Source: Strigamia acuminata (taxonomy: Eukaryota; Arthropoda; Chilopoda; Geophilomorpha; Linotaeniidae). Taken from it: DNA of 60,000 bases. The translations under genes were made by a program, and so were the position numbers. The DNA is taken from positions 57,857,369-57,917,368 of the forward strand of contig OX442314.1 of the NCBI GenBank assembly GCA_949358305.1, given 5' to 3'. Shown piece after piece: positions 1 to 60,000 of this stretch. Position 1 is the stretch's first letter; each line of letters begins with the position of its first letter. The notes under the pieces were generated by a model that was not told the origin of the DNA, made no database searches, and saw only the letters and a program-made list of their open reading frames with translations.

Positions 1-1014
1 GATTAACGATTTAAAAGTGATTCGTCTTCAGTGATTTGCCTTTATATTTCTCTTCTGGAGAATAAACGTTCCACGTGCGTACTGTAAGTAGTCGTTGGCG
101 CCGAACGTTTAAAAGACGTAACGAGTTAATCAATTTTAATTACCGGTATTTTGAATAAATCAATAAAAAAAATCCAAATGAAAAATATTTTGATTTTATT
201 TGCAGCCCATTAAAAATGCCATTAATTAAAATACTAAAAAACTATAAAATTACTCGACTAGAAATTCGTTCGGGCAGGGATTCGAACCCGCGGATTCTAC
301 CGTAGATGTTTGAAAGCTTTCGACAGATGCATTCTTGTGACGACATTTGAAAGCTGTCATTTCAAATGGTGATTCGAGAGTCGGTTTTCTGCGAGTTTTC
401 TTTCTACATATGATATTCCAAATTTTATTTTAATTTTTGCACCAATTACATAATATCCGTCGAAAATCGAAAGAACTAAATCTATAAGATTAATAAGTTT
501 AAAGATTGGTTCTATCATTACATGGTGCCCGTGTCTTACTTTAGTAAACCCCGTGTTCATGTCCGCTCACGACACATTTCAGGTTGTTGATTTGGTTGCA
601 TTCCCAACGGTATTTTTCTAACTTATTTGCATCAATTCGTTTCGCTTTTTCTCAATTTCCATTCCAGTATTTTTATTCCCGGTGCTCGTGTTTCCTCGGA
701 GCTGTGTTTTGGCTAAAACCGAGAGGAATTGCAAAGTTTGGTTAAACGGTGTTCGGATTCAAGTTTGTCGTATTACATTTACATAATTACGGTATTTGAA
801 ATATTTTTGTATTATTCATTTTTATTTTTCAAGTTGCTTATTTCACATCGGATCAGTTGTTGTCGTTCATCCTGATTTAACGGATGAAATTCAATACAAA
901 TTCTCAAGCTCGTTCATTGAGGAAGTTTTTTTATGTGGTATAAAATCCAACTCTCTTGCCAGCGGTGAATTTCTGTTAATTCTTGTGTATCTTTTTCTTT
1001 AAATTAGTTGTTAC
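1..1014. other. AT-rich left flank without a confident gene
   Basis: No ORF here has recognisable domains. Two weak signals are present. At 96-107 there is TGGCGCCGAACG, which resembles a retroelement primer-binding site of the TGGCGCC type and follows a possible LTR tail, but no matching LTR or coding sequence follows. Around 278-290 the minus strand contains GGTTCGAATCC, a textbook RNA polymerase III B box as found in tRNAs and tRNA-derived SINEs. The surrounding sequence does not fold into a tRNA that I can recognise. Both are treated as relics at best. Confidence 0.3.
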
Positions 1015-1206
1015 AGTCCGTGCACGGTATCTTGATGCTAAATTCGTACTGCGCATCCCATTATTGCGCAGACGATTTTCTAATTCCAGTTGTTATGTGG
1101 CAGTATTAAGCCTAATATTAGGCCTAATAATGCGAAAATAAGGTAAATAAACAAAAATATTTTGGTACTACGTTGTAAATTACTTTTAATTATGAGTTTA
1201 TTGTCG
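1015..1206. mobile_element. Left half of a MITE-like DNA transposon split by element A
   Basis: Positions 1015 to about 1145 are the inverted complement, with a few differences, of about 14557-14702. Both halves read AGTCCGTGCACGG at the outer end and run through the GCGCAGACGATTTTCTAATTCC segment of the arm. The two halves are separated only by the LTR element and its GTCG target duplication. Joined in thought they make a roughly 340-bp non-coding element with about 130-bp terminal inverted repeats. I cannot fix its own target-site duplication because the outermost bases differ between the ends, so the superfamily is undetermined. Confidence 0.75.
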
Positions 1207-2370
1207 TGTAATGAATCGCGTTTCCCGAGCGGTTTGGGACGCGTTTGAAAGACGCCGCGATACAGAAAATCTTGGGAGCCTGGTCCTCGAGACCTGCCCA
1301 GCCGTGAGTGCACGCCTTATGTCGGTAGCACACACTCCAGATCCCGATCTTTACACGAATATTTATTTTGGCCGGGTATTCCGAGCTACTAAAATGGGGG
1401 GACAGAATTTGCTTAGCGGTCACCAGAGTCAAGACCCAACGCGCGTCCCGCAACGTATCGTGCAGATCACAAGATCACACGAAGTTAAACGAAACACGTA
1501 ACGTCCCGACTCACAAGCGTCCGCCTCGCTGTCGAAGTGAAGCGTGAAATGCGTGCTAACGCGTGCGTATCTGGCCTGCACGGTCACTCAAATCCCTAAC
1601 TAAACCTCGCACAAGTGCTTAATTAAGCTAAAGCCCGTAGTGGGCGGCGAAACCAAGCTACGCGCCGAATGCATGAAATAAATAGACACAAAGACTTCAG
1701 TTTGAAAGCCAAACAAACTTATCCTGCCTAAATAGCGACGCGTCACGGCGCTTAAAACGATACGAAAAGAAGCGGAAAAACAACAGGTTCAAATGGATAA
1801 AACTGTGAGTTAACACTAATAAAGATGAGATGAAAACCTAGAGTCATGTCTCAGAACTACTAGGTGAAAACAAAGCAGCAAGTGAGCTTTGTGAAGTGAG
1901 CTAAGACTCTGCCATGAGCACTGGCTCCAAAGAGCACCTACGCGTTCGGGATACAGAGCTTAACTCCGGAAAAAAGGGAAAAATAGGGTGAAAGGTAAAC
2001 TTGGACTCATCCAAGCTCAACCAATCACGGAAGAGTCAAGAGCCAATCAGTACAGTCGGTGCATACTAAGTGTATGACTAACGTCGACGCGTACTGACCA
2101 GAATAGAAATGCAAATGAGTTCGCATCAAAACAATAAACAGAAATAGAAAAACTAGGAAGAGATAAGAGAGAAGTGAGAGAAAGAGAAGAAAGTTAGGAA
2201 TGAGTAAGGGATAAGAAAGGAAGAAATGAGGGAAAAAATGAGGAGAATTCGGCTAAACGTAAGACAGAATGTAAACAATACAAGGTAGGAACACAATTAG
2301 GGTTTATTAGAAACACAACACGGGGGAAACAATGCGTACTACTCGTACGCGTGAACACCGGACCGTGACA
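1207..2370 (-). repeat. Element A 3' LTR
   Basis: This is the downstream copy of the 1164-bp LTR. I saw no difference from the copy at 13389-14552. It is preceded on the minus strand by a guanine-rich stretch (2371-2383, GGTGGTTGGGGCG) where the polypurine tract should be. That stretch is interrupted by pyrimidines and is weak for a plus-strand primer. Confidence 0.93.
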
Positions 2371-3000
2371 CGCCCCAACCACCAGAGTTTTATTGCTCCG
2401 GTTAAAATGGCAATGAAACGATACAAAGCAGGAACAAAATCAAAAAACATAATCAAAATCAATAAACAATCAAAATAGACTAGATTCGCCGCAACCTTAG
2501 CGGTCTTAAACTTAAGAATGATGCGATAACAAAAGAGAATGACTAAATCAAACATTCGCGTCAGACGCGTTAAATAATAAACTAAACAACAGCAAGAATG
2601 CATTTGGCACTAAGATAAATTCTAAAACTAACAAAAAATCACCATACAATCCTTGATTGTCGGGAAAACCAACGCCTGGCGCGGCCAGCCGCACAGCCAA
2701 AGGAAGAAAATTTAGAGGTCATCTCCATCCGGTACGTGATTGCCGGAGGAGGAATGAACATCCTTCGGCCGTGCAGGTGGTCACAGAGGGCGCGGTAAAC
2801 ACTAGAAAATAAACAAAAATAAATAAATATCACAATCGGTAAAAAATATCACATTCAGTTATCACAACTTGGAAAACGAAATATAAAATTATAAAATGAA
2901 CACGCGTTTGAATGGGGGCTTACCCACCCAAACCAAAAAATGCGTAAAAACAAAAAGTCACGTTTAGTAAGTCCACACAGGTTCAAGTCACTGTCAACAC

Positions 3001-4782
3001 TTAGTCACTATCTCCTGGGAACACCACACGGAGAATCTCCTCGACCAGGAGCACCACACGACACGCAATCACATCCCCAAGCTGGTCCTCGTTTCGGGGG
3101 CGATAACGCGTAAGGTTGGACGCGATGAGCTGCTCCAGGGCCCCGATCTGAGTGTCGTCCAGCTCGAAGAGGGCCATGGCCTGGTTCTCCGGCCACCCAT
3201 GTTCTGCCCTCGCGACGGCATAAAAATACTGCCGCCACAAGTCCGGGTCCGCCTGTAAAAAGGTCGTCGGATCGCGAAGGGAAGGCCGTTGCCAATCGAG
3301 GGCCCCAAAGGGAAAAAGCTCGTCGAAACCGGTGCGTGCCCACACAGTCGTGGGAAACTCACTCACACGCGTATAACGCATCCAGTCGCTATTGCTTTGC
3401 TGGCGGAAAATCACTCGCTGAACCGCAGCACTCAAGTCCCTAAAGTTCATGCTGGAAACCGCAAGGGGGTTGCAACTGGGGCTCGAATTTCGCCGGGCCT
3501 GGCGCTCAAATCTACGTGTCGCCTGCTCGGGTACGACGTCCGGCTCGGGGGCAGGCATGATGGCCTTTCGCTTACACGGGGCCGGCGCGCCACCAGCGAC
3601 TCTTCCTCCAGAAATGCCCCGAATATGCCCTTCCGCAATCTTGGCGAGGGCCCGTCGCTCCAAGCGAGTACGCGCTGATTGTTGGTGACGCGAATACCCA
3701 CTACAATTCCGGGCCAAAAACTGTTCAGGAGTTTCTCCCGCCGTCTTGGGTGCCTCCTGGATGACCGTAGGCGTCTCCGCGGCCCTCCTCACCGGGACCA
3801 AAGCCAATTCTTCCACCTCACAAATGGGCTGCGACGCCTCAACTGCCGGAAGTCCTCCTGCCGCCTCGGTCACATCTCGAATCTCCACAGTGGAGTCGGG
3901 TGGTATAGCTCGTCGGAGGCGGGCGGCCGCGTGGAGATGGAGCCGACGAAGCTGGGCGATCTCCTCAATCAGGTGTTCGTTACGCTCCTCGATACAGCGT
4001 ACGCGTTCCTGTTCCTCCTCCTCGGGTGTGGCTCCCCATCTGGTCACCGTTTCGGGATCCTCTCTCTTCTGCAGCTCCCTAGAGTGGAGGGGACGCGTAA
4101 TGGTCGGCATCTCGTCCTGATTGGAATGTCGGATGACATTAATCGAACTCGTGCCGTCTGGAAGTCCACGCAACATCACTGGCAACGGGGGTGCACAAGC
4201 TCCCTCCACCGGCACAATCGAGTTCATCGGCGGATACTGCCAATTTCTAGGTCTAATCCCAGCCGCCGTGGCCTCCGACACGGTGTTCCTCCAAAACGTC
4301 TCGTGGCGCCGGACAAAACGCGTTGTGGCGTACGCGTCACCCCGGATTACTTGGAATTCCTCCGGCCATTTAAACTGTGAAAGGTCCCGTCTGTCCCAAA
4401 AAGGCTTACGGAGCGCCATCGCCTGAAGCCGACGCATCCAAATCTTGAAGGGGCCACGGCGGAGGGCGCCTTTTCCTTTACACGCCGGGCATTCCTTGGT
4501 CCCCCTCTCAATGTGCCCCCAACCCGAGCAGTAGGGACATATCTCGAAGTTAGGGAATCCTCCCTCTTTTGGATGATCGGGGTGCCATGGCGGAATCAAA
4601 ATTGGTCCACCGGCATACAAATCCGGAACTGGGTAGGGCGGCTTGTAGGTCCCACGACGCGTTGAGGAACGTGGACGCGGATCTGGGCATTGTTCCGCTC
4701 CTGCCGCTCCCTCGTCGTCCCAAAATTCTTCATCGGTCGACACATCATCGAGGCTCTCATTGTCGCTGTCCGAGTCTGCCAT
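3001..4782 (-). CDS. Element A ORF3, DnaJ-like zinc-finger protein of unknown role
   Basis: This is a 593-residue ORF in the place where env sits in retroviruses. It has no signal peptide or membrane segment, so it is not an envelope protein by appearance. Residues 1-30 are strongly acidic. A paired CxxCxGxG motif (CPYCSGWG at 82-89, CPACKGKG at 98-105) resembles the DnaJ/Hsp40 cysteine-rich zinc ribbon. An Arg/Glu-rich middle follows. A C-terminal segment begins at DLWRQY and ends in FPGD, and it resembles part of element B's third ORF. A pyrimidine-rich splice acceptor ends just upstream at 4797, suggesting expression from spliced RNA. The function is unknown. Nucleic-acid binding or a chaperone-like Gag/Pol cofactor would be guesses. 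Confidence 0.8.
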   Translation of the reverse strand: MADSDSDNESLDDVSTDEEFWDDEGAAGAEQCPDPRPRSSTRRGTYKPPYPVPDLYAGGPILIPPWHPDHPKEGGFPNFEICPYCSGWGHIERGTKECPACKGKGALRRGPFKIWMRRLQAMALRKPFWDRRDLSQFKWPEEFQVIRGDAYATTRFVRRHETFWRNTVSEATAAGIRPRNWQYPPMNSIVPVEGACAPPLPVMLRGLPDGTSSINVIRHSNQDEMPTITRPLHSRELQKREDPETVTRWGATPEEEEQERVRCIEERNEHLIEEIAQLRRLHLHAAARLRRAIPPDSTVEIRDVTEAAGGLPAVEASQPICEVEELALVPVRRAAETPTVIQEAPKTAGETPEQFLARNCSGYSRHQQSARTRLERRALAKIAEGHIRGISGGRVAGGAPAPCKRKAIMPAPEPDVVPEQATRRFERQARRNSSPSCNPLAVSSMNFRDLSAAVQRVIFRQQSNSDWMRYTRVSEFPTTVWARTGFDELFPFGALDWQRPSLRDPTTFLQADPDLWRQYFYAVARAEHGWPENQAMALFELDDTQIGALEQLIASNLTRYRPRNEDQLGDVIACRVVLLVEEILRVVFPGDSD

Positions 4783-4796
4783 GACAACACACTACT

Positions 4797-4815
4797 CTAA
4801 ATCACAGAAAGAATG
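4797..4815 (-). promoter_or_regulatory. Candidate splice acceptor for element A ORF3
   Basis: The minus strand reads TTCTTTCTGTGATTTAG, followed 14 nt later by the ORF3 ATG at 4782. A candidate donor, GCA|GTAAGA, lies in the gag leader at 13253, between the primer site and the gag start. Together they would make a spliced RNA carrying only ORF3, in the way retroviruses express env. The pairing is inferred from the motifs alone. Confidence 0.45.
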
Positions 4816-6152
4816 TAAACAAATGAACAAACAATAAATTACAAAATGGTTCAAATTCATGGACAAAAATTCAACGCATATAAACATGGCGAACAAACAA
4901 AAAATACACAGTGCTCAGAATTATGACGCTGGTTCTAATGAGGAAATTTACATAAGTGTGCAACGCATAAATGAACATAATCAAAACGAAAAATGCATAA
5001 GCCTCAGCATTAACTAGCATAGTTGAGAAGTAGCTATCCAGGCCGCTGACAAGCACCGGATTCCAAAATACTCGCTATAACCCACAAGGTGAATACAAGC
5101 GCTATAACTGACAATTTGATAATTTCAAAGAAAAGGTACAAATTAATATAAAATGCAGTTGCACACTCCCAATATACAGCTTCAACTAAGATGCAGAACA
5201 CCCAGTATATAACATGAAATAGCCAAAGATATACGCACAAAAAATGGGTTCGCATTACATGAATAAATTGAAAATAAAGATCAAAATATCTAAAGTGCAA
5301 ACAAATAAGCAATAGCAAAGCTCTTCTAAGTAGAATACAAACAAGAACGTGAAAAGTACAAAGTACGCGTCCTGTAAATGCATAGGCATTCTAAACAAAT
5401 ATGAGCACGAGCGCGTGGCTAAATGTCAAAAGACAAACGCGAAGAAAAATGTTCTAAGTCCAACAAAGATGGACGCCAAGGCCCGGATTGAGGCTAAAAC
5501 TCAGTCACGTGACCCTAACAAAATTCCTCAACGAAGTGCAAATTCGGCCATGTTGTTTCTCGAAAAGTGAGAGTGACGAAAATTCCAAGCCCGAGCCGTA
5601 AAAATGTCAAAACAAAACTAACAACGCGTAAAATCAAACTAAACGAAGTTAAACAATTGAATAACTCAATAATTCTAACAATAAGGCGTGAAAAAATAAA
5701 GTTTTGTCGACACGGCGCGAGCGACGGCGTTCGCCACACTAACTCACGAGTAAAAATACAAAATTGTCCATGAAATGAAAAATAAACACACTCACGGTTA
5801 CAAATACACTAAAATCCAATGCTCCTCGCCCCGTCGAACACCCAAATCCGCTATTCTATGCGTTGTCGAACTCCGCTGAAATCGCACGAGGTAAACGCGT
5901 CCAACAAGTGGGGGAAAATGGCGCCCGAGCACAAGTGTGAAAAACACGTGGTCGATCATCTGACCAATAAACACTCAGCGCCGCCCCACGAGGAAATTGC
6001 TTACCAATTCTTCTGAATAGCGAACTTGAGCCCCGACGAGCGGACAAAGACACGGAAAAAATACAAAAACTTGAGATTAACAAATAAAACAAGTAAAAAT
6101 TAGCAATAATTTCCAAACACAATAAAGAAACAAAAACGACACTTTGACACAA
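4816..6152 (-). other. Element A spacer between pol and ORF3
   Basis: This is about 1.3 kb inside element A without a convincing coding frame. Several minus-strand frames are hydrophobic (for example 5034-5318), but this strand is T-rich and would give hydrophobic translations by chance. A donor-like GGTAAGC lies at about 5999-6005. No domain is recognised. The spacer may be an intron or a packaging region, or it may be spare sequence. Confidence 0.4.
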
Positions 6153-9100
6153 TTAGGAGACGACTTCTGCCGTGTTTTCCGATGTTTTGACGCGTAAACA
6201 TCGTTCCTTCGCAAAGTTTATACAAATGGAGCGAATTTCCGTCTGAAGTTGAGCAACACGGGCGGAGATGTCGTCCTGGTCCTCTGGTGTCAAATTTTCC
6301 ATTTCCAGTCCAGATTCTTCATCTTCCAGGTCACTGGCGACGTCGGGAACTTCCGGTTCTGGTTCTGGCGCCTGATACCAGTGGCGAAGATCCGCCACGT
6401 GAATCGGCTGTGAAATGTTCCCATTCTCGTCCATTAAAAGCACGGTATTCGGTCCAAGAAGACGATGCAGCAGGTAAACGCCCTCGGTTCGGTGTTGGAA
6501 ACCCGAACTTACCTGTTTGTCGGTCGACGACAAAGTCCGATTTTTGACGGTGACCCAATCTCCAGGTTTGAACGCGTGTGGCCGCCGTTTCCGGTCATAC
6601 CACCTCTTGTGGCGTAAGTTGGCGGCCTCCAAGTTCTTCTTAGCTTCTTCTCGAACGCGTAGCAAATATCGATGGAGAAATTGAGCCTCGTCTGGTGGTA
6701 GTGGTTCTCCGTCGTCCGTATCCGAGTCCATGTCGCCTGGAAACCGTGCTTCCTGTCCCGTAACCATCATATACGGTGAAAATTTAAGTGATGTCTGGTA
6801 TGCAGAGTTGATGGCGAGAATAAATGAACCAATATGTCGATCCCAACGCGTATGTTCATCAATATACGCAAGGATGCATGTTTTGAGCGATTGGTTGAGT
6901 CTTTCCGCCAAGTTCCCCTGCGGATGGTACACAGACAGGTACTTATTGACCATTCCCATTTCCGCACACTGCGCCTGAAATTTGGCGGAGCGGAAGGTGG
7001 GGGCGTTATCACTAATGATGGTTTTTGGATATGCCCATCGATAAGTGAACTTTTTAAGCTGTTTGATTGTGGTGGACACATCGGCTCTTTCGGTTAGGCG
7101 TACATCCACCCAACGACTGGCGGCATCAACCATGACAAACGCGTAGCAGTGGCCGCCAGTCGACTTTAGCTTCTTTCCGAAATAATCGACGTAAATAGTT
7201 CGAAATAACCTCCTTGGCTTCGCAGTCTCCATCTCGCCGTACGGAAGTCTTCGCTCCACTTTCGCCCTTTGACAGGACTCGCACACCTTGATCCACTCCG
7301 TTACATCTTTTTTCATCCCCGGCCAAAACACGCGGGTTTTTAGACGCATCATAGTCTTTTCGATGCCCAGATGGCCGGAGGTAGGCGGGAAATGTAGGCA
7401 GTGGAAATACTTGTAGCGTAGCGGCTGTGGAAGATATATCCGACGCGTAGGAGCCCGCTGACCAATTTTGGTTGGAGGGAACTTGCAAAGCAAGCCTCTG
7501 TATAAAGCCATGTCAATTGCTTGCTTCTTGACCCTTTCAGCCTCTTCCTCATCCGGCGGAAGACTTTTCGAACTGAGATACGAGATTAGTCCTTTCGACC
7601 ATTCATCGGCGTTTTGGGCTTCTTTAATGGCTTTCTGCGTTGGAAGTATCTCAATTGTCGGGTGATCCGCAGGAAGTGAGTAAAAACTGCCGTCGGAGGA
7701 GTGGTCGGAGTGTTGGGACAACTCCGGGTCGACGGAGGGTGTTGGAGAGGCCAATTGTCGCCGCGTCCGCGTCGCAGGCCCCAAATCCAGTGGCAAGTCC
7801 GGAATCCGGAACTCGTCAGAATCCGTGTCACCTGGCGGCTCCCCACTTAAAAGGGACATTTCACTGCCTTCAGAGTCGGAAGCACGGTCGAAGATTATGG
7901 GAGCCTTTTTGGGCCTACCAACAGGTCTCTTCTCCCCAACCTTCTTCGGTCGCCCCCTCTTCTTTTTCACAGGGACGTCCCCAGGCAAGGAAACCGCCGT
8001 GGACTCTTCATCCTCGGAGATTAGTTGCTCCACCGGGTCCTCAATAATTGGGTGCTTCCTCGGTCGGCCCCTTTTCCTCTTCTCGGGGGGATCCCCAACA
8101 GGAAGAGAAATTGCCACGGACTCCTCATCATCGGAAACGAGCCCATCAAACATTGGGTTCTGGATGACCGGATGCTTCCTTGGTCGGCCTCTTTTCCTTT
8201 TCACCGGAGTAGCCCCAACTGGTGTTGGTCCTCCGGCGATCGGGTGCTTTCGTGGACGTCCCCTCTTCTTTTTTGGAGGGTTGTTGTCCACCGGACTAAT
8301 ATCCACCGACCCCGGAACTGCCCCAGCCAACCTGGCGAGCAGGATGCGTTTTTGACGACGCATTGTAACAGCTCGAACAATTTTAGCATTTGATGGTTTG
8401 AAATGCGTCAAATCTTCCAACTCCTCCATCTTTGGCACAGGCCAATCCCTGTAATCGTCAAAGAACGCACAATAACATGTGTTGTCCAAAGCTGGGCAAT
8501 CCTCATCATCCAACTCGATTGGTGGGTCGACAGGGGCGCGGCTCAACGCGTCAGCGACTCGATTCTTTGTTCCACTGCAGTGTAGGAACGTAAAACGATA
8601 CTCCGACAAAGAAAGAATCCAGCGCGCCAATCGACCCTTGGGCTCTCGTTGGGTGAAGAGCCACATCAAGGACTTATGGTCACTCTCGAGGTAAAAGTCC
8701 ATTAGCTCGAGATACGCCCTGAAGCGCTTCACAGCCCACACAGCGGCCAGGCATTCGATTTCAGTTGTCATATAATTCTTCTCCGCCTTGTTTAAGGCTC
8801 TCGACGCGAAGGCAATGGGAACGCGTACACCGTCATTGTTGATTTGCATCAAGACGGCACCAAGCCCCGAATAACTAGCGTCTGTTTGGAGAATATAGGG
8901 TTTCGTCCAATCGGGGAAATTCCTATGCAATGTAGACAACGAAATCTGGTTTTTCAAATACTCAAAGGCCGCCTGGTGCTCGGGCTTCCACACCCAAGGC
9001 GCATTTTTTCGCATCAGAACACGAAATACCTCGCAAGTCTTGGAAAAACCGGGGAAGAACGACGCATAATACCCGACCATCCCCTTGAAGCGTTGCAGCT

Positions 9101-11279
9101 CCTTGAGGTTAGTCGGCGCCGGGTATTTTTGGATAGCGTCCGTTTTCTTCGGGTTGGGTCGGATAATTCCCTCTTCAACGATATGGCCAAGAACCTCAAG
9201 GCTCCTCTTACACAATTCAGTCTTCCCGGCGTTCATGGTAAAACCGGCGTTATCGAGGAGCGAGAGCACCTTTTGCAGGTGAACAACATGCTCCTCGAAG
9301 GTCTTGCTAAAGACAATAATATCGTCGATATAGACAAAGACGAATTTGTAGAGGTGTTCAGCCAGTGTAAGATTCATGGCGCGCTGCAGGGTGGCCGGCC
9401 CGTTAATTGGACCGAAGGGCATACGCGTATACTCATAGAGTCCCCTGTGGGTGACGAACGCGAGATATCGTTCATCTCCAGGTCGGACCCCTATTTGATG
9501 GAACGCTTCCCTTCCGTCGATTATGGAAAACCACTTTGCTCCACCAAGATATGCAAAGATGTTGTCGATATCTGGGAGCGGATAAACGTCGGGCAAGGTT
9601 TGGGCATTTATCGGCCTAAAGTCCATAGCGCAGCGCCAGCGCCCGTCCTTCTTCGGGACCACAACTGGCGCCACAGCACAGTCACTTTTGGAGCGTCTTA
9701 TTACTCCTTGTGCCATTTTCTGGTCTATGTAAGCGTCGATAATGTCCTTTTTTGCCGGATTCACCGGACGTACCGGCACATGAATCGGCCTAAAGTCGGG
9801 CTTCAAATTCACCTCAAATTGCGTATTATTGCAGAGCCCCAGCTCCTCACGGAAAATGTGAGCAACTGGTTTCAACGCATCCATTAGATGAGTTATGCGT
9901 TTGGGCTCCAACTGATTACACAATTGGTCGTAGACCCAAGTGAGTTTGGTCGGGTCCCTATTCGGGATATATTGCACAAAATTAATATCATGCCGTCTAG
10001 GAGTACTCTCAACACCTTCCGTTATAGGAAAAGTGGGAGGAGTCTCCACGTCGCCCACGCCGCCCCCCACCACAGGAGAAGCCGTAAGGGCCACCGAAGG
10101 GCTTCGAGTAGCCGTCTTCACCCTCGCCTTGCGCAATTTAACTGCCCGACGCATTTGGCTCAAACACATGGTCCGTTTTCCAGGTTTACGCGTTATCCGC
10201 ACAATACTCTTGCGCGCCCTTTCACGCCTCCTGGGAGACCAAATGAATGTCCACTGCTGAGAGTCAGGGTTCCTCCGAGCCAAAACAACCTTCACAATGT
10301 GGGGATTGTCCGAATACGGAGGCTCAAACAACTCTTCTTCAAATTCACGCTTGCTCAGGAAAACGCAGTTCACATCACCAATCGGCGGCTTAGCCACGGG
10401 CTCCTCCCTTTCAACTGGAGGAGTGTCCTCGTCCGGCTTCACCTCCTGCTTAACCGAGCTAATGGGTTCCGCTGGATTTTCCGGTAATTTAACCGGCGGA
10501 TTCCTCATTCCCGGCAAGTTGTACAGAGGCGGGCCTCGGACGCAAACCCCCTCTGGCAACGAGGGTTGTTCCTTGGTCAGAGGGAAAAGGACCACTGGAT
10601 CGGAGGCTCGGGCTTGCTCCTCATTCAGGAAGGGGTGACGCGTTCCATCTCCCAGGAGAAACCAATAGTTATTGCCGTGATCTACGCATAAACCAACGGC
10701 CTTACAAAAGTCCAACCCCAGGAGGAGTTCTTGCGACCCCTGAGCAATGATGAGACAAGTAAAGCAAACTACCGCCAAGGGAGCTCGGACGGCAATCTGC
10801 ACACAACCAATGACGCGTTCAATTTGATTTGACGCGGTCCGAATTGTCTCGTCCATCGGAACCATCTCCACTCCAATTTCCTTGGAAAGCCTCTTGAACA
10901 GCGGCATAGTCATTATACATGTCTGCGCTCCGCTATCCATTAGGGCTATAAACTCGATGTTCACCCAAGCTATCTTAACGAAGGGCGCATCGCGGCGACA
11001 ACGGTCCTGCAACCCGATTATCAGCTTCGGTTCTTTAGAAGCCAAGAACTCGGGTGGCGACAACATGATAAAATTTGTCATTTTTGGAGGGGCACCAGCC
11101 ACGACAGTAGCATCAACTTCTGCTGGTTTCGGTGGCTCGATCCAATCACTTGGGCCACCTGTAGAAGCAGCCAACGACCGATTTACTTGCGTTTCGGGTC
11201 CGCCGCCTTCTCGGACGGGTTGGTCGACGGACCCAGGTCGTTTCCCGGAAACTGCCAGGGCTTGAAGCAATGGGGACAT
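6153..11279 (-). CDS. pol: Element A Pol: protease, RT, RNase H, AT-hook array, integrase
   Basis: The frame is 1708 codons long, entered from gag by -1 frameshifting at 11240-11246, so the ATG at 11279 is probably not used. Retropepsin has its DSGA near residue 115. Reverse transcriptase has YIDD at about 650-653. RNase H starts at TDAS near 800, with DALSR near 910. Residues about 1003-1125 hold five AT-hook cores (four RGRP, one VGRP) with Lys/Arg flanks. Integrase has the HHCC zinc site (H1294, H1301, C1331, C1334) and the DDE catalytic residues near 1363, 1422 and 1457. A C-terminal tail follows a region that directs strand transfer in the family. All key catalytic residues are present, so the enzyme looks functional. 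The AT-hook block between RNase H and integrase is unusual for Ty3/gypsy as far as I know. Confidence 0.95.
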   Translation of the reverse strand: MSPLLQALAVSGKRPGSVDQPVREGGGPETQVNRSLAASTGGPSDWIEPPKPAEVDATVVAGAPPKMTNFIMLSPPEFLASKEPKLIIGLQDRCRRDAPFVKIAWVNIEFIALMDSGAQTCIMTMPLFKRLSKEIGVEMVPMDETIRTASNQIERVIGCVQIAVRAPLAVVCFTCLIIAQGSQELLLGLDFCKAVGLCVDHGNNYWFLLGDGTRHPFLNEEQARASDPVVLFPLTKEQPSLPEGVCVRGPPLYNLPGMRNPPVKLPENPAEPISSVKQEVKPDEDTPPVEREEPVAKPPIGDVNCVFLSKREFEEELFEPPYSDNPHIVKVVLARRNPDSQQWTFIWSPRRRERARKSIVRITRKPGKRTMCLSQMRRAVKLRKARVKTATRSPSVALTASPVVGGGVGDVETPPTFPITEGVESTPRRHDINFVQYIPNRDPTKLTWVYDQLCNQLEPKRITHLMDALKPVAHIFREELGLCNNTQFEVNLKPDFRPIHVPVRPVNPAKKDIIDAYIDQKMAQGVIRRSKSDCAVAPVVVPKKDGRWRCAMDFRPINAQTLPDVYPLPDIDNIFAYLGGAKWFSIIDGREAFHQIGVRPGDERYLAFVTHRGLYEYTRMPFGPINGPATLQRAMNLTLAEHLYKFVFVYIDDIIVFSKTFEEHVVHLQKVLSLLDNAGFTMNAGKTELCKRSLEVLGHIVEEGIIRPNPKKTDAIQKYPAPTNLKELQRFKGMVGYYASFFPGFSKTCEVFRVLMRKNAPWVWKPEHQAAFEYLKNQISLSTLHRNFPDWTKPYILQTDASYSGLGAVLMQINNDGVRVPIAFASRALNKAEKNYMTTEIECLAAVWAVKRFRAYLELMDFYLESDHKSLMWLFTQREPKGRLARWILSLSEYRFTFLHCSGTKNRVADALSRAPVDPPIELDDEDCPALDNTCYCAFFDDYRDWPVPKMEELEDLTHFKPSNAKIVRAVTMRRQKRILLARLAGAVPGSVDISPVDNNPPKKKRGRPRKHPIAGGPTPVGATPVKRKRGRPRKHPVIQNPMFDGLVSDDEESVAISLPVGDPPEKRKRGRPRKHPIIEDPVEQLISEDEESTAVSLPGDVPVKKKRGRPKKVGEKRPVGRPKKAPIIFDRASDSEGSEMSLLSGEPPGDTDSDEFRIPDLPLDLGPATRTRRQLASPTPSVDPELSQHSDHSSDGSFYSLPADHPTIEILPTQKAIKEAQNADEWSKGLISYLSSKSLPPDEEEAERVKKQAIDMALYRGLLCKFPPTKIGQRAPTRRIYLPQPLRYKYFHCLHFPPTSGHLGIEKTMMRLKTRVFWPGMKKDVTEWIKVCESCQRAKVERRLPYGEMETAKPRRLFRTIYVDYFGKKLKSTGGHCYAFVMVDAASRWVDVRLTERADVSTTIKQLKKFTYRWAYPKTIISDNAPTFRSAKFQAQCAEMGMVNKYLSVYHPQGNLAERLNQSLKTCILAYIDEHTRWDRHIGSFILAINSAYQTSLKFSPYMMVTGQEARFPGDMDSDTDDGEPLPPDEAQFLHRYLLRVREEAKKNLEAANLRHKRWYDRKRRPHAFKPGDWVTVKNRTLSSTDKQVSSGFQHRTEGVYLLHRLLGPNTVLLMDENGNISQPIHVADLRHWYQAPEPEPEVPDVASDLEDEESGLEMENLTPEDQDDISARVAQLQTEIRSICINFAKERCLRVKTSENTAEVVS

Positions 11280-13210
11280 AAAGCAATGCGTTTTTCTATA
11301 TCACGCATATACCAACGATCCTTGCGATTTCGCACCCACTCAGCTCCGGGTGGTAACACTAAATTGGGAGGGCTTGTCGTGTTGGCAAAAGAATGAGCGG
11401 AATGGCCACACAATGCCACCGCGACACCCGGAGGAACCTTTGCTTCCGGGGCCTTTGCAGGGGCACTGATTACCCGTGTCGGCGCCGGAGGTTCACTCCT
11501 CAGGGACTGCCCGACGACACTCTGCGCGTCACCATCCGCCATCGGATAGCCCAAAACCTCGGCCAACGCGACCAATTTTCGTTTATCAAATTGGAGGCGG
11601 GCAGGAGGTTTCTCTGCCTTAGCCGGTTCCACTTTCCTAGTCTCCCCAACCCTAGCTTTCCTAGGTTTGGGTTCGGGAGCGGGAACTAGGCCTTTTCGAA
11701 CCCCTTTTTCGTCAAATCTACGGTGTTGAAGGGCACGCATCTTCAACTCACGATCCGCCACCTGACCCAGATCTATCGCTCGCGACATGGAATGTACGCC
11801 ATAGCGGACCATCGTATCGGTGATCTGCGGCTGCAGCCAATGCTGGGCCAAGTTCCACTGCTGCCGATCCCCTAGCACACCTGTCAATTCAAGGTAACGA
11901 CTCATTTCACACAGAAACTCTGCCGTATCCTCTCCGACTTCCTGACACGCATCTTGTAAGAAGACCGCCGCGTCAGCCTCGGATAAGGAATACACCTTGC
12001 GGAAGCGCACGACAAATTCACTCCATGTTTTAGGTTTATGACGCAGGCGCAGGAACCAATTTAACGGCTTCCCGCCCAAGGCCAAAGGAATAAACAAGTC
12101 GATATACGCCTCCTCCGACACGCGTGACATAACAAAATGTGCACGCAATTTTGCCAGGAATCGCTCAACAGCATTATAAGATAGGTCCGTCTCATCAAAC
12201 TTCGGCACACTCTCCGATTTCACATGCGACAAATCATACTGCGGCGGCGGGGCCGGTATGGGCGGATAAGTCCGCTGCCGGAAACGCGAATTGACTGAAT
12301 TTCCGCGCGCAGCAGCTGCCCGATCGACACTTGCCGTCGAAGGAAGGCTGACAGCCGAGGATTTGGAACGAATTATGTCCCTCATAACCTCACTGTTGGC
12401 ATACTCCGACGGAGCGTATCTTTGCGAGCCCGCTTGGGCTGTCACGTTCGATGGCCTCTCCCGCGGGGGCAGCGGAGGGTTTATATCATCCGGCGCTCCC
12501 CCTTCTCCTGCTAAACCTTGTCTGTCAAATTCACTTGGCGTCAGGATACGTGAGCGGACCGGTCTCGGCCCCTGATCCTGCCCAGGAGGAGGCCCGTCGC
12601 CAGGCAGAGTGTCATGAGGTCTCTGCTGAACAGGTGGAATAACCCCCTCCACGGGCTGCACGGTTAAAGCCACAATTTCCTCCCTAACTACATCCCTCAT
12701 CCCCCCTAGAGTCTCATTCCTCCAATGTACCAATCTGCAGTCGATATTATGACTAAATTGTTCCATTGTTCGAACAACGCGTTCATTCAGCGCCAGCTCG
12801 GCCCGCTGTAAATAACGCAACCAATCTGGTTCACGTTGGACTTCCTCCCTAGCAGCATTACCCTCCGGACTAGATCCCGGAGGAGCGGTGGGGTTTCTCC
12901 GCACCGGGGGAGTCAACACCGCTGACGCTGAAAAATCCACTCGAGACTCATGCACAGACGAGGAGGTGTCGGGGCGATAGGAGCCATCTGTTGTGGAGGC
13001 CCCCATCTCTGCAATTGCAGCACCCTCGTGTATTTGCGAGTAGGATGGCGGCCGACCATCCCCTGCCAAGGGAACGCCATGCACGGACTTGGGCCTTGGC
13101 TGCGAGTCAGACGGGCGCGGCGTACGTTCGTAAAGCCGCTCACCCGCCCGACGCAACCAGTCGGGCCACACACTTGTAGAGTCATCACCAAGATGACCTC
13201 CTTCCGCCAT
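11183..13210 (-). CDS. gag: Element A Gag
   Basis: This is a structural polyprotein of 675 residues. The N-terminal half is proline-rich and low in complexity. A retrotransposon-gag capsid-like segment begins near residue 335 (SVPKFDETDLSYNAVERF) and includes the family's hydrophobic and Trp pattern (PLNWFLRLRHKPKTWSEF). No classical CCHC knuckle is present. Near the C-terminus there are only a CGHSAH segment and a CPHC pair, which might form an atypical zinc site (inference). The start ATG at 13210 lies 159 nt after the primer site. Its last 97 nt overlap pol in the -1 frame. Its closest relative in this window is the plus-strand gag at 54168-55349. Confidence 0.9.
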   Translation of the reverse strand: MAEGGHLGDDSTSVWPDWLRRAGERLYERTPRPSDSQPRPKSVHGVPLAGDGRPPSYSQIHEGAAIAEMGASTTDGSYRPDTSSSVHESRVDFSASAVLTPPVRRNPTAPPGSSPEGNAAREEVQREPDWLRYLQRAELALNERVVRTMEQFSHNIDCRLVHWRNETLGGMRDVVREEIVALTVQPVEGVIPPVQQRPHDTLPGDGPPPGQDQGPRPVRSRILTPSEFDRQGLAGEGGAPDDINPPLPPRERPSNVTAQAGSQRYAPSEYANSEVMRDIIRSKSSAVSLPSTASVDRAAAARGNSVNSRFRQRTYPPIPAPPPQYDLSHVKSESVPKFDETDLSYNAVERFLAKLRAHFVMSRVSEEAYIDLFIPLALGGKPLNWFLRLRHKPKTWSEFVVRFRKVYSLSEADAAVFLQDACQEVGEDTAEFLCEMSRYLELTGVLGDRQQWNLAQHWLQPQITDTMVRYGVHSMSRAIDLGQVADRELKMRALQHRRFDEKGVRKGLVPAPEPKPRKARVGETRKVEPAKAEKPPARLQFDKRKLVALAEVLGYPMADGDAQSVVGQSLRSEPPAPTRVISAPAKAPEAKVPPGVAVALCGHSAHSFANTTSPPNLVLPPGAEWVRNRKDRWYMRDIEKRIALCPHCFKPWQFPGNDLGPSTNPSEKAADPKRK
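11196..11246 (-). promoter_or_regulatory. Element A -1 ribosomal frameshift signal
   Basis: The minus strand has GGGAAAC at 11246-11240. In the gag frame it reads G GGA AAC, the correct phase for a slippery heptamer. Slipping back one base continues straight into the pol frame. After a 5-nt spacer comes GGGTCCG (11234-11228), which pairs perfectly with CGGACCC (11202-11196) around a 25-nt loop. GGGAAAC plus a downstream stem is an established frameshift arrangement (for example in betaretroviruses). Confidence 0.85.
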
Positions 13211-13368
13211 GATAGACAGAAACTATAGCAGTGACTCAAATGAATGATCTTACTGCTTAAAAAGTAGCGAATAACAACGCCACTTAAACCTTAATTTTTC
13301 CAAAGATAATTGCCGCACCCACCGCAAAAGCAGTTTATATGGGCAGCAATTAGAAAAACTCGGAATAC

Positions 13369-13386
13369 TCCCGGGTTTCGGCACCA
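13369..13386 (-). promoter_or_regulatory. Element A primer-binding site, tRNA-Phe type
   Basis: The minus strand reads TGGTGCCGAAACCCGGGA, two nucleotides inside the 5' LTR. From knowledge of animal tRNA sequences this 18-mer is the complement of the 3' end, including CCA, of tRNA-Phe(GAA). It would prime minus-strand cDNA synthesis. The exact position relative to the LTR supports the LTR boundaries and the minus orientation. Confidence 0.85.
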
Positions 13387-13388
13387 CG

Positions 13389-14552
13389 TGTAATGAATCG
13401 CGTTTCCCGAGCGGTTTGGGACGCGTTTGAAAGACGCCGCGATACAGAAAATCTTGGGAGCCTGGTCCTCGAGACCTGCCCAGCCGTGAGTGCACGCCTT
13501 ATGTCGGTAGCACACACTCCAGATCCCGATCTTTACACGAATATTTATTTTGGCCGGGTATTCCGAGCTACTAAAATGGGGGGACAGAATTTGCTTAGCG
13601 GTCACCAGAGTCAAGACCCAACGCGCGTCCCGCAACGTATCGTGCAGATCACAAGATCACACGAAGTTAAACGAAACACGTAACGTCCCGACTCACAAGC
13701 GTCCGCCTCGCTGTCGAAGTGAAGCGTGAAATGCGTGCTAACGCGTGCGTATCTGGCCTGCACGGTCACTCAAATCCCTAACTAAACCTCGCACAAGTGC
13801 TTAATTAAGCTAAAGCCCGTAGTGGGCGGCGAAACCAAGCTACGCGCCGAATGCATGAAATAAATAGACACAAAGACTTCAGTTTGAAAGCCAAACAAAC
13901 TTATCCTGCCTAAATAGCGACGCGTCACGGCGCTTAAAACGATACGAAAAGAAGCGGAAAAACAACAGGTTCAAATGGATAAAACTGTGAGTTAACACTA
14001 ATAAAGATGAGATGAAAACCTAGAGTCATGTCTCAGAACTACTAGGTGAAAACAAAGCAGCAAGTGAGCTTTGTGAAGTGAGCTAAGACTCTGCCATGAG
14101 CACTGGCTCCAAAGAGCACCTACGCGTTCGGGATACAGAGCTTAACTCCGGAAAAAAGGGAAAAATAGGGTGAAAGGTAAACTTGGACTCATCCAAGCTC
14201 AACCAATCACGGAAGAGTCAAGAGCCAATCAGTACAGTCGGTGCATACTAAGTGTATGACTAACGTCGACGCGTACTGACCAGAATAGAAATGCAAATGA
14301 GTTCGCATCAAAACAATAAACAGAAATAGAAAAACTAGGAAGAGATAAGAGAGAAGTGAGAGAAAGAGAAGAAAGTTAGGAATGAGTAAGGGATAAGAAA
14401 GGAAGAAATGAGGGAAAAAATGAGGAGAATTCGGCTAAACGTAAGACAGAATGTAAACAATACAAGGTAGGAACACAATTAGGGTTTATTAGAAACACAA
14501 CACGGGGGAAACAATGCGTACTACTCGTACGCGTGAACACCGGACCGTGACA
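13389..14552 (-). repeat. Element A 5' LTR
   Basis: On the element's own (minus) strand this is the upstream LTR, 1164 bp, beginning TGTCACGG and ending TTACA. It should hold promoter and RNA start, but I see no certain TATA box. It is followed after 2 nt by the primer-binding site. A 96-residue open frame on the plus strand recurs identically in both LTRs. It is antisense to the element and has no recognisable domain. Confidence 0.93.
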
Positions 14553-14556
14553 GTCG

Positions 14557-14702
14557 TTTATTTACTTTATTTTATTTTATTTTAACTTTATTAGGCCTAT
14601 TATTAGGCTTAATACTGCTAAATAACAACTGGAATTAGAAAATCGTCTGCGCAGAATGGGATGCGCAGTACGAATTTAGCATCAAGATACCGTGCACGGA
14701 CT
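14557..14702. mobile_element. Right half of the split MITE-like DNA transposon
   Basis: This is the inverted partner of 1015-1145. It ends at 14702 with CCGTGCACGGACT, the mirror of the left end. It begins directly after the second copy of the target duplication of element A, which shows that the LTR element jumped into an existing inverted-repeat element. An AT-rich TTTATT run at about 14557-14585 has no close match in the left half, so the arms are not perfect. Confidence 0.75.
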
Positions 14703-14835
14703 ATAGTAAACATGAATAACATGTGTGCAGCATTTACATGTCTTTGTACTGCAAGCCCGTATTCTCCACGAATGCGGCATTTATGTGACTGTATTATAAA
14801 CCTGCATTCTTACAAGAATGTATCATTTACAAGAG
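14703..14835. repeat. Short minisatellite, about 46-bp units
   Basis: There are about two and a half imperfect units built around GAATG-GGCATTT, then CTGTATT, then CCTGCATTCTTACAA. The same unit array, diverged, is found at 31609-31735 beside element B. No coding potential is seen. It is probably the inner or terminal part of a dispersed repeat family. The remaining 14836-14998 shows no feature. Confidence 0.55.
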
Positions 14836-14998
14836 CTTTAGCTTAACGTTGACTGACTTGTGAGATATGCGCTAGATCGCCTTTTGTCTACAGACACTGA
14901 AAGGTTGGAATCGAAACTGGTAAAAACTATTAGGGGAAAAGTTATTACTGATTGGCTTTTCCAAACTGGTCCCACACAGCGCCATACACTCGCCTCTT

Positions 14999-15592
14999 AA
15001 GCTAAGTACACATGAGACTTTCAGACTCTGAATATTCAGAGTCTGAAATTTCAGGATGTCACGTTGCGCGCGAAATGATTCCGCCTGTGTGTTTGGCTGT
15101 GTTATTCCGTGCGCGGAAATTGTTTGGTACACACAATCCGTGCACGGAAATTGTTTGCTACACACAATCCGTGCACGTGTTGTAAATACAAATGGCGACC
15201 ACTTTTAAAAAATGTTGGAGTTTGATTGTGCAAAATAAATGGATTGCTGTATTTTTAAATTAATAATTAATAATAAATAATAAAATTAATTAATCAAACA
15301 TTTTTTGTATTATCTGTCTTTGTATTCAGTATCCACCTCCACACCTTGTGTACGACCGGTCACGATCGGTCGCATTACCACAATGCATTCTGGGTACTCA
15401 GAATCTGTTCGTGCACGGAAACAATTCAAGCTATTCCGTGCATCATCACTGCCGGAAAGAATAAAATTTCGGTTGCCAGAAAGTTTCCGTGTGTGGTAAA
15501 CGGAACCGTGTGTACCACACTGACCCAAACTTTCGACCATACACGGAAAGTGATCATTCCGTGCACGGAATCAGGTCATGTGTACTTAGCTT
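14999..15592. mobile_element. MITE with 17-bp perfect inverted ends and internal palindromes
   Basis: AAGCTAAGTACACATGA at 14999-15015 is matched exactly by its inverted complement at 15576-15592. Inside there is a 30-bp perfect palindrome (15019-15048) and several copies of the palindromic core CCGTGCACGG, for example a perfect 16-bp palindrome at 15556-15571 and variants at 15105-15118, 15137-15149 and 15409-15420. No transposase ORF is present. Repeated subterminal palindromes are typical of transposase-binding sites. The target duplication is not resolved, so the superfamily is unknown. Confidence 0.7.
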
Positions 15593-16465
15593 TTGATACT
15601 AAAAATAAACAAAATTGAAATAAATCATACGTAGGCTATTGGCTGACGGCAATTCAAATTCGGACAAAAAATTGTAATTACTTGTGCCTTATGCTTTGGG
15701 GAAAGGTAAACACTCCACACTGATGAGTGTCCAATGGCATTTAATACAAAAGAAATAAGTAAAAACACTAACACTAACACTAATGTAAATGAATAAGTTA
15801 AAAACGAAAATAAGGACGGAAGAGGTTGGTCAATCCTCTTAAAAAAAATAATTAAAACAATAAACGCTAAACAAATTGGAAATAAGAAAAAATACTATTT
15901 TCAAAAAATAATCAGCCGGGACCTGACCTAGATCCATGGGCCGGGAGGTTTTCAAAAAATCTCAGATGGCTTCTTTCTCTCACCAGGCACTCACGAAAGT
16001 GATGTGGTGTCAGTGATGCAGGTAGCGCATCTTTCACGCGGGCTTGTCGTCCATGCCTCACCGGTGTCTAGCAGGACCCTGAAAATTTAAATCGGGTGTT
16101 AAGTCGGGTGGCTATGTGTAAATAATCCGGCATAATGGATGGCAACGCTGGGTGGTCTGCGAAAGCCTCTGGTAAAGGCTCCAAACTGGCAGCGGGCAGG
16201 TCACTTAGTTGTCTTGGTCGGTTGTAAATGTCCTGCGGATGCCAGGTGCTGCTGAGGTTACAATTCGATCTAGAAGTTGCGACCACTAGCGCATGGTTGC
16301 CGTGGACGGCGCCCACCATCCACCCGCAACCATAGCAGAGGGGACAGATGACATCGATGGTCACCACACTTTAAATTGGTCATTATTTCTAGTCGTGTTT
16401 GAGAATTGATTGGCACTTGGGAAGCTGAAATCTCATGACCATAATGAGAGCTGCCAGTATTCAAC
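15593..16465. other. Intergenic stretch with no recognised feature
   Basis: The sequence is mixed in composition, with AT-rich parts around 15750-15900 and a GC-richer part at 15980-16350. Short frames here show no domain, splice pattern or repeat that I can recognise. Confidence 0.4.
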
Positions 16466-16847
16466 TTAAACATTGTTGTTTAGTTTAGGGCAGGTAGCTT
16501 TTACATAAGCAGTACAATTCATGTTGATTTTAGTGGTTCCACTCATTTTCAGCATTCTTTTTCTGTCTTCATTGTGACAAGATGGATTGTAAAATTCTGA
16601 CCGGTTGTAGTTAAAATATTCAGTTGTTTTATCTTTCGAAATGAACAGTTGATTTTTTTTCTTCATGTACCAGCCAATTCTTCAATTCGTTTTTAGATGA
16701 AAAGGCCAAATGTTTAACATCAATTTGCTTGTTGTCATTATTTTCAAGGTGTTGTATCAAATTTTTTCCTCTATTAGTTGAAAATGAACAATCGTCTTCT
16801 TGGCATTTAAAGTTATTAACTAAAAAAAAGTAATAAAAACAAATCAA
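16466..16847 (-). pseudogene. MULE-related transposase fragment, FAR1/zinc-like N-terminus
   Basis: Two minus-strand frames (16847-16629 and 16666-16466) together show the pattern of a protein family seen in animal MULE-type transposons. A Cys-rich FKCQEDDCSF segment is followed by SKNELKNWL. In the next frame come the YFNYNRS segment and SGTTKINMNCTAYVKAT, which match the family's Y-Y-CNRSG and GS-KIN-C-A pattern. The frames join by a shift near 16660, and no catalytic domain follows, so this is a broken piece. The assignment is from remembered family pattern and needs a profile search. Confidence 0.45.
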
Positions 16848-17480
16848 TAACTAAATAAATAAATACAAGTTTGAAAATTGAATTAAAAATTTGAAAATTT
16901 AGAATAATTCAAGGATATCACTCACAACATTTTTCTAAAATTTAGAAAATTTTCTGATATTTTAATACATTACTGTTTTAAATTTGTTTTTATTTCTTTG
17001 AACCTTTATTTTAACTTTTTTTGGATTTTTTAAAAACTGAAAATGTTTGAACCATTTGCTCACATGCGAGGGCGAGGGAGAGGCCATAGGGCTCTAGGCA
17101 CAAGAGCGGTAGCATCGCTCACAACCGCTCAGTAAAATGTCAGCTAACTCGTTTTAATTCCACATCAAACTTCGTATTGACTCATCCACAAATTTTGGAA
17201 AAATTTGAAAAATTTGAAAAATTTGGAAATTTAAATTTGTTTTTATTTAATAAATTTTTATTATATACATCTGATTAAAAATATAAAATGAAAAATAGCT
17301 TGCTGTTTCCGAATGCCATAAATTTTAATTCTGTGCTCACTCAATGTTTTATATCTGGAAAAAGTTTTAAAGCAGTAATCACAAATTTTATTTGACATTT
17401 TGACAAATACTGAAATCAAACAAGCAAAATATCCCGCCTTTTACATACGTCATAAAACGTTTTAATATTGACCAATCAGG
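16848..17480. other. AT-rich stretch before the scaffold gap
   Basis: Mostly A/T with AATTTGAAAA-type simple repeats around 17195-17240. A GC-richer island at 17050-17140 could be the inside of a hAT-type element whose end lies at 17888, but no coding frame is visible. Confidence 0.35.
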
Positions 17481-17680
17481 NNNNNNNNNNNNNNNNNNNN
17501 NNNNNNNNNNNNNNNNNNNNNNNNNNNNNNNNNNNNNNNNNNNNNNNNNNNNNNNNNNNNNNNNNNNNNNNNNNNNNNNNNNNNNNNNNNNNNNNNNNNN
17601 NNNNNNNNNNNNNNNNNNNNNNNNNNNNNNNNNNNNNNNNNNNNNNNNNNNNNNNNNNNNNNNNNNNNNNNNNNNNNNNN
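17481..17680. other. Scaffold gap of 200 N
   Basis: Exactly 200 undetermined bases, a conventional size for a gap of unknown length. Any open frame crossing it is meaningless. Confidence 0.99.
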
Positions 17681-17799
17681 ATAGCATTAAAATTAGGAGC
17701 ATTATGCAAGCACATCTTTGCTCTTCTGTGGTGCTGTATGTGTATATCATAAAAATTGTGCATAGACTTTTTTTTTGCTTAAAGTTTTTGTTGGTGCTA

Positions 17800-17888
17800 G
17801 GTTAGTGTTCGTATATTTTGTGTGCGGCCCAAGACAGTTTCTCTTCTTCCAATGTAGCCCGGGGAAACCAGGATGTTGGACACCCCTG
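17800..17888. mobile_element. Terminal fragment of a hAT-type DNA transposon
   Basis: The end TGTTGGACACCCCTG (17874-17888) is the inverted complement of CAGGGGTGTCCAACA, a terminal sequence typical of many animal hAT elements. Just inside it is a GGGCCGCACA segment, also common near hAT ends. The other terminus is not visible and may lie in or beyond the gap. The start coordinate is approximate. Confidence 0.5.
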
Positions 17889-18800
17889 TTCTAACATCTA
17901 ACTAGTACGATATAGTTGAGCAATTGATTTCTAACAGAATTTGTAAGACTAAGACAAAAATGTTGTAAAAAAGTCGATATTATATGAACTTGAAGAATAA
18001 AATTCAGCACACTTACCTGATCCAAGGCGCAGAACACTGTGAAAGCAATATTGATGTCAATTAGTTGTTCTTTGTTGAGTTTTTTGTTGTGAAATTAATG
18101 GATCGAGATAACTATGGCAACGGTAATTGAAAATTGATTGCAGTGTTTTCACGTCTATTAACTCTGGCTGATTGCCGGTCACTGTATCGGGTCAAACACG
18201 TGGAACCCTACGTGTTTACTTTGTAAAGAAATAAAGTGTTGATCTAAATTCTTCTGTTCGTTTGAGAATGAATATTTTATGCTTTCTTTTTGTTCACTTA
18301 ATGTCAATCGAAACAACCACGACAACGGAATAGACAATAGTGATCATGTTTGGCTGAATTTAAAACATTTAAAACGCACATGTATTGACGCTTGTGTTCT
18401 AGCCGAACTGCCAGAATCAAATTCGACAAATAAATTTAAACTTAAACCAAACGTGTGCACACAAAGTAGAAGGTTTCACTATTGTAGTCAGTTCCTACAT
18501 ATGACAATTAAAAAAATAGAGAAAATTTTTGTTTCTTAATGCTTTCTGTAAGCAAGGCAAAACCATTGTGTTTACTGTAAATTGCACAGTGAAAATGTTG
18601 ACTAGCCAATTTTTGCCATCAACTTGTCATTAGGACCTACAATTTTAATTGTGACTTGGAATACTAATATCAATTGAACCTTTTTCTCTCACAATTCTCT
18701 ACTATTTCAACCTTATTTTGCACACATTTCTTGTGGTTCAGGGACCTTTTGTTCGAGGTTCCGTGCTCAAGGATGTAAATGTCAAGAGTGTCACGTCTTG
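17889..18800. other. Intergenic stretch left of element B
   Basis: No confident gene. A frame at 18279-18539 (86 codons) has no recognisable domain. At about 18730-18768 there is a good plus-strand splice-acceptor-like sequence (CTTGTGGTTCAG|GG) followed by a short Cys-rich open stretch that runs into the LTR of element B. It might be a host exon cut by the insertion, but this is only a guess. Confidence 0.3.
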
Positions 18801-19868
18801 TGCGGCGATCCGGGTTTTTACTTAATAAATCAAGGAGACTTATCAAATAATCGTCGTAGAGATGCCGTACAGGACTTCTACTCTGTGGCTAAATGGTTGT
18901 CTAGGGGAATGATTTTTACACGGAGAGTAAAAGGAAAAATTAGATAGTTTTAATCGTTCAAAATACAAAGGAGGTATTATTTAAAATGTTTGGGGTCGAT
19001 CTGGCTTCTTCTTCAAATGTACACTCACAGTTGACCGTTGGCTCCAAGATGGCGTCGATGGCGTCGTGTGAGCGCGGGATTTTAGCGGAGTAAACTCGAC
19101 GCTAAAATACGTTGCTAAAATATTCTAAAATCCTCGTGGAGCACGCTCGACACGAGAATACGTCTTTCACACAGCGGTTCGATTATTACGGAGCAAGCTC
19201 GACGTAACAATCGGTCTTTACACAAATCGCTTTGTGGAGTTAAACTCGACACAAAGCCTTCAAACTAACAGAGTAAACTCGATGTTAGTTTCACACAGAA
19301 ATGGCTTAAATTACGTGTAGTAATTCAAGCTAGAAAGGCGCTATTCCGTACAGTTGGCACGGACCAGCAATGAGACTCGATTCTTCCAGATATCACAGAT
19401 CACACTTAGCGAGTTTGGGCATAAGTTTGACACAGATGTGAATGGTTTGGAAGCAAGATCAAGAATGCGGGAAGAGTGGGCCAAAACCGTTTGGCTCACT
19501 TCTAAATCTGCTCAGAAAAGCTGCGCAGATGACGAGTTGCACAAAGATCACACACGGCCGCCTTTGGGTCGTGTGCAACAATTGAGCCGGGCACGCGCGA
19601 GGGGAAGGGATGCTCCGCCCAGGCACACGCCTAGCAGCATCATCAAAGCAATGCACGCTGCAGCGCGATTGGTTGACGCTGTTGCTGGGCCAAACTTGCT
19701 GCAAAACACAATATTATTTGGGTAATATTGTGTCTTGATTTATATTTTATTAATGTATGTTTTATTTCAATTTACATTGAAACAAAACATATAAGCTTGT
19801 TGAATATGTTTATAAGACAATTTGGAAATATGGTGTGCACTCAAATAGGAATATTTGAGGTCACCACA
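18801..19868 (-). repeat. Element B 3' LTR
   Basis: The downstream LTR copy. By eye it differs from the 5' LTR near 18832, 18846-18847 and 19180. The change at 19180 falls in a hairpin stem and turns a C-G pair into a U-G type pair in the other copy. It contains the hairpin array at 19080-19291. Confidence 0.92.
19080..19291. repeat. Array of five hairpins with a common GAG-N-CTC-GA top (3' LTR)
   Basis: There are five inverted repeats in 212 bp: 19080-19107 (8-bp stem TTTTAGCG), 19133-19156 (6-bp CTCGTG), 19180-19213 (11-bp with one mismatch), 19229-19257 (8-bp GCTTTGTG) and 19262-19291 (9-bp AAACTAACA). Every one has GAG, 4-5 nt, CTC, then GA before the closing arm. GAG pairs with CTC and GA forms a bulge. 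Stem sequences are all different but each pairs with its own partner. Spacers share TTTCACACAG-like words. The same array is in the 5' LTR at 30820-31031. Confidence 0.88.
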
Positions 19869-19882
19869 CTTCCCCCCCTTTT
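19869..19882 (-). promoter_or_regulatory. Element B polypurine tract
   Basis: The minus strand reads AAAAGGGGGGGAAG directly before the 3' LTR start TGTGG. This is a textbook plus-strand primer for LTR element replication and confirms the orientation. Confidence 0.9.
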
Positions 19883-20040
19883 AAGAAAGAATCTTATTCT
19901 GTTCCAAAAAGAGACAGGTAGATGTGAGAATAAATACACAAGGTTTCAAAGTAAAATGGAACAGGATATATATTTATTCTTTTTTATTACAATATAAAAA
20001 TAAAAAGGAATTATTTTTAATGAATGGGCATGTTCCCTAA

Positions 20041-22876
20041 TTATTTAGGCAGCATGTCCGTTGAATGATCGTTGGGATCTTTGTGCTCTGTGACGGTGCA
20101 CAAAGGTCGGCCGGCGTTTGGTCCTGACCGGAAGCCAGGGTTGATGTGGAGCCACACTTGCTTTATGCGGTCCACACCATCCCTTCGTCCAAAACCCATC
20201 TCGAAGTACTCCTGCGGGTCTTGAGGCGTAATTCGAGCGAACACCAGGCGTTGATGCAGGATCCACGGCTGCTGTTCCTTGATGTGGTTTTCCAGCCACG
20301 CGAGGACTCGGTTGCATAAATCCTCGCTGTTCTGGAGAATCGTTTTCGTCGCGCTCGTTATGTAGCAAAAGGCGTATAATGAGCGCAAACGTTGATAGGC
20401 GGTGAGGTGGGTGGCCATACTCGATCCCCTATCTCTTGGCGGCGAATCCTTTGGAGGGGGCGGCGGTGGCGGCGACTTCTTGCAGATCGAGAGGGATCTG
20501 GATCTGCGCAAAGCCGGGGTGCGCGTCTTTGGTCTGGCACCGCAGGCCACAGGCACGACGAACTCGCGATCGTCGCTGTCGAGCCACTCCATTGGAGACG
20601 AGATGTTGCAACTCGGTGCCTCGGTCGCACGGGAAACACTCGACGTTGCCGTGATGGCAGCGTGGAGTGGAGCTGCGGATGACGGTGGTGCGCCAGCGGG
20701 ACGGGCGGTGGCTCGTTCTGCTGCGCGTCGCTGCTTCAGCGCAGCCCATTCCTGCCGTAGTCGAATGGCGGATCCAGCCGGAGTTTCGCCAGTCGCCTCG
20801 GCTTGTTGCGTCAATTCGGCGAGCATCGTTGGAGGATCGGGGCGAACTGACTCCCAATCGTCCAGCAAGGCTCGTGGAAGCCCTAGCGGCACGGTCCACA
20901 ATCGAGTGGCGGCGGCCAGAGCAATCTGTGGGTCGGGAAAGACTCCTTGGAACAGGATTCGAAGAAGTCCCTCCGACAACTTCCTGTTCATCTTCTGCAG
21001 CGTCCGTTGCAGTTGCTTGTCGGACTTGCACGACGTAAGCTCTCGCGCAAGCCATTGCCATTCCTTCTCACCTTCGCGGATCTGAGCGAGTTGGTATTCG
21101 TCCAGATGCGCGAGGTACATCGTTTGGGCTGTCTCGGGAAACGATGAGAATCGCCTCCAGAGATCAGCGCACTCCTGTGCGGGAAATGGTTCTTGAGAGA
21201 CATATCCCTCAAAACGGATGACCGATGTCACTTGTGGCACGGGCACCGATGGATCTGGTCGCATGTCGCTGGTGACTGGACGGCAAGCGAACGGCAAAGA
21301 GGTGTTGACGTCTCCTTGACCGGCTTGCAATGCGGCGATGCGTCGATCTTCTTTCGCTATCTCGTCCGACCAGTCAATTCGGCCGGAGGAGGAAGCGCTA
21401 GGCTGTGAAGCGTTGGACCTTTCTTCACGCGATGAGAGAGAACTCCTCGTGGAAGATTGGCGCGATTGCACTCGAGGTCGGCTTCGGGATGTGGGTCTCG
21501 ACACGGACTTCGAATGTCTTTTTGGCGGCGTCGACTCGCGTCGGTGATGCGAGCGATGACGAGCCTTCTGGAGTGGAGGTAACCCTCCAATGGCGCCTTC
21601 CCCCGACGACTGTGTTGGGGAGGAGCGACGGCCACTGTAGGGCGACCTCGATGATCGTGACCTCGACGTGGAGCGCGGTGGCACCACGTGGATGGTGGAA
21701 GCGACCTGTACCCGGGGCTCAGGCTCTGGATACGGGTTTGGCACGAAATCAGCATGGAAACATCCGCCCATGGCTAGTTGATGCATTTCCGACTGGCATG
21801 TCGGCACCCAACGTTTCTTTCCGTCCGTTGTTACACGGAAAGATTCGTGGTAGAGGCGTACAACCTCGGCCTTGGTTTGGTCAAGACGTTGGAAGATGTC
21901 CTCCAAAATCTGTCGACGCTCCCACGCAGGAGCGTTGAAGTAACGGCGATGGTCTCGCGTTTCTTGAGCGATCACTGTGAAGGCGAAGTCGAGCAACACG
22001 TTTCGCAGTGGTCCGAAGGTGTCGCGCTTCATTGCCCACTCGAGGGCGTCGCGATGACCGAATCCATCGATTAAATAGGCGATCCGAAACTTCGTTCCCC
22101 ATCGCTTGTTTAAGGCCTTGGAGAATTTGTGTCGGGCCGCCCAAAACGTCAGTCTTCCTTTAGACTTTATGATTTCTGGCGGCAATGCATGTCGCCAGAC
22201 ACCAGGAGCTGTCGGAACATCGGGATGCAGTTCGAGATGCGTCTCCCGAAGCTGGATGATCTGTAAAATATTCGAAGAAATAATTAAAATCCATTTTTTC
22301 GTGTAAAATAATTATTTCCGAATTTTCAGTGAATAAAATCACGGGTGAGATTTCACTCGACAGTTTAGATTCATTAAATTTTTCAAAATATTTGAAAAAT
22401 TGTAAAAAACGTTGTTTCCGACGGCTATGTTTCAATGTTTGGAGCGTTGCCGTAGCAACGCCTCAAAAACGAGACACAGCGCCATCTGATGATAATAATG
22501 GCGGCGCCTTCTTGCGAAGGCGTTACCAACGAACTTTTCGCTTTTTCCGAGTGAAAATGCACTTTTAATTACTTTTCATGACTGAAAGGTAATTTTATTT
22601 TAATTTATTTACCCGGTCGTGTCTCTGTGCACGAGTTTCGCCGTTTGGATCGGCGAATAGGCCTCCTCGAAGTTGTGGTCGGGGCGGCGTGACTGGCAAA
22701 CGGGCTGCAGCGTCGGCCAGAGCGGCTTGAGCTTCGGCGGACGCTTCGGCGGACTCTTCGGTGACATCCACGGATGTATTCGAAGTATTTGCGGAACCAA
22801 GCAGCGTCGAATTCGTTTCTAATTCGAGGCTGTTGGCGCCGGCTTCGCTTCCTTCTTTCGGTTCTCCTTCTTCCAT
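20041..22876 (-). CDS. Element B ORF3, intron-containing Arg/Ser-rich protein of unknown role
   Basis: Two coding exons are predicted. Exon 1 is 22876-22613 (ATG, 88 codons, acidic/Ala-rich). It ends at CGG|GTAAAT. The intron is 22612-22261, ending TTTTACAG. Exon 2 is 22260-20041 (739 codons plus stop). Both junctions are in phase 0, giving about 827 residues. A further intron with GTAAGT at 22962 and CATTTGGATTAG ending at 22885 lies in the leader. The protein has a Trp/Arg-rich start, a long RS-rich disordered stretch, a DLWRRF...GVFPD segment resembling the C-terminus of element A's ORF3, and a second disordered stretch with polyproline. No signal peptide or membrane segment is seen, so it is not env-like. 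The function is unknown. Confidence 0.75.
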
Positions 22877-23086
22877 TTGAACGACTAATCCAAATGGAAA
22901 AGAAAAACGAAAATTAATTTATTAGTTTTTCCTTGGAAAATTCCAAAGAAAAAACTACTTACAATTGAAGAATCTCGTTGAAATAATCCGGTTGTTTCGC
23001 TTTTGGTTTTTTGGAGTTGAGCACTTAACACACGTGTGAGATCGAAGTGAACTCAGACGCGAAGTGATCAGTTCAAATACCGGAAG

Positions 23087-26000
23087 TTACGTTTGGGTAA
23101 CGTCGCGGTTAGTGACGTCATCCAATCTTATTGTTTGATTGGTTTGCGTATGGCTTGGGGAATTGCTCCTTACGTCATACGGCTGATCCCTGGATCTCGA
23201 GGTTATCGAGGGGAGAAGACACATGTTGTTTTTTCCTCTCGGTTTACGAGTCCGAAGATTATATCTCTTTGTCGGTGAGGGATTTATTGTATTTAAATCG
23301 CCATCTTCATTGTCATCGGAGACTGAGTCAGATGAGTCTTTTATTTCAGATGTTTTTTGTTTCTTTTCTAAAAACACCTTTTTATTTAATTTTTTAGCAA
23401 TTTCAAGTTTTTTGAAACTGTCACGAAGTTCAACGTCGTTATTCACGAGGTCTGACTCCATTTGTGGTTTGGACGAATTATCGACAGGTATTTTCTTTAA
23501 TTCATCGTCATCTAACGTATTAATTATATTTTCAGTCTTTTGACCGACTTCTTCGCCTTCTAACCATACTTCCTGATCGAAACTCGGGAAATACGGAGTT
23601 AATTCCGACGAATGGACAGCTGGAAATATTTCGTTATTCTCTAGCTTTCTCAATTCTACCGAACCTCCCTGTAATATTTTGGTTATTGCATAAGGTCCTG
23701 TTCTTTTATCAGCGATGCCAGCTGCAATGCCGCGGGCAGCGCTCGACAAAACATGAGAATCTCTCCAAACTAAATCGTTTAATTTAAAATTGGAGAACTT
23801 CTCACCTTCTTTTTTAAGATTAACTCGTCTCCGCAAATCTAACACGTGTGACATCATGTGCTGATATGTTTCGGCGATAACAGCTTCTAATTTTTGCACG
23901 TATAAATGTGGGTTTTTTGGATCTACGACCAAAATTCCTTCAGGTATTCTTGGATCCCAAGGTACTCTGAGTTCGCGAAAAAAGTTAAGAAATGCGGGAG
24001 AGAAGTCTCTTCCTCTCGTCACCGTAGTTCTCAAACTAAATGCAAATTCACGCAAATATTCATCCCATTTGGAATGAACAGATGAATAAATTGCAACCAA
24101 ATATTTGATGTCACGGTTAACCCTTTCAACCGGGTTAGCTTGTGGGTGATATGTTGAAGTTGGTGTTGGAACCATCTTGAACTTTTCACAAAATTTTTTA
24201 AAGACTTGGGCACGAAATTGCGGGCCGTTGTCAGAAATAATTTTACGAGGGAATCCCATGCTCATGGAAAGGTGATAAATGCAATTTGCCACTTTTCCAG
24301 CAGTGGGGTTACACATTGGATATAATTCTGGCCAATGAGTTGCCACGTCAAGTATGACTAAAATATGTGTGTTGTTTTTGCGCGTCCGAGGTTTCGGGCC
24401 GGTCAAATCAACACTTAGGCAGTCAAATGGGCTGTAAGGACCCATTTGCGCTGCTTCAATTTGTCCTTTCGTTCGAGGCTTGCAAGCTTGACAACGCTCG
24501 CAATGTCGAATGAATCTTGTAATGTCCGATTTCATGCCTTTCCAGGTATAAATTCGGCGTGCTCGATAAAGAGTCCTTGCAATTCCTGGGTGGCCAGAAA
24601 GTGGGTGGCCATGCATTAGCCAAATAATTTTATACTTCAATGTCTGAGGTACAAAAACTTTGAGTGCTCTCCCATCCTCCCCCAATTCATCAGACATTGT
24701 GGGATGAAATTGCATTAATAAGTCATCTTCAATTAAGAAGGTGGTTGCGTGTTTTCTATATTGTTTCCTCTGGAGTCGCGTTGTGACGTCAGGCGGAAAT
24801 TGATTACAATTTAAAAAATTACGCATCAATTGGCAAACTTTATCTTCTTTTTGGGCCTTGATTATGTTTTCCCTTGTAGGGGGTTCACAATCAAGACGCT
24901 CTACAATTTTGGCGACAAATGCTTTTATTAAAACATTTGACGAAGGAACTTGGAATTTCCTTGAAATTTGCGCTCTTATGACGTCATCTGATTCCTCAGA
25001 GGGGTCATAAATTTTAGTCCAATAATTGACGAATTCGTGATCTTCCTTTTCCTCCAGCGTGGAGACAGGAAGTTCATGAAATTTTCCCATTTTCCAATTT
25101 CGTTGTGGTGATGGACAATAAGATAATAATTCGTCATTATCTCCATCATCTTCTGGATTTTCCGGTTTGTCAATCGGTGATCTCGATAAAGCATCCGCTA
25201 AAACATTTAGTGGACCTTTAATATATTGTATTTCGAAAGAGTAGCGCATCAGCTCCATTTGCCAACGCGCTAACCTTCCGGCAGGTTCGTCTAACTGCAT
25301 CAACCATTTTAGTGCTTGATGGTCAGTCCTAACTATGAATGTGGTAAATTCCAAATAATGTCGGAATTTACGTAATGCCCAGATTACCGCAAGGCATTCT
25401 AATTCTGTGGTGCTGTAATTTATCTCAGCAGGTTGCAAACTTCTGCTGGCATAAACACAAGGCACTTCGATATTTTGATTATCGATTTCCCTCATTTGCA
25501 TAAGCGCGGCGCCTAGTCCTTTCCTGCTAGCGTCGGTATGCACAATAAATGGTTCTGTCAAATCAGGCATGGCCATTGTTTCTGCATTTGTTAAAGCATC
25601 TTTTATTTGATCAAAAGCTTCTTGATGAATTTTTGACCAAATAAATTCCACATCCTTTTTGAGTAAAGGACGTAGAGGTTCCGTCATGACTGCTAGATTC
25701 TTGAGTAATCTGTGAAAAAAGTTCACCATTCCCAAAAATCTTTGCAACTCTTTCAAATTTGAAGGAGCTGGCATTTCTTTAATGGCGGCGACTTTTTTAG
25801 GGTCGACACTAACTCCTTGAACACTTAACTTGTAACCAAGAAAAGTTAATTCTTTTCTGCCAAATTTCGATTTTTCTGGATGAACATGAAGATTTGCATT
25901 TTCAAGTTTACTCAGAATTTCTTCCAGATGAATCATGTGTTCTTCAAAATTTTTTGATATAATAATTATATCATCGAGGTAGGCCCATGCGAATTTTCGA

Positions 26001-27565
26001 TAGGCGTCCCCCAAAATCTTTTCTATCAACTTTTGGAAAGTTGACGGCGCATTTACGAGACCAAAGGGCATGACTCGAAATTGAAGTCGACCCAAAGGGC
26101 TCCAAAACGCAGTTTTAGCACGGTCGTTCGGATGAACCTCTATCTGCCAATAGCCTTTTGACAAATCTATTGTTGTGACCCATTCAAATCTTCCGAGTTC
26201 TCGCAAGATTTCCTCAATGCTGGGCATTTGAGGAGGGTCGTATAATGTATGTGCATTGAGTGGTCTAAAATCAATGCAGAGTCTCGGATCACAATCCGGA
26301 CGCATCACTAGAACTATTCGCATTCCATAGTCTCCAGTGGCTTGTTCAACGTATCCATTATCCAACATGTCTTGACAGATTTGACGGATAATTTCACGTT
26401 TTTGTGGATTTACGCTTTTAAACGGAACTCTAATAGGAACTTTAGTGTCCAGTTTAATTTCATGCCTAACGAGGTGTGTTCTACCTGGTCGGCGTGATAA
26501 AATCTTTTCATGTTTCTTTAATACTTTTTCAAGCATTAAATTATTTTCCATTGACAAATTAGCGTCGCTAACAAGTCTTTGTACTATATTTTCTTCATCG
26601 GCAACTTTAGCTTGACATGCAGTGGCAGAGCCAGCTTTCATGTGATTTGCTTTAATAAAGTCGCTTTTCATTATTTCTTCGGGTGGATCAAGGAACTCTT
26701 GATAACGATCAAGAATCGCTTGAGGAACAAAAGGTAAATCTTCTTTCAAAGACTTGACAAAATTCCAAGACATTGTCTTAGGATTTGGTTGTATGTTGAG
26801 TCGATTCATGAAATCACATCCTAATAAAACAATAGGATATTTATTTCTTAAAATTATGAATGGATGACTTAACATCCCGTGTGTCCACGCAAAAGAAAGT
26901 AGGAGAGTTCCTTCAGGGACTACATCTTCGGAAGCAGTCGTAACTCTCACATCCGGTCCTATTGGTCGAATTTCATCTTCCAGTTTCAGCGAAATTACTA
27001 CGGAGTAGGCCATGAAGCTTCGATTAGCTCCAGAGTCTAACATCCCTGTTATCATACCGTTTGCCGTCTGCAATCGAATTGTCGGCAAATCATTGCTGTT
27101 TGGTATGTCCGCGTATTTGCATTTAAAACGTCGCGGTGGTTTAATTTCTATCGGCGGATCCAATGGTAATTCGTCCAATAAATCATTAGTGACTAGCGTT
27201 GTAGCCATTAATTTTTTAATGCAATCGTCAAGACCAGGTAAATCAATTTTATCTGACCTTTCAACAATTTCAGGTGTTGGCCTAGTTTTTCCATCTAGCA
27301 AAGTAACAGCATCTTTCATTTTAGATTCCCAATCAACTTTTAATTGTTGAACTTTTTCTTTAAAAAATTCTTCAGTGATGTTTTCATTTTGCAGCACAAG
27401 CCTTAAACTGGAAACATCAATTTTTGGAAATATTAAATTATTTTCTAATTCTAATTTAATCTGTGTATTTAAAAATTCATCTAAAATTTGAGATGGTGTT
27501 AGTTCATTTTCCGAGGCGGTAGGCGTCGCATCCACTAGACCGTCTGGATGCGCGCTTACAAGTTT
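23087..27565 (-). CDS. pol: Element B Pol: protease, RT, RNase H, integrase
   Basis: The frame runs from the frameshift site to 23087. Numbered from the GTG at 27535 it has 1482 codons. No ATG is suitably placed at the front, which supports translation as a Gag-Pol fusion. Motifs in order: retropepsin DSGA near 167, RT YLDD at 519-522, RNase H HTDAS near 683 and ADALSR near 800, integrase zinc HH-CC (HPLSGHPG...CERCQAC) near 1005-1040, and the catalytic D, D, E in SVDLTGP, SDNGPQF and NPVERVNRD. A GPY-like tail (GPYAITKI) and acidic C-terminus follow. All catalytic residues are intact. It makes cDNA and integrates it in the nucleus. Confidence 0.95.
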   Translation of the reverse strand, partial: KLVSAHPDGLVDATPTASENELTPSQILDEFLNTQIKLELENNLIFPKIDVSSLRLVLQNENITEEFFKEKVQQLKVDWESKMKDAVTLLDGKTRPTPEIVERSDKIDLPGLDDCIKKLMATTLVTNDLLDELPLDPPIEIKPPRRFKCKYADIPNSNDLPTIRLQTANGMITGMLDSGANRSFMAYSVVISLKLEDEIRPIGPDVRVTTASEDVVPEGTLLLSFAWTHGMLSHPFIILRNKYPIVLLGCDFMNRLNIQPNPKTMSWNFVKSLKEDLPFVPQAILDRYQEFLDPPEEIMKSDFIKANHMKAGSATACQAKVADEENIVQRLVSDANLSMENNLMLEKVLKKHEKILSRRPGRTHLVRHEIKLDTKVPIRVPFKSVNPQKREIIRQICQDMLDNGYVEQATGDYGMRIVLVMRPDCDPRLCIDFRPLNAHTLYDPPQMPSIEEILRELGRFEWVTTIDLSKGYWQIEVHPNDRAKTAFWSPLGRLQFRVMPFGLVNAPSTFQKLIEKILGDAYRKFAWAYLDDIIIISKNFEEHMIHLEEILSKLENANLHVHPEKSKFGRKELTFLGYKLSVQGVSVDPKKVAAIKEMPAPSNLKELQRFLGMVNFFHRLLKNLAVMTEPLRPLLKKDVEFIWSKIHQEAFDQIKDALTNAETMAMPDLTEPFIVHTDASRKGLGAALMQMREIDNQNIEVPCVYASRSLQPAEINYSTTELECLAVIWALRKFRHYLEFTTFIVRTDHQALKWLMQLDEPAGRLARWQMELMRYSFEIQYIKGPLNVLADALSRSPIDKPENPEDDGDNDELLSYCPSPQRNWKMGKFHELPVSTLEEKEDHEFVNYWTKIYDPSEESDDVIRAQISRKFQVPSSNVLIKAFVAKIVERLDCEPPTRENIIKAQKEDKVCQLMRNFLNCNQFPPDVTTRLQRKQYRKHATTFLIEDDLLMQFHPTMSDELGEDGRALKVFVPQTLKYKIIWLMHGHPLSGHPGIARTLYRARRIYTWKGMKSDITRFIRHCERCQACKPRTKGQIEAAQMGPYSPFDCLSVDLTGPKPRTRKNNTHILVILDVATHWPELYPMCNPTAGKVANCIYHLSMSMGFPRKIISDNGPQFRAQVFKKFCEKFKMVPTPTSTYHPQANPVERVNRDIKYLVAIYSSVHSKWDEYLREFAFSLRTTVTRGRDFSPAFLNFFRELRVPWDPRIPEGILVVDPKNPHLYVQKLEAVIAETYQHMMSHVLDLRRRVNLKKEGEKFSNFKLNDLVWRDSHVLSSAARGIAAGIADKRTGPYAITKILQGGSVELRKLENNEIFPAVHSSELTPYFPSFDQEVWLEGEEVGQKTENIINTLDDDELKKIPVDNSSKPQMESDLVNNDVELRDSFKKLEIAKKLNKKVFLEKKQKTSEIKDSSDSVSDDNEDGDLNTINPSPTKRYNLRTRKPRGKNNMCLLPSITSRSRDQPYDVRSNSPSHTQTNQTIRLDDVTNRDVTQT

Positions 27566-27568
27566 TTT
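27527..27568 (-). promoter_or_regulatory. Element B -1 ribosomal frameshift signal
   Basis: The minus strand has AAAAAAC at 27568-27562. In the gag frame it reads A AAA AAC, 3 nt before the TAA stop at 27558-27556. A -1 slip enters the pol frame, which is open from here. After 9 nt, CGCATCCA (27552-27545) pairs perfectly with TGGATGCG (27534-27527) around a 10-nt loop. AAAAAAC is the classic slippery heptamer of several retroviruses. Confidence 0.85.
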
Positions 27569-30450
27569 AGAAGTTCGCCGATTGATCTCATCGATTTTTC
27601 GAACTCCTCAATAATCTTGTCTTTGCTCGATTTCCGATCAGGACACTCTTTAGCCCAATGTCCTAATTTTTTACAAATGTTACACGGGTCAGTAGCAGGC
27701 AATTTCGCGACTTTTGGCGAAGGCGAACTTGAACGTTTGGCTTCGTCCTTTTTAGGGGTCGGCGACTTCGATCTACTGAGCGCGTCTGTCTTTGGTGAAC
27801 CAAAAGTAACGTTTTTAGGCGCCATCTTTGGTCCAAATTTTCGAGCTACTGCGTTATTACGGGCTAATAAAGCAGCTGCAGCCTCGCTTTCTGGTTCCGA
27901 GTCAGATTTCTCTGGTTCAGAAACAGTTTCCATTTCTGTCACTTCGGCTAAGTGAGCTTTAGGGGTTGGATGAGGATTTTTTCCATCCGATCCCTTTTTT
28001 GATTCTTTAGCAGTCTCTGCCAAAAAATCTCCTCGTTTTGGGGGTTGCAAAAGAGGGGTGTTAGCAAAACGTGTGTCTTTTGCCAATTCTTTTCTCCTTT
28101 GCTGTCGCTTAGCGTACGCAACTTTTTCATCAGCTGGTAAGTAAGCTTTATAATTTTCATCAATTCTTATCTGGTTAGCTCGCATAAATTTGGCTAATTC
28201 AGCGAAACCACCCGGATAAGGTGCTCGTACAGAAAGTAGAACATTCTTTGAATAATCTGTCAATCCACGACGGAATTGACGATCAATGGCTGCGTCTCCC
28301 ATTGTATAAGGGAGAGTGACCAATAAATCCTCAGTCCTTCTTAAATAAGAGCGAAGACTTTCGCCTTTATTTTGAGAAAGATTATCCCACATTTGTAGTA
28401 AGTCTTCACTGGACTCTCCATACTCAGTCATGAATTCTTCTACAAAGTGATTCCAATTTTGAAATTGTTTTGAATCAAACCATTTCTCAGCTCGGTCTAT
28501 AAGAGCTTTTGGTACTACTCTTTTCAAAGCAGTGTGACATGCAATGCCATTCAACCTTGAAATTCGTAAAACTTCATCTAAAAGAGTGGATCCAGCTTCC
28601 CATTCTCCATCGAATAAAGCGGGTTTGATGTGATCCCATCTAATAGTTCTTTCGTCAACTAGATCGTGTGTCCAGTTGATTGCAGTATATTGGGCAATTT
28701 TCTGTCGTAATGCGATGTCAGCATTATCGGCAGTAGCGTCAGATCGATCGGAAGATCGACGATCAGCTAATAATCGATCAATTTCTTCAGCGGTGTAATA
28801 ATGTGTATTACGCCGAGAAGAATGGCCTCGATGTCGACGTCGATGAGATCGATGTCGATTATCGCGTTCTTGTTGCGCATTCACATCAGAATCCGACCTT
28901 GAATCAGATTGTGAATTTGAAGGCGTGTTAAAATGTGGTGTTTCAGGTGGGTCGGGTGGGTCGCCGTCATCGTCTGGCGGTCGACGTCCACCTCCAGGTG
29001 GTCCATCTCCGTGTCCATCTGGATTTCCTCCATCTGGTGGATTTCTCCTATACTGACCCCCACCTGGCGGGCTTTCATGTCCGTCGGGTGGTTCGCGTGC
29101 TGGATTCGTGTCTCGTCGACTTCTTTTCGACGAGTCTTGCTGTTGAGCCAGTGGTATCGTTCGAGTAACATGAATACCAGTTTCATGCCGCCTATTTCGA
29201 TCATCTACCATTCCTAACAGTCGGTCACTGTTGTGAAAAATAGGATTTCGATTACCTGGGAGCGGATTGCGATCAGCTCTCCGTTCCTCGGAATCTGAAG
29301 GACGTTTTCTTTTTGAGCGATGGCGGCGACGCGAACGTTGGTCGTCATCACTCGATAATCCAGATTGGCTACTTAACTCTGAAACAACGGAAATTGTTAT
29401 TGTTTCGGGAGTCAAAATAGGGACAGTTGGCGCAGCCATTTCTGGTTGCACCAATTGGTCAGTATAATTCCTTGCTTGCAAACGATCTTTCATTTCTGCA
29501 AGCTCCTCTTGAGCGCGCAACAAATCAGCTCGGAGAATTTCATTCTCATTTATTTGATTTTGCGATTCTTCTGGTTGTAATCGCTTAGCAGGGTCGCTAG
29601 ACTTGACTTGTCCGCTCGTACTGGGTTGATCCAGCGAGTGGAAAATCTCATCTTCGCGCTTAGCTATTTTGCTTTCGCGAGTACGCTGTGTTTTAGCACG
29701 TGTGTCTAATTCAGCAGCATATCTCACTAGTTGATTATGATTGCGTTGGTAGTGGTCTGCCAAATCAATCAGTTCTTTATTTTTCTGCTCCAGCTTACTT
29801 TTGGTAAGCTCGAGCTGTCTTCGCGCCGCTTGGTGTGAGCGAATTGAAAGTTCATTTCTAGTATTCATTTTAGAAAGATCTTCCACTTCACCTTTTAATC
29901 GGTATTCTCTAGCTTTTTGGGCTAGAAATTCCTCATTTTGTCGATTGAGTTCCATATGTTGGAGCTCAACCTCCGCTTTTTGTTGTTGAAGCTCAGCTTC
30001 TTTTCGTTCCATTTCAAATTGTAAATTTGAAACGGCACGATCAGTGTGAAGTCGTATCATGGCGCGATGAATCTCTTCCACCGTCATGTCGTCCGTTATT
30101 TGGGCGCCATCCTGGCGTGCTTGATTTCTCAAAGCATCCAACATGGTCATGCGAGGAGGTGATTCGTGAGACGATTCACTTTCCATTTCACGTAACGTAT
30201 TTTCCACTTCCTCCAGTGGAAGTGGCGGGAGTTCTTGGTCGTTAGAACTCGCACTTGAAGCGCTTAATGCTCTAGCAACTTCATTTTCTGCATCCTTAAG
30301 TTGTTTCGGATCTGGAATTGGTGTTATTTCTTCAGAAATAATTTTCTCTGTAAGCATTTCAGGCTCGAGAGCCGGCAAAACCGTCGCTGCTCGTTTCTGA
30401 GTGCTTGGTCGACCTCGCTGTCGTTTCACAATTTGCATTGGCGTCGCCAT
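27556..30450 (-). CDS. gag: Element B Gag
   Basis: From the ATG at 30450 the protein has 964 residues. The frame is open further up to 30516, but that would begin at a TTG within the primer-site region. Close to the N-terminus there is a KRQRGRPS motif of AT-hook type. About residues 120-290 form a long Gln/Glu/Lys-rich segment that looks like a coiled coil, followed by Arg/Ser, His and Pro/Gly-rich disorder. A capsid-like domain lies at about 580-780 (DHIKPALFDGEWEAG, RSYLRRTEDLLVTLP). One CCHC zinc knuckle (CNICKKLGHWAKEC) is near residue 925. The last codons contain the slippery site. It assembles the particle and packages RNA. The coiled coil and length are unusual for the family. Confidence 0.9.
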   Translation of the reverse strand: MATPMQIVKRQRGRPSTQKRAATVLPALEPEMLTEKIISEEITPIPDPKQLKDAENEVARALSASSASSNDQELPPLPLEEVENTLREMESESSHESPPRMTMLDALRNQARQDGAQITDDMTVEEIHRAMIRLHTDRAVSNLQFEMERKEAELQQQKAEVELQHMELNRQNEEFLAQKAREYRLKGEVEDLSKMNTRNELSIRSHQAARRQLELTKSKLEQKNKELIDLADHYQRNHNQLVRYAAELDTRAKTQRTRESKIAKREDEIFHSLDQPSTSGQVKSSDPAKRLQPEESQNQINENEILRADLLRAQEELAEMKDRLQARNYTDQLVQPEMAAPTVPILTPETITISVVSELSSQSGLSSDDDQRSRRRHRSKRKRPSDSEERRADRNPLPGNRNPIFHNSDRLLGMVDDRNRRHETGIHVTRTIPLAQQQDSSKRSRRDTNPAREPPDGHESPPGGGQYRRNPPDGGNPDGHGDGPPGGGRRPPDDDGDPPDPPETPHFNTPSNSQSDSRSDSDVNAQQERDNRHRSHRRRHRGHSSRRNTHYYTAEEIDRLLADRRSSDRSDATADNADIALRQKIAQYTAINWTHDLVDERTIRWDHIKPALFDGEWEAGSTLLDEVLRISRLNGIACHTALKRVVPKALIDRAEKWFDSKQFQNWNHFVEEFMTEYGESSEDLLQMWDNLSQNKGESLRSYLRRTEDLLVTLPYTMGDAAIDRQFRRGLTDYSKNVLLSVRAPYPGGFAELAKFMRANQIRIDENYKAYLPADEKVAYAKRQQRRKELAKDTRFANTPLLQPPKRGDFLAETAKESKKGSDGKNPHPTPKAHLAEVTEMETVSEPEKSDSEPESEAAAALLARNNAVARKFGPKMAPKNVTFGSPKTDALSRSKSPTPKKDEAKRSSSPSPKVAKLPATDPCNICKKLGHWAKECPDRKSSKDKIIEEFEKSMRSIGELLKNL

Positions 30451-30520
30451 TTTGTCAAATTGAGAGAACAATGGAAATAAAGGATCTTTTTGCAAAAATC
30501 GGATTTTAACAATCAAAACT

Positions 30521-30538
30521 ATCCCGGACGGGCCCCCA
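30521..30538 (-). promoter_or_regulatory. Element B primer-binding site, tRNA-Pro type
   Basis: The minus strand reads TGGGGGCCCGTCCGGGAT, 2 nt inside the 5' LTR. It matches the tRNA-Pro-type primer site familiar from gammaretroviruses at 17 of 18 positions (C instead of T at the eighth base). The mismatch could reflect a different tRNA-Pro isoacceptor. Confidence 0.85.
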
Positions 30539-30540
30539 AG

Positions 30541-31608
30541 TGCGGCGATCCGGGTTTTTACTTAATAAATCGAGGAGACTTATCAAGCAATCGTCGTAGA
30601 GATGCCGTACAGGACTTCTACTCTGTGGCTAAATGGTTGTCTAGGGGAATGATTTTTACACGGAGAGTAAAAGGAAAAATTAGATAGTTTTAATCGTTCA
30701 AAATACAAAGGAGGTATTATTTAAAATGTTTGGGGTCGATCTGGCTTCTTCTTCAAATGTACACTCACAGTTGACCGTTGGCTCCAAGATGGCGTCGATG
30801 GCGTCGTGTGAGCGCGGGATTTTAGCGGAGTAAACTCGACGCTAAAATACGTTGCTAAAATATTCTAAAATCCTCGTGGAGCACGCTCGACACGAGAATA
30901 CGTCTTTCACACAGCGGTTTGATTATTACGGAGCAAGCTCGACGTAACAATCGGTCTTTACACAAATCGCTTTGTGGAGTTAAACTCGACACAAAGCCTT
31001 CAAACTAACAGAGTAAACTCGATGTTAGTTTCACACAGAAATGGCTTAAATTACGTGTAGTAATTCAAGCTAGAAAGGCGCTATTCCGTACAGTTGGCAC
31101 GGACCAGCAATGAGACTCGATTCTTCCAGATATCACAGATCACACTTAGCGAGTTTGGGCATAAGTTTGACACAGATGTGAATGGTTTGGAAGCAAGATC
31201 AAGAATGCGGGAAGAGTGGGCCAAAACCGTTTGGCTCACTTCTAAATCTGCTCAGAAAAGCTGCGCAGATGACGAGTTGCACAAAGATCACACACGGCCG
31301 CCTTTGGGTCGTGTGCAACAATTGAGCCGGGCACGCGCGAGGGGAAGGGATGCTCCGCCCAGGCACACGCCTAGCAGCATCATCAAAGCAATGCACGCTG
31401 CAGCGCGATTGGTTGACGCTGTTGCTGGGCCAAACTTGCTGCAAAACACAATATTATTTGGGTAATATTGTGTCTTGATTTATATTTTATTAATGTATGT
31501 TTTATTTCAATTTACATTGAAACAAAACATATAAGCTTGTTGAATATGTTTATAAGACAATTTGGAAATATGGTGTGCACTCAAATAGGAATATTTGAGG
31601 TCACCACA
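30541..31608 (-). repeat. Element B 5' LTR
   Basis: The upstream LTR on the element's strand starts TGTGGTGACC and ends ATCGCCGCA. It contains a five-hairpin array at 30820-31031. A 123-codon frame on the plus strand (31094-31465) recurs in both LTRs. It is antisense to the element and has no known domain. Confidence 0.92.
30820..31031. repeat. Array of five hairpins (5' LTR copy)
   Basis: The same five hairpins as in the 3' LTR, offset by 11740 bases. The one base that differs by eye, at 30920, keeps the third stem paired through a wobble. Confidence 0.88.
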
Positions 31609-31735
31609 ACATTCAAGAAGGAATGTGGCATTTACAAATCTCATTGTATTGTTAGCCCGCATTACTCCATGATTGCGGCATTTACATGACCGTATTGTAA
31701 GACTGCATTCCTACATGAATGTAGCATTTACATTT
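31609..31735. repeat. Minisatellite related to 14703-14835
   Basis: Imperfect units of about 46 bp with GAATGTGGCATTTACA, GATTGCGGCATTTACATGAC and CTGCATTCCTACATGAATGT. The array starts at the very edge of element B, so the element inserted in, or recombined at, a member of this repeat family. Confidence 0.55.
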
Positions 31736-31824
31736 TCTAAATATTTGTGCTGGTATATTACTTTTGTCGTCTATTCTTTATGAAAAGGTTGTATAAATTT
31801 AATCTAAGCTGGCAAATATTCTTG

Positions 31825-32555
31825 TTAAATTCCCGGCTTAAAGGATAAGTGCGTTTCTTCCAATTTTTCAAAGGACAATTCTTTATTTCCTACATTTATT
31901 TTCGATGAAGCTTTATTCTTGTTTACTTCTTGTGGTGATGTTTGCCCCGTTGGCTCCTTCCCCGATCTGCAAAGAGAATCGGTATTAGAAAACAATTCTG
32001 GAATAATTACACAAGCAATATCCGTACAACTTTGCTTCTTGTACTCGGGATTACGCGACGAAAAGTCCGTTCGTTTATTGTCGTACCTCGAATACCGGTG
32101 GGTGCGACGATAAGGTTTATCCTTTCCGTCCTTTCTTGACTCGGACATATCGAAAGTTCTTTATTTCTTCGAACTCCTTGATTTGTTTATTCAAGTCTGC
32201 CCCGAATAAATCAAAAGGGAAAACGACTTTCTCTTTAGCAAATTGCTTGTACTTTGCCGATAAGAACTCTGCGAAGTCCGTACGTCGGCGCAACGTCGCG
32301 GCCGTGTTCATTGACCCCAGCAGGGTCATGACTTCGGCCAAATGGCCCAGCAGCGTGGTTTGGCCACGATGTCTATCATCGCTGTGGCGATTGGCACAAA
32401 AGTCTTTAAAATAGACTTCTGCAATTTTAGGGTAGTATTATCCCTTGCCTTGATCCAAGGCTGCAAATCGGCAAAAAAGGTCCCGTCCACCTTGGGCTGT
32501 TCCAAATACTTGGCGTTCTCAGGTATGATCAGCTTCTCTAAAAGCTTATCCCTTT
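31825..32555 (-). pseudogene. gag: DIRS-type retrotransposon gag-like relic
   Basis: The minus strand shows broken frames. An upstream part (about 32555-32342) has the pattern KVDGTFFADLQPWIKARDN and LKLQKSILK. After a shift, the frame 32341-32117 reads LAEVMTLLGSMNTAATLRRR, then FPFDLFGADLNKQIKEF. After another shift there is a charged tail (32148-31825). The ALxLLGHxxxxLSxRRR and LFGDDLxxxxKD patterns are typical, from memory, of the gag-like ORF of DIRS elements in animals. At least two frameshifts make this a dead copy. No tyrosine recombinase follows. Confidence 0.55.
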
Positions 32556-32599
32556 GAATTCGCTATTTCCAACACCTTTTAATTTTTTTTCGTTTAACT

Positions 32600-32653
32600 A
32601 ATGACAACAATAATTTTGATAAAGAGTCCTTTATCAAAATTATTGTTGTCATT
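32600..32653. repeat. Perfect 25-bp hairpin with 4-nt loop
   Basis: The arm 32600-32624 is the exact inverted complement of 32629-32653, with the loop AGTC. It is AT-rich and lies about 90 bp left of the copia LTR. It could be a short foldback element, a terminator-like structure or a small-RNA hairpin. Confidence 0.85.
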
Positions 32654-32739
32654 CACTCAAAAGCGTATACAAAAACTTTCATAAATTTCATTAAAAAAGT
32701 TATCTACAAGAACGCTGTCGCAGCGATCGCACTTAAATA

Positions 32740-32966
32740 TGTTATAATCGTGTGTGTCACCAGGCCGAATATGTATAAATCCCGAATGAGGGTCTCCGAC
32801 CGCTAGGGGGAGTTGGTTGTATTTTCGGGTCACGGCGGATGACGTGACGTAAACGTGACTTCCGGTCACTTGTTCCTCTGGAGACGCGTGCCCTGTATAT
32901 GCCGTGCGAATAAAACCCCTCATATCTTTTCATCCGAAGTTATCCAGTCTTTTCCCAAATACAACA
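32740..32966 (+). repeat. Element D 5' LTR
   Basis: 227 bp, TGTTATAATC to ATACAACA. It contains an AATAAA polyadenylation-like signal near its 3' end. Confidence 0.94.
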
Positions 32967-32968
32967 AA

Positions 32969-32985
32969 GGGTTATGGGCCACAGC
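32969..32985 (+). promoter_or_regulatory. Element D primer-binding site, internal initiator tRNA-Met type
   Basis: GGGTTATGGGCCACAG starts 2 nt after the 5' LTR. It is complementary, with one mismatch, to the anticodon arm of initiator tRNA-Met. It does not match the tRNA 3' end. This half-tRNA priming mode is established for Drosophila copia and supports an animal copia-like lineage. Confidence 0.8.
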
Positions 32986-33119
32986 ATCTAACACTGCGTG
33001 AGTTTTTACATCTCGTATCGATTTTCCGGGCGTTTTGACGAAGGAGTGACCACTGACCGGACCACGAGACGTTAGGCCTAATTTCCAACGCGTGGTAGAT
33101 CGCCAATCAACCTTCAAAA

Positions 33120-33887
33120 ATGGCGGACAGAGATGCGATGAGGATCGAAAAGCTGGAGGATGAAAACTACGCCACGTGGGCGTTCAAAATGCGAGTATTC
33201 CTGAAGAAGTCGGAATGGTGGACGGTCATCGTTGACGAAGCACCAGTGAACGGAGCAGCGGCGGCGAGGAACGCGTGGCGTGGCAAGGACGAAAAAGCCA
33301 TGAACGCAATCGTCCAGGCCCTGTCGCCAGCACAGACAGTGTACGTGATAAACAAAGACACGGCACGCGAATGCTGGGAGAAATTGGAGGAAATCCACCG
33401 AGGGCGAGCGCGCCAAAGACAGACTATTTTGCGCCGAGAGCTGACCAAAACGAGGTGGGAAAAAGCTGAGACGGCCACGAAGTTCCTGCAACGTGTGGAG
33501 TCGACGGTGAACCAGTTACGAGCTGTTGGCGGCGAAATTTCGGAGCAAGAGGTGGGAACTTTAATAATACAAAACCTGCCAAAACCATACCACAGCATCC
33601 AGAGAGCGTTTGACATGTGCGACGAAGATGAGGTGACGATGGTCAAGCTGCGGCACATGATCATACAGGAGGAATCGCGACAAACTGGAGACGATGAAGT
33701 GGTCGAGAAACTGCATAAAGTGAACCTGTCCAGCCGCACGAAGAACAACTATCGGGGCGGCGAACGGAACGGTGACCACGACGGAAAACGAGACCTGAAA
33801 AACGTAAGATGTTTCAATTGCCAAAAAATTCGGGCACATGGCCAGAAATTGTCGCAGCCAGAAGGAGAGCGAGGGACGACGCGATAA
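33120..33887 (+). CDS. gag: Element D Gag, frameshifted at its zinc knuckle
   Basis: A copia-type Gag of about 235 genuine residues. The N-terminus has LEDENYATWAFKMRVFL, the family's opening pattern. An alpha-helical body (WEKLEEIH, LPKPYHSIQRAFD) follows, then a basic Gly/Arg stretch. The zinc knuckle starts as CFNC, but the frame then leaves the knuckle at a run of six A (33823-33828). The remaining knuckle residues lie in the next frame, at the start of the pol ORF. The last 17 or so codons are therefore out of frame. It could be a recent one-base insertion, a sequencing error in a homopolymer or a +1 slippage site. Confidence 0.88.
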   Translation: MADRDAMRIEKLEDENYATWAFKMRVFLKKSEWWTVIVDEAPVNGAAAARNAWRGKDEKAMNAIVQALSPAQTVYVINKDTARECWEKLEEIHRGRARQRQTILRRELTKTRWEKAETATKFLQRVESTVNQLRAVGGEISEQEVGTLIIQNLPKPYHSIQRAFDMCDEDEVTMVKLRHMIIQEESRQTGDDEVVEKLHKVNLSSRTKNNYRGGERNGDHDGKRDLKNVRCFNCQKIRAHGQKLSQPEGERGTTR

Positions 33888-36800
33888 CAATTCCAAGCAG
33901 TCGAGAGGAAATGCCAAGAAGGAACAGCAGCCAGACGCCACCGCCAGGGCTGTGAAAGACAGACCAGAGTTTGCATTTCAGGTCAGAATCGACCAAACGG
34001 AAGGACGGCAGTGGAACCTCGACTCCGGAGCGACGAGGCACATGACGGCGAACAGGGACTTTCTCGAATCGTTCGTGGCAGATGACGGAAGTCGAAAGGT
34101 GACGCTGGCAGATGGGCGCCAAATCCCAATCATGGGCTGCGGAAACGTGAAATTCATTACGAACGACGCTGACTTGATCGCGAAGGAGGTATTATACATT
34201 CCTGATTTAAATGACAATTTGATTTCGGTGCCAAAACTCGACGACGCGGGTTTACTCGTTGCTTTCGGAAGCGGGAAGTGTACGATATCGAGCGGGGACC
34301 GAGTGATAATGACTGCTACGAAGATCGGGGACGTGTATAGACTGAACGTGGAGACCGTGGTGGCCGCGCAGGCAAACACGTGCCAACAATCGACCGAGAT
34401 CGATGTGTGGCACAACCGAATGTGCCATTTGAACACGGCAACACTGGCGAAAATGCACGAAACGGGTGCAGTTTACGGTTTGGGGCCAATACAGAAGGAC
34501 GGGCGGGCATGCGACGAGTGTGCAGCCGGGAAGATGGCCAGAAAACCATTCAAAACGATCGTGAGCGACCAATCGACCAAAATATTGGAACTCGTGCACA
34601 TGGATCTGTGCGGGCCGCTGACAGAGACGATTGGCGGCAGCCGATATTTATTTTTGCTAATAGACGACTTCAGTCGCAAAATGTTTGTCTATTTTATTAG
34701 GTCGAAGTCGGACGTTTTCGAGAACTTTAAGGAGTTTGTGGCGGCTGTGGAACGCGAAACCGACACGAAACTTAAACGTATCCGATCCGACAACGGAGGC
34801 GAGTTCGTCAACCACGAAATGGGCGAGTTCATGAAGTCGAACGGCGTCCACCACGAGCTTACGGTGCCATTCTCACCTGCCCAAAACGGCATCGCTGAAC
34901 GCGGCAACAGAACGCTGATGGAGGCAGCACGCACGATGCTGACGGCGGCGGCTTTGCCTTCCAAATTCTGGGCGGAGGCAGTCGCGACGGCCGCACACGT
35001 GCGCAACAGATGCTCGACAAGAGGAAACGGGGACAGGATTCCACAAGAACTTTGGAGCGGACGGAAGCAGCAAGTTGGCTATTTTCGAATATTTGGCTGT
35101 GCTGCGCAGATGTGGATCCATAATTCCAAACGAAAGAAATTGGACGCGAAGTCGAAACCTGTCATTTTTATGGGTTACTGCGTCAACAGAAAGGGCTACC
35201 GAGTCTACGACCCGAAAACTGAGAAGCTAGAGCCGACACGCGACTTGAAATTCAACGAGGCGAGATGGGGCGGAGAAATGCTGACTTCGCCTCAGGGTTC
35301 GAATTTCGTGTCGCCGTACGACGCCGAGCAAGAGACCGGGGAGCAGACAACAGACAATCCAGAGCCCAACGAAACGGACAACGGTGCCACCGAAGACGAG
35401 GAGTCCACCACTGGAAACGGAGACGGAGACGACGAAGAAGCTAACGAAAACACGACAACACGCAAATCAAAGCGCATCAAGAGGAAGCCAGACCGACTGG
35501 TGGTGCAGCCAAGAGGCGCCACATACTGCAAGAGCGTGAAGCACGTCGAGCCAAACACCGTGGTCCAAGCACAGGACTCTCCGGAACACAAGAAGTGGGA
35601 AAGCGCGATCCAGGAGGAACTGAAATCTCACGAGGAATTCAAGACGTGGAGACTGGTGAAAAGAGCCGTTGCAACAAATGTGCTGAAGTCAAGATGGGTT
35701 TTTAAAATCAAAAAGAACCAGCAGGGCGAGATCGAGCGTTACAAAGCCAGATTGGTGGCCGTCGGATGCGGACAACAGCCGGGACTGGATTACGAGGACA
35801 CATACTCACCTGTAATGCGACTTGCGAGCCTGCGACTACTTCTAGCCATTGCTGTCCAACAAAATTGGCGAGTACAACAATACGACGTGAAAACAGCGTA
35901 CCTGCACGGGAAACTGCTTGAGAAGGTGTACATGGAGCAGCCACCCGGGAACGAGGAACGAGACCGAGAAGAGTGGGTGTGCGAGCTTCTAAAAGCCATC
36001 TACGGACTCAAACAGGCCGGACGCACATGGTACCTGACACTCGACAAAATACTCAGAAAAAATGGATTTCGGCGACTATACGCGGATGAAGGCGTGTACG
36101 TGCTCAACAATCAAAGCGGGACAACAATATTGGGGATTTTCGTCGACGACATGCTGAACGTGACGTCAAATATCGGGATCGAAGATTGGACGGCGGACTT
36201 GCTGAGAAAATCGGTCGAAATCAAGGATTTAGGCACACCAACGAGAATTTTGGGGCTTGACGTGGAATGCGACATCGAAAATGGATCGATCACCGTGTCG
36301 CAAGAAGCCTATATCGAGGAGGTGTTGGAAAGTTTCCAGATGGGGCCATGCAAACCAGTTTCGACGCCGATGGTCAAACACGACCAACCGAAGCCCGAAG
36401 ACGACGTAAATCCAGACGAGGTGCCGTACCAGAGCCTGATGGGGTCGCTAATGTACCTCGTGCAGGGAACGAGACCGGACATCGCTTACGCAACTCACTA
36501 CCTGTGCCGATACAATCACAGCCACGGATTGTCCCACTGGAAGATGGGAAAGAGGATTTTGCGTTACCTGAAGAGGACGAAGGGGAAGAAGTTGCGATTC
36601 GTACGAAACGAGGAACAGATGACGGGATACGTGGACGCGAGCTGGAATTGCAACACCGAGGATGCAAAATCGACAACCGGATTTATTTTTCTACTTGCAG
36701 GGGCCGGCGTAGTATGGAAGTCATCGAAGCAAACGTGTGTCGGGATGTCGAGCTGCGAATCCGAATTCATCGCCATTAGCGAGGCGGTAAAAGAAGGACT

Positions 36801-37086
36801 TTGGCTCAAGAAATTTCTGGAAGAGCTGGGGCTGAACGAATTGATGGGGGACGCTGCGAGGCTGTACACCGACAGCGAGTCGGCCGAGATGTTGGCACGA
36901 GGACTGGCGCAGCATCAGCGGTCGAAACACATTAATTTGCGCTATTGTTTTATAAAGGACGAGGTCGAGAACGGAGAAGTGGAGTTGCTGCACGCGGGAA
37001 CCGACAAGATGGTCGCGGATATGCTGACGAAGGCGGTGACTTTGCAGAAGCAGTGCTGGTGTTCAAAGATGTGTGGACTGGATTAA
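33838..37086 (+). CDS. pol: Element D Pol: protease, integrase, RT, RNase H
   Basis: 1082 codons, overlapping gag by 50 nt in the +1 frame. The first residues carry the last His and Cys of the zinc knuckle. Retropepsin has LDSGATRHM near residue 58. Integrase has HNRMCHLN...CDECAAGK and catalytic D, D, E in HMDLCGPL, IRSDNGGEF and ERGNRTLMEA. RT has the conserved KARLVAVG block and FVDDM at about 760. RNase H ends with GYVDASW, SKTCV-like and YTDSESA motifs. Most copia elements encode gag and pol as one ORF, so the split here is due to the shift at 33823-33828. All catalytic motifs look intact. Confidence 0.95.
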   Translation: MARNCRSQKESEGRRDNNSKQSRGNAKKEQQPDATARAVKDRPEFAFQVRIDQTEGRQWNLDSGATRHMTANRDFLESFVADDGSRKVTLADGRQIPIMGCGNVKFITNDADLIAKEVLYIPDLNDNLISVPKLDDAGLLVAFGSGKCTISSGDRVIMTATKIGDVYRLNVETVVAAQANTCQQSTEIDVWHNRMCHLNTATLAKMHETGAVYGLGPIQKDGRACDECAAGKMARKPFKTIVSDQSTKILELVHMDLCGPLTETIGGSRYLFLLIDDFSRKMFVYFIRSKSDVFENFKEFVAAVERETDTKLKRIRSDNGGEFVNHEMGEFMKSNGVHHELTVPFSPAQNGIAERGNRTLMEAARTMLTAAALPSKFWAEAVATAAHVRNRCSTRGNGDRIPQELWSGRKQQVGYFRIFGCAAQMWIHNSKRKKLDAKSKPVIFMGYCVNRKGYRVYDPKTEKLEPTRDLKFNEARWGGEMLTSPQGSNFVSPYDAEQETGEQTTDNPEPNETDNGATEDEESTTGNGDGDDEEANENTTTRKSKRIKRKPDRLVVQPRGATYCKSVKHVEPNTVVQAQDSPEHKKWESAIQEELKSHEEFKTWRLVKRAVATNVLKSRWVFKIKKNQQGEIERYKARLVAVGCGQQPGLDYEDTYSPVMRLASLRLLLAIAVQQNWRVQQYDVKTAYLHGKLLEKVYMEQPPGNEERDREEWVCELLKAIYGLKQAGRTWYLTLDKILRKNGFRRLYADEGVYVLNNQSGTTILGIFVDDMLNVTSNIGIEDWTADLLRKSVEIKDLGTPTRILGLDVECDIENGSITVSQEAYIEEVLESFQMGPCKPVSTPMVKHDQPKPEDDVNPDEVPYQSLMGSLMYLVQGTRPDIAYATHYLCRYNHSHGLSHWKMGKRILRYLKRTKGKKLRFVRNEEQMTGYVDASWNCNTEDAKSTTGFIFLLAGAGVVWKSSKQTCVGMSSCESEFIAISEAVKEGLWLKKFLEELGLNELMGDAARLYTDSESAEMLARGLAQHQRSKHINLRYCFIKDEVENGEVELLHAGTDKMVADMLTKAVTLQKQCWCSKMCGLD

Positions 37087-37257
37087 TATTTTTCGTATTT
37101 CATATGTCTTGCAGCAATGTTATATTTCTTGATCTTTTATTATTCGATTGTATTAGTGTATTTCTGTTATTACTTGCCCATTTTTAGTTTTTAGTAATGT
37201 CATTCATTGATTTTGTATTTGTTTGTTTTTACACATTGACCAGGTGAAGAAGGTGTA

Positions 37258-37484
37258 TGTTATAATCGTGTGTGTCACCAGGCCGAATATGTATAAATCC
37301 CGAATGAGGGTCTCCGACCGCTAGGGGGAGTTGGTTGTATTTTCGGGTCACGGCGGATGACGTGACGTAAACGTGACTTCCGGTCACTTGTTCCTCTGGA
37401 GACGCGTGCCCTGTATATGCCGTGCGAATAAAACCCCTCATATCTTTTCATCCGAAGTTATCCAGTCTTTTCCCAAATACAACA
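37258..37484 (+). repeat. Element D 3' LTR
   Basis: 227 bp, no difference seen from the 5' LTR. It is preceded by the purine-rich tract at 37243-37255. Confidence 0.94.
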
Positions 37485-37602
37485 AAATACTGGAACAGCA
37501 GTTGTTTCAATGTTGGTGGCAGTCATCTGAAAGGTTGAATTAATTGTGGCTCATCAAAACATAATTTACAGAAAACCGCCATCATTGCGCCAGTAGACCC
37601 AC

Positions 37603-37767
37603 TGGAGTGTCCTACTCCATCGGTCAATCCTGACCAATCGTTAAGTTTTGGCGCTTTTAAGAGCAGCGCCACCTATATTGTAATTCGAGAATAAATCAGT
37701 CATTTTAGTTTAACTTACCTGACATGTCGCTTTCTTGACCACTAACCACATCAACGATAAATACACA
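37603..37767 (+). repeat. Element E 5' LTR
   Basis: 165 bp, starting TGGAGTGTCCTACTCC and ending ATACACA. The first bases can form a small GGAGT/ACTCC hairpin. It contains AATAAA. Confidence 0.9.
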
Positions 37768-37772
37768 AAAAT

Positions 37773-37784
37773 TGGCGACGAGGA
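37773..37784 (+). promoter_or_regulatory. Element E primer-binding site, tRNA-Ser(GCT) type
   Basis: TGGCGACGAGGA begins 5 nt after the 5' LTR. It is the complement of the 3' end of insect-like tRNA-Ser(GCT) (from remembered tRNA sequence), with 12 matching bases. Confidence 0.7.
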
Positions 37785-37974
37785 GGATCGCAATCGACGA
37801 CCCACAACCAGATGCAGTATCGTATCTACTTTTTTGTGAGTTTTTTGATCGTTTGATGAACTTTTTGGCCGTTTTTGACCGTCGCTGACCACGCCGTCCC
37901 CGAAGTAGGCCTAGTCGTTTTGTGCTTCGAATTTTCGCGTTTTTGTTGCTGTATTCCGTCTCCTTGCCATCAAG

Positions 37975-40900
37975 ATGTCGACGTTGAAAGGCACGCTTCG
38001 CGAATACGATTCCAGTGACGATTGGGAACTTTATTGTTTGCGTATGGCGAGTATTTTCGCCTGCAACAAAATAGTTGACGATTTGGAGCAGGTTCACACG
38101 CTGCTCGCGTACGTGGGCATGCCGACGTTGAAGTTATTGGTGTCGCTTACAGCACCCAAGAAGCCGGCCGAATTCAAGTACGACGAATTAGTGGCGCTCA
38201 TGCAGAAGAACGCGCGCCCGAAGCCGCTCGTTTTGGCCGAAATACGTCGATTTCATCGGCGCGATCGCCAGGCAGGTGAGACTGTTACCGAATACTCGTT
38301 GGCTCTCCAAGACCTTGCCCAGAATTGCGACTTTGGTGAAAATAAATCGGACGAGCTGCGAAATCGCTTTTTATGTGGCTTGCAAAACGAGCAAGTCCAA
38401 CATGCGTTAACCCTGAAAACTGATCTGACTTTTGACGACGCCGTTGCTTTTGCGGCTTCCGCTGAGGTGTCATCGAAGGAATTTTCGACTATTGCTGCCC
38501 AGAATACTGCCGCCACTCCTGTGCATAAACTCCACGAGTCGAAGCCGCGATACGAGCCGAACAGACGAGGCGGGAAGCGTTTCACGAAGAAAAATGTTGC
38601 TTTTCCAACTCCACACCAACCATCCAGTAAAGGAAATGCGTCGGGGTGCTCGGCTTGTGGTAAATCGAACCACTCTCGCGATTCGTGTCGTTTTCGGGAC
38701 GCCAAGTGCCACGGCTGTGGTAAAACTGGACATATTCGTCCGGTGTGTCGTTCTCGTGTTCCAGCATCGGATTCCACTCACGTTGTTCGTTTTAACGAGG
38801 ACATGGATTTCTATCGAGTTCACACTGGTCCCGCAACTGCAGTTAATTCCGTGCATTTGCCACGTGTGAAGCCGGTTATGATTACCATTTGTATCGATGG
38901 TGTCAATCTCGATATGGAGATGGACACGGGGGCAGGTGCTTCTATTATTGCTCTTGATTTATATCTAAAACATTTTTCCCATTTTCCATTGCAGACCATC
39001 CCGTGCAACATGTACACGTATACCGGCGATCAAATACAGATGGAGGGAGTTATTGAAGTTCCAGTCAGGTTCAAAAATCGAAATTTTTTATTGCCACTCT
39101 GTGTTGCACGGGATGGTCCAGTTCCGCTGTTGGGAAGAGGTTGGTTATGCATGTTCGGGCTCCTTTCGAAAACTGCTGAAGCGGTCGGCGCGAAAATTTA
39201 CAAGGCCGATTCCGTTGCTCCCCAGTCCGAGGTTCTCGATTCCACTTCAGCCAAAGCTTTGGAAACGTTGTTGCTGAAGCACGAGCACACTTTCCGAGAT
39301 GAAATCGGTTGCTTTAACAAGTCCACAGTTCACATTGACGTTGATCCAACGGTCCAGCCGATTTTTCTAAAAGCTTATCCAGTCCCCATAGCAGTTAAGC
39401 CATTGGTCGAGGCTGAGTTAGCGCGTTTGCAAGCGCTCGGTATTATTTCCCCGGTTGCATCATCACGTTGGGCAACGCCCGTGATGCATGTTAAAAAGTC
39501 TGATGGCACCATCAAATTGGCTGGTTGCTACAACCGGACAATTAACAAAGCTATTTTTCCCAATTCATATCCTTTGCCTTTATTTGCAGATGTGACCGCC
39601 AAATTGTCGGGAGGGGAAACTTATTCAGTATTGGATATGAATTCAGCTTTCAATCAATTGGAATTAGATGAGGAGAGCAAAATGTCCTGCACGATTAACA
39701 CTCATTTGGGCCTTTTCAGGGTAAATAGGCTCTTTTATGGTATTTCGTCCGCTCCCGCTCTATTCCAACAAACGATGGACCAGTTGACCGCCAAGGTGAA
39801 CAGCGCTCAGCCGTTTATCGATGACTCCGCCGTGACAGGTGCGACCAACGCGGTTCACCTGCAAAATTTGGACGTGCTTTTGACGACGTTCGGTGGAGCC
39901 GGTCTCACGTTGAATCGCCGGAAGTGTCACTTTTTACAGCAATCGATCCAGTTTTTAGGTTTAAACATTTCCAAACTAGGTATTTCCCCGATAGATTCGA
40001 AGCTCGCTCCACTCAGAGATGCAAGGCGCCCCAGTGATGTAACCTCTTTGAAATCGTTCCTTGGTCTCATCAATTACTACGGTCGCTTTGTTGCAAATTT
40101 GTCTACTCTGCTCGAACCGTTATATCGTTTAACACGTGACGATGTCGAGTGGAAGTGGACAGAGGAGCACGAGTCCACATGGAAGAAGGTTAAGGTTGCT
40201 GTGTCCACTGAGTCGGCGCTAGCCCACTTTGACCAGTCCAAAAAATTATTTTTGACGGTTGATGCTTCCCCGGTAGGTGTGGGAGCATTCCTTTCTCATC
40301 TTGATTCCGATGGTAATCACAAGCCCATTGCTTTTGCGAGTTCTCTCTTGTCGGCCGCGCAGAAGAATTACGCACAGATAGAGCGTGAGGGATTCGCCAT
40401 TATTTATGGCATCAGGAAATTCCATCACTACCTGTTTGGGCGTCGTTTCTTCCTGCGTACGGACCACAAACCCCTTGTTTCTATATTTGGAGAGAAAAAG
40501 GGATGTAACCAGATCGTGGCTGCACGACTGCATCGTTGGGCAGTATTTCTGTCCGCCTACGATTTTATTATTGAACACGTGCCTGCTGTGGACAACGCCA
40601 TTGCCGATGGCTTGTCTCGTAATCCACAACCGAGTGTGGACAGCAAAGAAGATTTGGAAGTCGGCATTAACAAAATTTATTCTGCTTCAATTTCAGATTT
40701 CCCCATGTCAGCTACTTCTTTAAAAGCTGCGTACGCAGCTGACAAAGTACTGCAAGATGTTATGCGACATGTTCGCACTGGATGGAAATCACGCACGCCG
40801 GACACCGCTGAATTTTATAAACACAGGGACTCGTTCTCAACTTTTGACGAATTTTTATTTCTCTCTGATAGGTTGGTGATTCCGAAAGCTGTTCGTCGTT

Positions 40901-42060
40901 CGGTGTTGGTCGAGCTCCATGCGGGTCATTACGGCATTGTCCGTACCAAATCGTTGGCGCGAGCCACGGTTTGGTGGCCTGGAATCGACGCTGACATCGA
41001 GCGCACAGTCAAGAACTGCGACGTCTGCCAGCGAAGCTTACCCGATCCGCCGAAATCAAACACCGTCAGTTGGCCAGTTCCAGACCAGGTGTGGGGACGG
41101 GTACATCTCGATTTCGCCGGCCCGTTTCATAATTCGATGTTCCTGTTGGCGGTTGACGCTAAAACCAAGTGGTGCGAGATTCGTAAGATGTCCACAACTA
41201 CTGCTGCCGCCACCATTGAAGTTATCAAGTCTTGGTTCGAAAATCACGGTTTGCCATTGCATTTTCATACCGACAACGGGCCACAGTTTACCTCGCAGGA
41301 ATTTCGCCAGTTCTTGGCGATAAATGGAATTCGTCACACTCTCTCACCGCCGTACCATCCAGCTACAAATGGCGCGGTTGAGGGTTTTGTGAAGACTTTT
41401 AAAACCCAAGTTGATAAATTTCTAACCTTGAATTTTTCCTTGTCGGATGCCGTCTCCCGTTTCATCGCATCGTATCGCTCAACGCCACACGCTACGACGA
41501 AAGTTTCACCAGCTGTCGCCTTCCTTCAGCGTGAGATGCGGACGCGCTTACATCTATTGAACCCACGACTTCTGCCAGATGTCGACCAAATTGACATTCC
41601 GCGCCGTTTTGAAGTTGGGGACCTCGTGTTCGCGCGGGATTACCGTGGCACTCCCAAGTGGATACCCGGTATAGTTAAAAAGAAGACTTCTTCGTCCACT
41701 TACGATATTGAAGTCGCTCTCGACGTGACGTGGAATCGACACATTGACCAGTTGCGACGTCGCGCAGATCCGAGTTTGTTGCCACAAAATGGGGGGAAAG
41801 ATTGTAGAAGTTCTCTTCTTCCTTTTGCCATCACTTCTCAACCAACTACACCGCCTGTGCCCGTGCCTGATCCAGTACTCACCGTTCCTCAAGCTGTCGT
41901 TCCTCAAAACGTTGCTCCGACACACGCACCGCCGTTGCCCGTTCGTGCGCCATCGCCACCTGCAATTGCTGGCTCGAGTGCTCCAGTTCCTCCAGCGCTT
42001 AGCCCTCGACCAGTCCGAAACAGGAAACAAACAGACTTTTATGGCTTCCCACCGAATTGA
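37975..42060 (+). CDS. gag-pol: Element E Gag-Pol polyprotein
   Basis: 1361 codons in one frame. The Gag part has a helical capsid region (1-170) and two CCHC knuckles (CSACGKSNHSRDSC at 225-238, CHGCGKTGHIRPVC at 245-258). The retropepsin DTGA starts at D317. The RT active site is FIDD at 614-617, preceded by the conserved LGISPIDSKL-type and SSAPALFQ patterns. RNase H has TVDASPVG and ADGLSRNP. Integrase has HAGHYGIVRTK...CDVCQ and catalytic D, D, E in LDFAGPF, TDNGPQF and GAVEGFVKTFK. A Pro-rich C-terminal tail follows. No frameshift is needed, unlike A and B. Every active-site residue is present. Confidence 0.95.
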   Translation: MSTLKGTLREYDSSDDWELYCLRMASIFACNKIVDDLEQVHTLLAYVGMPTLKLLVSLTAPKKPAEFKYDELVALMQKNARPKPLVLAEIRRFHRRDRQAGETVTEYSLALQDLAQNCDFGENKSDELRNRFLCGLQNEQVQHALTLKTDLTFDDAVAFAASAEVSSKEFSTIAAQNTAATPVHKLHESKPRYEPNRRGGKRFTKKNVAFPTPHQPSSKGNASGCSACGKSNHSRDSCRFRDAKCHGCGKTGHIRPVCRSRVPASDSTHVVRFNEDMDFYRVHTGPATAVNSVHLPRVKPVMITICIDGVNLDMEMDTGAGASIIALDLYLKHFSHFPLQTIPCNMYTYTGDQIQMEGVIEVPVRFKNRNFLLPLCVARDGPVPLLGRGWLCMFGLLSKTAEAVGAKIYKADSVAPQSEVLDSTSAKALETLLLKHEHTFRDEIGCFNKSTVHIDVDPTVQPIFLKAYPVPIAVKPLVEAELARLQALGIISPVASSRWATPVMHVKKSDGTIKLAGCYNRTINKAIFPNSYPLPLFADVTAKLSGGETYSVLDMNSAFNQLELDEESKMSCTINTHLGLFRVNRLFYGISSAPALFQQTMDQLTAKVNSAQPFIDDSAVTGATNAVHLQNLDVLLTTFGGAGLTLNRRKCHFLQQSIQFLGLNISKLGISPIDSKLAPLRDARRPSDVTSLKSFLGLINYYGRFVANLSTLLEPLYRLTRDDVEWKWTEEHESTWKKVKVAVSTESALAHFDQSKKLFLTVDASPVGVGAFLSHLDSDGNHKPIAFASSLLSAAQKNYAQIEREGFAIIYGIRKFHHYLFGRRFFLRTDHKPLVSIFGEKKGCNQIVAARLHRWAVFLSAYDFIIEHVPAVDNAIADGLSRNPQPSVDSKEDLEVGINKIYSASISDFPMSATSLKAAYAADKVLQDVMRHVRTGWKSRTPDTAEFYKHRDSFSTFDEFLFLSDRLVIPKAVRRSVLVELHAGHYGIVRTKSLARATVWWPGIDADIERTVKNCDVCQRSLPDPPKSNTVSWPVPDQVWGRVHLDFAGPFHNSMFLLAVDAKTKWCEIRKMSTTTAAATIEVIKSWFENHGLPLHFHTDNGPQFTSQEFRQFLAINGIRHTLSPPYHPATNGAVEGFVKTFKTQVDKFLTLNFSLSDAVSRFIASYRSTPHATTKVSPAVAFLQREMRTRLHLLNPRLLPDVDQIDIPRRFEVGDLVFARDYRGTPKWIPGIVKKKTSSSTYDIEVALDVTWNRHIDQLRRRADPSLLPQNGGKDCRSSLLPFAITSQPTTPPVPVPDPVLTVPQAVVPQNVAPTHAPPLPVRAPSPPAIAGSSAPVPPALSPRPVRNRKQTDFYGFPPN

Positions 42061-42220
42061 TGTTTGTGTTTGTGTTTTAAATTAATTGATTTCATTTTGT
42101 GTTAGTTTAAATTTCCAACTTTGTTCTTTATTAACTTTTATATACATGTGTTTAATGTTTAAATTGTTTTATCCCTTTCTTGATTATATAATTGGTGTTT
42201 CTCCCAATTAAAGGGGATGT

Positions 42221-42385
42221 TGGAGTGTCCTACTCCATCGGTCAATCCTGACCAATCGTTATGTTTTGGCGCTTTTAAGAGCAGCGCCACCTATATTGTA
42301 ATTCGAGAATAAATCAGTCATTTTAGTTTAACTTACCTGACATGTCGCTTTCTTGACCACTAACCACATCAACGATAAATACACA
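42221..42385 (+). repeat. Element E 3' LTR
   Basis: 165 bp copy with one visible difference (CGTTATG against CGTTAAG in the 5' LTR). Confidence 0.9.
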
Positions 42386-42915
42386 ATACCCACAACATAT
42401 TAGATTCACTGGCGATACAACAATTTATATCAAATAAAACAATGCAACAATTTGCATCTACCTGTTTGAAGAAAATTAATCACTGCTGCAATGTAAACTA
42501 TTGCGTACGCGTGCTTTCATTTGCAATCGATCTAAATCAGTTTCAATCCTGTGACATCCAGTTCGGATACAATACAATTTCAAGTGCAACATAATTACTC
42601 AAGTTTGACAAGCTTGTATGGCTTGCCAAGCAATTCCAGTGTAACCAATACAATGATGATGATGTATAAAACCAAGAGCAAAACAAGGAAAACTTATTTC
42701 TGCTTTTTATTGAAATTTTTAACAAGAATTGAATTATTCTTATTTTAATCAATATACAAAAATAATTAAAGACACCAGTTGGATTAATTGAGTGTTACCA
42801 TTCAGCAATCTAAGAAATGAGCCGCCATTAGTAAATCGAGAAGAATTGCTGGTTCTACATTGAATGACGGGATTTCCAGCGGGCTTTCCCCGTATTGGCC
42901 TTTGTAAGCCAAAAA
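42386..42915. other. AT-rich stretch with no recognised feature
   Basis: Short frames only, none with a domain. A run of GATGATGATG lies at about 42655. Confidence 0.4.
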
Positions 42916-43940
42916 TTTTTAATTCATTTATTGGAAAATTACAAAAAGTTTTCTATTCAGGGTTAAGCAATTTTGGTTTGGATTCGACGGTGTTGGGCGA
43001 AGTTTAGCGAATGCCCGAATCGTGTCATGTTTTGGCGGACAAAAGTCGAAGGAAAATTTGACGTACAAATAATCGCGAAAACAGGTGTACTTAAGATTTT
43101 TTATATTTCTTTTCGTAATAAGTTTTGAGATCGAATAAGACAAAATACACTTTCCTAAAATAATCGACGACATTGTTGAATCCTTCGATTTCCGTAACAA
43201 CTACCACGTTTCGCCTGCAATTAACGTTTATATGCAATTGGTTTTTTTCATTTTAGATATTAAAGAAAGGTAAAAATTAAGTTTCATTTTAAAATGGAAA
43301 GTTTTTTTTATTTTTATTGAGGTAACTAAATTAATAATTTTACGTAGCGGGGGAAGAGGGGGCATTAACTTTCCCGTCGATGACAATCTCTTGCGTTTCT
43401 AAAAATTGAACCGGGATCTCCCCTCCGGGATCCGCTGCATCCACCTGCCCAACTGGAACCGGATCGATCACTAAAGCCATTCTTTGTTGGTCGAAGAATT
43501 ACCTGTGTAGATTTTGTAGGCGAAAACGAAGTTATTCGTAGGGATAAAATATAAAAGTCTTTCAATATGTGTTTTCTTAAACCATCATGATAGTGTGCGG
43601 CGTTTCTTTCATCGACAGTGTATGGCAAAGAAAATACGTTTTGGACAATAATCGAGAAAAGAGCTGGACTTAAGATTTTTAATTCATTTATTTGAAAATT
43701 ACAAAAAGTTTTCTATTCAGGGTTAAGCAATTTTGGTTTGGATTCGACGGTGTTGGGCATACGATGGCACAGTAGATGCGATGGAGACGGTTTAACGGTT
43801 AGGCGTCGATAGATAGACAAAATTTCGAGTCTAAAAATAAGTGTTTTTACATATCAGCTTCGGTGAAATACGGAAAAATTTGACGTACAAATAATCGCGA
43901 AAACAGGTGTACTTTATTTTGATTGAGGTAACTAAATTTA
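42916..43940. repeat. Mosaic of dispersed direct repeats
   Basis: Three words recur in the same order. An 80-bp block with CAGGGTTAAGCAATTTTGG is at 42916-43000 and again at 43677-43761. A 45-bp block with TTTGACGTACAAATAATCGC is at 43055-43095 and 43875-43918. A block with ATTGAGGTAACTAAATT is at 43316-43332 and 43922-43938. Spacing between the blocks differs in the two copies. This looks like two copies of a non-coding element with different internal insertions or deletions. No terminal repeats or coding sequence identify its class. Confidence 0.7.
43340..43480 (-). CDS. Small ORF of 46 residues, unrecognised
   Basis: ATG at 43480 after AACAAAGA, stop TAA at 43342-43340. The translation is rich in Val, Pro, Gly and acidic residues (VIDPVPVGQVDAADPGGEIP) and has none of the low-complexity bias of the AT-rich surroundings, so it may be genuine coding sequence or an exon piece. 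A GTAATT donor-like site is upstream. No homology is recognised. Confidence 0.25.
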   Translation of the reverse strand: MALVIDPVPVGQVDAADPGGEIPVQFLETQEIVIDGKVNAPSSPAT

Positions 43941-44322
43941 GTGGACCAATAAATGGGACCCTTATAGAATGAATAAACAAATACTTCTATTATATTATAT
44001 ACCTTCACTTCTGAGGTTGGTGCTTGTTAAAATGTATTTAACATACGTTTCAACTGCACAAAGAATCGTTTTCTGGGCCTCACCGGTCATCTATTAAAGA
44101 TAAGTTCAATAATAAAATTAAAAATCTCTTATAAATATATACAAACCTCTACATCTCGCAACTCGTTGATATACTAATCCAATCCTACTTTATCACAAAG
44201 TAGTTTTGGATTCGGCTCATTCAACTTCTGTGTTCTATTTAAGTAAAATAGAACACAGCTAATGTGTCTGATCGGGACAAGTCTCTTTTCTGTAAAAAAA
44301 ATTGATTAATATTTGATTTTAA
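43941..44322. other. AT-rich stretch with no recognised feature
   Basis: Contains a small inverted pair around 44230-44255 (TGTGTTCTATTT and its complement) and nothing else I can identify. Confidence 0.35.
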
Positions 44323-44556
44323 TTATTGAACAACTAACTTAGGTAAATTTTCTAATTTTAAATTAGCTTGAAAAGCTTTCTCCGGAAAGCGCTCGTACAG
44401 GTCACGTGCCTGAATTTTTCCTTTCACGGAAGAAGCTTTGTACGCTTTAGTATTTTTGATAACTTCTTTAGGTGTTGAAACATTATCAACATTGTCTTCA
44501 TAGTTATCCTCATTTCGGTCCTCATCATTGTCCTCAACATTGTCGTCAACTTCCAC
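44323..44556 (-). CDS. Acidic low-complexity ORF, unrecognised
   Basis: 77 codons. The first third is Asp/Glu/Asn-rich (VDDNVEDNDEDRNEDNYEDN) and comes from an imperfect TCNTCATTGTC-type repeat. The second half (KGKIQARDLYERFPEKAF) has a balanced composition. It could be an exon or chance. No family is assigned. Confidence 0.2.
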   Translation of the reverse strand: MEVDDNVEDNDEDRNEDNYEDNVDNVSTPKEVIKNTKAYKASSVKGKIQARDLYERFPEKAFQANLKLENLPKLVVQ

Positions 44557-44764
44557 ACTTTTAAGGCTTTTTAGAAGTTGGATGACTAAAATAAAATGTC
44601 AGTTGAAATAGATAATCAGACAGAAATAATATTACATTACCTCGGTCTCTGTATTACTTGTTTGCATAAAATGATCCGAAATGATGCCTCAACTAATCCA
44701 AACTGGATTCCAACGATTTTAGCTGTAGTTTGTCTTTCAAAAAACTTGTTCCTGACCTCTAGAT

Positions 44765-45262
44765 TTATTCGTCCTGCTTCGACCTTTGAAAGCTTATGAC
44801 ATTCTTGCAAATACTGTGGTAAGTAACCCCTCGTATTCTTATTACATTTGGGACAAGGAATATTGATACGATTGGGCCTTCCAACTGCTCATCTTCTATA
44901 TCGCTGTCCCAAGAAGTGTGAGTAGTATTATCCAAAAACCAATTATCAAACTCAAATGCTTGCTCTCTGTGGATCCTTTCTGCTGATTTGGCCTGCTCTT
45001 TTTTCCATTTCTGTTTATCCCAATCCAATCGCTTATCCTCAATTATTTTTTTCATCTCTGTTGGGATAATTCTGCTTGGAGATGTAGGATTCATCAGGTT
45101 CCATTTCCCGTTGGCAGCTAGATCTTTGCTGTTTTCCAACCATTCTCCTTCTTCCTTAAATGCCTCTTGTAATTTAGCAATCATGGTTGATGTGTTTTTG
45201 TGCTTTGATGTTTCGATGGAAGTCTGATGCCTCGGATTGCAGTGGATGCAGTAGACTGGCAT
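44765..45262 (-). CDS. Unrecognised 165-codon ORF, charged
   Basis: It opens with MPVYCIHCNPRHQ and has a charged, Trp-containing body (KRLDWDKQKWKKEQAKSAER). It lies just downstream, on the same strand, of the broken gypsy RT at 45273-46320. It may be debris of that element or of another insertion. A good splice acceptor or donor was not found. No known domain is visible. Confidence 0.3.
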   Translation of the reverse strand: MPVYCIHCNPRHQTSIETSKHKNTSTMIAKLQEAFKEEGEWLENSKDLAANGKWNLMNPTSPSRIIPTEMKKIIEDKRLDWDKQKWKKEQAKSAERIHREQAFEFDNWFLDNTTHTSWDSDIEDEQLEGPIVSIFLVPNVIRIRGVTYHSICKNVISFQRSKQDE

Positions 45263-45272
45263 AATACAGCTC

Positions 45273-46320
45273 CTAGCCCTGAATCACAAAGGGTTTAACC
45301 ATATCAGGCATTAATAAGACTTGAGTTTTATCACACAGGATATCTTTAATTTCTTCAAAAGCTTTTGTTTGTGCTGGTCCCCATACAAATATAGCTTTCT
45401 CATGCATTATGTTAGTCAGTGGAGTAGCAATTTTGGCGTGATTAGGGATGAATTTCTTAAAGAAATTTGCTAAACCATGAAATCTTTGAATGTCTTTCGA
45501 TGTTTTTGGAGTAGAAAACTTCCGTACTGAAGAAATCTTATCAGGATCGGGGGCCAATCCACTTGAAGTGATCAAATAACCCAAAAAATTTCGACTTCTC
45601 CTTATTTACCGATAAATTGGCTTTATCTAGACGTTCTAAAACATCTTTGATGTGATTGAGATGATCTTTCCAATTTTGTGAAAAAATAATCACATCATCT
45701 AAATAGACTAACGGATGTTTATAGAAGGCGTCGCCCATTACTCGCTCCATGAGAAATTGAAAGGTTCATGGCGCATTGCACAATCCAAATGGCATGCGTA
45801 TGAACTGGTAGTATCTTTTCGACCTGATAATAACCTTTGGTAAGGTCAAGAGAGGTGAAATATTTTGCCTGATTGGTATTGTGCATTAGCAAATCAATAC
45901 TGGGCATTTGAATTGCATTGATTTTGGTGATTGCATTCAACCACCGATAATCGATATGAGTTGTTTGGTTTATTACGGGGTGACTTATATAAGGTTCCGT
46001 AGATTTTTCGATTAGGTTATCCGCCTCTAATTCTTTCACTAATTTAGTCATAATGGCAATTTTGGCAGGATTATACATGTTAATTGGTTTGTTTTTTCCA
46101 TTTCGCGTCTTTTTTTAACGTAATTTTATGTTTAATTATGTTTGTGCATCTGACTTTATCTCTAAAGACGTTTTTGATGTTGGAAATTATTTCTAACAAT
46201 TTAGATTTTTCTTCTTCGGAACAATCACAATCTTTTATCAACAATTCTTCCTAATTGTCGGGTGTATGTGTAATTGTTCCATCATCCTTCATTATTCGTA
46301 ATCTGGCTAGATTACTGTTT
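45273..46320 (-). pseudogene. pol: Degraded Ty3/gypsy pol (RT region)
   Basis: Fragments in three frames follow the order of a gypsy reverse transcriptase. A region with ELEADNLIEKSTEPY and FTSLDLTKGYYQV is at 46078-45780. The active-site segment LVYLDDVIIFSQNW is at 45750-45541. The thumb/connection segment (LITSSGLAPDPDKI, RFHGLANFFKKFIP) runs 45584-45273 and stops where RNase H should begin (VKPFVIQ). At least two frameshifts and the missing RNase H and integrase make it inactive. It is not closely related to A, B or E by eye. Confidence 0.75.
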
Positions 46321-46370
46321 AGGTGTGACTACTGCCACAGCAACCTAAAATTAGGAAAATAATATTCCAT

Positions 46371-46886
46371 TTATTTTCTAATATAAAATATAAAACACTC
46401 TTTGGAGAGTAATTTAATTAGTTGATCAGAATTTTCTACAAGTAATGCTGAGTATCTCTTAGTTTTGGCAAAAATAATTCTGTTCCAGGGTAGATGCAAA
46501 AATCTCATCATTGTCTGTGAGTTGCTGCCATGTGCCATTTGTCCTAGTACCTGCATAACTTACATAGAAAAGAAATTGAAATACTGATTCTAATATTAAA
46601 TGTGTGTGCTTACCTGATAATAATATTCTATGTTTTTTCTTAAGACTAATTTCTCCATTCTTATTTTCACAGCAGAAGGTTTTACTGCACAAAGCATCAC
46701 TGATACTGCTTGACTTTTTGATGAATGGACATTAGTATAATCCTGTCTTGGACGCAACTTGTGATGAGAATAATTAATGAAGGGCATAATGGGTTGATAT
46801 AAACACATAATAATGGTTAGCTGGGATGCTGTGCTGCAAGCCTTCTTGCAAGCATGGTTCTGAAAAGGGGTTTGGAGAGGCTTCAC
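46371..46886 (-). other. Possible exon pair of an unrecognised gene
   Basis: The minus strand has an open stretch ending in a donor (CAG|GTAAGC at about 46614) and, after some 50 nt, an acceptor (TATGTAAG|TT near 46558) followed by another open stretch down to 46371. Translations such as LRKNIEYYYQ and KRYSALLVENSDQLI resemble coding sequence but match no domain I know. Phase cannot be settled. 46887-47042 shows nothing. Confidence 0.2.
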
Positions 46887-47045
46887 TCATCATGACTGCA
46901 AATGTGGGGTTTTGCATCCACAAAATTAAACACTCTGAATTGAAATCACATAATTGTAGATTAATTATTTATTTATTTATCTTATAAAATATCTACATAA
47001 TAATTTGTAAACTTACTACTTATATACAGGACTTTTAGCTTCTTA

Positions 47046-47228
47046 GCGTGGCCAATCTCCATCAGTGGGTTTCTTTTCTCGTTTCCAGGCAACTGCGTAG
47101 ATGTTACCCTCCTCCAAATCATTGAGATCTGCATCCACAATCCAAGTACAGTCAACAACTGAATATGTGAGGGTGAGTATCTTGTGTTGGTTGCAATACT
47201 TTGAAAGCAAACATGTCAACGGATTTGG
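47046..47228 (-). other. Probable terminal coding exon, unrecognised
   Basis: A 61-codon open stretch without an ATG ends at TAA (47045-47043). It reads with non-repetitive, protein-like composition, for example VVDCTWIVDADLNDLEEG and IYAVAWKREKKP. A shared domain is not recognised. Confidence 0.25.
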
Positions 47229-47918
47229 CTAACAAAAATGGCTGTGATTGGCTGTTGGATGGTGATGTCTGGGGTCGGCGCTAGGGATTCCTGTAGCGTT
47301 TGCAGTTTGTAAAATCGTATCCGCGAATCCCCAATAAAGAAGGGGTGCCCTCTTACGGCAAAGGAGTGGACTCTGGGTGGAGGTCGGAGCCCGCCGTCCA
47401 AGAGTCACAGTCTGTTAAAAACAGCATGTTTTCTTGGATCTGTGATTGAAAAGGATTTTAAATAAATTATTGCAAAAAACAAAACAATGCAAAAACAAAT
47501 AATTGCCATACTTACAGAAAGCATTCGGCTAATTCGATTGGCAGTCATGTTTGCCCCACCATATTAAACATTGTTTTGTTACTTGCCATCACTCTAAACA
47601 CCCTTACTCGCGTTGGTTACTCTAGACAAACATTCTGCCGTACAGCCCATGTGACCACTCATGGAGACTGTAGCAGGCAGATCTTTTTGCTACTGAGCGT
47701 CACAGTGATGAATGGTGAGAAGGAGCAGAGTCAGCAGTTGTCTCTGCTAAGGTTAGGACTGTGGCAGCTCTTCTTACAAGTTCTCACCCTCTGCTCTCCC
47801 AGCAACGTCTCTCTCTCACTACACCACTCAGCTCTCTCCTCTGTTAATAATAGTTTATTTCAAACATGACTTAAAAACGTTATAAAATTATAGTTACCAT
47901 TTGATCTTACATCAGCCT
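47229..47918. other. Stretch with no recognised feature
   Basis: Mixed composition. The frames at 47216-47401 (minus) and 47576-47869 (plus) have no recognisable domain. Confidence 0.35.
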
Positions 47919-48324
47919 CTAATGCCGCAATCTCTTCAACTAAAACTTTGAGGATAATTTCAAGTTCTGGTAGTTCCATAACTGAACTCAATAAGAATTC
48001 GTATCCTTCATCAACAGCTTGCTGAATTTGTTCTTCTTTCTGTTCCAACTTCTTTTTCTCCTTCTTGTTGAGATGTTTTAATTGATGATTGCCCTTCTTA
48101 TTATCAATTTAAGTGATTTTAGAGAATTTCGAAATCTGGTGGCAAAGTGTTAAATACGAGTTGAGAGTAGTCAGGTCATGCTGCAAGTCGATCCATCCAA
48201 TTTGATAACCTTGTGACTTCTTCTGTGATACGAACAGTACAAACTTTTGAATGGTTTGAACATATCAGTTGAGTAGCCGGATCAAAGAGATTCAAAAACT
48301 TCGTAATCAACTCCCTATGTTCAC
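47919..48324 (-). repeat. Duplicated segment, copy 1
   Basis: About 406 bp, highly similar to 52287-52681. Copy 1 has 11 extra bases (GAGGATAATTT) flanked by TTT microhomology. On the minus strand both encode LITKFLNLFDPA and CTVRITEEVTRLSNWMD, then a Lys/Glu-rich segment. In copy 1 the frame is broken. The protein family is not recognised; it may be a transposase fragment. Confidence 0.8.
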
Positions 48325-48379
48325 CATCATTTAACTTTCTAATTTCCAACAGCAATAGCTCTTTGATCAATGGAAATAT

Positions 48380-48810
48380 AGCTGCAAATGAATGTTTGGG
48401 GTGATATATTTCTCACCATACAACCTTTCAGTTTCTCTGCAAAAAGTCAACATTAACTGGTCGACTAACTGTAAAGTCGATTCGCTTATTATTTTGGAGG
48501 ACAGGGACAGCTGCAACATGCCAATACAAAGAATCGCCAACATTTAAGGTGTTCATTTGATATGCGTCTTTTTAATAAAAAAAATAGAAAAAAAATGTTT
48601 GTCTAGCTTTTCCACTGGTCAGCAGTAAATGATGAAAACCCAGAATAAATTTTTTTGGGAATTCTACCCAGTCTTAAAGGCACTAAGAAATTGTCCATTT
48701 CAGACTGTATTGTATGGCAAATCTCCTTAGTGATAATTTTTTGTTCAAGCCAATGTGACGTAAGCCTCTTTGCAGTGCCAAGAAATAAATTATGCATTGG
48801 ATCTAAAATT
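48380..48810 (-). pseudogene. CACTA/tnp2-like transposase fragments
   Basis: An exon-like piece (48809-48603) begins after the acceptor TTTTAG and reads PMHNLFLGTAKRL, then GRIPKKIYSGFSSFTADQW. Further on (about 48450-48380) comes CRETERLYGEKYITPNIHLQ. These match, in order, conserved blocks of the Transposase_21/tnp2 family (DPMHNLFLGTAK, GRIP-KI-SGFS-FTADQWKNW, LYG-EY-TPNMHLH). The section between them is degraded and the piece runs into the duplicated segment, so it is a relic. Confidence 0.6.
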
Positions 48811-48837
48811 AAAGAAATGTATATATGTGAATAAGTT

Positions 48838-49035
48838 TTATTTTTTATGACTACAGTATAAACCTATTACATGTCCTCGATAATGTAGGGGTGCGGCAGA
48901 AATGGCCACCGTTGTAGCATTAAGTTTGCCAATAATAGAGGAAAGATCTCGAATTGAACAAGAATCTGCTTGAAGTAACCTGTCAAGAGAAGTGAAAATA
49001 TTCTGTATCCTGTCCGGGGGCAAAGAGACACTCAT
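48838..49035 (-). pseudogene. DIRS-like pol fragment
   Basis: 65 codons with MSVSLPPDRIQNIF, SIRDLSSIIGKLNATT and APLHYRG. This resembles the RT/RNase H connection of DIRS elements, where a short LP-K--KI--A--LL and S-R-LAS-IGLL-S--PA--GPLHYR pattern recurs. No other DIRS module adjoins it. Confidence 0.5.
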
Positions 49036-49067
49036 AAAAAATGAATCGATTAGAAAACCTAAAAAGG

Positions 49068-49688
49068 TTATGGAAGTTTACGTAGCAAACTAATGTTTTT
49101 ATCATTGTCAGCCATGTACGCATCAACAATGTCCGACGCACGACTTTGTAATTTATCCACTCCTTGATTGCACCTAACATTCAACGAAAAGATTTCAAAT
49201 CTGGCACTGCCACTACCCATACCTGGTTTATGAACTACCGCTTCCTGACGAGCTACTGGGTTTCCTTTCTGTGCCATAAGTTCCGCCATCGCCGAAATTA
49301 ACAATGTCTTAGCATTTTTCAGTTTTACTCTTGTACTGATCCAAGAAAGTTTTAGAAAAGGAATAGTTGCAGTCGCCAAAATAAACACCGCATTCACCAG
49401 TGGTTGCGTGTGGATTAAATCTGGTAGTAGACGTTCCAATTGAATTGACAAAGTCTGGACTGTTTGCAGCAAAATACCCAGGAAACATGCTTTCAGACTC
49501 TGGAGTGAGTCGAGGACATTAACTACATGACCCATTACTAGTAGATATTCTGATAAAAACGCTCGTTCTGATGGCGTGTGTCCAACCAACTTTAACTTTA
49601 AGAAAATTCCATCGACTGCCGCGGTAGGAATCTCGAGTATTCTCTTCACTGCACGGTACAACGAATTCCACCTCGTGTTTACAGGCAC
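49068..49688 (-). pseudogene. hAT-like transposase fragment
   Basis: 206 codons. NTRWNSLYRAV near the start is the TRWNS motif of hAT transposases. The long helical body after it fits the insertion domain region. The C-terminal dimerisation segment is not clearly present and nothing upstream encodes a BED finger. Neighbouring DIRS and tnp2 scraps show that this locus is a collection of dead elements. Confidence 0.5.
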
Positions 49689-50078
49689 AAGTAATGCTAA
49701 CTGTGTGTAATTACGAATTACATCGCCTCCAACAGTGCTTCGGGAGTAACGATTGGTGTTTCGGCGCCGATCACATTGTTGGCGAGTATCGGCGGAGGAT
49801 CCAAGAAAGCGCGGCGCGCTTGAAGTGATTGTTGCCGATGGCTCAGTTCATTGCTGTCTCTCAGCGTCTCGTTTCGCCATTTGGGCTTTATGGTTCCCGT
49901 GCTTCTGCGCTCTGTACCGAAACTTTGCTTCGGTATTCACGTGGATTGTTCGGACGCCACGAGCCGTCGCATGTCCAGCAATCCTTCTGAAATGCTTGGA
50001 CGGGCGGTTGGTTGTTGGTGAGGAGTTTGGACGATGGTACCTATTATGGTTGTTTTCGTTTCCTCGGCAGTCAATTTC

Positions 50079-50585
50079 TTAGGCACAGATTGCCTGTGTG
50101 GCGGTCGAAGAACCTTTTGCGACGTCGTCGCTTCGGTTTTCTTTGTAGTAACACTGGAAGAGGCAGTCGGCGGCGGCGAGAGAGAGTACGCTTTTTGTCG
50201 CCGTTTTCAATTTTTTCTTCGGGGGTTCCGTCGGTGTGGCATTCGCCGCATGCGCTTCTTCCCTGTCTGCGAGTGCCCTTTCGCGCCCCGCGCGAGATCT
50301 GACACGCATCCAGTTGATTCTCCGATGATGCTTCGGAATTGGTTGACCGGGAAGCGTCATAAATGTGACAAACCATTGCTCGAGTGGTTCGGTCGTCAAT
50401 ACAATCAAATCTCTGTCGCAATTCATGCAAGGGATTCTCGATTGGCTTAACAACACAATGTATCCAAAACCTTGGCAAATTGGGCATGTTACCCATTCGT
50501 TATTCTGGTGGTTTTCCATCCTTAGATTGAAAATGTTACACGTTGTCTCAAGCATCGCTTGATTCAATGTTTTTACCGGTGGCAT
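50079..50585 (-). CDS. Zinc-motif ORF related to element A ORF3
   Basis: 168 codons. The segment CPICQGFGYI...CMNC, followed by W at about +16 and an RRINWMR stretch, aligns by eye with the CPYCSGWGHI...CPAC region of element A's ORF3. The second CxxC has lost the GxG. It has a basic Lys/Arg tail with a KKKLK run. It is probably a truncated third ORF of an element A relative. It is 250 bp from an LTR-like end at 50834, but no gag or pol lies between. Confidence 0.45.
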   Translation of the reverse strand: MPPVKTLNQAMLETTCNIFNLRMENHQNNEWVTCPICQGFGYIVLLSQSRIPCMNCDRDLIVLTTEPLEQWFVTFMTLPGQPIPKHHRRINWMRVRSRAGRERALADREEAHAANATPTEPPKKKLKTATKSVLSLAAADCLFQCYYKENRSDDVAKGSSTATQAICA

Positions 50586-50833
50586 ATTGTTTAATTCTTT
50601 GTCTGAAGAATTGTTAGCCGTATTGTCGGAATCAATTGTGTAAGATTCGGTTGATCGAGTGGGAAGACCGCCTGCCGGTGATTTCCACGTGGCTTTACTA
50701 GTTCTCGTCGATGACTAACTGTACCACAAGGCAGGATCGCAGCAAACAAAATGGACAAAGGAGATTAAGTCAGGAACCAATTGGAGCCTAGTAGATTGGG
50801 TTAGAATAGCCATTCAAGGAGAAGGGGGAGTGC

Positions 50834-50960
50834 TGCGATCCGGATATTTATTAAACAAAATATTAATAATACGCAGGCGAGATGCAGTTTATAGGACTTA
50901 AACTCTTAAAATTGTCTAGGAATATGAAATGAATAAAAGTTTAAATACAACCCAGTTGCA
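50834..50960. repeat. LTR-end fragment related to element B LTR
   Basis: TGCTGCGATCCGG at 50834 is followed by GAGATGC, AGGACTT, ACTCT and TTGTCTAGG in the same order and spacing as the first 120 bp of element B's LTR (18801 onward). A purine run AAGGAGAAGGGGGAG directly precedes it, as a polypurine tract would if the element read on the plus strand, which is opposite to B. No second LTR was found. Confidence 0.55.
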
Positions 50961-51157
50961 AAAATATACAATCACTCCATCTTTTCAAATAAAGTGCTTT
51001 TTCTTTCAATCACTGTGTAGTTATGAAATAGAAAAATTATCTGAAACCAACTAAACTAGGTTAATTTGAAGAACTGATCTCTAACTCCACTTTTGTTAAT
51101 CTAACCAGATTTCCAGGAGTTCTTATGGCTAAATGTCTAATTTGCCCAGGCTCACTT

Positions 51158-52061
51158 TTAGAAGAACTGATTTGACATAATTTGTGGTGTAGTTGGGCTT
51201 GGTGTTTGGGTGTATCGCATCATTCCTGTGTGTTGTGCTGCTGATTTTGGTGTTGATGTGCGCGACAAATTATTTTCTAGATCTTCTTGATCTTTTTGAT
51301 TTTCTTGCACATCATCGTAGTCATCGTGAGATTCTTCAATTTCCTCTTCTCCCAACAGTGTCCTTTCCAATATTTCTTGGCAGGTATAGCTCTGTTCAGC
51401 TTCATTGCCTAATGTTCTAAAAGATGCATTTTGTATTGAAGGTTTTTATAATGATAATCAAATAATCATACTTACTGTCGTGATTTTATATAATCACGAA
51501 TAAACCCCATCTGGTTAAAAAGGATCCATGATTTTTTTTTGTTCCCACCAGCTTCACCCGATAGTTTTTTGCTGGTGCGAACTTCACGCCAATATCTATC
51601 CCTCAGCACCTTCCACCGACTCATTATTACTGGCACTAAAATGTTTTAAAACAATTAGTTAAGACAATGTATTTGTTTAGACAAAATGGGTTTTTAGGCC
51701 CGAGAAAATGTTTTTTCATATTCGAAAATGCGGTCGTCAACTTTTTCTTTTTCAAATCGAAAAAAAAAAAACATACAGGCTAGTGCAGATTTTGACTACC
51801 AATCGAATGAGACTGGTTTCAAAATTGTTGGACTTCATTTCAACATATTAAAGCATTTTTCGTGCCGAGACCCAAAAACTTACCTGTTACGTTAATTTCA
51901 TGGGCGATTTCTGTCGAAGCATTTTCTTTCGGAATTTTTTGCTTATAAGCAGCCAAATTTGTTTGCCAGATTATTGGTCTGGCACGAACTAACTCGATTA
52001 GCATCTCATCATATTTACCGCTAGCCATACTGATTTGAACCGCCGCCATTTTTAAAAACAA
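51158..52061 (-). CDS. Three-exon MADF-domain protein
   Basis: Exon 1 is 52061-51884, exon 2 51635-51476, exon 3 51416-51158. Donors are CAG|GTAAGT and ACA|GTAAGT, acceptors TTTTAG in both cases. The exon lengths sum to 597 nt, in frame, giving 198 residues. The MADF (Myb/SANT-like DNA-binding) fold is seen as DEMLIELVRARPIIWQ in exon 1, MSRWKVLRDRYWREVR and KKSWILFNQMGFIRDYI in exon 2. An acidic and Ser/Thr/Pro-rich tail follows. MADF proteins bind DNA in the nucleus. Many are host transcription factors, but PIF/Harbinger transposons also carry a Myb/MADF partner protein. A GTGTGAACCCACC|TTA end at 52274-52289 favours a transposon origin. Exon 1 may start at the second or third Met. Confidence 0.7.
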
Positions 52062-52286
52062 TTTCTATGTGGTAAAGTCTCACCAACCAAACGTGAATCG
52101 GCGAGAGTTGAAGTCGATCGTGATTGGTTGGATGCAAGACCTTTCCTTGCGTTGCGTCGCTTACTTCAACTCGGAGTTGAAGCAGGAATTGGAGTCAACG
52201 TCAAGAATTTTTGGATGCAAGCAGCTTGAATTGCGTCAGTTTTTTTGCGTGTTGCGTCTAGTGTGAACACAAGTGTGAACCCACCT

Positions 52287-52681
52287 TAATGCCGCAATCT
52301 CTTCAACTAAAACTTTCAAGTTCTGGAAGTTCCATAACTGAACTCAATAAGAATTCGTATTTTTCATCAACAGCTTGCTGCATTCGTTCTTCTTTCTGTT
52401 CCAACTTCTTTTTCTCCTTCTTGTTGAGATGTTTTAATTGATGAGCCCCCTTCTTATTATCAATTTCAGTGATTTTAGAGAATTTCGAAATCTGGTGGCA
52501 AAGCGTTAAGTACGAGTTGAGAGTAGTCAGGGGTTGCTGCACGTCGATCCATCCAATTTGATAACCTTGTGACTTCTTCTGTGATACGAACAGTACAAAC
52601 TTTTGAATGGTTTAAACATGTTGGTTGATTAGCCGGATCAAAGAGATTCAAAAACTTCGTAATCAACCCCGTATGTTCACT
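52287..52681 (-). repeat. Duplicated segment, copy 2
   Basis: This is the 395-bp partner of 47919-48324. The minus strand holds frames at 52666-52475 and 52542-52303, the second with a KKEKKKLEQKEERMQ coiled-coil-like run. Its right-strand border at 52287 coincides with the edge of a possible Harbinger end. Confidence 0.8.
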
Positions 52682-52809
52682 AATATAAAAAGCATTGTTT
52701 TAAATCTTCAAATAAGAAAAAAATGTAAAACTATTAAACCTTATCTGGAATATAAGTTACAATTTTTAAAACTCACTTTGGCATTAATTGCAAAGATCCT
52801 GAGCTTGCA

Positions 52810-53060
52810 TTAAGTTGAGGCTCTTCGCATAGCGTAGCAAATTCTCATACGCGGCTAGAGTCTTGCCAGTCATAAGCACAAAAAGAATAGGCAGTGCAAA
52901 TCCATTTGTAACAGCAAATATGGTGAACAGTTGATAATAAGGCAAAGGAACAACTCAATGTCCCATCCATCTGGTAAAACGTTGCATTTGAGGCCCTGTG
53001 AATACTAACATTTCTACATCACCAGCGACCAGTCGCTTTCGAAAAAAAATCTCGTCTTCG
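52810..53060 (-). pseudogene. MULE transposase core fragment
   Basis: The minus strand shows MDGT in one frame and, after a shift, VPLPYYQLFTIFAVTNGF then LPILFVLMTGKTLAAYENLL. The order DGTF, YYQLFTI, LP-LFVLM--KT---Y--LL is that of the MULE catalytic domain, with the Asp of DGT as first catalytic residue. The preceding part (KRLVAGDVEML) is also open. Frameshift and truncation make it inactive. Confidence 0.55.
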
Positions 53061-54167
53061 ATCGTTTTGCCATACATCATTTCTGGTAGCAGCTAAGCTA
53101 ATTCCTCTGGAGAGTCAGATAATACTGGGAAATTCCGACGTCGCTTTTTTGCTATTCTCGACTCCACGGATCTGAATGGTAAATGGTGCATAAGATGGCT
53201 GAAGGCTCTTCTTCAGCATGTGTTTTAACAAAAACTGCAAACCGCCTGTTTGCTACATCTCTTCAAGAAAACCTAGTAGCAATAAATCATCTGCATCGGA
53301 AAAATCGTCCAAAAGCAATAAATTCTCCGTGTTTCTACAGTAACATGCGCTTTTAGTACGCTATTCAACATATAGACGGCGCTGAGTACACGGCGCTCCA
53401 AACAAAGATAATTAATTTACACGACCTGGAGCAGAACCATTAACAACGACCCGGGAAGGGGAACATCTAGCCAGACGTAATGTCAGATATTGGCGCTCCA
53501 GCATGAACGCCTAGCAGAACCTCTCCAATGATGTCGAGAGTGAGTCAAACCGCCAAAACTTGGGGTTTTATGCACTCTCAGGTCCTGCGCACAAAATGTG
53601 CTAGAAAGCTTATTTTGGTGTAACAAAGGGATTTGCAACACCAAAATCCTTGCTTTTGCTAAATACCCTGGCTAAAAGAGGGTGAAGTGTGCCCTGGGAG
53701 TTTCCACCCCCAAGACACACTTCACAAGTGTTTGGCGTGTGCCTAAACCAGAGCAATTAAATAAATACTCCGTAATTTTTAAGTGGTGCTAATGATTTTA
53801 TGTGAAATAAAATCAGGATCACCACATTTTTTATCACACTGTTTAATGTTTCTGGCATATTATTTATGTATGGTTTATTTTGTAAACCAATCTCCATTAC
53901 AGACTTACTGCATGAAAATGTTTCTATTAAATGACCTGGAGCATAGTATTGCGATAAGTGGTAACCAAAAGAAAAAAATCCCCCAACTTAAAAGTAACGT
54001 CTCTACTGAATATTGACAAATGATCTGGATTGTCATGACAACAAAACTTCAGGAGATCATTTATTTGTCGATCTTTGTATAAAATGATTTGTGGAGAAGT
54101 GGATTCTAAACTCAATTCTCTGATCAAATCTTTCTGCTCTCCTTGCATCATGCTGTAAACACTTAAC
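53061..54167. other. Possible LTR or leader remnant before element C gag
   Basis: No coding frame. GTGAAGTGTG (53682-53691) and its perfect complement (53716-53725) form a 10-bp stem. Another imperfect hairpin runs 53783-53826, with GTGGTG and GATTTTAT arms. If the gag at 54168 belongs to an LTR element, its 5' LTR would lie here, but no partner copy exists in the window and no primer site is certain. Confidence 0.3.
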
Positions 54168-55349
54168 ATGGGTGCTCTCCGTGGGAGGTTGGATGAAATA
54201 ATAACCGACTCCACTGACCAGCCTAGCTCTATGGAAAGAGATAATATTCCCACATTTGAGGAGTTGATAAGAGCGCCTACGATAACTCCAGAAAGCATAA
54301 AAACTGTTTTACAGGAGGAGGGCTCGCGTCCTTTAAATATCGCTTCGGCTCCATCAGTAATCGAGCCAGATGCACGCCCTGAGGTGCCTGGTTTGAGGGA
54401 GTATCTCCATGAGATGGAGGTAGCAATCTCCGCGAGACTGGATTGGGCCATTCACGCACAATTGCATGATTGGACCGAGGATACGGTCGAGCGCGTGAGA
54501 CAAGTGGTGGAGGGCCGTACTGCTTTACAACCGCCGTTGGTGGAGGGAATCCCATTGATTCCGCCGCCACAGGAACCTCATATCATCCTGGGCGGTGTGA
54601 GGCAGCCTCTCTCCAATGTCGAACCTCATCTTCCCGGAGCTGCGTCCATAATTCTAACGCCTAGTGAGATAATTCAGGGTGGGGCCCGTGTGAGACCTTA
54701 TGTGCAAGGGAGGGTCCATGTGCAGACCAGTCTGGAAGATCCAGCTGTGTCTAAAATTAACAGCGACGTTATGCGATCAATAATTCGCAGCAAAGCGTCG
54801 GTTATGGGTACACAGCCATCTGTACCTTTAAGTCAGCTGGAAAGAGAGCAAGGTTCAGCCCAAGGGAGGTCAGCACTTAACGCGCCTCCTCAAACGCGTG
54901 CTGTGCCTCCGCAAACTCATGCTGGTCCTCCACTGCCGCCATTTCCATCGGCTGGAGTCCAACAGCAGCAGCAATGGCGACAGCAACCCCCTCACTTTGC
55001 CCACCATCAGGGGATGAAGATGGGAAAGCTACCAGAATTTGAGGTGGGCAAGGGAGCATATAATGCCGTAGACTTGTTCCTAACCCAGTTGTTGGCTCAT
55101 TTCTACACTTTGGGAATGAGTGAGCAGCTGTATCTCGAGTTATACGTGCCACAAGCTTTAAAAGGTGAGGCACTAGATTGGTATGTTGACCTGCTTCCCA
55201 AACCAATCTTATGGGAAGAGTTCGCGCAAATGTTCAAAGACGCGTTCTCACTTACCGTGGCTGAAGCTACTGTTAATTTAGCAGAAAAGCGACAGGCCAT
55301 GGGGAAGCCAAACAAAAAAATGTATGAACAAAACCTGAAAACAACTTAG
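54168..55349 (+). CDS. gag: Element C Gag, relative of element A Gag
   Basis: 393 codons. It matches element A Gag by eye in order: ILTPSE, SDVMRSIIRSKAS against SEVMRDIIRSKSS, then YNAVDLFLTQLLAHF against YNAVERFLAKLRAHF, and EALDWYVDLLPKPILWEEF against PLNWFLRLRHKPKTWSEF. It ends early, inside the capsid-like domain, at TAG (55349), so it is truncated by a nonsense change. Gln/Pro-rich linkers differ. It is a diverged, dead member of the same lineage. Confidence 0.75.
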   Translation: MGALRGRLDEIITDSTDQPSSMERDNIPTFEELIRAPTITPESIKTVLQEEGSRPLNIASAPSVIEPDARPEVPGLREYLHEMEVAISARLDWAIHAQLHDWTEDTVERVRQVVEGRTALQPPLVEGIPLIPPPQEPHIILGGVRQPLSNVEPHLPGAASIILTPSEIIQGGARVRPYVQGRVHVQTSLEDPAVSKINSDVMRSIIRSKASVMGTQPSVPLSQLEREQGSAQGRSALNAPPQTRAVPPQTHAGPPLPPFPSAGVQQQQQWRQQPPHFAHHQGMKMGKLPEFEVGKGAYNAVDLFLTQLLAHFYTLGMSEQLYLELYVPQALKGEALDWYVDLLPKPILWEEFAQMFKDAFSLTVAEATVNLAEKRQAMGKPNKKMYEQNLKTT

Positions 55350-55924
55350 GAGAAGCTAGCGGATCATTTTGACATTATCAAACCGGTGTTTACAGCACGT
55401 GATGTCAAACAGGTTAAAAACGTAAAATTTGAGATGCCAACAAAAACTAAAATTTCATCATGTGAAATTTACTCTCTTTTGGAACTCAGCTCACGATTTT
55501 GGTGATGTGATCGTCTCCAATTTTTATTTTTGCAAACCCTTCTACAAGTATTGTTGGACTTGCTAATCTTGTTTTGACTAGGAGCAAGGAAAATTGAGAA
55601 CTTGAACAAGTAATATTCGTTGATATCACGTTTAAGTGTGCTCATTTATATGTCACTGTGTTGGCTGTACGTAATATTGAAATGATCGGCGATGTAGTGC
55701 AAGACTTGGTTGAGGTTGTGCAGGTGGAGTCCAGACAGTCATCTAAACTGTCTGATCTTCTAAAGTTCTACATTTGAATTGATTTGCAGATATTTCCTAT
55801 AAGAAATTTCCGACTTGTTTAATAAAGAACCAATTGAATTTAAAACAACAGTCATTCTGAATAATTCAAACACAGTTAGGTGAATCACTTAAAGCATGTA
55901 ACAATATATACCACATAATATATC

Positions 55925-56215
55925 CAACCCTTGGGAAACATTCAGTATCGACCTGATGGGCCAAAAAACCGCAGGAAGACCACAGTTGCAATGGATTCTG
56001 GTCATCATTGACCAATGTACCAAATGGATAGAACTACTACTTGCTCTAACCAAAGCTTCAAGCAAAAGTATCGCTAAAATATTAAGGGATGTTTCCCACC
56101 GTCGGGGATATCCCAATAAAATAATAAGTGATAACGGGAAGCAATTTTGAGTACTACCTACAGTGATTTTTGCAAAAAACATCACCTAGATATTGCTCAT
56201 GTAACAAGTTCTTGA
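55925..56215 (+). pseudogene. pol: Ty3/gypsy integrase core fragment
   Basis: Reads NPWETFSIDLMGQKT, then WILVIIDQCTKWIELL and NKIISDNGKQF, giving the first two catalytic Asp of the integrase DDE triad. A stop follows (56148-56150), and weak similarity continues in another frame (KKHHLDIAHVTSS). The Glu region is lost. It lies downstream of the element C gag and upstream of an RT/RNase H piece, which is the reverse of gypsy order. Confidence 0.7.
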
Positions 56216-56309
56216 TGGCGCTACAAGATACAGTTTGTTACAAAAAGAAGCTGCCATGGCACAAAATTCCTAGAGAATTGGTATTGAATGTTGAAAATTG
56301 GTGGGACGA

Positions 56310-56812
56310 TCAGACCTATAGTCAAAAGTTCAGGCACTAGAGAAATGTCGAGCGCCTAAGAATGTGCCGGAAGTGAGGAACTATTTAGGTATGACGGGTT
56401 TTATTGACGTTTTATTATAGGAATTTCTCCACAATAGCCTCATGTCTTACAAACCTACTTAGGAAAGACATGACATTTGACTGGGGAGAAGCCAAACTAT
56501 TGGCTTACAAAAATTTAAAGGAGCAATTGATAAATGGACCCATTTTCTTTTTGCCTGATTGGGAGAAGTTCTTTCTGGAAACGGATGCCAGTGGAAAAAG
56601 GTTGGGGGCTGCCTTGCAGCAAAAAGTGAATGGCCGTATGCACCCAGTGGCTTTTGCACGTAGACGTCTGAATAAGGCAGAGGAGGTACAGTGGAAGCCA
56701 TCGGATGTGTGTTTGGTGTGAAGCATTTCACGTGTTATCTAATAGGCAGAAAATTTACGCTTAGCACTGAGCATGCACCCCTCACCTTCCTTTTGCAAAA
56801 TTCGCATGCATA
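56310..56812 (+). pseudogene. pol: Ty3/gypsy RT thumb and RNase H fragment
   Basis: Frames join by shifts: ALEKCRAPKNVPEVRNYLGM, then RNFSTIASCLTNLLRKDM, FFLETDASGKRLGAALQQK (first RNase H Asp) and [13 protein letters not shown]. After another shift comes [20 protein letters not shown]. Three frame changes and the absence of the YxDD palm mark it as a relic. It may belong to element C or to a separate gypsy insertion. Confidence 0.7.
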
Positions 56813-56899
56813 GGCACAATTTATATGATGGAGCATGAAACTGCACATCATATATAAATTTCCCACATAGGATAAAAAAGCGCGAGCAGTTTCTCGATG

Positions 56900-57137
56900 T
56901 TTCTTGACAGCGTCCTTGCGGTACAGTTCGCCGACCGCCGACCGCTCGAGAAAAAGTACCTGCGAGGATGACGCCCATGCACACGCAGTACTGGTAGATG
57001 GGAACATCGTGAAAATCGACGAAGAAGTAGAGCTAACTGGCATAAAAATCCCGATGTCTCTCATCAGCGACGTCGCCATTAAAATGGGCGATTTTGCCAA
57101 CACATCTAAATTTTCACCATTTTATAATTTTAAATAA
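56900..57137 (+). other. Unrecognised open stretch
   Basis: 77 codons with a well-mixed composition (DDAHAHAVLVDGNIVKIDEE, GIKIPMSLISDVAIKMGDF). No domain recognised. Could be a first exon or chance. Confidence 0.2.
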
Positions 57138-58077
57138 ACTTGGATTTTTGTGGAAAAAACAACAAACACAAGTCAATATATTAACGTATCCATTTGTCAA
57201 TGAAACCAATCTCATTACTCAAGTTTAATTCATTAGCTGTCATTTTTGCTTGAACGAGCAAGCGTAACGTCCACTGACCCACCGAGGGTGAATTGTCGAG
57301 ACAAAGCAAAGTGGCTTCTTCGACTGAGTCAGTAGTGGCCGTGCTGGAAGAATTCCCCTTTCCAGTGCCTAGCCAAGAGAATGAGGTGTGAAACATTAGT
57401 CTACTCTGCTTTGAAACCTAAAACTTTCATGTTGGAATGTATTTCAAAATTAAATTATTTCTTTTCTTTTGTGTTTCCTCTCTTCCACTTACAAGTATGA
57501 TCGAATAAAATGTCCTAATTGAGGTTTAGCTTGGTTGCCTCAATATTTTTAGGTTACAAAGCTGAGTTACAATGCTGAGTAGACTAATGTTTCAGACCGT
57601 TTTTCTCAAAACTTTTAAGTAAGAAATAATTTTTTTAAGAACAGTTCTAGACTAATTAGATGCTGCTCTACAACTTTCTAATTCACTTTTTTGCTCTATC
57701 TGTCATGGTTCTCGAGTTACAATATGAATGACCTTGAAGATGACTTCTGAGGTCAAGTTGGATATCATAATTGGATTCCCCCCGACATACTACCCTTACA
57801 ATAATTTTGCTGAATCAACATCTAGAACAGTTTGGGAATTATTTACATAGAACCAGACTTTCTGACCACCCTGTATAAGACTGTCTGGAGAAGCACCAAG
57901 AAAGGGGAACTCGCAACTTAGAAACAAACTGCTTTCTGATGCCTTAAAGTTGTTGTGTAGTGCATTACTCTGTTCTTTGTACTTCTGTAATGCAATATTT
58001 TCGTTATCACAACCCCAACTAAAAAAAGTAAAATATTAAATGTTATTTAAATTTGGAATAGTTCGAATAAATTCTAC
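57138..58077. other. Stretch with no recognised feature
   Basis: AT-rich with scattered stops. The minus frame at 57181-57396 has no domain. A few words recur (AATGCTGAGTAGACTAATGTTTCA resembles the inverted region near 57395-57412), suggesting small inverted debris. Confidence 0.3.
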
Positions 58078-58299
58078 CTAGTTGCTGTTGTGAAGTGAAG
58101 CAAATTTTTTGCAGGATAACAAATACTTTTTACCAAGCTCACGGGTGGCTTTTGTAAACCGACCATAGCTGTAATCACGAAAGGATTGTTTATCCACGAC
58201 AGATAACGGCAACATTTCCTCCACAACGTAACGAATTAACAACGAATTGCTCTTCTTTTCGCTTAAAACTGGAAACACTCCCGGTCCCGAGCCATCCAA
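58078..58299 (-). pseudogene. hAT/ZBED-like transposase fragment
   Basis: 73 codons with RYVVEEMLPLSVVDKQSFRD, close to the pattern (V-EM-P---V---SFR) found just after the BED finger in hAT transposases and ZBED proteins. No BED finger or catalytic part is attached. Confidence 0.45.
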
Positions 58300-58302
58300 T
58301 AA

Positions 58303-59085
58303 TTAGTTCAAATTCGGAGTTTGGTCAGTTTTTGGGGTGAATTTACCCTCAAAACCGTCCGCTTCTTCCGTTTTCCAAGCTGCGAGGAGAAGCTGGTCAA
58401 GCTTTATCGCCTCGCTCAAGTCTTCGTCGATGGTGTCCGTCGTGGATTCTGGAATCCTCAACTTTGCCATCTTGTCGGCCATAATATCGACGCGGATCTG
58501 GTTGTTGTCCACCAGAGGCGGCAACACCTGCTCTGCATCGCCCTGCTTCGAAGTTCCGGGCTGAGGTTCTGTCTGAATCCCTTCTGCAATCGTCGTCGTT
58601 TCGCGAAATTGTCGTCTTTTTTTCTTTCACTGATCTTGCCTTCTTAGCGTTTCGTCTCCTCTGATCCTTGAGTCGGTGGGCCTCGGCACGTTGCTGTTCC
58701 AAGGTCCAGTCCGGTTTCGATCGGGCGACTTTGGCCAAGCAGGCAGTCAGAGTTGCGGATTGCGTTGATCCGCGAGGTTTAGGGATCACGGCCAATACTT
58801 TCTGCTTTTTGGGAGCCGATTGCTGGTCGTCATCCAGCTCCTCATTCATAATTTCTGCCCAGTTTTTGGGCTTTGGGTTGCTTATGGTAACCCTGCCCTC
58901 GACTGGCTTTGAACTCGACGTCGATGGTGTTGGTTGGGGAAGTCCAACCGCACCTTCTGTCGCTCGTGTGGATTTGGGTGTTGGTTGGGGTGGTCCAACC
59001 GCACCTGAGTCCGTCTGGGTTGCCGTCCGCTTTGGTTGATTGCGTTCAACCGTACGGGGGCAATGGTTAAAAGCTGGGCGTTTCG
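58303..59085 (-). pseudogene. Broken unrecognised protein with duplicated Pro-rich motif
   Basis: One minus frame is open from about 59085 down past 58600 and contains two copies of GAVG(P/L)PQPTP, then KPKNWAEIMNEELDDD, a basic stretch (KDQRRRNAKKARSVKEKK) and Glu/Asp-rich sequence. After a shift near 58600 the frame 58527-58303 continues (QIRVDIMADKMAKLRIPEST, AIKLDQLLLAAWKTEEADGF) to a stop. An in-frame stop lies upstream. The basic and disordered features recall the ORF1 or gag of retroelements, but no family is recognised. Confidence 0.35.
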
Positions 59086-59245
59086 GTCGTCGTCGTCAGT
59101 AATCGTCAAAGTCGTCGTGGATGTTGAACAATCCGTCTGCTACCATTTGTTGGAAATAGCGTGTTTCAAACAATACAATAATTACAAGTGATTTTATTTA
59201 AAACATTTCACAGGTTATGCAGTATATCACACTGGTCAGCCCTGA

Positions 59246-60000
59246 TTGGCTGTTACATTAGCCTTTCCTGTTCTTGATATAGCTAAAATATTTGGAATTT
59301 CTACACCAACTGTGAGTAGATTATTCACAACATGGATCACTTTAATGTTTCATAATTTCAAAAAAATGTTTGCAATTCCTTCATTGGATGCAACCAAACA
59401 AGCTGTACCTCCACAATTTAAAGACTATCCAGATACAACCATCATAATTGATTGTACTGAAGTAAAAGTTCAAAAAGCATTTGCATTAAGAGCACAGAGA
59501 GAGACATTTTCTAATTATAAACATACTTACACTGTTAAAGCATTAATTGGGATTACTCCTGCGGGTTTGGTTTGTTTTGTAAGTACTCTGTATGATGGGT
59601 CTGCATCTGATAAACACATAGTAAAAGATTCTGGTTTTTTGGAATTAATGACCCCTGGCCACTGCATTAAGGCAGATAAAGGCTTTGAAATAGAGACCAT
59701 GTTACCAATTGGGGTGAAATTGAAAATCCCACCAAAGTTTATGAAAAAAAAAAAATTCAGATGCCAGAAAAGGATGTTTTTGACACTAGGAAAATAGCTA
59801 ATGTCCGAGTGCATGTAGAAAGAGCAATAAGGAGAATTAAAACATTTCATATACTAGATCATGCTTTTCCATTGGCATTAATTGATATTTCTGAACAGAT
59901 TGTAGCTGTTTGTTCTTTTCTAACAAATTTTAAACCAGCTTCAGTTGGGGCCGTCAGTGTCAGCGAAAACAACGGAGCAGACAATTGCTCGCTCCAGATT
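59246..60000 (+). pseudogene. PIF/Harbinger-type DDE transposase, frameshifted and cut by window end
   Basis: Begins with a helix-turn-helix-like IAKIFGISTPTVSRLFTTWI. The DDE_Tnp_4 core follows: IIDCTEVKV (first Asp), YKHTYTVKALIGITPAGL, LYDGSASDKHI and IKADKGFEI (second Asp). At a run of A at about 59743-59755 the frame is lost. The catalytic Glu (VHVERAIRRIKTF) and the rest continue in another frame to the window edge. A one-base homopolymer change could be real decay or a sequencing error. The family cuts and pastes DNA with TWA targets and often needs a Myb/MADF partner, compare 51158-52061. Confidence 0.75.

Follow-up and report, generated by a model that had tools for sequence, protein, structure and literature searches.

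Why should the long terminal repeats (LTRs) of an arthropod retrotransposon carry a row of hairpins that share one apex and are otherwise built from unrelated sequence, and does such a row act as RNA or as DNA? The question is raised by element B, located on the minus strand (18800-31608) of the 60,000-nucleotide stretch of Strigamia acuminata DNA that we analysed (the window). Element B is a Ty3/gypsy-type LTR retrotransposon, possessing LTRs, gag, a pol gene in which RT-RNase H precedes integrase, a primer-binding site (PBS) and a polypurine tract (PPT). Its features are collected in Table 1.

As an earlier note on this DNA had described, five inverted repeats are present in both LTRs (19079-19291 and 30819-31031, corresponding to LTR positions 578-790); on the plus strand each reads GAG-N4/5-CTC with GA at the 3' side, and the arms of each hairpin are complementary to one another and unlike the arms of the other hairpins. 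Since element B lies on the minus strand, the reading relevant to RNA is the reverse complement, which places a UC bulge 5' of GAG. In element sense, each hairpin comprises a lower stem of 8-11 bp, a two-nucleotide U-Y bulge on the 5' side, an upper stem of GAGY paired with RCUC, and a loop of 2-3 nt. This apex is present in element sense only, the opposite strand having a GA bulge on the 3' side. The GAG/CTC pairing that had been proposed for the upper stem is correct in its letters and too short by one pair, as the first and last bases of the supposed loop covary (U-A, C-G). The difference between the two LTR copies within the array, which had been thought to keep pairing by a wobble, affects the outermost pair of hairpin 3 and converts C:G to C:A in element sense; the pair is thus broken, and the wobble exists on the plus strand only. 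The word TTTCACACAG is found at two places, one within the array and the other spanning its edge, and a copy with one mismatch lies at 19426.

Table 1. Positions of the features of element B in the window (hairpin sequences in element sense)
Feature	Position	Strand	Remarks
3' LTR	18800..19868	-	1069 nt; 99.6% identical to 5' LTR (self-BLAST)
ATTAAA	18949..18954	-	LTR 915; invariant in 57/57 LTR rows
GTGAGT	19023..19028	-	LTR 841; kept as GTGAGT in 56/57 rows
Hairpin 5, 3' LTR	19079..19108	-	AUUUUAGCG-UC-GAGUUUACUC-CGCUAAAAU
Hairpin 4, 3' LTR	19130..19159	-	AUUCUCGUG-UC-GAGCGUGCUC-CACGAGGAU
Hairpin 3, 3' LTR	19180..19213	-	CGAUUGUUACG-UC-GAGCUUGCUC-CGUAAUAAUCG; one G-U; outermost pair unpaired in most relatives
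Hairpin 2, 3' LTR	19229..19257	-	GCUUUGUG-UC-GAGUUUAACUC-CACAAAGC
Hairpin 1, 3' LTR	19262..19291	-	AAACTAACA-UC-GAGUUUACUC-UGUUAGUUU
Polypurine tract	19869..19882	-	AAAAGGGGGGGAAG; adjoins 3' LTR; read from sequence
ORF3 in env position	20041..22185	-	Arg/Ser-rich stretches
pol ORF	23087..27535	-	order RT, RNase H, integrase
gag ORF	27556..30516	-	986 aa from TTG, ATG = residue 23; Retrotrans_gag, CCHC knuckle
PBS-like sequence	30521..30538	-	TGGGGGCCCGTCCGGGAT; after 5' LTR; read from sequence
5' LTR	30540..31608	-	self-BLAST
Hairpin 5, 5' LTR	30819..30848	-	
Hairpin 4, 5' LTR	30870..30899	-	
Hairpin 3, 5' LTR	30920..30953	-	outermost pair C:A, broken in sense
Hairpin 2, 5' LTR	30969..30997	-	
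Hairpin 1, 5' LTR	31002..31031	-	

The coding capacity of element B bears on which proteins could read such an array. Outside its single CCHC knuckle, the Gag protein contains two segments rich in Arg, close to residues 397 and 554, and both are retained in one divergent copy; Arg-rich stretches are common in Gag proteins. Comparison of gag with one divergent copy over 365 codons gave a dN/dS of about 0.08 at a dS of 0.53, and the 32 best-scored pol copies in the genome are 98-100% identical, with 30 of the 32 free of stops. From the near-identical, mostly stop-free pol copies and the low gag dN/dS we conclude that the family is young and was under selection. ORF3 has no Pfam match and no similarity to env, and none of the 7,999 candidates that were scored qualified as a protein relative at E <= 0.001. 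On the minus strand at 22185-22960, ahead of ORF3, are one or two short exon-like pieces with intron-like GT..AG stretches, which suggest that an accessory protein made from spliced RNA is encoded in the env position, ORF3 perhaps being its 3' part. The PBS-like sequence resembles one for tRNA-Pro. The LTR opens with a conserved palindrome, TGTGGTGACCTCAAATA-TTCC-TATTTGAGTGCACACCA (19831-19868, minus strand).

We then asked how readily an array of this kind arises and how widely it is found. Across 2,000 shuffles of the 1,069-nt LTR, such hairpins appeared at 0.001 per LTR on both strands together, against five in sense in the real LTR, which rules out a chance origin. A covariance model of the hairpin matched only the 2 x 5 array hairpins in the window (E <= 10). 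At -65.1 kcal/mol (z -3.76), the lowest-energy fold of the sense strand consists of exactly the five hairpins and some weak additional pairs. Folding of the antisense strand is somewhat less stable yet also significant (-57.8, z -3.58); its lowest-energy fold contains two of the hairpins and its centroid four, and so folding of single strands does not by itself decide between the two. In the genome, a pattern of two neighbouring apices gave 501 matches versus 2 in a reversed control, and a looser apex pattern gave 612 versus 2; these are matches to hairpin pairs rather than to elements, and those inspected were part of the first 100 places listed.

Several familiar identities could be set aside. 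An Rfam search (cmscan) of the LTR returned five weak matches at E <= 10, all below the gathering score. Bulged lower stems of 8-11 bp are probably too short for miRNA or hpRNA precursors, and Tandem Repeats Finder lists no simple tandem repeat at the array. Nor is the array a general feature of LTR elements, since in the window three further elements with pol show single weak hairpins at most and nothing like an array. The window includes a gypsy-type element at 1205-14552, with pol on the minus strand, no hairpin array and LTRs (1205-2370 and 13387-14552) that are 100% identical, and, next to each other on the plus strand, a copia-type and a further gypsy-type element (32738-37486 and 37603-42386) with short LTR-like repeats.

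Related LTRs were gathered from the 237.5-Mb genome by DNA similarity and by apex pattern, and are about 71-100% identical to the window LTR (the lowest, at 71%, being locus L066). The COX1 gene on the mitochondrial contig of this genome has its nearest match, at 87%, in the centipede Mecistocephalus marmoratus, with horseshoe crabs and a second centipede (Bothropolys) following among the best 120 of 8,000 matches listed; short of a species name, this points to an arthropod host that is probably a myriapod. The array set comprised 108 loci and the two window LTRs; two loci without the array span were removed (L104 and L067, the latter a pattern match that proved unrelated), and the remaining 108 collapsed to 65 unique rows. 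Removal of six duplicates of shorter span left 59 rows for the covariation alignment, which was built without reference to structure. An LTR matrix was assembled from 57 of 87 scanned rows, leaving out 20 short loci (L009-L028) and rows that were identical or less than 60% covered, and trees were built from these 57 rows and the window 3' LTR (58 in total). In some cases both LTRs of one element are among the rows. Apex counts are biased by the pattern-found loci (L029-L058 and L059-L078), and the 40 rows found by homology only were therefore counted apart.

Intact apices number 3, 4, 5 and 7 in 9, 10, 80 and 11 array readings respectively, some arrays being counted repeatedly because more than one overlapping locus covers them. 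The seven-hairpin arrays (L024-L028 and L032-L037) contain hairpins 1-2 twice, in two different allelic forms, and apparently arose by recombination between LTR lineages. Their repetition of hairpins 1-2 makes the earlier idea of tandem duplicates with diverged stems plausible, while the lack of mutual similarity among the five stems counts against it. At one further place (L040/L041) two arrays lie 1.4 kb apart on the same strand, which suggests an LTR tandem or a truncated internal copy.

The hairpins exist and are maintained by compensatory change. In the 65 unique arrays, the paired cells comprised 3,968 Watson-Crick, 223 G-U, 25 A-C and 56 other combinations. About 130 of the 223 G-U cells are concentrated in three pairs, and 40 of the 56 'other' cells belong to the outermost pair of hairpin 3; this pair is unpaired in 40 of the 59 related rows and should not be counted as a stem pair. 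Across the 59 rows, 98.0% of cells are paired (95.0 in shuffles). Cells with two-sided changes number 158 versus 52.5 in shuffles, with none of 500 shuffles as high, and sliding the partners by 1-3 columns reduces the count to 5-11. The number of pairs showing two-sided changes is 9 (6.6 in shuffles, 9 of 500 as high), and the covariation score is 0.150 against 0.097 (0 of 500). For a measure of further pair types, the shuffles scored higher than the alignment (47.9 versus 42). Supplied with no structure, RNAalifold recovered all five hairpins and eight pairs with two-sided changes.

The same signal was evident when the changes were mapped onto a tree of the LTR flanks outside the array, where 54 co-occurring changes were counted. 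Random placement yielded 13 +/- 2.9, with none of 1000 trials reaching the observed number, and slid partners yielded 9-16; covariation in the array therefore lies above a tree-based null that leaves recombination out. The 54 include some non-restoring changes, namely three at the outermost pair of hairpin 3 and one in hairpin 4. In a second count on the same tree, 42 two-sided steps exchanged one Watson-Crick pair for another, 5 ended in G-U and 4 left the bases unpaired. As LTR copies recombine, these events and p-values are not independent, and one change may be counted repeatedly; we therefore take as a safe minimum about eight separate compensations, one in each of eight pairs.

Individual hairpins illustrate how these compensations proceed. 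Hairpin 1 is found in relatives as AAUUGACA/UGUCAAUU, compensated and with a CUUG loop, hairpin 2 as UCUUUGUG/CACAAAGA, also with a CUUG loop, and hairpin 5 as UUUUGGCA/UGCCAAAA, with two compensated pairs. Intermediate forms indicate that the compensations in hairpins 1 and 5 arise pair by pair. Uncompensated A-C pairs occur in hairpin 5 of L097 and L107, and the apex of hairpin 1 is lost in L066 and L084. Hairpin 4 shows no two-sided change in the 59 rows; its one-sided changes are mostly to G-U, with some broken cells. The structured RNA that the earlier note had proposed is accordingly supported by the compensations in hairpins 1, 2, 3 and 5, by a bias towards G-U pairs in element sense (described below) and by the near-invariant apex.

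In the full-length RNA of an LTR element, R is present at both ends, whereas U5 belongs to the 5' end and U3 to the 3' end. Every base of the LTR is thus present once or twice in that RNA, and the array is part of the genomic RNA wherever transcription starts; by the same replication logic, the refuting case considered earlier, in which the array would lie wholly outside any transcript, cannot hold for full-length element RNA. The sequence signals of the LTR are compatible with several transcript-start positions. The ATTAAA motif is our best candidate for a poly(A) signal, and GTGAGT is a possible leader splice donor. If ATTAAA does serve in polyadenylation and transcription starts upstream of position 578, the array would lie in R and hence at both RNA ends; a start between LTR positions 790 and 915 is also possible.

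What stays constant is the apex. When hairpins with nothing in common in their lower stems are pooled, a purine precedes the bulge, U is the first bulge base, and GAG and CTC recur; the loop adds a Y-R pair that covaries and a U at its third position. In the 40 homology-only rows, the purine and the bulge U are each present in 198 of 199 hairpins, and the letters of GAG in 196, 199 and 197 of 199 and of CTC in 198, 199 and 196 of 200. Among 75 unique hairpins, the purine and the bulge U are each found in 74 and the U at the third loop position in 73; GAG and CTC are separated by 4-5 bases, and the outermost two of these are able to pair. The second bulge base is mostly C or U and rarely A or G. 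Identity to the window is highest in GAG/CTC (0.992) and lower in the stems beneath (0.906), the loops (0.884), the spacers (0.865) and the bulge (0.844), the LTR beyond the array standing at 0.923; it is therefore the apex that stands out and not the array as a whole, which is no better conserved than the remaining LTR.

These constant positions coincide with the published sequence needs of the arginine-binding bulge of HIV TAR. In the work on TAR cited here, U23 is irreplaceable, the next base is free and the third one of the bulge is dispensable, being absent from HIV-2; U23 is taken up in a base triple by A27-U38, a pair that lies between G26-C39 and G28-C37, neither of which can be flipped (PMC11885821). 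Changing or losing U23 also abolishes binding of a peptide ligand (PMC6379670). In the arginine sandwich motif, as characterized in PMC6189040, the bulge pyrimidine forms the cap and the base preceding the bulge the floor. The array hairpins possess the corresponding letters, with a bulge pyrimidine below a potential triple pair and a purine beneath it, as far as sequence shows. This TAR-like core comprises few positions, and the chance of such agreement is about 1 in 500 by a rough, a posteriori estimate for one fixed target, which becomes weaker once all comparable motifs are allowed for.

We believe that the best explanation, and one that could as easily prove right as wrong, is that the array is a conserved structured RNA of the element transcript that serves as a docking array for an arginine-rich protein and so marks the element RNA. 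The partner and function that we infer for the observed hairpins are as follows. Five hairpins (three to seven intact in relatives) would present the same TAR-like bulge apex on lower stems of free sequence. The bulge U would fold back against the A:U pair, forming a U.A-U triple, and would hold an arginine side chain sandwiched between itself and the purine beneath; several copies of an arginine-rich protein could then assemble on one RNA with high avidity. The likeliest partner would be a protein of the element, either Gag with its two Arg-rich segments or the Arg/Ser-rich ORF3 product, and a host factor is also a candidate. The complex might select unspliced genomic RNA for nuclear export, packaging or both, a Tat/TAR-like effect on transcription being the next possibility. 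The repetition of one apex on free stems implies that selection acts on presentation of the apex and not on stem sequence, and the variation in hairpin number from three to seven is as expected for avidity. A bolder proposition, which we put forward tentatively and would not expect to hold in full, is that an invertebrate Ty3/gypsy element evolved, apart from lentiviruses, a multivalent TAR-like arginine-sandwich array on which an arginine-rich regulator of the element itself acts in cis, the three to seven hairpins setting the dose, and thereby a Tat/TAR- or Rev/RRE-like circuit outside retroviruses.

The array could instead be a packaging or dimerisation signal that is read mainly by the CCHC knuckle of Gag, in which case the apex would be a Gag recognition sequence and TAR-like arginine recognition would play no part. 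Retroviral packaging signals are usually repeated short stem-loops, as is this array, and Gag of element B does carry one CCHC knuckle. The third loop base, constant as U in 73 of 75 unique hairpins, also fits such a reader, as does the dependence of Ty3 RNA packaging on UTR or POL sequences described in PMC4974528. We nevertheless consider this reading unlikely, as the constant bulge U and the constant pairs flanking A:U point to a bulge that is read in the groove.

A second alternative places the function in DNA, the palindromes being sites, or extruding cruciforms, for a dimeric host protein that controls the LTR promoter. The GAG-N4-CTC dyad does occur five times in a promoter-bearing LTR, which elsewhere contains CpG-rich stretches and a CCAAT at position 197 that is invariant in the 55 rows covering it. 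Against this, the arms have no common sequence and yet are compensated, and a two-nucleotide bulge interrupts the dyad, always on the same side. The two levels also differ in the decay that they predict: a single transition in a base pair leaves G-U when one strand is read and A-C when the other is read, and a cruciform should be neutral in this respect. Single changes from Watson-Crick pairs, read in element sense, gave 45 G-U and 20 A-C, whereas the remaining LTR columns show an even split of transitions (508:483; binomial p = 0.0025, recombination ignored). This excess favours selection on the sense RNA over a DNA cruciform. A function in DNA therefore appears quite improbable, and the repeated protein-binding cruciform that had been offered alongside the structured RNA is disfavoured by the strand bias.

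It is also conceivable that the array is directed at the host, its hairpins imitating 7SK-type arginine sandwich motifs and recruiting elongation factors in a Tat/TAR or 7SK-like manner. Stem-loop 1 of 7SK does contain several arginine sandwich motifs, as described in PMC6189040. A location near the transcript start is unsupported, and the array has no TAR-like hexaloop, which makes this reading very doubtful. Finally, template switching during reverse transcription or repair, a process known in general to rewrite quasi-palindromes, might have perfected the arms without any selection, in keeping with two-sided changes that often fall on the same branch, but it is most improbable as the source of the array given that templated correction predicts neither the survival of the two-nucleotide bulge, nor the persistence of 223 G-U cells, nor an apex far more conserved than the spacers (0.992 versus 0.865).

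The preferred reading, a docking array for an arginine-rich protein, can be set beside several described systems. Like HIV TAR, the array consists of hairpins in LTR-derived RNA with a 5'-side pyrimidine bulge in which U comes first, a purine before it, and G-C, A-U and G-C pairs after it; the bulge of HIV-2 TAR is likewise of two nucleotides (PMC11885821). It differs in being a row of five distinct hairpins with free lower stems, in having a loop of 2-3 nt in place of the hexaloop of TAR that is read by cyclin T1, and in its carrier, an arthropod Ty3/gypsy retrotransposon with no known Tat. The TAR family model gave no match in the LTR (Rfam cmscan, E <= 10). The array thus appears to work like TAR in its sequence requirements and is not a member of the TAR family.

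Retroviral and Ty packaging likewise makes use of short stem-loops in element RNA with Gag as their reader. In Ty1 and Ty3, the packaging sequences are imprecisely defined, and the account in PMC4974528, as far as it bears on them, describes no repeated bulge apex. Conservation in the long R regions of retroviral LTRs is similarly tied to stem-loops, the relevant parts of that study describing no array in which a single apex recurs on stems of unrelated sequence (PMC3601003). Stem-loop 1 of 7SK resembles the array in combining several bulge-triple-base arrangements in one RNA; its bulges are grouped on a single stem, no more than one helical turn apart, whereas each bulge of the array sits on its own hairpin, and 7SK is a cellular RNA and not an LTR (PMC6189040). 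The Ty3/gypsy element Cer1 of C. elegans combines gag-pol with an ORF in the env position that has no similarity to env and forms the C-terminal half of a spliced product, CERV, which is required for export of genomic RNA (PMC10309623). ORF3 is comparable in its position and in lacking Pfam and env matches, and may likewise belong to a spliced product. The passages on Cer1 considered here report no hairpin array and leave the RNA target open (PMC10309623). In the open-licence literature searched we found no described counterpart of the array, which is no proof of its absence.

The means by which LTR retrotransposons single out unspliced RNA for export and packaging are poorly defined even in Ty1 and Ty3 (PMC4974528), and possible interactions of the Cer1 export factor with its RNA were left for future studies (PMC10309623). 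The array of element B offers a testable candidate for such a mark, being compact, with a nearly invariant apex on free stems, natural variants in copy number and many genomic copies. If the proposed function is correct, the lentivirus-type recognition of bulged hairpins through arginine would have arisen more than once.
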